Positions 1-34,695 of a stretch of DNA of 34,695 nt are shown here, piece by piece (positions within the stretch are counted from its first letter, which is position 1; the number at the start of each line of letters is the position of its first letter). Source of the stretch: a virus; the IMG/VR virus record IMGVR_UViG_3300042503_000997, positions 1 to 34,695 of that record. One strand, written 5' to 3'. The translations under genes and the position numbers were made by a program. A model generated the notes under the pieces. That model was not told the origin of the DNA. It did not search any database and saw only the letters and a list, made by a program, of their open reading frames with translations.

Positions 1-145
1 TCGCAGTGTTGTAAATTAAAGTGTATCCATCTTGAACACCCTCTAGATCTACATCCGCTAACGTCTCTATTTTAGTTGATGTTCTTTTACTTACTATACT
101 TGTATTTATAGCATTTGAAGTTCCTACAGTAACTTTAAGTGACAT
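1..145 (-). CDS. Tail-fibre-like structural protein, N-terminal 48 residues (partial)
   Basis: The reading frame starts at ATG 145-143 and runs off the left edge of the window, so only 48 residues are visible. It begins MSLKVTVGTSNAINTS and contains LADVDLEGVQDGYTLIYN. This resembles the 'L-x-DVD...G-x-x-L-x-YN' motif that recurs in tail fibre and structural proteins of marine T4-like phages (recalled family pattern, not searched). The start codon shares one base with the stop of the upstream gene (TAATG), which implies translational coupling with it. It is probably an accessory fibre or baseplate decoration protein. The length and C-terminal receptor region are unknown because of the truncation. 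Confidence 0.6.
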   Translation of the reverse strand, partial: MSLKVTVGTSNAINTSIVSKRTSTKIETLADVDLEGVQDGYTLIYNTA

Positions 146-474
146 TATTTTGTTACCTCCGGATTAATTACAACGATTCCTTCTAGGACTCGTAGCGTTT
201 CATCTTCGCCTGTAATTTCGATATCATACACATATCTACCTGCTTTTATTGCTGATGTTTGCGCAGCAGTCAATGAAATAGTAACTTCGCCGTCTAGTGG
301 TAGAGAAACTTCTGTTGTAAAATTTATAGAAGTATTGGTGTAGTATGATTTGCGCATTTGTGCTGCTGCAGTATAATCGGAAAGATCTTTCGGATCTCCG
401 CTCTGATCATTTACTACAAGAGATAAAGAAAAAGTTGTTCCCTGATCAATGTATATATTTTGAATTTGTGCCAT
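145..474 (-). CDS. Small Ig-like/BppU-type baseplate or fibre accessory protein
   Basis: A 109-residue protein beginning MAQIQNIYIDQGTTFSLSL. Its pattern of short beta strands (DLSDYTAAAQMRKS, a middle GEVTISL, then AGRYVYDIEIT and a closing EGIVVINPEVT) resembles small Ig-like or BppU N-terminal-like domains near phage tail fibre genes. The role is inferred from this resemblance and from the neighbouring fibre-like gene, with which it forms a TAATG stop/start overlap. The start at 474 is supported by an AAGGG ribosome-binding site about 7 bases upstream and by an exact late promoter TATAAATA at 509-502. It is probably a virion protein made late in infection. No catalytic motif was seen. Confidence 0.6.
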   Translation of the reverse strand: MAQIQNIYIDQGTTFSLSLVVNDQSGDPKDLSDYTAAAQMRKSYYTNTSINFTTEVSLPLDGEVTISLTAAQTSAIKAGRYVYDIEITGEDETLRVLEGIVVINPEVTK

Positions 475-484
475 CTGGAACCCT

Positions 485-492
485 TATAAATT
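485..492 (+). promoter_or_regulatory. Possible late promoter (TATAAATT, 7 of 8 match)
   Basis: The plus-strand octamer TATAAATT differs from the late consensus at the last base and lies 32 bases before the ATG at 525. It would drive the glycosyltransferase cassette, which otherwise has no obvious promoter. It is back to back with the minus-strand late promoter at 509-502. The match is imperfect, so this is a candidate only. Confidence 0.4.
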
Positions 493-501
493 ATACGGTA
501 A

Positions 502-509
502 TATTTATA
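502..509 (-). promoter_or_regulatory. T4-type late promoter TATAAATA
   Basis: An exact TATAAATA on the minus strand lies 27 bases before the ATG of the 109-residue protein, a fitting distance for a -10-like element plus a short leader. In T4-like phages this octamer is the late promoter recognised with gp55 and gp33/gp45. Here it sits in the only divergent gap at this end of the window. Confidence 0.7.
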
Positions 510-524
510 ATAACTGAGAATACT

Positions 525-1211
525 ATGCAAACGATTTTGATGTTAAAATATGGGAAAAAATATTCTGCAGCAGACGTAAACAGAATAGTAAATGATACTG
601 GTAGAAAATACAACTATGCTTGTATCACCGACGATCCAACAGACCTAGATCCAATCATAAAAATAATTCCAATGCCAGAAGATGTAGAAGGTCACTGGAT
701 TAAAATATGGATGTATACTCTTGAAGGTTTGGGTGACACTTTATACCTGGATCTTGATGTTAGAATACAAAAAAATATTGATCATCTGTGGAATTACCTT
801 GACATTTATCCAACAATAGCGTATACTTACTGGAAGAATAAAGAGTGGCCAGATTATGATGGCGGAACTCATGGTATGCGTTACTTGAGTAATTACAACT
901 CGAGTGTTGTACTGTGGAAAGAAGGAACTGTTCAACATATTTGGGAACACTTTGAGAACAACGCTGATTACTACATGGTTAAATACTTTGGTGATGATAG
1001 GTTTTTATGGCATGAAGATTTTCGATTTAATCGTTTCCCGCGAGGCGAGTTATACTCATTTGTATATGGCGCAGATTATTATGGTGTAGATGATGACAAT
1101 GATTCCTTCGTGTATCGCCCAAGATATACCATAGCATTACTAAACGGTTTGGATCAATTCCCAGGAGCAGATAAAAAATATGATGAATTTCGTATGCATC
1201 AAGTGGGGTGA
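525..1211 (+). CDS. GT-A-like glycosyltransferase, paralogue 1 of 4
   Basis: A 228-residue protein beginning MQTILMLKYGKKYSAADVN. A GT-A type metal/nucleotide-sugar motif DLD is at residues 76-78 within YLDLDVRIQKNID. An acceptor-side segment YNSSVVLW is near 124-131 and GDDRFLWHEDF near 156-166. The same blocks recur in the three genes that follow, so this is the first of four tandem paralogues. The frame is open further upstream, to 345, but that part overlaps the oppositely oriented 109-residue gene; ATG 525 fits the family alignment. It probably transfers a sugar in the host cytoplasm, but donor and acceptor cannot be told. Its 3' end overlaps the next gene by about 30 bases. Confidence 0.75.
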   Translation: MQTILMLKYGKKYSAADVNRIVNDTGRKYNYACITDDPTDLDPIIKIIPMPEDVEGHWIKIWMYTLEGLGDTLYLDLDVRIQKNIDHLWNYLDIYPTIAYTYWKNKEWPDYDGGTHGMRYLSNYNSSVVLWKEGTVQHIWEHFENNADYYMVKYFGDDRFLWHEDFRFNRFPRGELYSFVYGADYYGVDDDNDSFVYRPRYTIALLNGLDQFPGADKKYDEFRMHQVG

Positions 1212-1947
1212 TAAGTATCCTGCCAAATATGTGAATAATCTTTACAACATGGTAAAGAAAAATTATGCTCGCAATCCTGCGTCATATACTTTCACATGTT
1301 ATACTGACGATGCAGAGGGAATTGACTGTGATACTGCACCAATACCAGACGATGGTATTTTACACCCGAAGCATTGGTTTGAAAAAGAAACTTTCTGCTT
1401 TGACCGTGCAAAGTTCTTGGTATTCAATTCACACAATTGGTTGGGATACGAGGGCAACTGGTGCTACTTTGATCTTGATGTAGTAATCCAAGAAAATATA
1501 ACAGACATAGAACAACTTGCACAGAAACCAAGAATTATTCACAGTCGTTGGCAACCTAAATCACAGATACACGACAGATTGTTTATTGATACTCGAGGAA
1601 CATTCTACAACTCTAGTATGATGTTATGGCCTGGTAAAGCATGCGAGCATATTTACGATGATGTTGTAACGCACAATGAAATTGTTTTCAAAACTTACAT
1701 TAAAGGTAGTGACAATTATCATTACTGGAGACAGAGAGATTTCTGGAAGGACATTCCAGGTGGATGGATCTACTCTTGGAATCGTGGGAAGCATTATCCA
1801 GAGGACATTGAAAAATTTATATATAGGAAAGACGCCAAGATTTGCTTGTTCAATACAGACAACATACCACACCCAAGTGCAAAACAACAAATTAAATTGG
1901 TAGAATGTAAAGATCCAGATATTATTAGATTGTGGAACTGTGAATGA
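1183..1947 (+). CDS. GT-A-like glycosyltransferase, paralogue 2 of 4
   Basis: A 254-residue protein starting MNFVCIKWGDKYPAKYVNNL; an alternative ATG lies one codon earlier at 1180. A GGAG ribosome-binding site lies upstream, inside the previous gene. It carries CYFDLDVVIQENI with the DLD motif at about residues 97-99, then YNSSMMLW, GSDNYHYWRQRDFW and GGWIYSWNRG. These blocks match the neighbouring paralogues. The extra length compared with paralogue 1 lies mainly between the N-terminal KWG motif and the DLD motif (an added HPKHWF...FNSHNW segment shared with paralogue 3). It overlaps the next gene through an ATGA junction at 1944-1947, indicating coupled translation. The sugar and the acceptor are unknown. 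Confidence 0.75.
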   Translation: MNFVCIKWGDKYPAKYVNNLYNMVKKNYARNPASYTFTCYTDDAEGIDCDTAPIPDDGILHPKHWFEKETFCFDRAKFLVFNSHNWLGYEGNWCYFDLDVVIQENITDIEQLAQKPRIIHSRWQPKSQIHDRLFIDTRGTFYNSSMMLWPGKACEHIYDDVVTHNEIVFKTYIKGSDNYHYWRQRDFWKDIPGGWIYSWNRGKHYPEDIEKFIYRKDAKICLFNTDNIPHPSAKQQIKLVECKDPDIIRLWNCE

Positions 1948-2762
1948 GAGTAAACTATATCTGCTGTAAATGGGGAACAAAGTATTCCGCTGAGTTTGTC
2001 AATCGCCTATACCGAATGGCAAAGAAGCACACCCCTGATAATTTTGAGTTCCATTTCTATTGCTATACAGACAACAGTGAAGATTTTGATAATGAAATTA
2101 AAGTCATCGACTTCCCAGACATTCCCGACATCCATCCGAAATACTGGTTCGGTTCAGAGGATTTCAAATACGGCATGGCACGTTGTTGGGACAGACCGAA
2201 GACGTTCATCTTCAATACACATAACTTCGCAGACGATAAACCCACTGGCAGATTTGTCTTTTTCGACCTTGATGTTATCATACAAAATGATTTGTCGCCA
2301 ATCATCACTTATGACCTAGAGAATCCTACCAAGTTGCGGTCGTGGTGGCAAGATCCTCGACCCATGAAGACTCGAAACTTTAAATTATCCCATGGTGCAT
2401 ATACCAATGGTAGTTGTATGGTGTGGTCAGATGATCAGACAGAGTGCATCTGGCAGGATGTATTAGAACACCAAGAGCGCATTTGGTTTACGTTCACGGA
2501 TGGAACAGACAACTATCACAGTTGGAGGTGGGGAGACTTCAGTGACACTCCACTCTGGAGACACTTTCCAAGCACCTTTGCGTATTCATACAATCGTGGT
2601 CGCAACTGGCATGAAGGCGATTTAGAAGTAGGAATATATAGAAAGGACTGTATCCTTTGTGTGTTTAACGTGGACCTGCTTCCGTTTCAGGATAATAGTA
2701 GAGGTAAAGTCAAGCAGGAGTCGCTCGTCGACCCTGATCTTTTAGAGCATTGGAATGTATGA
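1944..2762 (+). CDS. GT-A-like glycosyltransferase, paralogue 3 of 4
   Basis: A 272-residue protein starting MRVNYICCKWGTKYSAEFVN at the ATGA overlap with the preceding gene. The DLD motif is at about residues 108-110 in FFDLDVIIQND. It shares IHPKYWF, NTHNF, GTDNYHSWRWGDF and FAYSYNRGRNW with paralogue 2, so these two are the closest pair of the four. The YNSS block is changed to TNGSCMVW, which may alter acceptor choice. Its stop codon overlaps the next start (ATGA at 2759-2762). The likely role is glycan synthesis or glycosylation of a virion or host surface molecule; the target is not visible in the sequence. Confidence 0.75.
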   Translation: MRVNYICCKWGTKYSAEFVNRLYRMAKKHTPDNFEFHFYCYTDNSEDFDNEIKVIDFPDIPDIHPKYWFGSEDFKYGMARCWDRPKTFIFNTHNFADDKPTGRFVFFDLDVIIQNDLSPIITYDLENPTKLRSWWQDPRPMKTRNFKLSHGAYTNGSCMVWSDDQTECIWQDVLEHQERIWFTFTDGTDNYHSWRWGDFSDTPLWRHFPSTFAYSYNRGRNWHEGDLEVGIYRKDCILCVFNVDLLPFQDNSRGKVKQESLVDPDLLEHWNV

Positions 2763-3445
2763 TGATTAGCATTTACACCGTTAAGTGGGGATTTAAATAC
2801 AACTCAGAACATGTCAATAAAATTCTGGAACAATGTAAGGAGTATATTACTTCTGAGTTTGAGTTTTACTGTCTGACCGAGCATTCGCTTGGGTTAGATC
2901 CAGAGATAAATGTCATTCCTTTTCCTGAAGATAATTATTATGAGAAATGGTGGAACAAACTTTATCTTTTTGATAAATCTGTTATCAGAAAACAAGGCGA
3001 GAAACTTTTCTTAGACTTGGATATTGGGATTCAACAGAACATCGATTGTATTGTAGATCATGATCCCGAGGATGGACTAACATTTGTTCGCACTCATTGG
3101 CACAACATGAAGAAAATGAAAACAGACACAAAGGATATTCCGCACAAATACACGGATCTCAATTCTAGTGTTCTGCGGTGGAACGACAGATTAGATATTG
3201 ATAAGATTACCAAGTTCGTCAGAGATTATCCCGACCAGATGTTCTATTATTATCGAGGGCTTGACAATCTATTTGGACATCAGAGAGACCGTCTACTAAA
3301 GATTAATTTTTTCCCTGATGGTTGGGTTTATAGTTATAACTATGGATACATGTGGCCAACTGATGTGAGAGAACAAGTTTTACGAGAAGAACCACTTATT
3401 TGCTTATATGATTCAATGGAAAGACCACAAGATGTTAAATTATAA
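2759..3445 (+). CDS. GT-A-like glycosyltransferase, paralogue 4 of 4
   Basis: A 228-residue protein starting MMISIYTVKWGFKYNSEHVN. ATG 2759 forms an ATGA overlap with the upstream stop; a second ATG follows at once at 2762, and the TTG at 2750 is less likely. The DLD motif is at about residues 86-88 in LFLDLDIGIQQNID. Later blocks are DLNSSVLRWND, GLDNLFGHQRDR and WVYSYNYGYMW. It is short like paralogue 1 and lacks the HPKxWF...NTHNF segment of the middle pair. The downstream methyltransferase-like gene starts inside its last codons, so the five genes look like one transcript with coupled translation. Confidence 0.75.
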   Translation: MMISIYTVKWGFKYNSEHVNKILEQCKEYITSEFEFYCLTEHSLGLDPEINVIPFPEDNYYEKWWNKLYLFDKSVIRKQGEKLFLDLDIGIQQNIDCIVDHDPEDGLTFVRTHWHNMKKMKTDTKDIPHKYTDLNSSVLRWNDRLDIDKITKFVRDYPDQMFYYYRGLDNLFGHQRDRLLKINFFPDGWVYSYNYGYMWPTDVREQVLREEPLICLYDSMERPQDVKL

Positions 3446-4088
3446 TTACTTAAACAACTATCGTTATTGGGGTGAGGGTCTAGAAAAGATCAATCACGAA
3501 ATGCCGTATAAGCATGAGGATTTTAGAAAATCCCTGAATCCAAATACTATGGATGCTGCTATCTGGTTGGTAGAAAATCTACAGAGACTTACTCGTGGTC
3601 CGAATCCGTTGAATATTACTATTCTAAATTCTTGGTTAGGATTTCCGCTTGTTCCACTTCTTTGTGAAAATTTAGACGTCAAGAAAATTGATCTTATCGA
3701 CATCGACAAAGATGCATTAGAATTATCAAAAGTGTTTAATCGTTATTATTCTGAGAAGGGTGTTGAGTTAAATCATATCAATTGGGATATTCCTTTTGCA
3801 TACCATGATATTAATGCATTGGAAACTGATGTAGTAATATCGCTTGGGTGTGAAACTATGTATCCTCTTAAGAAAATGACGACGGCAAATCCAGATTGTA
3901 TCTTCGCATGTCAGTCATCAAATGTTTTCAGAGAGATGTATGGTATCAACTGTGTACCTACACTGGAAGACCATATCGAGAATGTTGGAATCACCACAGT
4001 TGAATATCAGGGTCAGATTGAACAGCACTATTGGTCTTGGGATGGTAAGGTAAATTTCGATCGCTTCATGGTAATTGGGAAGAAATAA
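3432..4088 (+). CDS. Class I (Rossmann) methyltransferase-like protein
   Basis: A 218-residue protein. ATG 3432 is preferred over ATG 3408 because GGAAAG lies 7 bases before it. The order of elements fits an SAM-dependent methyltransferase: a motif I position (ITILNSWLGFPLVPLL, residues about 63-76), an acidic strand IDLIDIDKDALELSK (87-100), a later WDIPFAY, and a hydrophobic strand DVVISLGCETM near the motif IV position. The usual GxGxG of motif I is not present (WLGFP instead), so catalytic activity is not certain. It follows four glycosyltransferases, consistent with methylation of a sugar or glycosylated product, but a nucleic-acid or protein substrate is equally possible from sequence alone. 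It ends with a TAATATG junction to the next gene. Confidence 0.55.
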   Translation: MLNYNYLNNYRYWGEGLEKINHEMPYKHEDFRKSLNPNTMDAAIWLVENLQRLTRGPNPLNITILNSWLGFPLVPLLCENLDVKKIDLIDIDKDALELSKVFNRYYSEKGVELNHINWDIPFAYHDINALETDVVISLGCETMYPLKKMTTANPDCIFACQSSNVFREMYGINCVPTLEDHIENVGITTVEYQGQIEQHYWSWDGKVNFDRFMVIGKK

Positions 4089-4089
4089 T

Positions 4090-4707
4090 ATGGCAAGAGC
4101 AAGAGTAGTTTCACAACCACCCCAAGATTATGTTCCGGAACCATTAGTAGCGCCTCCACCTCCACCAGAAATTATTGAAGAACAAAAGTGGATAGATGGT
4201 AATCTAGAAGAAGAAGTTGAACAAAATGAACCTTCCCAAGAAGAACTTGAGAAGGAAAGAATTGCACAAGAAAAATATGAAGAACTGCAACGCAAGAAAG
4301 CAGAAGAAGAAACTAGACTCTCAGTAGAGTTGCAATCTTTACGCGAACAAAATGAAAAACTTATCAGAGAAAAAGAAGCAGCAGAAAAGGCAAGAGAAGA
4401 ACAAATTCTCAGGGTGCGGCGACAGGCAACTGAACAGGGTGGCAGTCAGTTGAACATGGTACAGGCACGGAAACCTACTTTATTCAGCAGAATAAAAGAT
4501 TTCTTTAAGCGCAGAAGAATTCAATTTGCTACCATTCCACAAGCAAACTACGAACAAGCAATCATCCATCAAGCATCAGTTGCTGTTCCAAAGATGCTTG
4601 ATGAAATCGAAAAGATGCATGAGAGTTTGACGATACTCGAAGAACTATTGGCAAAGCACAAAGAACGCGAGAAGATCAAGAAAAATGAGAAGCATCCTCG
4701 CCACTAA
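4090..4707 (+). CDS. Proline-rich and coiled-coil protein of unknown function
   Basis: A 205-residue protein starting MARARVVSQPPQDY; ATG 4090 has GGGAAG upstream and follows the preceding stop by one base. Residues about 20-30 are proline-rich (APPPPPE). A long charged heptad-like helix rich in E, K and Q follows to about residue 120, then a basic stretch (FFKRRR) and a second helical region near the C-terminus ending in lysine- and histidine-rich residues. No signal peptide, membrane segment or enzyme motif was seen. It could be a scaffold or adaptor, but the function is not recognised. The gene ends tail to tail with the minus-strand oxygenase-like gene, overlapping it by 32 bases. Confidence 0.6.
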   Translation: MARARVVSQPPQDYVPEPLVAPPPPPEIIEEQKWIDGNLEEEVEQNEPSQEELEKERIAQEKYEELQRKKAEEETRLSVELQSLREQNEKLIREKEAAEKAREEQILRVRRQATEQGGSQLNMVQARKPTLFSRIKDFFKRRRIQFATIPQANYEQAIIHQASVAVPKMLDEIEKMHESLTILEELLAKHKEREKIKKNEKHPRH

Positions 4708-5353
4708 TGTCCTCAATCATTGACCGCCAAATTTCAAGATGAGGAACTACGTAAGCAAGCGTTAGTCTCTTGGCAGTATTACCGCAGCAGTGATAGATAA
4801 TTTTATTTGGATCGCTACGATCACCAAAGTATCCAACCTTACACGACCATCCCTTTGGATCGACCATAGTAACAACTTCTTTTGTTACAGGATCCAAGTA
4901 ACGGAAGAATCCGCCATTTTCCTCAGCATTATATGTGATAAGAATATTATATCCTGATGCGTTCCAGTTGTTGTGCCATCCCATAAATCCATTTTCAGGG
5001 TAGTATGTAAACACTGCATTATTTCTTGCGCCCAGATAACTGATCAATTCTTTATTAGTTTCTTGTTGCCTTCTACCATATTCAGAAGGGAACCATGGTT
5101 GCCCATGTGCCTGTGACATATCAGTGCACCATGCAACATCAGGAAATCCAACGTGCTTTTCACCCTTACCCACGATATGATTCATATACTGCTCGTCGGT
5201 AGCGGTGTCCACATTTAATCCACCTTGACGTCTTCTTTGCATATCTTCTGGACCCAGAACAAGATGTTGATCATTTTGTTCAAAGAACCATTTGGTAAAT
5301 GGGTCTAGAATGTCACTTAGTTCTTTAGAAACTGAATTTGTAAATTGTAGCAT
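4676..5353 (-). CDS. 2OG-Fe(II) oxygenase-like protein
   Basis: A 225-residue protein starting MLQFTNSVSKELSDIL. ATG 5353 has AGGAAA just upstream, and the longer open frame to 5458 would run through the end of the previous gene. The C-terminal half has the layout of a double-stranded beta-helix dioxygenase: YYPENGFMGWHNNWN, then GYNILITYNAEENGGFF, then KIIYHCCGNTAKRLTLAYVV. Candidate iron ligands are H127 and H188, with R196 in the usual 2-oxoglutarate-binding place. The normal HxD acid is an Asn here (H-N-N at 127-129), which is odd and could mean altered chemistry or loss of activity. It may hydroxylate a protein, nucleic acid or sugar. Last gene of a three-gene minus-strand unit. Confidence 0.6.
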   Translation of the reverse strand: MLQFTNSVSKELSDILDPFTKWFFEQNDQHLVLGPEDMQRRRQGGLNVDTATDEQYMNHIVGKGEKHVGFPDVAWCTDMSQAHGQPWFPSEYGRRQQETNKELISYLGARNNAVFTYYPENGFMGWHNNWNASGYNILITYNAEENGGFFRYLDPVTKEVVTMVDPKGWSCKVGYFGDRSDPNKIIYHCCGNTAKRLTLAYVVPHLEIWRSMIEDISGEDASHFS

Positions 5354-5364
5354 GTGTTTCCTGT

Positions 5365-6060
5365 TTAAGTTAATAAGGAATGTGGGATTGTGTAATGATA
5401 AATTACTATTGGTTGACCTTGCAATTCTTCTTCTTTGTAACCTGAAACAAAGTTCCATCTAGCATCTGGGTCGGGGAATCTAGCAGTCTTAACACCAAAA
5501 TCAAAATGATTTAGAAGTCTCCACATTGTGAATGTGTCCCACTGCAGAGCAGATTCAGGATAATGCTTGCGATCCCATCCTGGTTTATTCTGTTCCCAAT
5601 ACTCATCATACCAAGCACGCATTAGTTTTAGAGTATGTGCATTATTTCGATAGATGAACAACCCACAATGCTCAGTCATTTCTTCAGTGTCTGAGAGTTT
5701 AGTTATTGCTGCATTGTATGGACGATTAGCAGTAAACAACACATCTACATCTTCTGGAATCTGATCAAAGATTTTAGTTATGTCTTCATGTTCAACTTCC
5801 GTGTCACAATCCATGTAAACAGTCAGGTCATATGGTGTCTGATCAAGCGCCCACAGTTTTGCACGCTTGTCTCTTGGGACATTCTCAGTAATAACGGTAT
5901 CAAAAATTTCATAGTCATCTGGTTGAACCCATTCCTCATGCGTGAAGAATGTTATTTTTGCATCAGGATAGAAGTCGCGTAGAGATATAGCAGAATTTCT
6001 TGCTGCTCTGTAGTAACCTTTTCTTACTGTTGCAACATAGAGAAACCCATTATTCTGCAT
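5365..6060 (-). CDS. GT-A-like glycosyltransferase (different family from the plus-strand cassette)
   Basis: A 231-residue protein starting MQNNGFLYVATVRKGYYRAA. ATG 6060 is preferred; the in-frame TTG at 6078 would deepen the overlap with the upstream gene, and AGAGAAG lies before ATG 6060. The N-terminal strand FLYVATVR and a chain reaching VYMDCDTEV at residues 82-90 fit a GT-A nucleotide-diphospho-sugar transferase, with D84-C85-D86 as the DxD motif. Later blocks are HCGLFIYRNN and ESALQWDTFTMWRLL. Its N-terminal and DxD contexts differ from those of the four plus-strand paralogues, so it is not a recent copy of them. It overlaps the upstream gene by 11 bases and is followed 11 bases later by the oxygenase-like gene. 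Confidence 0.65.
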   Translation of the reverse strand: MQNNGFLYVATVRKGYYRAARNSAISLRDFYPDAKITFFTHEEWVQPDDYEIFDTVITENVPRDKRAKLWALDQTPYDLTVYMDCDTEVEHEDITKIFDQIPEDVDVLFTANRPYNAAITKLSDTEEMTEHCGLFIYRNNAHTLKLMRAWYDEYWEQNKPGWDRKHYPESALQWDTFTMWRLLNHFDFGVKTARFPDPDARWNFVSGYKEEELQGQPIVIYHYTIPHSLLT

Positions 6061-6505
6061 TAACTGCTTCTCTGACAATAGCAGTGTTTGCTTCTTCCTG
6101 TTGTAGAAGAATAACAGTGTAAGCAGTAACTTCCATAATATTCTTGGCCTTACGAATCTTAGATTTTAAATCACGATTCTTCGAGGACTTGATCAAGTCA
6201 ATTTCAAATGCATCCAGTTTAGCAGCGAACAGTTGCTCTTGCTGCATGCGAGTTTTGTCAACCTTCTGGCGTTCAATGTTATGCTTAATATGTTGGTTGC
6301 GATCATCAAACCGCTTTTTAGTATTCGCGTCAATCTGTTCGACGCTAAACTTTTTCATCAATTCATCGAAGTCACGATTAGTACCATCGTTCATAATTGA
6401 TGCAGTTGCTCGTTTACCCGTATCAGGATAAACGAACTCTGCGATAACATGTTGTTTTTCTTTGTTCGCCCAATAAGGATTTTCAATAGTGCGTGTGGTA
6501 GTCAT
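6050..6505 (-). CDS. Conserved-looking phage protein of unknown function, helical and charged
   Basis: A 151-residue protein starting MTTTRTIENPYWANKEKQHV, with GGAGA five bases before the ATG. The N-terminal third looks like a small beta-containing region (HVIAEFVYPDTGKRATASI); the remainder is charged and helical (DDRNQHIKHNIERQKVDKTR and following). The form resembles a small protein found near structural genes in marine T4-like phages, but I do not recognise a named family. It heads the three-gene minus-strand unit and has a sigma70-like promoter upstream, unlike the late structural genes. It could be a chaperone or virion accessory protein; no enzymatic motif was seen. Confidence 0.55.
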   Translation of the reverse strand: MTTTRTIENPYWANKEKQHVIAEFVYPDTGKRATASIMNDGTNRDFDELMKKFSVEQIDANTKKRFDDRNQHIKHNIERQKVDKTRMQQEQLFAAKLDAFEIDLIKSSKNRDLKSKIRKAKNIMEVTAYTVILLQQEEANTAIVREAVNAE

Positions 6506-6537
6506 TCAAATCTCCATTAAAAAAATATTTTCTCAAT

Positions 6538-6570
6538 ATTATATATACGCGATTTTTACCCAAAAGTCAA
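6538..6570 (-). promoter_or_regulatory. Sigma70-like promoter before the unknown/GT/oxygenase unit
   Basis: On the minus strand TTGACT (6570-6565) is followed after 17 bases by TATATA (6547-6542), and a perfect TATAAT lies slightly further on (6543-6538). This reads as a host-type -35/-10 promoter, about 35 bases before the ATG at 6505. It contrasts with the TATAAATA late promoters of the structural genes and suggests earlier expression of this unit. The AT-rich tract allows several -10 registers. Confidence 0.5.
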
Positions 6571-6575
6571 GGTTT

Positions 6576-8831
6576 TTATACTGTGCGAACCCAAAGTTTT
6601 ATCGTCGATACAGTTTCTTTAGTTTCAATTACTGTTGCACCAACGAAGGTGTTGGAGTATGTTCCGCTGAAGTTACCAGCATAGTTACCAGTATAGTTTC
6701 TTGACCCAGCATAGAATCCAGTGTAGTTACCTGTAAAGAATCCAGTGTAGTTACCTGTATATGTTGCAGTGCCTGTATAGAACCCAGTGTAGTTACCTGT
6801 GAAGAATCCAGTATAGTTGCCTGTGAACGTGGCGGTACCAACATAATTACCAGAGAAGAATCCAGTATATGTTCCTGAGTAGAATCCAGTATATGTCGCA
6901 GGTCCAACATAGTTGCCCGTAAAGAATCCTAGATAGTTACCTGTGAAATTTCCAGCATAGTTTGCTGCATAGTTTCTTGAACCAGAGAAGAATCCAGTAT
7001 ATGTTCCAAGGTAGTTGCCTGCATAATTGCCAGCATAGTTTCTTGAACCAGAGAAGTTCTGTGAATATGTTCCTAGGTAGTTACCCGCATAGTTACCAGC
7101 ATAGTTTCTTGAACCAGAGAAGTTTCTAGAATATGTTCCAAGATAGTTACCTGCATAGTTACCAGCAAAGTTCCTAGAACCAGCATACGTTCCTAGATAG
7201 TTGCCGCTGAAGTTTCCTAAGTAACTTCCACTAAAGTTTCTTGAATATGTTCCAAGGTAGTTGCCGCTGAAGTTTCCTAAGTAACTTCCACTAAAGTTTC
7301 TTGAATATGTTCCAAGGTAGTTACCAGCGAATGTTCCACCAGCGAAACCACCAAAGAATGGCACATAGTTTCCGAGGTAGTTACCACTGAAACTGCCAAG
7401 GTAGTTACCAGTGAAGTTCTGTGAATATGTTCCAAGGTAGTTACCACTGAAACTGCCAAGGTAGTTACCAGTGAAGTTCTGTGAATATGTTCCAAGGTAG
7501 TTGCCTGCATAATTGCCAGCATAGTTTCTCGACCCAGAATATGTTCCAAGGTAGTTGCCTGAGAAGTTACCCAGATAACTACCAGCATAGTTTCTAGAAC
7601 CAGCATACGTTCCTAGATAGTTGCCACTGAAATTACCAAGATAGTTGCCAGAATAGGTTCTAGAACCAGCATATGTTCCTAGGTAGTTGCCACTGAAGTT
7701 TCCAGCATAGTTACCAGAATAGGTTCTAGATCCAGAGAAAAATCCAGTATATGTTCCGCTAAAGTTTCTGGTATAGTTACCAGAATACCCAGCAGTTCCA
7801 ACATATCCGCCTGCATAATTTCCAGTGAAGTTACCTGCATAATTTCCAGAATAACTCTGCGGACCAACATATCCACCGCTGAAATTATTAGCAAAACTTC
7901 CTGCATATGTTCCAGAATAACTCTGCGGACCAACATATCCACCGCTGAAAGTATTTGCGAATGAACCAGCATATGTGCCTGCATAGTTACCAGAAAAGTT
8001 TCTAGATCCACTAAAATTGCCTACATAGTTACCAGCAAAGTTACCGACATAGTTTTGTGGTGAAACTTGTTCACGAGTATCTGCAAACTGATCACCCAGT
8101 TCGACCCATGTTCCACCAGAAACAGGGGCAGATGATTGGACTTTATACAATCCTACACCACTATCAACAATTCTGTTTCTGAAATTCGGAAGCATCTGTA
8201 GAATTTCCGAAGATGACATTTCTTTGACATCTTTAGTGTCAATAAGTTTCAGTGGTTTTAAATTGGAGTCTGAAAGAGTAGTCGCAGCAGTTTTCTGCCA
8301 CAGATATGTTACTGTGTTTCCACCATTGGCAACATCTGTTAAGGTATAACGTGAAACCCATGTACCACCTGATGGTGCAGTAGGTTGCAATCTATACTGT
8401 CCAGCAGTATAAGTTGTTTCGGAGACCATCGCATTAATAGCATAATCCAGAATTTCAGTATCAATCTGTGCGTCTGTTAGTTCTTTGATACCGTCGTCAT
8501 ATTTTAGTGGACGATTAGTAATGTTTTCCGTGGCAGCAGCAGTAACCTGCTTAACAGTATATGTTGTAGTAGAAACTGCACCAGTTGCAGGGTGTGTGCC
8601 TGTTGCTTCTGTTCGATCTGTATCAGCGAATGTTCCGATTGTAGTACCAGATCCACTGTTGTTTGTGGTAATGTTAATTTCAGCTGTGCCTGCGCCATCT
8701 GAGTTCGCACCAAAGGAAACAGTAAGAGTTTGCGCAATATAGTTTTTTACCTCGTCAACAGACATCTGCTGCAGACCCTGCCAGTTTGCAGCAGAAACTG
8801 GCGTTGCTGAGGATTTATTTCTTAGTACCAT
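6576..8831 (-). CDS. Giant Gly-aromatic tetrapeptide-repeat fibre-like protein, copy B
   Basis: A 751-residue protein. Residues 1 to about 257 form a non-repetitive head that closely matches the next gene (shared blocks EINITTNNSG, GTHPATGAVSTTTYT, ENITNRPL, and EQVSPQNYVGNF at its end). From about 258 to 733 the chain is an array of four-residue units of the type G-(N/S/T)-(Y/F)-x, for example NYLGTYSGNFSG, interspersed with GSRNY. A short C-terminal cap (ETKETVSTIKLWVR) is again shared with the neighbour. This head/array/cap layout suggests an elongated trimeric or solenoid fibre on the virion, possibly adhesive. It starts one base after the stop of copy A (TAATATG). Two exact 60-bp tandem duplications lie within the array. 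No known family is assigned. Confidence 0.7.
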   Translation of the reverse strand: MVLRNKSSATPVSAANWQGLQQMSVDEVKNYIAQTLTVSFGANSDGAGTAEINITTNNSGSGTTIGTFADTDRTEATGTHPATGAVSTTTYTVKQVTAAATENITNRPLKYDDGIKELTDAQIDTEILDYAINAMVSETTYTAGQYRLQPTAPSGGTWVSRYTLTDVANGGNTVTYLWQKTAATTLSDSNLKPLKLIDTKDVKEMSSSEILQMLPNFRNRIVDSGVGLYKVQSSAPVSGGTWVELGDQFADTREQVSPQNYVGNFAGNYVGNFSGSRNFSGNYAGTYAGSFANTFSGGYVGPQSYSGTYAGSFANNFSGGYVGPQSYSGNYAGNFTGNYAGGYVGTAGYSGNYTRNFSGTYTGFFSGSRTYSGNYAGNFSGNYLGTYAGSRTYSGNYLGNFSGNYLGTYAGSRNYAGSYLGNFSGNYLGTYSGSRNYAGNYAGNYLGTYSQNFTGNYLGSFSGNYLGTYSQNFTGNYLGSFSGNYLGNYVPFFGGFAGGTFAGNYLGTYSRNFSGSYLGNFSGNYLGTYSRNFSGSYLGNFSGNYLGTYAGSRNFAGNYAGNYLGTYSRNFSGSRNYAGNYAGNYLGTYSQNFSGSRNYAGNYAGNYLGTYTGFFSGSRNYAANYAGNFTGNYLGFFTGNYVGPATYTGFYSGTYTGFFSGNYVGTATFTGNYTGFFTGNYTGFYTGTATYTGNYTGFFTGNYTGFYAGSRNYTGNYAGNFSGTYSNTFVGATVIETKETVSTIKLWVRTV
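7201..7320 (-). repeat. Exact tandem duplication, 2 x 60 bp, inside the fibre array
   Basis: Bases 7201-7260 and 7261-7320 are identical. Each encodes 20 residues of the type NFSGSYLG / NFSGNYLG / TYSR. Perfect identity, including third codon positions, points to a recent duplication by slippage or unequal recombination; neighbouring units have diverged. Confidence 0.95.
7381..7500 (-). repeat. Second exact tandem duplication, 2 x 60 bp, inside the fibre array
   Basis: Bases 7381-7440 and 7441-7500 are identical and encode two 20-residue units of the type NFTGNYLG / SFSGNYLG / TYSQ. The unit length equals that of the duplication 60 bases to the left, but the sequence differs, so 20 residues looks like the unit of copying. 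Confidence 0.95.
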
Positions 8832-8832
8832 A

Positions 8833-11709
8833 TTATGCTGCCCTTATCCACAATTTTACGGATGAAACTGTTTCTTTAGTTGCTTGTATTGTTGCTCCTG
8901 AAAACGTTCCACTGAAATTGCCAGAGAATTGTCTCGAGTAATTACCAAGGAAGTTTCCAGTTCCTATATAGGTTCCAGAATAAGTTCTAGATCCAGAGTA
9001 ACTTATTGTTCCTCCGTAGTTTCCAACATAGTTGCCAGAATAAGTTCTAGATCCAGCATACGCTTGGAGACCAGAGAAAAATCCTAGATAGTTACCAGAA
9101 TAGTTTCTCGAACCAGAGTAACTTATTGTTCCACCGTAGTTTCCTAAGTAGTTACCAGAATAGTTTCTCGATCCAGAATACGCTTGAAGACCAGAGAAAA
9201 CTCCTAGATAGTTACCAGAATAAGTTCTAGATCCAGAATAACTTATTGTTCCACCGTAGTTTCCAACATAATTACCAGAATAAGTTCTAGATCCAGAGTA
9301 AACGCCAGCATCACCATAGAATCCTAAATAGTTACCAGAATATGCTCTAGATCCAGCATAGTTCTGTGGACTAGTGTAGATTCCTGTACCCGAGTAGTTA
9401 CCACTGTAGTTTCTAGAACCAGCATAGTTCTGTGGTCCATCAAAGTTTCCAGTTCCTAAATAGTTACCAGAATAGTTTCTAGATCCAGAGTAGTTCGCTG
9501 GTCCAGTAAAGAATCCTGTTCCTGCGTAGTTACCAGAATATGTTCTAAATCCAGAGTAGTTCTGTGGACCTGCAAAAGTCCCTGTTCCTGCGTAGTTACC
9601 AGAGTATGCTCTAGATCCAGCATAGTTCTGCGGTCCAACAAAGTTTCCTGTGCCTAGATAGTTACCAGAATAGTTTCTAGATCCAGAAAACGTTCCGGAG
9701 TAATTTATATTCGGCGCTGCATAATACCCAACATATCCATCAGGTGGATCAAGCGTATAATTTCTAGAACCTGCGAAATTACCAGAATATGGTGGACCTG
9801 CAGGTCCCTGATAAAATACTGGGAAACTGCCGATTGGGGTCATATTCAGCGCAATGAATCCTGGACCTGTGTAGAATCCTCCAGGACCACTGAAGTACGG
9901 TGTCTCAAAAAATACTACCGTATCCATATTATTAGGAGTTGGTTGGTATATTGTGTATGGTGTACCAGAATATCCTATTTGTCCAGAAAACGTTCCTGAA
10001 TAATATTCTGCCATGAAGGACCCACCAGGAGCAGAGTATGATGGACCAGCATAAAATCCTGTGTAGTTTCTCGACCCAGAATAGAATCCAATAAAAGGGG
10101 GTGGTTCTGGTGAAAGGAAGTTTGGACCTATGTAGTTACCAGTATAATTTCTAGAACCAGCATAGTTCTGTGGTCCAACAAAGTTTCCTGTGCCCAGATA
10201 GTTACCAGAATAAGTTCTAGATCCAGCATAGTTCGCTGGACCAATAAAGTTCCCAGTTCCTAAATAGTTACCAGAATAGTTTCTAGAACCAGCATAGTTC
10301 TGCGGACTAGTGTAGGTTCCTGTACCCGAGTAGTTACCAGAATATGTTCTGGATCCACCATAATTCTGTGGTCCGACAAAGGTTCCTGTGCCCAGATAGT
10401 TACCAGTATAGTTTCTTGATCCAGAATAGTTTGCTGGACCAGAGAAGAATCCTGTTCCTGCGTAGTTACCAGAATATGTTCTGCTACCAGAATAATTACC
10501 TGAAAAGTTTCCAGTGCCTGCGTAGTTACCAGAATATGCTCTAGAACCAGAATATGCTCCACTAAATGAGGCAAATTGAAGATAACCTGCAGTGTAGTTT
10601 CTAGAACCACTAAAGTTACTAGCGAAAGTAGCGAACCCCAGATAACTACCAGAATAGTTCCTAGTACCAGAATATGCGCCACTAAATGTGACACCACCTA
10701 GATAGTTACCAGAATATGCTCTAGATCCACTAAAGTTTCTAGAGAAAGTAGCAAAACCCATGTACCCATCTGGGAAGAATAGGGCATAATTCCTGGAACC
10801 AGAATATGTTCCACTAAATGTGCCGCTACCAATATAATTTCCTGAATAGTTTCTAGATCCAGAGTAGTTCTGTGGACCAGCATAATTACCAGAAAAATTA
10901 CCAGTAAAATTACCAGTGAAGTTACCGACATAGTTTTGTGGTGAAACTTGTTCACGAGTATCTGTGAAGGTGTTACCAGATTGAATCCAAGTACCGCCAC
11001 TAGGCGCATCCGTTTGGATTTTATAGGTTCCGATACCAGTTTCAATAATTCTATTTCTGAAGACAGGAAGCATCTGTTCAATTTCTGCTTCGGTCATCTG
11101 CTTGCAGTTACCACCATTAAATATTCTTAGTGGTGTAAAATCTACTGTTGGCGCTGAAGACGCAACTGTTTTCTGCCACAGATATGTTACAGTGTTTCCA
11201 CCTTGCGCTGTATCTGTTAGTGTGTATCTTGCGACCCAAGTTCCGCCTGATGGTGCAGTTGCTTGTAGTTTGTATTGCCCAGCAGTATATGATGATTCCG
11301 CGACCATCGCCTCGACACAGAGATCCATGGTACCATCGATATCACCATCTGTCATTTCTTCTAGACGAGAATCCCATGCTAATGGTCTGTTGGTAATATT
11401 TTCAGTCGCCGTAGCAGTAACCTGCTTGGCAGTATATGTTGTTGTAGAGACTGCACCAGTAGCAGGATGCGTTCCGATAGATTCGTTTCTTGTCGTATCG
11501 ACAAACGTACCGATCGAAGTTCCTGCACCTGAGTTATTTGTCGTGATGTTTATTTCAGCAGTACCAGTACCATCTGTTACTGCAGCAAATTTTTCTGTGA
11601 TAACATTGGCAATATAATTTTTTACCTCTGCATCGGTCATGGTCTGCAAACCGCTAATGTTTGCAGAAGTGATTGGGGACCCTGTTGCCTTGACCTTTAG
11701 AGGATTCAT
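8833..11709 (-). CDS. Giant Gly-aromatic tetrapeptide-repeat fibre-like protein, copy A
   Basis: A 958-residue paralogue of the downstream gene. The head (about residues 1-258) and the C-terminal cap (ATKETVSSVKLWIR) match copy B. The array between them is built from longer composite units such as GSRNYSGNYLGTGNFVGPQN, richer in Pro, Thr and Ser-Arg than copy B. Around residues 525-670 the periodicity is broken by a Pro/Gly/aromatic segment with SPEPPPFIGF, YTIYQPTPNNMD and GPAGPPYSG. This may be a separate domain or knob in the shaft. The stop is followed after one base by the start of copy B, and its own start lies one base after the previous stop (TAAAATG), so three fibre genes look coupled. 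A virion surface role is inferred. Confidence 0.7.
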   Translation of the reverse strand: MNPLKVKATGSPITSANISGLQTMTDAEVKNYIANVITEKFAAVTDGTGTAEINITTNNSGAGTSIGTFVDTTRNESIGTHPATGAVSTTTYTAKQVTATATENITNRPLAWDSRLEEMTDGDIDGTMDLCVEAMVAESSYTAGQYKLQATAPSGGTWVARYTLTDTAQGGNTVTYLWQKTVASSAPTVDFTPLRIFNGGNCKQMTEAEIEQMLPVFRNRIIETGIGTYKIQTDAPSGGTWIQSGNTFTDTREQVSPQNYVGNFTGNFTGNFSGNYAGPQNYSGSRNYSGNYIGSGTFSGTYSGSRNYALFFPDGYMGFATFSRNFSGSRAYSGNYLGGVTFSGAYSGTRNYSGSYLGFATFASNFSGSRNYTAGYLQFASFSGAYSGSRAYSGNYAGTGNFSGNYSGSRTYSGNYAGTGFFSGPANYSGSRNYTGNYLGTGTFVGPQNYGGSRTYSGNYSGTGTYTSPQNYAGSRNYSGNYLGTGNFIGPANYAGSRTYSGNYLGTGNFVGPQNYAGSRNYTGNYIGPNFLSPEPPPFIGFYSGSRNYTGFYAGPSYSAPGGSFMAEYYSGTFSGQIGYSGTPYTIYQPTPNNMDTVVFFETPYFSGPGGFYTGPGFIALNMTPIGSFPVFYQGPAGPPYSGNFAGSRNYTLDPPDGYVGYYAAPNINYSGTFSGSRNYSGNYLGTGNFVGPQNYAGSRAYSGNYAGTGTFAGPQNYSGFRTYSGNYAGTGFFTGPANYSGSRNYSGNYLGTGNFDGPQNYAGSRNYSGNYSGTGIYTSPQNYAGSRAYSGNYLGFYGDAGVYSGSRTYSGNYVGNYGGTISYSGSRTYSGNYLGVFSGLQAYSGSRNYSGNYLGNYGGTISYSGSRNYSGNYLGFFSGLQAYAGSRTYSGNYVGNYGGTISYSGSRTYSGTYIGTGNFLGNYSRQFSGNFSGTFSGATIQATKETVSSVKLWIRAA

Positions 11710-11710
11710 T

Positions 11711-12193
11711 TTAGTTTAACCTGTTACCACTCGAGTCATAAACAATTAAATTAGTTACGCGATACCAATCTACAGCATCTTGTGCAACCAATTCAACAGA
11801 CGAATATGGTGACAAATTGACACCAACATTGACAGTTCCACCGTCAATAACATCTGAGGTATCTGGATACACAACAATAGTAACTGCTGTAGTATTAATA
11901 ACCTTGATGGTCAAACCTGCAGCAGCAGTAGGAAGTTTTACACCCTGATTTGCTGTTGCTGTTGTGATCATGTTGAGAGTTTTTGTCAGCGCAGTTGCAG
12001 TACCTTGGGTAGTTCCCGCTGCTGCGACTGTGCCTGCAACCGATTTGGTTAGACTCCCAGTAAGTGCTAAATCTGCAAAGGAAGGACTTGATCCAGACTC
12101 ATACTTATCAGTATTCAAATTGCTGAAGTTATTATCAACTTCAGTATTTGTCAGCGGAGTCCCCTTTACAGATCTAAGGGTAAGTGTGCTCAT
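11711..12193 (-). CDS. Fibre or baseplate-attached structural protein
   Basis: A 160-residue protein starting MSTLTLRSVKGTPLTNTEVD. The N-terminal motif LTNTEVDNNFSNLNTDKY is typical of the attachment end of many tail fibre proteins in marine phages (recalled pattern). The rest is Thr/Ala/Val-rich with predicted beta strands (GLTIKVINTTAVTIVVYPD, then VDWYRVTNLIVY) and lacks the tetrapeptide arrays of its two downstream neighbours. It may be a short fibre or the adaptor that connects the giant repeat proteins to the baseplate. An exact late promoter lies 70 bases upstream at 12270-12263, so this gene probably heads the fibre transcript. Confidence 0.65.
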   Translation of the reverse strand: MSTLTLRSVKGTPLTNTEVDNNFSNLNTDKYESGSSPSFADLALTGSLTKSVAGTVAAAGTTQGTATALTKTLNMITTATANQGVKLPTAAAGLTIKVINTTAVTIVVYPDTSDVIDGGTVNVGVNLSPYSSVELVAQDAVDWYRVTNLIVYDSSGNRLN

Positions 12194-12203
12194 GCTTTTA
12201 TCC

Positions 12204-12413
12204 TTATTTCTGTAGTATTTGTGTTAGTAAGTTTTTAATCTCAATCATTTCATTCTTAAGATTATTTATATCGTCTCCATATGATTCAATTTGTTTCATG
12301 TGTTGTTTGCGAGACTTGTATGCCTGCAGAGCAGGCAGGTCATTCGAAAGTATTGCCTTCGAATGACCATCACGTTCATACTTTGTAGTATCAGTTAGTT
12401 TAATTCTTGTCAT
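12204..12413 (-). CDS. Small coiled-coil protein of the baseplate/fibre block
   Basis: A 69-residue protein starting MTRIKLTDTTKYERDGHSKA. ATG 12413 lies one base after the stop of the 2101-residue gene (TAATATG); the upstream TTG at 12431 is less likely. The second half (SRKQHMKQIESYGDDINNLK and following) has heptad spacing of I, L and M, typical of a short parallel coiled coil. It could be a trimerisation or adaptor peptide for the fibres. The coding sequence contains two back-to-back perfect hairpins (12321-12368) and, near its 3' end, a late promoter for the next gene. The function is not known. Confidence 0.65.
   Translation of the reverse strand: MTRIKLTDTTKYERDGHSKAILSNDLPALQAYKSRKQHMKQIESYGDDINNLKNEMIEIKNLLTQILQK
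12263..12270 (-). promoter_or_regulatory. T4-type late promoter TATAAATA (internal)
   Basis: An exact minus-strand match lies within the 3' end of the small coiled-coil gene and 69 bases before the ATG at 12193. It probably starts a transcript for the three fibre genes. Promoters inside the end of the preceding gene are common in T4-like late regions. Confidence 0.6.
12321..12368 (-). other. Two adjacent perfect hairpins inside a coding sequence
   Basis: TGCCTGC-AGA-GCAGGCA (12321-12337, 7-bp stem, 3-base loop) abuts GGTCATTCGAA-9-TTCGAATGACC (12338-12368, 11-bp stem, 9-base loop) with no base between them. Neither is followed by a T-tract on either strand, so they are not ordinary intrinsic terminators. 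They lie about 50 bases before a late promoter on the same strand. Confidence 0.75.
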
Positions 12414-12414
12414 A

Positions 12415-15400
12415 TTACACCTGCAACGCAATCGCTCTAAGTTCTCTTACTAATGGAACTACAGAACTATTTGTTGATGTCGGAATAACCTTCACTGCGA
12501 AATTTTTGTATCCACTATAAGTCACACTTCCTGCAGTATATTCCAGAACTCCACCAACTTTATTTGCTGTAGGTATAGTATACTGGTATTCAACAAACCC
12601 AGATTTTCCAGTGCTAACTATTGGTGTTTGGGCGAGTTCTAATTGGATCCAATCTAGATCATCAAAATTACTCGGATCAGTCGCATTCTGGAATCTACCA
12701 TATACTCTAACATCACAACCAGCAGGAATCTGATTGCTCAGATAAACCTTTAGATCTTCAGCATCTTGACCGTCATCGAGAATAACACGACGAGAAATAT
12801 ACTTCGATGCTGCAGTTCCGTTGTTTCCATCTTCACCAGAAATATCATCTGGTCCATTAATATCATTGGCAATAGCGATCATTGAACATTTTCTGGTGTC
12901 GATTACAGGAGACACAGTTGATGTTTGAGTCACCATGCCTGCTCTTATGCTCAGAGATTTATCTCCACCCAAGTTTGCTTGCTCGTTTGAGTAAGAATAT
13001 ACTTGTGCTTCATATGTTAATGCATGTTCTTGCCCGAAGTTAAACCCTTCGTATGAATCTCCACCAGCGCTCGCGCCAGTAGCAGTTGGTGCTATAGACC
13101 AAGAAACTACCGCAGGAGTATGATCAATAAACCCGACATTAGTTTCCACAACATTAAGTTGTTTATTCTCGACTTCTATAATTTCAGCATAAGTCGTGCC
13201 ATTCCCAATAATATCAGTAGCAGTGAATCTGCCACTCCTTACTAAGATTTTACCAACATTATACAGAGAATCATACTGCTTCACGAATCCTCTATTCAGA
13301 GTTACCGCGACTACCGCAGCAGAACCACTACCACTTGAAATAGTTAGTGTCGGATTACTTGTGTATCCTGCTCCTGGATTTGTAACTACGACGTCAGTTA
13401 CTATTCCACCTGCAATTGTTACGGCGACAGTCGCATTTGTAGTAGCACCACCCCCTGAAAGAGTATGTGATATACTTCCATCTGTATAACCAGAACCTGC
13501 GTTTGTAATGTTGAATGAGAATCCGTGGATTGCATCTCCTGGTTCAAAATTTCCATTAGTAAACGAATCAAATTTCAAGAAGTCGACATCCATATTTTTC
13601 ATTTCAATCAAACCAACTGTATTAATATCGAAATCTGCGCGACGCAAAGTAAACTTGATATCTTCTGCTTGCCACGCTGTCCAAGATCTATCATTGGCAG
13701 ATGTAAATAGCACACCAATATTTGGTTGTTCAGAAATTCTGTTTTCAGTGCCAAGTTCATTTGCACCCAATTCAGAAACCCAAATATTATAATCTGGATT
13801 ATTACCTGCGGGAAGAAGAACAAAACAGTACTCTGTGTTATTTTGCAGGTATACTGGCGACGGGAACACAAAAGTTGTTGCTGCAGTTGCATCTTCACTG
13901 ACAGTAATATCGGCAGGATTCAACGTGACTTCACCGAATGGAATAACTTTATTTCCTGGGTATCCATTTACCACTTCGCGCAATTGGAGAGTGATTGGCG
14001 CAGTAGATGATTTGGTTCTGAAATATATGTCAAGGTTAGTGACATAACAACCAAATGGCATACCGTCAACGTAGAATGTCTGTGCGATAGGATCTCGATA
14101 TAACCTGCCTCCAGGACGACAGGCAGCAGGAACTTGGGTGGAGCAACTTGGTTCTTGATCATCGCTTATTGTTTCAAGCCTTATGTTATCCTGCCCACCA
14201 AACCCATTGGGTCCTCTAAGTACTCGCTCACTACCATTGGGAGTAAACTCTCTACAGATTGTTACTGGTGCACATGGATCTGGTTGCGGAGTATCGGGTT
14301 GCGGGACTACATCAGGTGCAGGAGTAGGTGCTGGTGTCGGAGCAGGAGTAGGTGCAGGTGTAGGTGCTGGAGTCGGTGCTGGCGTCGGAGCAGGTGTTGG
14401 AGCAGGTGTTGGAGCAGGAGTCGGTGCTGGCGTCGGAGCAGGAGTCGGAGCAGGTGTAGGTGCTGGAGTCGGAGCAGGTGTCGGCGCTGGTGTTGGCGTT
14501 GGAGATGGCGCTGGTGTCGGTGCTGGCGTCGGAGCAGGTGTTGGAGCAGGTGTTGGAGCAGGAGTCGGTGCTGGCGTCGGAGCAGGAGTCGGAGCAGGTG
14601 TAGGTGCTGGAGTCGGAGCAGGTGTCGGCGCTGGAGTCGGAGCAGGTGTCGGAGCAGGTGTAGGTGCTGGTGTAGGCACAATAATTGTTGTATACTCATT
14701 GTAAACATTAGTAACATTGGTGTTATTAACTACTACTGAATTATCAGTTACACTATTATCAATGTTTGTAGTGTTGTTGATAGTGGTATAGGTGTTGTTT
14801 ACATTGGTTTGCACAACTCCGACAGATCTATCAGCTAATCTATTCTCAGTCGTAGATGTTTCAAAGACTGATCTCGAATCAGAAACAGAACCAATCGCCA
14901 CATTTGCAACGCGAGTTGATACGACTGTATCTTGAACAGATTGTGACAATCCATTTGCTGACCATGTTTGCATCGCCGCAGTTGTTACAAATGGTTCGCG
15001 ATTGTGTGGATCATCACAGAGACGGAAATTCTTGTCGCCAGTACGGAATGTTGCTGCCGGAATTCTAAATTGTCCCACACAAACACCTTGAGCATTTGTG
15101 ATCAGGGAATCGCCATAATTACCATCAACATATGATGAATATGCTGCAGGATCGACAGGCGCAAGGTCTGTTGCTGGATCAAAATTCAGTGGTCTACAAT
15201 GCGTTGTAACATTAACACCATCAAAGAACGGGAATACTCGAGTATTAGGTTTCATTCTTTTTGCGATGAACGTCACCACAACTGAACGCATGAACGGAAT
15301 AATCGAAGTATCCGTTACACGAGCACCAATTCGTTGGGATTGTGTTTCAGGAGTTACCGATATAGAAACGCCTTGACGAGTTTGGCGCTGTTCCGTCGTA

Positions 15401-18400
15401 GTAGTAACAACTTGTGCTTGTTCTTGGAAAAGCGTATCACCACTTATTGTTGCATTACCAGCAACAATTTGTGAAGTTTGACCAACTGTACTTCTTCCAG
15501 TTACAACATCTTGCCAATCATCTGGTTTGAGTGCGGTATCCGTCCAGTTATCGACTGGTGGATCTAGTTCTATATTTCCGATGTAATTAAAGAGTAACTC
15601 TCCAACACAATTTCTTGGTTTAGAGGCAGATGGATTTTTAGTCAGTTCAAAATTGCGATATGGAAGAGTGATCAAGTCACCCGTCTGATATACGTTCGAT
15701 GAGTTAGCATAGTCAAACGCGAGATCGATATTTTCTAAATAGAAGAAAGGACGCATCTCTTTCTTTACTGGGTCGATCGAAATATGATATGCACTGTCGA
15801 AAACGTTGCCGACATTATGTCCAGTAAACGCATCAACTAGGATCCCGTTTTTAAAACGGTCAAGACCTGCAGCATCTGGGATCGATAGATCGCTTGCTGC
15901 TTTCTCGAGTAGAGATAGTGAAGTATAATACTCAAGACGATTAATACGTTGCTCGAGAACACCAATATCGCGCATAGTATAACGACGGTTATCAATGCTG
16001 CGGAATGTTACACCATAGTCAGGGCGATTAACAGACTTCGCGACATTTGGAGCAAGCGATGGATATGGTGGAATTGTTATAGTTGCCAACGACATCGCAT
16101 TTTCAGGTTCTGCAGGAATTCCAGGAGTCAGGGATGGTGTACCATATATGGTACTGAACACACCTTCTGAGTCGATAATAAGTCTATCTGTTCTTCCAAG
16201 ATAATACTCGAGATCAGTAGTAAACTGTTCGGTTGGAACTGGATTTGTGATACCAACAGAAGGAGCAGATATCGTTGTGCTCTCGGTCGGATTGGTTGTC
16301 GCAGTTCCTAGTGAGGCGGAATTTGCTGCAGAATCTGCATAACGAACACGGAAATCTAGTGTATCGCGTAAATCATATGTAGCACCTGTCAGTGGAGATT
16401 TATAGACTGGGATATCCTGTGTCTTAATCGTTCCTGCAGTTGCACCAGTATCATCAATCGGATACGAATCAACTACAAAGAAAGTACCGTCTGCAGAAGC
16501 ACCATCGTGGGTGAAGTAGTCAAGTTTAATTACCAACTTCTTATTTGTAAGCGAAGGTGCACTAGGTTTCTTGATGATTTTAGCGTTACGATATTCGTTG
16601 TCGCGTTGCCCATTATCAAGCGTAAACGAAGAAGCAATATCTACACCAGCAGCAACTACTGCAGCATCAGTATCAGTGTTAGCACCAATAAAGATATTTT
16701 TAATTTGATACGCATCTGACAGACCCAGTGAATACGTACCAGTATTTGTTGATGGGTGAGTATTCGTATTGATAATTACGTAACGATCTTCACGAAGAAC
16801 CTTAAGAATAGGTTGTGCATTTGCTGTTTGAACATTGACATACAATTTAATATCAACTGGAAGTGTTACGGGCGAATTAACTGCTACTCCCCCCGCTAAA
16901 TCTATTGTGATGGATTGTGCCGAGTTCTTTGTGAACGTAGCAGCAGTAAGAGCAATATTAGAACCAATTGGTCTTGAAACCGAGTTGATTGTTGCTGCTT
17001 CTTTCATAATCATGGTGAAGTTGTTGTTGATGACCGTAGAAGTAAATCCATCAGATGCATATGGGAAGTTCTCATCGCCACTCAGAGTGATGGTTACTTG
17101 TCCAGAAGAATTAAGTTCCCCGTCGAATTCTTTGGTGTAGATAAATGAGTTATCGTAAACTGCATTCGGGGCAATTGTTTTCGTTGCGCGAGCAGGAATT
17201 CTATAAAGAGATTTGTTGAAACTTGTTTCTTGTAGAACAGCATTTCCGCCTACGAGAACAACATCGGCATGTCCATCAGCAGTATCATTATAGAAAATAC
17301 CACGAACATCCTTAAAATCTCCACTTGACATTGCAATATCATAGAGATATAAACGATATTCTGCCGCAGCAGTTCCAACTGTTCCAGATTCATATACAAT
17401 TTGTTTTACACGAGCAGTACCAACTTGAGATCCTGCCGCTGCAGTAGCAGAAAATGTTGTTGCAGTGATTGCCCCTGCTGCTGCGCTGCGAAGACTGACT
17501 TTATCGCCAGTGTTTAAATCCCACATTCCGCAGAATTCATCTACGAGAATATAATTACCATATGCTGTGCTAATCGGAACTTCTTGTTGATTGACTGTTG
17601 TTAGACCCTTTGGAACAACAACGTATTCTGTTTGAAATGTTTCGTGTTCAAACCCGCGAACATATACCTTACCTGCTTCGACACCGATAGCAAGCAGATT
17701 TGCACTACCACCGCTTTCTGGATTGATAGTGTTTAGATCTCGTAAACCGTTATTGCCATCAACATTGAGATGCTCTTTAATCAGAACAGGGAATTGTCTT
17801 ACTGCATAGTTACCCGATTCATCATATGTGCGCCTTGCCATGTTCTTGCCAAGTTCGCCATAAATATTTGTAGTATATGTTCTCTGAATTTCACCATTGA
17901 TAATATCGACCAATTGATTAAACGTTGGAGGAATTGTGTCAGTTGGTTCGTATGCAACAAGTGTGGTTGAAACTTGGTATCTATCTGCACCAGGAGCAGC
18001 ATAGTTGAAGGATCCTTGAGCAGGATCCAATAAGGTTTGATCATCTTCAGGAGAAACAGTATTTTCTACAACCTGGAATCCAACCTTCAGAGTTGGACGC
18101 ACATCATACTTAGAAAGTATAATTGTTTGTGTTTCGTGATTGACGAATTTACCATCAATATACACGATACCAGAATCAACAGTTAGAGCAGAGGAGAGAC
18201 CCCAGTAACTGTTAATTGGATCTGCTTCATCAAATGTGTCATCGACAACAAACGTATCACCGTTTCTGCCTGCTATTGTGGAAGATACTGTTAGAGTTTC
18301 TCCGCCTAAGAAGTGAACCGCAGACGAACCATCGCCGCTGGTGTAACGAAGATACAAAGTTTTTAGATTCGGTAGTTCTGCTTCAGTGCCTGTTGCAACA

Positions 18401-18720
18401 TCAAGAATAACTGCAGTCATACCTGATGTGTTTGATACCGTATCACCGATATAGGTTGATAGAACATCATTATCTACGTCTGCATCTGTAATTTTAATGA
18501 ATGCTCGTTGCGAGTCAAGTTTGAATTCACAACCCTGAACAACTGAACCATTCTTGAAAATATGGTTTCCGAATTTACCGATTTGGGATTGCAACAGAGT
18601 CTGTAGTTGCGTAAGTTCGCGTGCCTGTACTGCATATCCAGGTCTGAACAGAACTCGATTGAAATTTTTAGTATCATCAAAGTCATCATAGTATGGAGAT
18701 ACATTTAAATTCAGTGCCAT
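12415..18720 (-). CDS. DUF4815 giant structural protein with PAPT linker
   Basis: A 2101-residue virion protein. The N-terminus ([48 protein letters not shown]) is the DUF4815 signature found in marine T4-like phage structural proteins. Residues about 1298-1348 are Asn/Thr/Val-rich ([12 protein letters not shown]), followed by about 30 PAPT units (1349-1469). The C-terminal part has [16 protein letters not shown] and a lectin-like beta region, then two copies of the GxGYT module ([18 protein letters not shown]) and a beta-rich end. Placement straight after gp8 is where T4 has gp9/gp10, so it may replace the peripheral wedge/pin proteins or be a long fibre. The PAPT tract would act as a stiff extended spacer. 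AGAGAGA precedes the ATG. Confidence 0.8.
14314..14677 (-). repeat. 12-bp repeat array encoding about 30 PAPT units
   Basis: The array encodes PAPT repeated about 30 times with one interruption (PSPTPT, near 14491-14514). Inside it a 119-bp segment at 14372-14490 is repeated exactly at 14516-14634, an offset of 144 bp or twelve units. This shows segmental duplication of the array rather than only unit-by-unit drift. Confidence 0.95.
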
Positions 18721-18734
18721 ATTTTATGTCTCTC

Positions 18735-20348
18735 TTAAAATTTTAGAATTGCTCTAATTTTTTCTATCTGGTCTTCTTGACGAACGATGAATTCTCTGTT
18801 ATCCAGATATATAATTTCACCAGTTTTATTATTAATTTCCGGCGGGATAAGACTATTTATAGTCAATCCAGATAATGCCTGCGTGGTATTTGTAAGAATA
18901 CTAGAAGATGTTATGATTGGAATAATGGGTAGAAGGTATATACTTTCTGTCGTTCCATTATTATCAGCATCGACTTTCTGGACTACAATAAATCTACCAC
19001 CACTATCAGTTGTTATCACATCATCCATGTCGTAACTAGAAGGTGACGACGTATTGATAACGTAACAGCAGGTTCCCGTAGATTCTTGGAAATTGTTATT
19101 ATTAACAAACCTTAACGGGTTTTTTATTACTCCGATTTGTCGGAAATCGTTATTGAGAAATAGATCAGCAGAATCATTTGTGAGGTTTACTGAGAATCCC
19201 ACATTAGTTGCAAACAACTCTTTCTGTGGATTTGACCCATGACCTGCTCTTGGTGAAATTACTGCAATAATTTCTGCACCATTACCCTCAACACTACTAA
19301 CTGTTACTTCTGCAAATGTATATCCAGTTCCGCGATTAGTTATAGTGACAGAGAGAATGGATCCATCTTCAGGATCAATATCTAAAATTGCTTCTGCGCC
19401 AGATCCATCACCAACAATATTTACTGCTGCGTCGCCATCAACGTAATCGATACCGCCTGAAATAATTTCTAGTCTATCAATTGTTCCAGGAATTGCTGCG
19501 TTTTCTACATCTTCTTGAACAGTTCCAGATTCTGTGGCACCCAAGGTTACCGAAGCAGCAGCACCAGAACCACCCCCTCCAGAGAACGTGATATATGCAA
19601 AACTATATCCTTCACCAGCATTATTTAAACTGATATTGGTAAGTTCACCACCAGAAACAGATGCAGTTGCAACTGCTCCAACCCCATCTCCGTTTATAAT
19701 TACAATCGGTGCAGTTTCATATGAAGACCCAGTATTAGTGATCGTAATCGCATCAATTCTTCCATTAACATCAAATACAGGATCACCAGAACCTGCGATT
19801 TTTCTAACTGGAATATATTCTGGTGTTAAGAACTTAGTCTTATCCGACGCTTCAACCTTAAACATGAATTTCCAGATATAACCATCCTCAAGTTCTATGG
19901 AAGAGATTGAAGTTCCTGATGGTTTTACTGTGCTTTGGGCAGAATTATTACTAGAAATGCATTTATAGACATGATCATCATCAGTCAGAACATAAAACTG
20001 TGCAGTTTTTAATGAAAGAGCGCCACTGTGCGCAGTAATCGCATCACCATTAGCATCTAGTTCGCCATATTTGTCATCATACTGATCATATACTGTTCCG
20101 GATACCCAATTAATCCTTGGGATCATAAGAACTGTATCGCTCGACTGGATACGTTTTACGAACAGCATATTCCTACTTGAGGTGTTTGCATAACGTGGTG
20201 AATCAACTGGAAGTTCGGGTGATTCTTCGTCATCCCACTCAGTTGTTCTGCCTACAAAGAAATAGAAGAAGTCGTTCTCGTTGTAAATATCACGATAAAG
20301 ACTTCTTGCTATTTCTGTGCGACCTGCTGATCGTAGAAGAAGTGCCAT
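18735..20348 (-). CDS. gp8: Baseplate wedge protein gp8
   Basis: A 537-residue protein placed between gp7-like and the DUF4815 gene, as in T4 order. Blocks shared with T4 gp8 include FVGRTTEWDDEE (T4 FGRSEPW), MIPRINW (T4 VIPRRDW), DGYIWKFMFKV (T4 DGYVWEYLFEI), FRQIGVIKNPL (T4 FRQISIITNPL) and the C-terminal GEIIYLDNREFIVRQEDQ ending ILKF (T4 GEMIYMENRP...ILFTF). T4 gp8 is about 334 residues; the extra roughly 200 residues are an insertion of GxGYT-type beta modules (TNTGSSYETAPIVI, NNAGEGYSFAYITF, TNRGTGYTFAEVTV). gp8 dimers bridge the wedge in T4. The insert probably forms exposed domains on the baseplate surface. A late promoter for the next gene lies in its 3' end. Confidence 0.85.
   Translation of the reverse strand: MALLLRSAGRTEIARSLYRDIYNENDFFYFFVGRTTEWDDEESPELPVDSPRYANTSSRNMLFVKRIQSSDTVLMIPRINWVSGTVYDQYDDKYGELDANGDAITAHSGALSLKTAQFYVLTDDDHVYKCISSNNSAQSTVKPSGTSISSIELEDGYIWKFMFKVEASDKTKFLTPEYIPVRKIAGSGDPVFDVNGRIDAITITNTGSSYETAPIVIINGDGVGAVATASVSGGELTNISLNNAGEGYSFAYITFSGGGGSGAAASVTLGATESGTVQEDVENAAIPGTIDRLEIISGGIDYVDGDAAVNIVGDGSGAEAILDIDPEDGSILSVTITNRGTGYTFAEVTVSSVEGNGAEIIAVISPRAGHGSNPQKELFATNVGFSVNLTNDSADLFLNNDFRQIGVIKNPLRFVNNNNFQESTGTCCYVINTSSPSSYDMDDVITTDSGGRFIVVQKVDADNNGTTESIYLLPIIPIITSSSILTNTTQALSGLTINSLIPPEINNKTGEIIYLDNREFIVRQEDQIEKIRAILKF
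18854..18861 (-). promoter_or_regulatory. T4-type late promoter TATAAATA (internal to gp8)
   Basis: An exact minus-strand match 133 bases before the ATG of the 2101-residue structural gene and inside the 3' end of gp8. It is flanked by a short palindrome (GACTAT-TT-ATAGTC on the plus strand). It probably boosts transcription of the giant gene. Confidence 0.5.
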
Positions 20349-20354
20349 TTTATA

Positions 20355-20804
20355 TTACGAGATCGTTACCGTCCAAGTGATAGTCATACTGTCTGACGCA
20401 CCCTTGTTGATGACAGCAAATTCGGTGCGGCAAAGCATTGTTCCGCTGGTAAGAGCATTGAAGATACCTGCTTCAGTAACAGCACCAGTACCTGAACCTG
20501 CACCAAACGTTGCAACATATTCAATTGCGTTTGCTGTTACAGTTGTTGAAGTCAGAGCAACACGTGCACCAAGTGCAGTTTCAAGAGCAGTATCACCTGC
20601 TGCTGGATTTGTTGTACCCGAACCAACACCCATGTGTGACATTGCAGAAAGAGTAGTATCTTTCATGCGCGAAGCAATATACGCAAGACCAGTGTTGACA
20701 ACAAGGTTAGGAACAGTTACTTCTTGCTTAACGTTACCTGTTTCGTCACGAAGAACGATGTTTAGTTCGCCCTTAGTACCCTTTACGTTTTCGATTAGTT
20801 TCAT
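20355..20804 (-). CDS. Small virion structural protein between gp7 and gp8
   Basis: A 149-residue protein starting MKLIENVKGTKGELNIVLRD with an AAGAAGG ribosome-binding site. A beta-rich fold is suggested by KQEVTVPNLVVNTGLAYIAS, HMGVGSGTTNPAAGDTALE and a C-terminal FAVINKGASDSMTITWTVTI. This layout (N-terminal NxVVNxG, GxGTTxPAxxDTxL, terminal TWTVTI) resembles small phage tail or fibre accessory proteins (recalled pattern), and the position within the wedge genes supports a virion role. T4 has no gene at this place, so it is an insertion relative to T4. Two exact late promoters lie upstream in the end of gp7. Confidence 0.65.
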   Translation of the reverse strand: MKLIENVKGTKGELNIVLRDETGNVKQEVTVPNLVVNTGLAYIASRMKDTTLSAMSHMGVGSGTTNPAAGDTALETALGARVALTSTTVTANAIEYVATFGAGSGTGAVTEAGIFNALTSGTMLCRTEFAVINKGASDSMTITWTVTIS

Positions 20805-20821
20805 TTGAGTTTACCTTCTTC

Positions 20822-23800
20822 TTAGTTAAAATAAGTTACTTGACCAACATAATCCGAACCGAAGTCGCCATCAACATAGTCTTGCGTATTTACAATACCG
20901 TCTTCGGTGACTGTTACTGTTTCGAATAGTCCTTTAAGTGTATTTATAAGCGATTGTTCAGCAACAGCAATAGAATCTATCGTTGCAGAGTCATTCGCCA
21001 CAATTAATAATTCAGTTGCACCTGCGTTATCAGTTTTAACCAGATATGGAATTACGCCAGCAGTATCAGTTGACGTAACGGAATCAGTCAAATATTTATA
21101 TAGATGATTGAATGACGTTTCAGTTGCATTTGCTTCATCTACATCAACTTCGTCACTACCCGTTGGACGTTCTATACCAGCAGCAGTATATTCATGTGTG
21201 ATCACAGATTCTGTGAACGTTCTATAATACTCTACAGTTCTGGCGAATGTATCTGACTTAGTTACCGTGTCTGTCAGAGGTTTGCTTATACCAAACGCTT
21301 GTGAGTCTGTGGTGTTTGCTGCATCAGCAATAATCTTTCTGAAATCAACCACAGTACCATCTGAACCAACATAATTTTCGTCAAAGTAATCTTCAGCAGC
21401 ATATAAAGCAAAACCAACTGTCTCTTGGAGAACCTTGCTGAAATCAGTAATCGCATTCTCAGCAGTAATGGTATTCTCGCTTACTCCACGAACATATTGA
21501 ACGACTCTATCAAATAAATCCGTCGTAGTTGTTGTATCGTCTTCATTACCATAGATACCAATATCAAAATCAAAATCAAGTGTTTCGCTTGTAGATACAG
21601 AATCCACCAGAACCTTGTAAACATGACTGTTATTTGTATCTGCTACTGTTGCAGAATCAGCAAGAACCTTAATAAACTCAACTTCGAAATAGAATTCGTT
21701 ATTGCGATTAATACCACCCGAAGCAAACAGTTCTTCAAGCACAAACTCATAGATATGCAGAGGTTGTATTGGTGTTGTAATGAATTCACTGAAGTCAACC
21801 GTTTGCTCGATGGTAAGTTCACCGAAGATAGCAGTACCTGCTGGGTGAGTAGTATTCTTTACAATATCCAACCATTTATTTGATGGAACATTTGAACGAA
21901 CCACATATGAGTAGTTTTGATAATAGAAGTTGTCTTGGAGTCTGTTGACATTCGACAACATACCACGCGAGTCTCTAAATCTACCAGTCTTAACGTTGAC
22001 CGCACCTGTGGTAAATGATAGAGTAGCAGTGCATCCTAGTTGCGATTCAATTATCGCAGTGAATGTTTCGCGCTCAAAATCAAAACCTGTATCGAAAATA
22101 CTAACTGCAGTTGGACAACCATCAGCATCAACTGCATCGATTCTAATGGATGCCTTGTTATCTCTACCAACGAGAGTGTATGGATTTATCGCAGTATCAG
22201 TTTCATTATACTTATTTAAAAAATATCCAGAATTACTCGCTGTAGTAACGTATGTTAACCCTGTCAGCGTACCAGCAGTGGTAGATATAATACTACCTGT
22301 AGATGTTCGCAAGGTAAACCCAGTGACGTTAGGTGATAACCCAGTTACAGAAGAAACTCTATAGATAGTTCCTGACGCATATCCACTAATAGTAGCAGTT
22401 CCGCCAAGAGTACCAGTAATTGTTACAGTATCATTGACTGCAAGTGTTGATGCACCACAAGTAAATTGACCTTCAGTTCCAGAAACAGCAACAGTCGCTG
22501 CCAAAGTTCCTATTGTTCCTGGAGTTGGTTCAATTGTGTATGGACCAACCGAACCAGTTTCATCTATGCTGTAAATGTCACCTACTGTGAACCCACATGG
22601 TGGTGTTCCGCTACAATCAATGACATCAACTGATGAAAGTTGGCGAACAATATAACCATATTTTGTGATTATAGGTTCATCAGTAGTCCCAGAAACAATC
22701 TCAACTTTAGTTCGTATTGCTTCTGTGGAAAATGTAACAGCAGGTGCTGTGCTATACCCAGAACCACCATTGGTGACTATGATATTTGATATTTGCCCAG
22801 AATCAGTTAATACTGCTCTTGCAGTTGCACCGACACCCGTTTCTGAAGTAAACTGGATAGATGGTGCTGCAAAGTATCCATTACCATTGTCAGAAAGAGG
22901 AGCATAAAGTCTGTTATTTCCTGGATCAGCAGGAGCAATATTAATTGCAGCACCTAAAACTGCATTGTTCGCAGTCAATGCTAATTTTATTTGGTTAGAA
23001 TTTACAACGATTACAAAATATGTGACATACTCTGTTAACCCAACAACAACATGACCTGCGGATTTAGTGTAGACTACAATATCGCCAGTAGAATACCCGT
23101 GACTGTTTATTGTAATTACATTAGTTGAATCATTTACGCTCGTCGATGAATCAAATTCGGTGTAGTCGTCACCAACTATCGCTTTGACTCTTCCATCTGC
23201 GACCAGTGCCTCGGCAACTGCACCAGCGCCTGGAACTATAATTCTTGCAGTCTTTGGTAGACTTGTTACCAACTCATAAACAGAAGGGAAGACGTAAGCA
23301 AATTTTGTAACATTGCTTATGTTAGTTTCGATCGTTCTTTCATATGTTACTGATGAGATATTCTCATAGTATGTAATTCTAACTGTTTTGCTGTTAAGAT
23401 CAAAAGGATTTGCTGTGATCGATGAATCGACTGCCAGTTTTAATGTTACGTCTTCAATCCAAATACCATCAGATGCACGAAGGATCTGCTCAGATGGATA
23501 GAAAATTTCTGTGCGTTCATTGTATAAGATTCTAAAGAGAAGTTCAATTGCTTTCTCAGAACCTTTTGCTTCATAGAACTGCTTGATGAATTTGATTAAT
23601 CTTCTGTCATCAATCTGTGCATTAAGTGGAAAGTTCTGTGCATACTGGTTTTTAAACTTAGGGATGAATGCATCAAGTGTTCTGTTTATGTCAAAATTCT
23701 TCTCATAGTTGAGAAGGAAATTGTTTACCTGATTTTCTTCGTCCAGAAACTCATAATACTTTTCAAGGAACGCGATGAATACAGGATACTCGGTGCGAAC

Positions 23801-24115
23801 GAAATCCGGAAGTTGATTTGCAATTAGATGACTTAGTGATTGCTTAAAACCATTGTAACTGTCATCAATATAAACCATATTCGCAGTCGCTGCAGCACCA
23901 GTTCCATTACCACCTGTAAATGTAATAGTTGGGGGCGAAAGATAATTATGCCCTGCTGCTGTCACTGTTATCGCAGTGACTTTTCCACCCGCAATGGTAG
24001 CAACTGCTGTCGCATTACCACCAATTACAACTGTTGGCGCTGAAGTATAATCTGCCCCACCATTTGTGACAGTTATACTGGCAACCTTTTTGTAGTATGA
24101 GGTGGTTTCTGACAT
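20822..24115 (-). CDS. gp7: gp7-like baseplate wedge protein
   Basis: A 1097-residue protein between gp6 and gp8, the place of T4 gp7 (about 1032 residues). The N-terminus carries a GxGYT-type module ([17 protein letters not shown], then [12 protein letters not shown]). Next comes a conserved helical block: [40 protein letters not shown] and [16 protein letters not shown]. This block is common in marine T4-like wedge proteins. Another GxGYT module is in the middle ([25 protein letters not shown]). The last 280 or so residues are acidic repeats with DSATVAD, DTVTKSD, DSVTSTD-like motifs. The gp7 name rests on synteny and size more than on residue identity. It starts three bases after the gp6 stop, with a second in-frame stop between (TAATAGATG). 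Confidence 0.65.
20941..20948 (-). promoter_or_regulatory. T4-type late promoter TATAAATA (internal to gp7-like gene)
   Basis: An exact minus-strand match 136 bases before the ATG at 20804 and inside the 3' end of the upstream gene. It could drive the 149-residue protein and gp8. Confidence 0.45.
21093..21100 (-). promoter_or_regulatory. T4-type late promoter TATAAATA (second internal copy)
   Basis: Another exact minus-strand match 152 bases upstream of the one at 20948-20941, also within the repetitive C-terminal coding region. Two matches this close together may be a tandem promoter pair or partly chance in an AT-rich coding tract. Confidence 0.35.
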
Positions 24116-24118
24116 CTA

Positions 24119-26005
24119 TTATTCTTGCGAGTTAGCAATTGCAGTGACAGTTAGTCCTGCAGGAATATTTACTGTAGAATTTGCTGCACTTGTATCTAAT
24201 GTCAACACAGTATTTCTAGCAGCATTCGGGAAAATTGCTGCTGTCGATACATTTGAAGTTGATGTTAGATCTGTCGTTAAGATATTTGGTGAATCACCAA
24301 ACGGTTCAACATAGACTCTAAGATCTGTGTTTGATCCAGGATCGACAAAGAGATCTATAATGTTGACAACACCTGTAGTATAATCAACATTTCCTATGTT
24401 AGAGAGAACAATGACATCATCTTCTACTCGTTTCATCACAAGAGTTCCAATATCACCAACTGTAGTGTCATGTTGATCAGTTATGTAAACATCGTACTCT
24501 TGTGTTCCAATAATTGTAGTAAAGGTTGTTGTTCTTAGTGTTTCAGGTTCCAAAGGACTATTAAATCTTACGACGTAATCTTCAGGGATTCCTGTAAATA
24601 TCGTTAGTCTTTTATGCATCAGCACTTGAATGCTGGCAGAGAAAATAGACTGTGTGGTTCCAGCAACGGCAGAAAGCAACTTAGAGTAATAAAAGTTCTT
24701 CTGCAACTTATTAACATTATTCGTGAAGAAACTTTGCACAACTGCTCTGACCTCAGACTCAATTCTTGAGGAGGTAAGAGATGTGATTGTCTTGTTGTAG
24801 TTGACTGAAATATTCAATCCGATATATGTCTCGATCGGATCTACGAATTCGGGTTGAATAGAAACAACACTTCGCGGTCTAATAATGTCTCTAGCAATAA
24901 TATCTTTATCTGCTTGTGAGATAATAGATCCAGGTAATGGTTGAATCGAGATAAACACCTTACCATAAATTGGAGGATTGTTTTCTTCACCACCCCAAAC
25001 AGCGATAGAATTAATATTCCCGAATCTTGATCTGATCAATGTTTCATAATCATCAGATGTCACAACACGGTTTTTAGTTGAGTTAAATTTCGGAGCATTG
25101 TAGCGAATACTATCTACGCTTTCCTTTTCACTGCCACCAGTAGCAGCAGATCCCAGATAAACGTTTTTACTTTCACCCGAAGCAGTGAAAGTTCTAGATG
25201 CTGAGAAATTGGGAATAGAGTTCGCCGCTGGACCGCTACTTACGATATAATCGATACTAACAATATTGCCAACTTGCAGTTGCTGTCCAACAATATCATC
25301 ACCAAATCTTATTTCGTAAAGTCCAGATGGACCTTCTTCAATGAAAAATGCTCTAGTTGATCCATCTACGTCTAAAATATCATCAAAAAGGTTCCATGTA
25401 GTGATTGATGTAACTGCATTTGATTGCTGTACTCTAACTCTTATGGTAGTAGTATCAATATTACCATTTGGTAAAATGAACGGTCCAGATTTATTAGATT
25501 GATCGACAACAAATGTATTATTTACTCTCTTACCTTCAATCAGTTCCATCGGGAAATTGAACCCTGTTTGACCTGTTTCAAGAACAACTAATCCAGAAAC
25601 ATAGTCTTCTCGCGGGAAGAAAGTATATGTGTTCTTTGCTGTTTTTGCAATGAACGGTGTATCGCGTGTCACAGTCAAACTTGTATTGGTAAAGGTTTCC
25701 GGTGGTCTGATTTGCAATGTGATATTTGCACGAGCAGATCTTCTAGAAGTCGGTGTATATCCTAATGTTTTCGCAATAGATGTAACTGAGTTTCTCTTGA
25801 CTGCGCTATCAATAAACATTTCATTTGCTTGAAGATGCGCGAGAGTTGCGTTATAGTGCGTGTTATATGCAAGAATATCAAGAAGTATCGTGAGACCAGA
25901 TCCATCAAAGTTGTAATCTTGAAACTCCTCTTGCGATTGCAGGAAGGTTTTTAGATTTTCCTTGATAGTTGCAAAATCTAATTCAGTTACATTGAGTTGA
26001 GACAT
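24119..26005 (-). CDS. gp6: Baseplate wedge protein gp6
   Basis: A 628-residue protein of the gp6/Mu gp47/P2 gpJ family, close to T4 gp6 in length (660). Diagnostic N-terminal blocks are LDFATIKENLKTFLQSQEEF, GLTILLDILAYNTHYNATLA, EMFIDSAVKRNSVTSIAKTL and GYTPTSRRSARANITL. Later parts include the RSRFGNINSIAVWGGEENNP segment and the RPRSVVSIQPEFVDP region typical of baseplate_J-like proteins. gp6 dimers form the continuous inner ring of the baseplate with gp25 and gp53 and control sheath contraction. The gene starts one base after the gp25 stop (TAAGATG), in the conserved gp25-gp6 pair found in most contractile systems. Confidence 0.92.
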   Translation of the reverse strand: MSQLNVTELDFATIKENLKTFLQSQEEFQDYNFDGSGLTILLDILAYNTHYNATLAHLQANEMFIDSAVKRNSVTSIAKTLGYTPTSRRSARANITLQIRPPETFTNTSLTVTRDTPFIAKTAKNTYTFFPREDYVSGLVVLETGQTGFNFPMELIEGKRVNNTFVVDQSNKSGPFILPNGNIDTTTIRVRVQQSNAVTSITTWNLFDDILDVDGSTRAFFIEEGPSGLYEIRFGDDIVGQQLQVGNIVSIDYIVSSGPAANSIPNFSASRTFTASGESKNVYLGSAATGGSEKESVDSIRYNAPKFNSTKNRVVTSDDYETLIRSRFGNINSIAVWGGEENNPPIYGKVFISIQPLPGSIISQADKDIIARDIIRPRSVVSIQPEFVDPIETYIGLNISVNYNKTITSLTSSRIESEVRAVVQSFFTNNVNKLQKNFYYSKLLSAVAGTTQSIFSASIQVLMHKRLTIFTGIPEDYVVRFNSPLEPETLRTTTFTTIIGTQEYDVYITDQHDTTVGDIGTLVMKRVEDDVIVLSNIGNVDYTTGVVNIIDLFVDPGSNTDLRVYVEPFGDSPNILTTDLTSTSNVSTAAIFPNAARNTVLTLDTSAANSTVNIPAGLTVTAIANSQE

Positions 26006-26006
26006 C

Positions 26007-26405
26007 TTATCTACTTCTTCTTAGAACAGTTGAAAATGAAACGGGATCCGCAACCCCGACAACATAAAAATAAATGGATACATTAAATGCATTCTGATCA
26101 AAGAGAGGCACAACATCTATCTGCTGCGATCTAACTCGTGGTTCATACTTATTAATTAATAACTCTAACCGCAATTTCAAAGAATTGGCAGTAACAATAT
26201 CAACGTTCTCGAACATCATACCATAGATCGGAGAACCAATTTTAGGTTGGAATGGTCTTTCGTAGAAGTTCGTAAGAACGAGAACTTTCAGTGCTTGTTT
26301 TACAGCATTGACATCAAACTTCCTCGCAACGTCACCCGTAATTGGATGCGCTGCGAAGGATAAGTCTAGATCCGAATAGATTCTGTTTACTGTTTTTGTT
26401 GTCAT
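26007..26405 (-). CDS. gp25: Baseplate wedge protein gp25
   Basis: A 132-residue protein, the same size as T4 gp25 (132). It has the family core IYSDLDLSFAAHPITGDVAR, VKQALKVLVLTNFYERPFQP, IGSPIYGMMFEN and the EPR motif at residues 88-90 (LLINKYEPRV), which in this family contacts gp6 and the sheath. gp25 is the structural core of the baseplate and resembles the T6SS protein TssE. There is no good ribosome-binding site before the ATG: the 15 bases between the previous stop and this start mostly consist of a TATAAATA octamer that ends five bases before the ATG. The start is otherwise well supported by the alignment. Confidence 0.95.
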   Translation of the reverse strand: MTTKTVNRIYSDLDLSFAAHPITGDVARKFDVNAVKQALKVLVLTNFYERPFQPKIGSPIYGMMFENVDIVTANSLKLRLELLINKYEPRVRSQQIDVVPLFDQNAFNVSIYFYVVGVADPVSFSTVLRRSR

Positions 26406-26410
26406 ATAGT

Positions 26411-26418
26411 TATTTATA
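26411..26418 (-). promoter_or_regulatory. Late promoter TATAAATA almost touching the gp25 start
   Basis: An exact minus-strand TATAAATA in the short gap between the spike gene stop and the gp25 ATG. The octamer ends five bases before the ATG, so T4-type initiation about six bases downstream would give a leaderless gp25 message. It may therefore serve gp6 rather than gp25, or be a chance match. Confidence 0.45.
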
Positions 26419-26420
26419 TG

Positions 26421-29400
26421 TTACCAAGGAGTGAATTTGCCAGGACTTATAATTTTAGTGCTACCATTAGACTGCAATTTAGCAGTTCCGTTTGCAGTTC
26501 CGCTTCGTTTCTGACCGTTATAAAGAACCCAACCAATATGAATCCATGCTGTTTTTCCACTAGCAGTTTCTAACAGAATTTGATCACATTTCGGTAAAGA
26601 AGTTGCAATGTAATTTGCGATTTCAATCATCTTCTTACGATTATCTGCAAATCCCCATTGAATATCTACTGCAGCGTATCTATGTGCACTTTTCGTATCA
26701 TGACGGTAACCAGAGTTGATTCTAAATCCTGGATATCTTTCTCTCAATGGTTCTAGGATGTTCAAACACAAACATCTATAGTTTTGAATAATATCCCATT
26801 GACTGATCACACCCGTTCCGCCCTTTAAAGATCTCGGATATGCAATAAATTGACTTAACTTACGAGGGTAGAATGCCTTCGAGAAAAAATCATCCAAAAT
26901 ATAGTTATCGGACAATTGAATATTACCTGTTATTTTACCACCACCAAGTGCTGGCATCGGTTTTTTAGTTTTATAAAAAACGTTACATCCAGGAATAGCA
27001 TCAGGAACCTTACCAAAGTCGCCAGTCACAGCACCATCATCACCACCATCTGCCGCTGTCCCTGGACCTGATGGTTGAGATGGATCTGATTTGTCGATAC
27101 AATCTTCAGTACCACTATCTTGTTCATCTGGCACATCATTCTCAGTATTATCCGGAACACCCTGTGATCCACCGCTAACACCCCCCGCTGCAGCGCCACC
27201 AACATATTGCGATTTACCAGTTACTGACTTGCTGACAGGTTTCTCGACAGTCTTAATAGTTGACAATGGAGCAGCAACTGCACATACTGCATCAGTAGCG
27301 GAACCAGCAGAAGCAGGTGCAGTAACGGAAGCTGATCCAGCAACAGGAAGATTATGGGTACTTCCGCCATTGGTGCCAGTGTCAGTTCCTGTTGCTCGAA
27401 GATTCGTGCTCGCAGCATTTAATGTAGAAACATCGATTGTTGGCGCATTAAAGTCAGATGATAGAACCTTTGCTGCCTTGAGACTTGTATTACCCGCAGA
27501 CTCAGTATTCAGAACTCCACCAGATTTAATATTAGTATCTCCAGTGGACTCGACATTAACTGCCGCACCAGATTTAATTTCAGTTGCTGCACCTGATTTG
27601 GTTTTTATTGCTGCATCAGTGCATAAGTTTGTATCACCCGTTGAATGATTGAAGAATGACCCTGCTGATTTAATATGTGTATCTGCTTTGGAGGTGACAT
27701 TGACGCCTGCATCAGAAGTCAGATTAAATTTACCTGTTACATCAGTTGTCATGTTACCTTTGGCATCAATATCAATATCACCAACATTCTCCAGTGACAT
27801 TGAACCGCCGTTTCTTGCGTAGATTCCGTCACCAACAGATAGTGCTAATCTACCTGCAATATTGACATCAACATCATTGTGGAAGTCCATTGAAACTTTA
27901 CCATGCATTGTTAAGTTAGTATCACTCATGATGATCACATTACAGTTTCCAGCAACGTGAACGTTCGCAACACCTTCGATTAAGATGTATCCGTTCTTGT
28001 CTAGAATTGTGTAACCATCACCAACAATCTTGGTTACTTTGGTTCCATTCGGTCCAATCTCATCGAATGTTCCCGATCTGTGTGCCCAGTTAAGACGCTC
28101 CGATCCAGGAGTATCATCTATTTCGATAGCATGACCTGCTTCAGAACCAAATACTTTATTGAATGGATATTGCGCATTATATGGCGATTCTGGTTGTGCC
28201 CATGTAACACCATTTCTTCCTGCAGTTTGGACTTCACGTTTTCTAGACGCATTTCTTGCAGCAGGAGAGGCCCCTGCGCTTAATGTTTCTCTATTCCCAG
28301 AAGAACTCTTGGGACTCTTTCCGATTTGCGGAGAGTTTACGCCTGTTGCTAATGGATTTGTATCAGGTTTATTGACTGACGATCGGTGAGGATACACACT
28401 ATTGGGATCTTTAAATCCTTTAGTTTCATCTTGTTTATCTGCAGGTAATGCATCAGTGTTTTTTGGTTGGTTGTTTGCTCTAAAGGTGTCAGTCGAATTG
28501 TCAGCATTGACCTTCTCACTATCTGCAGCATTTTGCACCTGCGTTGGTGGAGGTGATGTTACATCTGGTTCTTCTGCTTTAGTTTCAAGATCAATTTTCT
28601 CAGAAGTTGTTTCCTTAGTTCTGAAAGTTCCATCTGCGCTTACAGTTTCAACAACAGTAGTTTTTGTTCCATCAGGATTATTAGTTACTGTTGTTACTAT
28701 GCTATTACCTTCAACATCAAAAGTTGTCACTGTAGTCGGATCTACAATTTTAAGTTGCTTTTTTATTGGTGCAACATCAGTGTCAAACGAAGAAACGATC
28801 TGAGTTTTCGCTGATTGTAGCAGTTGATATTTTTCTTGCATCCCAGTTATTTTTGCTGCTTGAATTGCTTTGTCTAACTGTGCGCCAAGACTATCAATAG
28901 AAACTGGTCTTGATACTGCTATTTCCTTACCATCATATAGAATCCTACCAGAAATGTCAGTTCCAACTGCTGTATATTCTACAACCAGATTACCAATGGT
29001 ATTTTCTACTGCAGATGATGCACCTTCTATTGTTGGTAGAACAGGTACATCTGGTTTTGCGATGCTAACTTGTAACGGTTTACTAGCAACCGAATTATAT
29101 CCAATATCATACCAGTATTTTGATGTAACACCTGTTGTGTCTTTCTTAATAATACCATTTGCATAATTTGCCGCAGTATCGTAGTTGACACATAGTGCTA
29201 CTGATAGTAATCCAGCAACAATCTCAGTATCAGTAGAATCGTTAATTATTCTGGCATTATATAATAAGTTGTAGATGAATTTCAAATAATCAAATGCGAT
29301 TTCATCTTGGAGTGATTTAAGCGAAAGAATGTCATATGCTGTTTGTAGGCGAGGATTGGTAGGGATTCCAGTAAGTGCAGTAGTAATGAAGTAATACTGC

Positions 29401-29777
29401 GCACTATTTTTTGCTTCAATCTTAGATTCCGCGAAATCTAACTCGGTGCCATATTTTTCTTTTGCTGACTCGTAATACGATTTTCGCGTGTCTAGTTTTT
29501 CTGGGCCTTCTGGGCGATCGATCAATGTATTGTCGATGTAATCTCTAGCAAGAATACCTACCCAACTCGCGTCAATCAATTGATTGATTGTTAATCTGTA
29601 TGCACCATACTCACCACCATTATGAATCTTTGACCATATGTCTTTAGAACCAGCAACAGGGTACTGTTCCTTGATGGCATTTTGGCAAGCAATAAGAAGT
29701 TTTGAGATATCTTCTGTCGACAAGTTTCCAATATCTGCACTAATACTTTCTGGAGTAGTTTCATAAATGCTAGTCAT
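26421..29777 (-). CDS. gp5: gp5-type beta-helix spike protein with M15-like peptidase domain
   Basis: A 1118-residue protein. N-terminal helical region (1-240) includes GGEYGAYRLTINQLIDASWV, which may be a degenerate lysozyme/transglycosylase-like domain (uncertain). A low-complexity linker (about 350-530) is followed by a gp5/VgrG-type needle: SEAGHAIEIDDTPGSERLNW (545-564), HRSGTFDEIGPNGT, then a beta-helix (about 590-800) with repeats like GDIDIDAKGN, GDTNIKSGG. A Gly/Ser/Asp linker leads to the C-terminal domain (about 950-1090) with SGYR (1022-1025), SAHRYAAVDIQWG and WIHIGW. H1032, D1038 and H1080 fit the zinc ligands of M15 D-Ala-D-Ala peptidases. It would puncture the outer membrane and cut peptidoglycan cross-links. 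The OB domain of gp5 is not here but in the upstream gene. Confidence 0.85.
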   Translation of the reverse strand: MTSIYETTPESISADIGNLSTEDISKLLIACQNAIKEQYPVAGSKDIWSKIHNGGEYGAYRLTINQLIDASWVGILARDYIDNTLIDRPEGPEKLDTRKSYYESAKEKYGTELDFAESKIEAKNSAQYYFITTALTGIPTNPRLQTAYDILSLKSLQDEIAFDYLKFIYNLLYNARIINDSTDTEIVAGLLSVALCVNYDTAANYANGIIKKDTTGVTSKYWYDIGYNSVASKPLQVSIAKPDVPVLPTIEGASSAVENTIGNLVVEYTAVGTDISGRILYDGKEIAVSRPVSIDSLGAQLDKAIQAAKITGMQEKYQLLQSAKTQIVSSFDTDVAPIKKQLKIVDPTTVTTFDVEGNSIVTTVTNNPDGTKTTVVETVSADGTFRTKETTSEKIDLETKAEEPDVTSPPPTQVQNAADSEKVNADNSTDTFRANNQPKNTDALPADKQDETKGFKDPNSVYPHRSSVNKPDTNPLATGVNSPQIGKSPKSSSGNRETLSAGASPAARNASRKREVQTAGRNGVTWAQPESPYNAQYPFNKVFGSEAGHAIEIDDTPGSERLNWAHRSGTFDEIGPNGTKVTKIVGDGYTILDKNGYILIEGVANVHVAGNCNVIIMSDTNLTMHGKVSMDFHNDVDVNIAGRLALSVGDGIYARNGGSMSLENVGDIDIDAKGNMTTDVTGKFNLTSDAGVNVTSKADTHIKSAGSFFNHSTGDTNLCTDAAIKTKSGAATEIKSGAAVNVESTGDTNIKSGGVLNTESAGNTSLKAAKVLSSDFNAPTIDVSTLNAASTNLRATGTDTGTNGGSTHNLPVAGSASVTAPASAGSATDAVCAVAAPLSTIKTVEKPVSKSVTGKSQYVGGAAAGGVSGGSQGVPDNTENDVPDEQDSGTEDCIDKSDPSQPSGPGTAADGGDDGAVTGDFGKVPDAIPGCNVFYKTKKPMPALGGGKITGNIQLSDNYILDDFFSKAFYPRKLSQFIAYPRSLKGGTGVISQWDIIQNYRCLCLNILEPLRERYPGFRINSGYRHDTKSAHRYAAVDIQWGFADNRKKMIEIANYIATSLPKCDQILLETASGKTAWIHIGWVLYNGQKRSGTANGTAKLQSNGSTKIISPGKFTPW

Positions 29778-29780
29778 AGA

Positions 29781-30767
29781 TTATACCTTGTATTTCTTTT
29801 TATAATATGCGAATTTATTTTTTCTATCCGCATAACCATTTGGTTCTTTTCCCTGCTTCAATTTTTTCTCTGAAATATATCCATTTATTGCCATACTAAC
29901 TTCTAGGATATCCCCCCAACGATTATTTTTACCAATCTTTGGTCTTTGTGTATTAAAATAAAACAGAATTAATTCTGCAGCGATTTCTTTTTGCGCTGCT
30001 AAATCAGGATTATTCAATAGATCTTTACCAATATATTTACCTGCGCTCCTGTAGTTATTTTTCCATGTAAGTTGTAAAAATCCTCTACCTTTGTATTTTG
30101 CTCCATCTCCTGGAGAAGTATTACCATTCTGTCTTGCCGCATTTGTATTTTCGTATCTACTAAAATAACTTGCTTTACCCATTTCCTGTAATGCTTTAAA
30201 TCCACCAGTTTCATGACTACATTGTGCCATAATCATAGCTTTTGCGACAGGACTATAATTCTTCAACTTTGATCCATTAAGATCTAACCAAGATTCTAAA
30301 TATGATTCTAAATCTTTTGCATTGCCCGATGGTTGGGTAACTGCACCAATGTCACCTTGTTGAGAGTCAGATGAACCACTAGATGTTGCCGCATCTTCTG
30401 TAGATCCAGATCCTTCTGATGGTGAACAATCATTGGAACTTAACCCCCCAGGAATTGCCCCAACAGTTCCAAAGAACATAGGGTGTTGGCCATTTTCACC
30501 ATCGGCAAAAAACCCGACTACCCAAGATCCTTCAACTGCACCTGTTGGTGACCAACCGACACCAGAAGTTCCTGCTGAGTTTGATGGCATTACAGGCATT
30601 GCCCATGGAAGATCTTCTGTTGGGAGTGTTTCGTTGTCTTCAGTGTGATACCCAATAATTCTTACTCGACATCTACCCAAACGCAATGGATCGTTGCGAT
30701 CTTCGACCACACCAAACCACCAATAAAAGTTTGAATTATTGTTAGATGTAATATTATCCATCGCCAT
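29781..30767 (-). CDS. gp5 OB-fold protein fused to a GH19-like lysin domain
   Basis: A 328-residue protein. Residues about 13-105 match the N-terminal OB-fold of gp5 (FYWWFGVVEDRNDPLRLGRC, RVRIIGYHTED, PWAMPVMPSNSAGTSGVGWS, GSWVVGFFADG, HPMFFGTVG), which sits on the gp27 hub ring. A Ser/Gly linker (106-150) leads to a lytic domain (about 150-328) of GH19 chitinase/endolysin type: AQCSHETGGF with E186 as likely catalytic acid, then KGRGFLQLTWKNNY (226-239) and SMAINGY (291-297). T4 gp5 has a different, GH24, lysozyme at this place. Its likely role is local peptidoglycan digestion during injection. The start at ATG 30767 overlaps the hub gene by 14 bases; a second ATG lies two codons later. 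Confidence 0.85.
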   Translation of the reverse strand: MAMDNITSNNNSNFYWWFGVVEDRNDPLRLGRCRVRIIGYHTEDNETLPTEDLPWAMPVMPSNSAGTSGVGWSPTGAVEGSWVVGFFADGENGQHPMFFGTVGAIPGGLSSNDCSPSEGSGSTEDAATSSGSSDSQQGDIGAVTQPSGNAKDLESYLESWLDLNGSKLKNYSPVAKAMIMAQCSHETGGFKALQEMGKASYFSRYENTNAARQNGNTSPGDGAKYKGRGFLQLTWKNNYRSAGKYIGKDLLNNPDLAAQKEIAAELILFYFNTQRPKIGKNNRWGDILEVSMAINGYISEKKLKQGKEPNGYADRKNKFAYYKKKYKV

Positions 30768-32340
30768 TATTTAACTCTTCCACTTCATAAATTTCTTGTG
30801 CATAGGAATCCTTAGAAATCTCCAAAAACATAGTATGCCTGAGAGGTGATATTTGATGATGTATTGCAGTTATCATATAGATACCTGTTACAAATTTATC
30901 CCATATCAATGCTTCAGAATCCTCTTTAGTCTTCTCACCAACAGATGGATAGTATAACTTGATCATTCTACCCACTTCAGCATCAGTTCTTCCTGGAACT
31001 GTCAATTGTAATCTTAATGTTGTCAGATCCATCAAGGAACTATTTCTCTGAGACACAAAATCTTCAGGATGCAGATCAACAGAATCTTCAGTAGAATCCA
31101 ACACACCAGGATTGACTGTGGAAACAAATGGTTTATTGTCCGAGGATCGCAAGACATTTATTGGGAAAATCATCTTATATTTTTTGGATGAATTTTCTTT
31201 ATCTTTGTCTAATGTATATGTGTTATTTGCTGCGTCATATGTCGCGTCTTCCATATGAGCATATTCTCTGTAATTAAATCCATGATCATAGTAGTATGAT
31301 TTGTAATCTTTCTTGACCATGTCAAACGAGTGCACGGTGCTGGCGAAATGTCCGAGATCTTGACTTTGTATAACATCTAAATTAGTAATAAATTGCAATG
31401 CTTCAATAGTTTGGAATCCCTTGATCAACGAGGAAACAGTTTGTAAATTGCTCAAATTAGTGTTATAAACAAATGCAGAGTATATATCATTATTGGTCAA
31501 CTGATTCGCCACAAGACTTTCTATTGATACAAAATAAAATCCCTTTGTTGTCTCATAAAATAAGAATGTCGGAGATTTATATGTAAGACCAATTGATCGT
31601 GCCGCCAACCAATTCAAACATTGAATTGGTGTCCACATCGGAGGAACGAATGTTATGTGCGAATCGTGCGGAGTGTCTCCAATAAAAAATTCAGTAAAAC
31701 CATCCTGCGCAGAAAATTGGTTTTCATCCGTCGTTTGATTGCTTACTTTACCTTCTTCTTCCGATCTTGATTTATCCCCAACATTTTTATTAGCAAAGAA
31801 TCGTGGAGAATTCATGTGTTCAGTAAAAATCTCAGAAGCAATTTCGTCCGTTGTACCTTCGAATTTTTGACATATCTTTGTGATATTGTCAGTTGATGCT
31901 TCTAAAGAACAAAAAAACAACTCATAATATTGTTCTCTGTCATTGTTAAGTTTACGATTCTTTACTGAATAAACCGAAAATGACTTTTGGATTTTATTAA
32001 TTGGATCGAATGTTCCAAGATTACCCTTTGAATATCCACCTAACTCGGCCCACGGAGTTTGAATATCCATAGTAAGAACTTCATCACCGATTATGGGTAA
32101 TCTTCCGATGAGATTCAACGAATCGCGAATAATTACTGAACCATGTAGAGTCGGGGAAAAGATATCTTCATAAAGATTTATTTCCATCATAAATGGTTTC
32201 AGATCTAGTGGATCTTCTGACGATATGACACTCAGATCCAGAGTTGTAATTATTACATCTCCTGGTTTCGTTATTGCGTCGCTTATTGCCTTTGGTGGTG
32301 ATGCCGTAGTTTTTTCTTGACCTACTGGTGATTCTGCCAT
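30754..32340 (-). CDS. gp27: Baseplate hub protein, gp27-like
   Basis: A 528-residue protein just upstream of the gp5 OB gene, as expected for the hub on which the spike sits. Readable blocks are MMEINLYEDIFSPTLHGSVI, GDEVLTMDIQTPW, FSVYSVKNRKLNNDREQYYE, TWIPIQCLN-like PPMWTPIQCLNWLAARSIG and the C-terminal ITAIHHQISPLRHTMFLEIS followed by KDSY. This is the architecture of phage hub proteins of the gp27/gpD/VgrG-N type: two beta-barrel domains joined by an alpha/beta middle. T4 gp27 is 391 residues, so this form is longer. The first 30 residues are a flexible Ala/Pro/Thr tail. A weak AGTAGG ribosome-binding site precedes the ATG. Trimers are expected to link tail tube and spike. Confidence 0.8.
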   Translation of the reverse strand: MAESPVGQEKTTASPPKAISDAITKPGDVIITTLDLSVISSEDPLDLKPFMMEINLYEDIFSPTLHGSVIIRDSLNLIGRLPIIGDEVLTMDIQTPWAELGGYSKGNLGTFDPINKIQKSFSVYSVKNRKLNNDREQYYELFFCSLEASTDNITKICQKFEGTTDEIASEIFTEHMNSPRFFANKNVGDKSRSEEEGKVSNQTTDENQFSAQDGFTEFFIGDTPHDSHITFVPPMWTPIQCLNWLAARSIGLTYKSPTFLFYETTKGFYFVSIESLVANQLTNNDIYSAFVYNTNLSNLQTVSSLIKGFQTIEALQFITNLDVIQSQDLGHFASTVHSFDMVKKDYKSYYYDHGFNYREYAHMEDATYDAANNTYTLDKDKENSSKKYKMIFPINVLRSSDNKPFVSTVNPGVLDSTEDSVDLHPEDFVSQRNSSLMDLTTLRLQLTVPGRTDAEVGRMIKLYYPSVGEKTKEDSEALIWDKFVTGIYMITAIHHQISPLRHTMFLEISKDSYAQEIYEVEELNNGDG

Positions 32341-32346
32341 TATTAA

Positions 32347-32859
32347 TTACCTACTAATCAAATTCGAATACACAGATACAAATTCCGCTAAGTATTTTGG
32401 ATCCAAAATCTTTATCTCTCGCTTACCATTATTTAGTTCTTCTTCATACTCATAGTTAGAAACAACATTTATCGCACCACTCGCTAAATCTGCTACGTCG
32501 TAATCAACAACCAATTTGGGTTCATCAGATGTTCTATAATGGTGTGGTAAATAAATTCCTGTCTCGCCATATTTCTTTTTACAATATGCAATTAAATCTG
32601 AAGAACCCATTGGCCATTCTCTTCGTGCATCGACGATTTCATTTACTGCCATAATAACCCAATGGTAATCTGGACTGCTGTAAAACTTATCAGAAACTTG
32701 CTCGATTGTGTAACCATCCGGAACAGTTATTGTCTGTAAAAAAACAACATTATTCTTGAATTTATTTGTAGAGATTCTACGAAAAATATCAGTTACAAGC
32801 GTTGCCGTATTTGGCGTAATCGTATTGACCAGCATTTTCGGGAACATAGAAAATAACAT
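32347..32859 (-). CDS. gp53: Baseplate wedge protein gp53
   Basis: A 170-residue protein. It starts at ATG 32859 (MLFSMFPKMLVNTITPN), one base after the gp48 stop (TAATATG) with AAGGGA upstream; the earlier TTG at 32877 is less likely. The family signature is present: VPDGYTIEQVSDKFYSSPDY followed by HWVIMAVNEIVD, REWPMGSSDL and a C-terminal KREIKILDPKYLAEFVSVYS. The WP motif and the (D/Y)YHW block are typical of gp53, which has a LysM-like fold. In T4, gp53 (196 residues) clamps the gp25-gp6-gp7 core and joins wedges around the hub. Its place next to gp48 and the hub gene agrees with this. Confidence 0.88.
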   Translation of the reverse strand: MLFSMFPKMLVNTITPNTATLVTDIFRRISTNKFKNNVVFLQTITVPDGYTIEQVSDKFYSSPDYHWVIMAVNEIVDARREWPMGSSDLIAYCKKKYGETGIYLPHHYRTSDEPKLVVDYDVADLASGAINVVSNYEYEEELNNGKREIKILDPKYLAEFVSVYSNLISR

Positions 32860-32860
32860 A

Positions 32861-34093
32861 TTAGTATCCCTTCTCAATTCTGTCTGTGGTCAAGGTTTCC
32901 AACTCAGAGAATTGCAATCTGACAAATGCTTCAGTTGGACATCCATTAGAGAACGTGGTAAACCCTTCTGCACCGTAATCTATCGCCATGTCTGTCAGTA
33001 CACAATTTGATATTTTTCTGACATATGTATTCTCGGCGCCATTGTGATAGTAGATTATCATAAATTCTGATGGATAAGTTTGGAACAACCCGTTAGGACT
33101 CAGAGTTGGATGCATGTGCGAAGCAAACAATTTAAGTATACCGTTTTCACCGAAAACGACATCTGCTTCTGCTTCATTATATGGTGCAAATCTATAGTCG
33201 AATGAGAATTTTCTAAATCCCATAGACCTAAACAATTGCTCTTTGTATGGGTTTTCTACTTTCTTAGAAGTTGCCTGAAGAACATTGGTAAACTGATCAA
33301 ACCCAGCAATGTTCGCAATACGACCTGCTTTTCTTATCATATAATCAGCAGTTTCTGTGCCTTCGGTAAATAACCCACCAATTGATGCCTTACCCGAAGC
33401 AAGACCACCGATAAGTGCACCAAGATCTGCGGTCTCATAGTTTGCATTATAACCTGCCGAGATTTTTTCTGGTATATAAAGGATGATCTCATCACTACCA
33501 ATTACTAGGCGTTGCTCCCCCGCTATCGCACTAGCAGCAACACCTGCTGCAGCACCAGCACCAGCACCCAAAATTCCGCCAACAAGACCTGCTGCCATTT
33601 TTACGCCGATTGATACTGGACCACCTGTAGCATTAGGATTAGGATTAACAGTTTTACCACCATTTGCAGTTAATGACGCACCGAGGGATTTAGCTAGACC
33701 AGCACCACCAGCAGCGCCCAATGGAGCACCAATCAATGCACCAGCAGCGCCTGTTGCCACCTTACCATTTTCTGGGTCGACTCTGTTCTGATCTGTTTGA
33801 TCAAAAATTCTACCACCACCAGATGACAACAATTCCTTGCCTCGTTTTGTTCCTTCGCGCACGAGAGGATAGAAAACAACATAATGTGGAAACTCTGCAG
33901 AGTTTCCAACATTTATCGGATAGCGTTTCTGCCCATCTTTATCCAGTGGCGTTTCTAGGAAATTGAGTGGCGCAGTACCTCTACTGAACCGACTTTCTTT
34001 TTTTGGTGCAGGTGCTGCAGTCGCAGCAGCAGGTGCAGTTGCTCCTGGAGCAGGAGTTTGTGCGGGAGGCGCAGGCGCAGGAGTTAATGCCAT
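32861..34093 (-). CDS. gp48: Tail tube cap/baseplate protein gp48 with Gly/Ala-rich insert
   Basis: A 410-residue protein. The N-terminus is Pro/Ala-rich (residues 1-30), followed by APLNFLETPLD and YPINVGNSAEFPHYVVFY, as in marine T4-like gp48. The C-terminal half has MGFRKFSFDYRFAPYNEAEA, HPTLSPNGLFQTYPSEFMII and SNCVLTDMAIDYG followed by RLQFSELETLTTDRI, the pattern of gp48/gp54-type tube initiator proteins. gp48 caps the hub and starts tail tube polymerisation. Between them, residues about 113-142 and 164-192 are Gly/Ala-rich and hydrophobic with glycine-zipper spacing (GGILGAGAGAAAGVAASAIA), unusual for a tube cap. The ribosome-binding site is weak. It heads the late baseplate transcript, with a late promoter 36 bases upstream. 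Confidence 0.82.
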   Translation of the reverse strand: MALTPAPAPPAQTPAPGATAPAAATAAPAPKKESRFSRGTAPLNFLETPLDKDGQKRYPINVGNSAEFPHYVVFYPLVREGTKRGKELLSSGGGRIFDQTDQNRVDPENGKVATGAAGALIGAPLGAAGGAGLAKSLGASLTANGGKTVNPNPNATGGPVSIGVKMAAGLVGGILGAGAGAAAGVAASAIAGEQRLVIGSDEIILYIPEKISAGYNANYETADLGALIGGLASGKASIGGLFTEGTETADYMIRKAGRIANIAGFDQFTNVLQATSKKVENPYKEQLFRSMGFRKFSFDYRFAPYNEAEADVVFGENGILKLFASHMHPTLSPNGLFQTYPSEFMIIYYHNGAENTYVRKISNCVLTDMAIDYGAEGFTTFSNGCPTEAFVRLQFSELETLTTDRIEKGY

Positions 34094-34097
34094 CTAG

Positions 34098-34105
34098 AAT
34101 AAATA
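34098..34105 (+). promoter_or_regulatory. Possible late promoter for gp4 (AATAAATA, 7 of 8 match)
   Basis: A plus-strand octamer with one mismatch to the late consensus, 31 bases before the gp4 ATG at 34137. It is the plus-strand counterpart of the exact promoter facing gp48. It is only a candidate because of the mismatch and the AT-rich context. Confidence 0.3.
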
Positions 34106-34129
34106 TCCTATTAAGTATAGAGTTTGGAA

Positions 34130-34137
34130 TATTTATA
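34130..34137 (-). promoter_or_regulatory. T4-type late promoter TATAAATA for the baseplate genes
   Basis: An exact minus-strand match 36 bases before the gp48 ATG in the divergent gap between gp48 and gp4. Its last base overlaps the first base of the oppositely oriented gp4 start codon, so transcription in the two directions is tightly linked here. Confidence 0.75.
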
Positions 34138-34595
34138 TGAGTTATGGCAAGGAAACTTTGAAAGGTCTGTATAAAATACAGAATCCAAAGAAATACATTG
34201 GCAATCCAAACAATATTGTTTATCGCTCCAGTTGGGAACTAAAGTTCATGAAGTGGTGCGATAACAACGACAACATATTGGAATGGGGATCTGAAGAGTT
34301 GCCCATACCGTATATCTCTCCTTTAGATAATCGAGTACATAGATATTTCGTGGATTTTTATATCAAAGTTCAAGAAAAAAGTGGTGTTACAAAGAAGTAT
34401 CTGGTTGAGGTAAAACCGCAGAAGTTTACTAAAGAACCCAAAGTGCCTGCTAGGAAAACAAAGAAGTTTCTACAGGAAGTTATGCAGTGGGGTGTAAACC
34501 AAGCAAAGTGGAAATTTGCTACTGAGTTTTGTGAAGATAGAGGATGGAAATTTATCATTCTGACTGAAAAAGAGTTGGGAATCCGTAATAAATAA
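34137..34595 (+). CDS. gp4: Head completion nuclease gp4 (TnsA-like PD-(D/E)xK fold)
   Basis: A 152-residue protein, about the size of T4 gp4 (150). Family blocks are present: NIVYRSSWELKFMKWCDNND, ILEWGSEELPIPYISPLDNR, HRYFVDFYIK and KKYLVEVKP. E34, D73, and E91-x-K93 (EVK) fit the active site of TnsA-like PD-(D/E)xK endonucleases. In T4-like phages gp4 is needed to complete the filled head so that the tail can join. In T4 it lies directly beside gp53 on the same strand; here it is next to gp48 but on the opposite strand, pointing away. The ATG overlaps the last base of the minus-strand late promoter. Confidence 0.9.
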   Translation: MSYGKETLKGLYKIQNPKKYIGNPNNIVYRSSWELKFMKWCDNNDNILEWGSEELPIPYISPLDNRVHRYFVDFYIKVQEKSGVTKKYLVEVKPQKFTKEPKVPARKTKKFLQEVMQWGVNQAKWKFATEFCEDRGWKFIILTEKELGIRNK

Positions 34596-34609
34596 GAAGG
34601 AGAATATCT

Positions 34610-34695
34610 ATGGCAAAAGCAAAATCTGGTGGCGGAAATACTAAGATTTCCTTTACTAATCAAAAGAAGGGCAAGACATCAATTGGTGGTAGTGC
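34610..34695 (+). CDS. N-terminal part of a small basic protein downstream of gp4 (partial)
   Basis: The ATG at 34610 has a strong AAGGAGA ribosome-binding site and lies 14 bases after the gp4 stop. The first 28 residues (MAKAKSGGGNTKISFTNQKK...) are basic, Gly/Ser-rich and probably flexible. The gene runs off the right edge of the window, so its length and function are not visible. It is probably co-transcribed with gp4. A small Lys-rich protein beside gp4 would fit the marine T4-like pattern, from memory only. Confidence 0.65.
   Translation, partial: MAKAKSGGGNTKISFTNQKKGKTSIGGS

Follow-up and report, generated by a model that had tools for sequence, protein, structure and literature searches.

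Background

For the glycosyltransferases (GTs) that abundant aquatic T4-like phages encode in their fibre islands, a role in the modification of host LPS has been proposed by inference (PMC7029224); the argument offered for host modification is the rarity of restriction systems in SAR11 hosts. In the same survey, the host recognition cluster (HRC) is defined as a structural island with tail fibres located between the neck (gp14) and VrlC. The locus considered here is comparable to the HRC glycosyltransferases of pelagimyophages and cyanomyophages, which share with it the T4-like aquatic myophage background, the structural-region island, the tail fibres, the GT8-type transferases and the radical SAM cassettes. 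In contrast to them, it contains a fixed tandem of four diverged paralogs and a methyltransferase (MT), present lineage-wide at one precise junction, and its transferases form a distinct subclade with an altered active-site motif.

Among individual enzymes, the GTs of PHROG 1962 in Pelagibacter phage Mosig and phage C48C1 are homologous to the cassette GTs in the N-terminal and DLD region. These copies are located elsewhere in the genome, are about 30% identical to the cassette GTs and have kept FHG at the metal-ligand position; Mosig has kept GDQ as well. A functional model is suggested by the mycobacteriophages Che8 and Rita, for which glycans on virion proteins are reported in PMC11256854, citing Freeman et al. 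(2023); these phages are unrelated, and the capsid rather than the fibre is concerned.

Organization of the cassette

The window, i.e., the whole analysed stretch of 34,695 nucleotides (IMG/VR record IMGVR_UViG_3300042503_000997), carries GT1–GT4 as plus-strand open reading frames spanning 525–3445 (Table 1). GT4 starts at 2759 or 2762. After correction of the gene bounds, the start of MT is most likely 3432 and that of the coiled-coil gene is 4090, while translation of the 2OG-like protein, with its fold assigned by motif only, probably begins at 5353. GT1 and GT2 overlap by ~30 bases, GT2 and GT3 by ATGA, and GT3 and GT4 also by ATGA, provided that GT4 starts at 2759.

Table 1. Features of the glycosyltransferase cassette and its surroundings (window coordinates).
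Feature	Position	Strand	Description
Left boundary, tail-fibre assembly gene	145..474	-	L-shaped tail-fibre assembly-type protein; ortholog matches PHROG 3304
Divergent intergenic region	475..524		50 bases; T4-late-promoter-like motifs on both strands
GT1	525..1211	+	GT-A type glycosyltransferase; signature DLDVRIQ / YNSS / GDDR / LLNG; PHROG 1962 match 1.9e-13
GT2	1180..1947	+	GT-A type glycosyltransferase; HPK.WF..N(S)HN segment; signature DLDVVIQ / YNSS / GSDN / FNT; modelled structure
GT3	1944..2762	+	GT2 sister; signature DLDVIIQ / TNGS / GTDN / FNV
GT4	2759..3445	+	GT-A type glycosyltransferase without extra segment; signature DLDIGIQ / LNSS / GLDN / YDS; PHROG 1962 match 1.1e-10
MT	3432..4088	+	Class I SAM methyltransferase-like; atypical motif I (NSWLG); downstream of GT4
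Coiled-coil gene	4090..4707	+	Variable, proline-rich/coiled-coil accessory; outside conserved core
Right boundary, 2OG-oxygenase-like gene	4676..5353	-	WH-x-N motif; constant neighbour, outside cassette
GTb	5365..6078	-	Putative GT-A type glycosyltransferase, unrelated to GT1–4; weak PF00535 match; constant neighbour

Open reading frame coordinates, a four-way alignment and synteny confirmed the preliminary description of four adjacent, overlapping paralogous genes with common blocks. The block given there as KWGxKY is shared in general, but GT1 reads KYGKKY; the HPK.WF...N(S/T)HN segment, said to be limited to GT2 and GT3, was indeed confined to these copies. The six plus-strand genes that had been described as a cassette exist, but the conserved core comprises five, as the coiled-coil gene is poorly conserved (44–85% identity among related loci) and is displaced or missing in some of them.

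Invariant positions of GT1–4 (GT1 numbering) are K8, G10, K12-Y13, V18-N19, D76-L77-D78, I81-Q82, N125, S127, W131, G156, D158 and Y177-S178, and the DLD sequence, corresponding to the DxD metal/nucleotide motif, was present in all sequences (62/62). The PHROG 1962 'glycosyltransferase' profile matched GT1 (about 2e-13) and GT4 (about 1e-10); it gave no direct match for GT2 or GT3, although both are paralogous to GT1 and GT4. GT1–4, MT and the products of the coiled-coil and 2OG-like genes had no usable family in Pfam and NCBIfam; the GT8 family PF01501 did not match GT1–4 and reached only an E of 0.08 with a bacterial homolog. GAD-like, Kringle and PH-like matches were below the cut-off and were treated as chance. 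A tblastn search of known phages returned nothing for GT1, GT3 or MT and only distant matches for GT4.

The intergenic region carries TATAAATT at 485–492 on the plus strand, pointing to GT1, and TATAAATA at 502–509 on the minus strand, pointing to the tail-fibre assembly gene. Both motifs are similar to the T4 late promoter (consensus from PMC2984593) and are kept in the lineage of the window while the flanking bases vary. Exact TATAAATA occurs eight times on the structural strand and is absent from the other, against ~1.2–1.5 occurrences per strand in shuffles; this strand bias and excess speak against a chance origin. Judging from the position and conservation of the motifs, the cassette is probably made late in infection. 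In a more distant cassette lineage (L201/L206/L211), the plus-strand late-type motif was not found at the same position.

Conservation and origin of the four transferases

The order GT1-GT2-GT3-GT4-MT was the same in 111 of the 112 testable related loci (58 distinct sequences), and the single exception had a broken, frameshifted GT4. Given this synteny and the PHROG 1962 matches of GT1 and GT4, the resemblance of the copies and their conserved order far exceed chance. Long contigs contained exactly four family members each, all of them inside the cassette. All five core genes are under purifying selection, with median dN/dS values of 0.13 (GT1, the most variable copy), 0.07 (GT2), 0.04 (GT3, the most constrained), 0.09 (GT4) and 0.09 (MT).

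Other states of the site were found in relatives. In phage C48C1 it is empty, with ~65 bases between the 2OG and LTF assembly genes. A single GT with MT, in the same orientation and at the same site, occurs in L261/L263 together with a split radical-SAM gene, and distant homologs of MT accompany the single-GT forms of the locus. In L149, L238, L240, L246 and L261, GT and MT have radical SAM, Asn-synthase-like, GNAT or kinase-like genes beside them, and in L148 a GT-like/SPASM-like fusion is situated between GT2 and GT3. The left flank, seen in L097, carries genes for tail-fibre assembly, fibres, head closure and the head-tail adaptor; the right flank carries fibres and a 2101-aa phrog_358 giant protein, from which we infer the VrlC side. 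Located between fibre-assembly and fibre genes, the cassette matches the published HRC as cargo of a T4-like aquatic phage.

In the phylogenetic trees, each GT copy formed its own clade, with GT2 and GT3 as sisters (support 100/98 to 100/99), and all locus GTs were united in one clade apart from canonical phage and bacterial homologs (100/97 to 100/99). AU tests (p 0.067 and 0.31) neither established nor excluded a GT1–4 clade without the single GTs. Since relatives show the site empty, with one GT and MT, and with four GTs, the data support the origin of the four genes by in-place expansion at a fixed HRC site. The tandem duplication and divergence proposed in the preliminary description agree with the monophyly of the copies, the pairing of GT2 with GT3 and the existence of single-GT and empty sites. 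Because the locus GTs all group together, a separate acquisition of the four genes finds no support. Leaving branching order aside, the comparative data strongly support duplication of one ancestral GT in place into four diverged copies.

Predicted structures and active sites

Sequence profiles against the PDB gave only weak matches to LgtC (E 0.3–0.7), and fold comparison was therefore used. The AF2 model of GT2 (pLDDT 92.6, pTM 0.91) confidently predicts a glycosyltransferase with a Rossmann-like GT-A fold, in agreement with the identity that had been proposed for these proteins: Foldseek E values went down to 3.6e-7, and the best fold matches were glycogenin, LgtC and GlyE (Z about 16; 16.2 to GlyE/glycogenin) as well as UGGT. 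T4 alpha/beta-GT was absent from the best fold matches, which has no weight as an exclusion. Neither outcome that the preliminary description had considered contrary to its reading, namely the lack of a GT-A fold or separate acquisition, was obtained. The suggestion of a methyltransferase-like gene likewise held at the level of fold, as the MT model (pLDDT 80, moderate confidence) had many SAM-MT matches (E about 1e-7), and by this model MT has the seven-stranded Rossmann fold of class I SAM methyltransferases. At the position of the canonical GxGxG motif I, MT reads NSWLG and its relatives GSWYG or GGWFG.

The cassette GTs share with the GT8-type enzymes the fold, over 198–222 aligned residues, and the DxD motif, and the N-x-S/N-A-G and D-Q/D-N regions are in register by sequence; however, identity is 9–16% and the KPW motif is lost. 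Two active-site positions kept in bacterial relatives are substituted in GT1–4, in a manner that is copy-specific and fixed. In a register inferred from sequence rather than from superposed coordinates, the third metal ligand of GT8 (the C-terminal His, HxxGxxKPW-like) corresponds to Asn in GT1–3 and to Asp in GT4, and a Gln corresponds to Asn or Arg. His at the former position was found only in Rhizobiaceae/Kiritimatiellota homologs and in the canonical phage ones. With metal- and donor-contacting positions apparently replaced, not every copy need be active.

Possible function and alternatives

Our leading reading, to which we give a probability of roughly 45%, is that GT1–4 and MT are late-expressed, non-redundant enzymes that build a methylated oligosaccharide on a fibre or tail protein, the presumed acceptor. 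One ancestral GT-A, GT8-like transferase would have travelled with MT at the junction of the 2OG-like and tail-fibre assembly genes and would have duplicated in place, giving four copies that diverged into non-redundant enzymes. Transcription would start from a T4-late-type promoter that lies back-to-back with the promoter of the tail-fibre assembly gene, and the late type of this divergent pair suggests that synthesis of the enzymes coincides with virion assembly. In the most likely scheme, the four enzymes, which are soluble, would extend a chain sugar by sugar, with UDP/NDP-sugars of the host as donors, and MT would cap or methylate this chain on the fibre or tail protein. The full combination of a fibre-locus-specific GT-A subclade with a non-His third metal site, expanded in place and acting under a divergent late promoter to decorate the tail fibres of the phage itself with a methylated oligosaccharide, appears rather unlikely to hold in every part.

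The main competing explanation, a credible one even if we would not bet on it, is that the GTs and MT act on the LPS/O-chain or another envelope glycan of the host, where they build or cap a modification that keeps competing phages from adsorbing (superinfection exclusion) or progeny from re-adsorbing. Such a role has been inferred in the pelagimyophage survey for GT8-type transferases of the same genome island (PMC7029224), LgtC, one of the top fold matches, is a galactosyltransferase acting on LPS, and multi-step soluble GTs would fit work on the LPS core or O-chain. However, the cassette lies inside fibre genes, with a late-type promoter divergent with that of the fibre-assembly gene, implying expression later than exclusion would lead one to expect; moreover, five long contigs contained no sugar-nucleotide pyrophosphorylase and, in three of the five, a single epimerase-family gene. 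We consider fibre or tail proteins slightly more likely as the acceptor than a host surface glycan. The published view for related phages, host O-chain modification (PMC7029224), runs against the fibre/tail reading.

It is improbable that GT and MT are the remnant of a larger natural-product-like pathway modifying a peptide or small molecule. Enzymes of this kind (radical-SAM/SPASM, ATP-grasp/Asn-synthetase-like, aminotransferase-like) do occur at the same site in relatives, as the extra enzymes of the five loci listed above and the fusion in L148 illustrate, but the lineage of the window retains GTs and MT only, and sugars or amino acids on a fibre would be just as plausible as substrates of these enzymes. 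Glycosylation of a modified base of phage DNA, as by T4 alpha/beta-GT or arabinosyl systems, is highly improbable: hypermodification is known from T4-like phages, and multi-GT sugar chains on DNA occur in other phages, but this role is disfavoured because no dCMP-hydroxymethylase family member was found (PF00303, thymidylate synthase/dCMP hydroxymethylase, in none of 10 cassette contigs, one of 171 kb and all possibly incomplete; ThyX was present in three of five cassette-bearing contigs), the cassette lies in a structural island with a late-type promoter, and its fold is nearest to GT8-type enzymes.

The conserved four-paralog series with fixed, copy-specific active sites, together with sites that bear no copy, one or four, provides a defined system for testing fibre against host surface as the target. 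The cassette may be regarded as a natural experiment on how tandem duplication gives rise to a multi-step glycan pathway in a phage. The repeat-rich giant fibre, with its YxGNY repeats, was considered as the specific substrate of the cassette, but this idea is not supported: some loci with the cassette or a single GT lacked a recognizable repeat fibre, and this fibre tracks the GTb/2OG module, being present in C48C1 without the cassette.

Gene content, conservation and predicted folds

Late genes for the structural proteins of a T4-like myovirus (baseplate wedge, hub, tail proteins and giant fibre-like ORFs) lie on the minus strand of the window, a viral sequence of 34,695 bases; the gp6-type baseplate protein encoded there shares about 35% identity with its cyanophage and pelagiphage counterparts. 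The main plus-strand block is a cassette of four paralogous glycosyltransferases (GT1–GT4) and a methyltransferase-like gene (MT); these ORFs and the adjoining coiled-coil gene of the preliminary description were all confirmed. GT2–GT4 are 23–33% identical to GT1, the alignment of the four copies has about 34 invariant columns, and the extra HPK..WF..HN segment is indeed common to GT2 and GT3.

Features of the window discussed in the text
Feature	Position	Strand	Remark
GT1	525-1211	+	ORF confirmed
GT2	1180-1947	+	ORF confirmed
GT3	1944-2762	+	ORF confirmed
GT4	2759/2762-3445	+	ORF confirmed
MT	3432-4088	+	ORF confirmed
Coiled-coil gene	4090-4707	+	ORF confirmed; variable, non-core
2OG-oxygenase-like gene	4676-5353	-	
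Giant fibre-like proteins	6576-8831, 8833-11709	-	
TATAAATA sites	103-110, 502-509, 12263-12270, 18854-18861, 20941-20948, 21093-21100, 26411-26418, 34130-34137	-	exact motif match

The GT1-GT2-GT3-GT4-MT order and orientation are kept in 111 of the 112 related loci with enough sequence (58 distinct sequences), the sole exception being a split GT4 in L043, and are also unchanged in a more diverged set of cassettes (GT1 47–54%, GT3 76–80% identical). The proposed six-gene cassette thus holds for these five genes and not for the variable coiled-coil gene. Each of six long contigs (70–171 kb) has exactly four family members, all within the cassette. Because the median dN/dS is 0.13, 0.07, 0.04 and 0.09 for GT1–GT4 and 0.09 for MT, all five core genes are maintained.

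A GT2 model built from an alignment of 62 members (pLDDT 92.6, pTM 0.91) supported the suggested glycosyltransferase fold, grouping with glycogenin, LgtC, GlyE and UGGT in Foldseek and VIA-align (Z about 16; rmsd 3.0–3.6 over about 200–230 residues); its top viral structural match is an uncultured phage "glycosyltransferase." By homology, GT1, GT3 and GT4 would share this fold. MT was modelled, with moderate confidence, as a class I SAM methyltransferase, in line with its earlier description.

Origin of the copies and states of the junction

In the trees, each copy forms its own clade (98–100% support), GT2 and GT3 are sisters (100/98 to 100/99), GT4 joins this pair (87/77 to 96/84), and GT1 falls, with weak support, beside single-copy GTs from other phages. 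Canonical GTs of phages and bacteria fall outside the group formed by all GTs of the locus (100/97 to 100/99). The successive tandem duplication proposed earlier agrees with the copy clades and the GT2–GT3 pair; exclusive monophyly of GT1–GT4 was neither shown nor rejected by tree tests.

One junction, inside the region that PMC7029224 defines in pelagimyophages as the host recognition cluster, occurs in three states, the temporal order of which we infer. It is empty in phage C48C1 (Kyanoviridae; giant repeat protein, 154-aa protein, the putative glycosyltransferase GTb, 2OG-oxygenase-like gene, tail-fibre assembly), with about 65 bases in place of the cassette. One GT and MT lie there in the same opposite orientation in L261/L263, and in L149, L238 and L240 a single cassette-type GT is accompanied there by an MT relative together with radical SAM or other enzymes. 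The window's lineage has four GTs and MT.

The L261/L263 junction also contains two overlapping ORFs (L261:11639-12349 and 12342-12788, minus strand) that together represent a split radical-SAM/SPASM gene, apparently frameshifted or decaying. Between GT2 and GT3 of L148 lies a 496-aa gene (3496-4986, plus strand) with a GT-like N-terminus, in which TPN replaces DLD, and a weakly SPASM-like C-terminus; it may be a fifth copy that has lost catalytic activity and become fused to another domain. L147 (CALPIE020000128.1) and L148 (PCBP01000045.1), filed under Bifidobacterium breve and Flavobacteriales genomes, carry the phage cassette and are probably mis-binned phage DNA.

Predicted activity, expression and role

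The DLD motif is invariant in 62/62 members. The FHG position of Rhizobiaceae, Kiritimatiellota and canonical phage homologs (e.g., Mosig) is N in GT1–GT3 and D in GT4, and where the Rhizobiaceae and Mosig proteins have a D-Q pair, GT2–GT4 have D-N and GT1 has D-R (D-T in L148). In a register with LgtC and glycogenin set by sequence alignment only, the replaced positions are presumably the third metal ligand and a residue near the donor sugar. Within the lineage each copy keeps an essentially constant signature, a pattern that points to four distinct functions and not to gene dosage.

The T4 late promoter motif is TATAAATA, with the cyanophage form NATAAATA (PMC2984593). Exact TATAAATA is found at eight sites on the structural strand, six of these at most 140 bases from a gene start, and at none on the plus strand of the window (shuffle mean 1.2–1.5 per strand). 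In the 50-base gap before GT1, the site at 502-509 faces the tail-fibre-assembly gene and TATAAATT at 485-492 faces GT1; among 30 distinct upstream regions from the window's lineage, 29 retain the GT1-side TATAAAT, although adjacent bases vary. Since the more distant cassette lineage lacks the plus-strand motif or has it at a shifted position, late expression is predicted for the window's lineage only.

The cassette most probably directs the late, stepwise synthesis of a methylated oligosaccharide. Its location and timing slightly favour a virion acceptor over modification of the host O-chain, the published view of similar genes (PMC7029224). T4-type DNA glycosylation is disfavoured, as the PF00303 family is absent from ten, possibly incomplete, contigs and ThyX was found in three of five. 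No NTP-transferase family genes were found in five long, possibly incomplete contigs, consistent with sugars supplied by the host; three contigs have one epimerase-family gene each. The cassette is a real, well-conserved and instructive variant among already known phage cargo.

In all orthologs seen of the neighbouring 2OG-oxygenase-like protein, including those of C48C1 and the single-GT relatives, WH-x-N (WHTN, WHNN or WHHN) replaces the usual H-x-D, and its iron site may be altered. The giant fibre-like proteins are rich in Y/F-x-G-N-Y repeats, a repeat type that tracks the 154-aa/GTb/2OG module and not the four-GT cassette; the C48C1 version has 3364 aa.

Follow-up and report, generated by a model that had tools for sequence, protein, structure and literature searches.

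A two-gene T4-type spike from an environmental phage with predicted GH19 and M15 hydrolases and an exchangeable enzyme on the OB-fold chain

The window, which is the whole stretch of 34,695 bases analysed here from an IMG/VR virus record, contained a T4-type baseplate operon on the minus strand. Pfam and PHROG matches gave the gene order gp48, gp53, gp27-like, a 328-aa gene, an 1118-aa gene, gp25 and gp6 (Table 1). The products of the 328-aa and 1118-aa genes were designated P0002 and P0001, respectively. The named phages closest in gp6 were Synechococcus, Pelagibacter and Methylophilales myoviruses, at 32-35% identity, and no DNA-level relatives were found among named phages. Identification as a cyanophage through psbA was tried and rejected, as the gene was not found in the ten relative contigs searched.

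Several other genes were noted in the window. Directly after gp8 lies a gene for a 2101-aa protein (12415-18720; phrog_358, phrog_877), possibly an outer baseplate component. Two large proteins of 751 and 958 aa (6576-8831 and 8833-11709), which had no PHROG match, are possibly tail fibres. At the left end, two genes (345-1211 and 2750-3445) were related to a single family of phage glycosyltransferases (phrog_1962); they are separated and followed by unassigned genes.

Table 1. Genes of the baseplate operon and domains of the two spike proteins, in operon order
Feature	Position	Strand	Basis
Tube cap gp48	32861-34093	minus	
gp53	32347-32877	minus	
gp27-like hub gene, directly upstream of the 328-aa gene	30754-32340	minus	PHROG_350 tail protein, E=4.6e-69; hub of BUCT-ZZ01 in the same place relative to gp5
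P0002, 328 aa, intact ORF	29781-30767	minus	
gp5 OB fold, P0002 residues 1-120; predicted to dock on the gp27-like hub	30408-30767	minus	Pfam Gp5_OB; T4 gp5, E=1.4e-18; PHROG_430, E=1.5e-44
Gly/Ser-rich linker after the OB fold, P0002 residues 121-149; left junction of the swapped cassette in relatives	30321-30407	minus	Sequence; breakpoints in two relative pairs
GH19-type hydrolase cassette, P0002 residues 150-328; predicted catalytic E186 and E195	29784-30320	minus	Pfam GH19; PDB GH19 endolysins and chitinases; Glu conservation
P0001, 1118 aa, intact ORF	26421-29777	minus	
Degenerate lysozyme-like domain, P0001 residues 1-245 (about the first 230); predicted catalytic Glu replaced by I36	29043-29777	minus	AlphaFold; BFVD; hhalign; alignment
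Middle region, P0001 residues 246-442	28452-29042	minus	Conserved in relatives
gp5 linker motif F-x-DP...YP...DTN-LA, P0001 residues 445-493	28299-28445	minus	Tail of Pfam Gp5_OB (positions 72-117; weak, below cut-off); aligned to T4 gp5
Triple-stranded beta-helix needle, gp5C-like, P0001 residues 508-820	27318-28256	minus	PHROG_430; T4 gp5 needle
Low-complexity tether from needle to peptidase, probably flexible, P0001 residues 821-940	26958-27317	minus	Sequence composition
M15-type zinc peptidase, P0001 residues 951-1092; predicted ligands H1032, D1038 and H1080; E1070 also invariant	26502-26927	minus	PHROG_894; family alignment; Pfam M15_3 in relatives; Foldseek 1lbu, then MepA
gp25 baseplate wedge gene, directly downstream of the 1118-aa gene	26007-26405	minus	Pfam GPW_gp25; PHROG_261
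gp6	24119-26005	minus	
1097-aa wedge-like protein, then gp8, after gp6 in the operon		minus	

The original prediction had put the OB fold on a protein of its own together with a GH19-like domain containing E186, and the searches bore this out. Residues 43-106 of P0002 matched Pfam Gp5_OB above its cut-off (E=1.4e-14), and residues 177-277 matched Glyco_hydro_19 (E=1.4e-14; 54.9 bits against a cut-off of 25.5). Against PDB sequences, the GH19 part matched GH19 endolysins and chitinases, of which 7r6s and the endolysin 4ok7 were the best (5.7e-16 for 4ok7). E186 lies within the motif SHETGGF and E195 nine residues further, and in the alignment this spacing is that of the Glu pair of 4ok7, which we take to be catalytic. 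Among 34 distinct GH19 cassettes, E186 was kept in all and E195 in 33. P0002 was accordingly placed in GH19 on a profile match above cut-off and two predicted catalytic Glu residues.

Endolysins commonly belong to GH19, and the window, which is a fragment, gave no second recognisable lysin gene. P0002 might then be mainly a late-acting endolysin for lysis, with an incidental OB fold. We consider this very unlikely, as the GH19 domain is fused to a 120-residue gp5 OB fold, the gene lies between the hub and needle genes, and two relatives have separate GH19 genes elsewhere.

The beta-helix that had been predicted on the 1118-residue protein was found as well. Residues 508-793 of P0001 matched the PHROG gp5 hub family (PHROG_430, E=1.4e-49), and the needle matched that of T4 gp5 (E=3e-16). 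The F-x-DP...YP...DTN motif, which in T4 lies between the OB fold and the lysozyme, leads into the needle in P0001. Residues 246-442 gave no family match, though they are kept in relatives. The needle chains of relatives are up to 1942 aa long (L036), with long additional regions.

For the end of this chain, an M15-like peptidase with H1032, D1038 and H1080 had been proposed. The residues were right, like all coordinates and residues named in that proposal, and they are conserved; the placement in M15 was obtained only through the family. By itself, the C-terminus of P0001 had no Pfam match. It matched a PHROG endolysin family (PHROG_894, E=5e-8), and 15 of 27 relatives matched Peptidase_M15_3 (best E=2.8e-7); scores in relatives reached 27-33 bits against a cut-off of 23.2. 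In the 27-sequence alignment, R1025, H1032, D1038, D1065, Q1066, E1070, W1078 and H1080 were invariant. These include the zinc-binding pattern of M15, H-x5-D ... W-x-H, which was retained in 64 of 67 sequences in the wider set; there H1032, D1038, E1070, W1078 and H1080 were each kept in 64-67 of the 67.

Structural comparison gave a weaker indication. With an M15-family model (pLDDT 85), Foldseek returned first the Zn DD-peptidase 1lbu (probability 0.92, E=0.03) and then MepA, matches that are weak and in the right clan. The M15 profile matched hedgehog proteins and 1lbu among PDB sequences, at E values of at least 0.25.

Across 36 distinct split needles and 10 single-chain spikes, the M15 domain was always terminal, with 0-8 residues remaining. 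A further branch has it as a gene of its own immediately downstream, and in phages of Pseudomonas and Vibrio it comes after the PAAR motif on the tip protein. Such PAAR-M15 proteins were seen at L096:3440-4447, L097:3464-4453, L098:3437-4459 and L005:5658-6659, and some are annotated merely as 'PAAR motif of membrane protein' or endolysin. The record of phage PA5oct notes ESI-MS/MS for its M15 copy; the same remark is attached to metabolic enzymes, so it is no proof that M15 is located in the virion.

The PAAR profile matched neither the window nor ten relative contigs; the contigs are fragments, and diverged caps may escape the profile. This result, together with the PAAR tip proteins of other phages that themselves bear the M15 domain, speaks for M15 at the tip. 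On the other hand, the tether of about 120 residues is probably flexible, and being so long it need not hold M15 at the very tip. The peptidase could fold back along the needle and work beside GH19, with the tip capped by a PAAR-like protein that escaped recognition because it had diverged or because the contigs are incomplete. We regard this arrangement as unlikely, and prefer M15 at the far end.

The two-gene arrangement, with an identical split point, was present in dozens of further contigs, which excluded an assembly or frameshift artefact. In the window both genes are in the same frame and one codon apart, as would suit readthrough of the stop codon that joins them into one protein, so that the spike would not be truly split. 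Among 65 gene pairs, however, 25 were out of frame, and the gaps ranged from -4 to 24 nt (the loci are partly redundant). Since neither frame nor spacing is conserved, readthrough was rejected as exceedingly improbable, and we took the spike to be encoded as two proteins.

The N-terminal part of P0001 was modelled by AlphaFold (first 245 residues, pLDDT 89). A Foldseek search of BFVD with this model found viral 'baseplate hub + tail lysozyme' proteins (E=7e-6), and solved structures gave weak MltE-like matches (E>2). At the sequence level, the profile of this domain matched nothing in the PDB. PHROG_27932 (hub and tail lysozyme) was matched by 13 of the 15 members of the family, and hhalign aligned the profile with the lysozyme-like domain of rhizobial phages (96.6%, E=5.5e-10). 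The homology to lysozyme-like domains was thus drawn from the viral models and the profile comparison.

In the intact homologues, the Glu of a conserved R-E-S motif is predicted, by analogy with lysozymes, to be catalytic. At this putative active site, Ile, Val, Leu or Met was found in the window (I36) and in all split relatives with a readable column, while of the eight single-chain or rhizobial rows seven retained the Glu. In L081 the change is free of gaps (DVSGG against RESGG). On the simplest reading of the alignment, the N-terminal domain would be a vestige of the lysozyme-like domain of an ancestral spike, kept for its structure.

The domain behind the OB fold differed among relatives. 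Besides GH19, it was the phage tail lysozyme PF18013, a Hydrolase_2/SleB-like enzyme (just below cut-off), GH24 or a VgrG3-like C-terminal domain (PF21277); in more distant phages the slot held a VanY/M15-type enzyme (Melnitz, below cut-off) or CHAP (phiM9). Seven hydrolase families were counted in the slot of 62 distinct split OB proteins. GH19 occurred in 36, the VgrG3-like domain in nine, the SleB-like enzyme in six and PF18013 in four; GH24, an SLT-like domain (by inspection only), VanY and CHAP occurred once each, and the slot was empty or truncated in three. The sample was seeded with GH19, so these proportions are biased; matches to the OB fold comprised more than 600 stretches in all.

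Close pairs located the junctions. L046 and L048 were 92% identical as far as codon ~131 in the OB gene. The next ~480 bp could not be aligned; one codon ahead of the stop, the alignment resumed at 96.7% identity and extended over 5.4 kb. PF18013 occupied the slot in one and the Hydrolase_2/SleB-like enzyme in the other. L072 and L088 could be aligned as far as codon ~118, and the alignment returned at the stop codon (93.7% over 7.3 kb), with GH19 in one and a GH24-type domain in the other. Between the window and L064, the OB fold and needle were 92-93% identical, and only one third of the linker-GH19 part could be aligned, at 70%. Judged from these alignments, the OB-linked enzyme is a cassette in which unrelated hydrolases are swapped exactly, between flanking DNA of 92-97% identity, and the breaks fall in the linker and at the end of the gene.

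The cassette is not obligatory, as L133 and L164 have a short OB protein without an enzyme. Strict complementarity, in which the cassette would be present only where the needle lysozyme is dead, was rejected because L133 and L164 lack both. An OB protein with the C-terminal domain of type VI VgrG3 was observed in a phage at L141:6986-8095 (PF21277, E=2e-55), one of nine distinct proteins of this kind. GH19 genes apart from the spike were seen on the contigs of L032 (G001:C1:120646-120891) and L045 (G004:C1:91788-92036); they are candidate lysis endolysins and possible donors for the spike slot. We found no published description of the cassette exchange or of the degenerate lysozyme-like domain in the literature covered, which is incomplete and has most subscription journals outside it.

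A degenerate hydrolase domain is already present in this spike, so loss of activity does occur here. GH19 and M15 might likewise be inactive, serving in wall binding or persisting as structural leftovers, as the lysozyme-like domain apparently does. Against this, the Glu pair and the zinc ligands are almost invariant in divergent relatives, and the slot is nearly always refilled by another hydrolase family, not by binding domains. Inactive domains are in our estimation scarcely probable, and we retained the reading of two active enzymes.

The presence of GH19 and M15 on the same spike is supported by the location of both genes in the gp27-gp25 interval and by the single-chain spike of Synechococcus phage BUCT-ZZ01. 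We propose that P0002 and P0001 form a T4-type central spike that works and exchanges its cassette as follows, and we assign this reading a probability of about 0.78. Three OB-GH19 chains would cap the gp27-like hub, placing three glycan-cutting domains at the base of the needle. Three needle chains would form the beta-helix and carry three M15 peptidases at the far end, on tethers of about 120 residues. Contact between the OB and needle chains, without the covalent link of T4, was assumed. On contraction of the sheath, the needle would pass through the outer membrane. The peptidases at the tip would then cleave stem peptides or cross-links and the GH19 domains the glycan strands, producing a hole for the tube. 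Of this picture, the sequences themselves show the domain make-up, the conserved residues, the decay of the lysozyme-like domain and the exchange of cassettes, and the assembly, location in the virion, activities and succession of events are inferred from them.

The needle chain would retain the lysozyme-like domain of a single-chain ancestor, probably in a structural role after loss of the catalytic Glu, and the glycosidase role would have passed from this domain to the enzyme on the OB chain. Recombination with one junction in the linker and the other at the end of the gene replaces the hydrolase as a unit, and the hub, OB fold and needle remain unchanged.

A wider interpretation may be offered tentatively, at somewhat less than even odds. 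In a large group of environmental T4-like phages, the split of gp5 may have freed the OB-linked hydrolase to be exchanged as a precise cassette among unrelated families, the lysozyme-like domain may have decayed to a scaffold, and a trimer of M15 may have replaced the PAAR cap. The outcome would be a fixed peptide cutter combined with an interchangeable wall cutter, possibly matched to the host wall.

Descriptions of wall-degrading domains in virions usually assign a single enzyme to each spike. The spike studied here combines predicted glycan-cutting and peptide-cutting enzymes in a T4-type phage; according to a review, virion lysins that cut peptides are found almost only in phages of Gram-positive hosts (PMC6116005). 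We consider the clean natural replacement of the OB-linked enzyme to be of more interest than the original prediction, which holds. Near-identical pairs that differ only in the spike enzyme amount to natural experiments, in which the match between enzyme and host wall can be tested. In Pelagimyophages, the available part of one study states that gp5 is far more variable than the baseplate protein VrlC and suggests adaptation to the host wall; the cassette is not described in that part (PMC7029224).

In comparison with known systems, T4 gp5 shares with the present spike an OB fold, a peptidoglycan hydrolase and a triple beta-helix needle, with hydrolase and needle on separate chains at maturity. 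The T4 needle ends in a gp5.4 cap, whereas P0001 has M15 at the needle end and a lysozyme-like domain without Glu in its chain. In T4 a T4-type (GH24) lysozyme lies between the OB fold and the needle; in the window GH19 lies on the OB chain. T4 gp5 is one gene whose precursor, with OB fold and needle, is cleaved, whereas the window and dozens of relatives have two ORFs. The original prediction described T4 gp5 as a single chain. This holds for the gene and the precursor, and not for the mature protein, which is cleaved after the lysozyme domain (Ser351-Ala352) to give the complex (gp27-gp5*-gp5C)3 (PMC3004832). Separate chains for hydrolase and needle are thus not new in themselves.

Split gp5 has also been published, for phages phiM9, vB_RleM_P10VF and Atu_ph04 (PMC6630229); the original prediction had missed this, as well as the degenerate lysozyme-like domain and the swapped cassette. 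In these rhizobial phages the OB protein carries a hydrolase, which is CHAP in the case of phiM9, and the needle is on another chain together with a homologous lysozyme-like domain. phiM9 differs in that its OB and needle genes are about 37 kb apart, the lysozyme-like domain has the Glu, and M15 was not found on the needle chain.

The gp5 of BUCT-ZZ01 (ON615601) has the OB fold, GH19, needle and M15 in the same order, and the linker motif as well. It is, however, a single chain of 939 aa in which the degenerate lysozyme-like domain was not detected. Methylophilales phage Melnitz has two adjacent genes, one for OB fold and hydrolase and one for needle and M15. It differs in that the OB enzyme is a VanY/M15-type peptidase (below the Pfam cut-off) and the needle chain is without the lysozyme-like domain.

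Evolved VgrG and PAAR effectors of type VI systems likewise have an enzyme at the terminus of a gp5-like spike or on its PAAR tip, and the VgrG3-like C-terminal domain occupies one class of phage OB slot. Here, by contrast, the genes belong to a phage baseplate operon, and the swapped enzyme of the window's group belongs to the OB chain and does not follow the needle.
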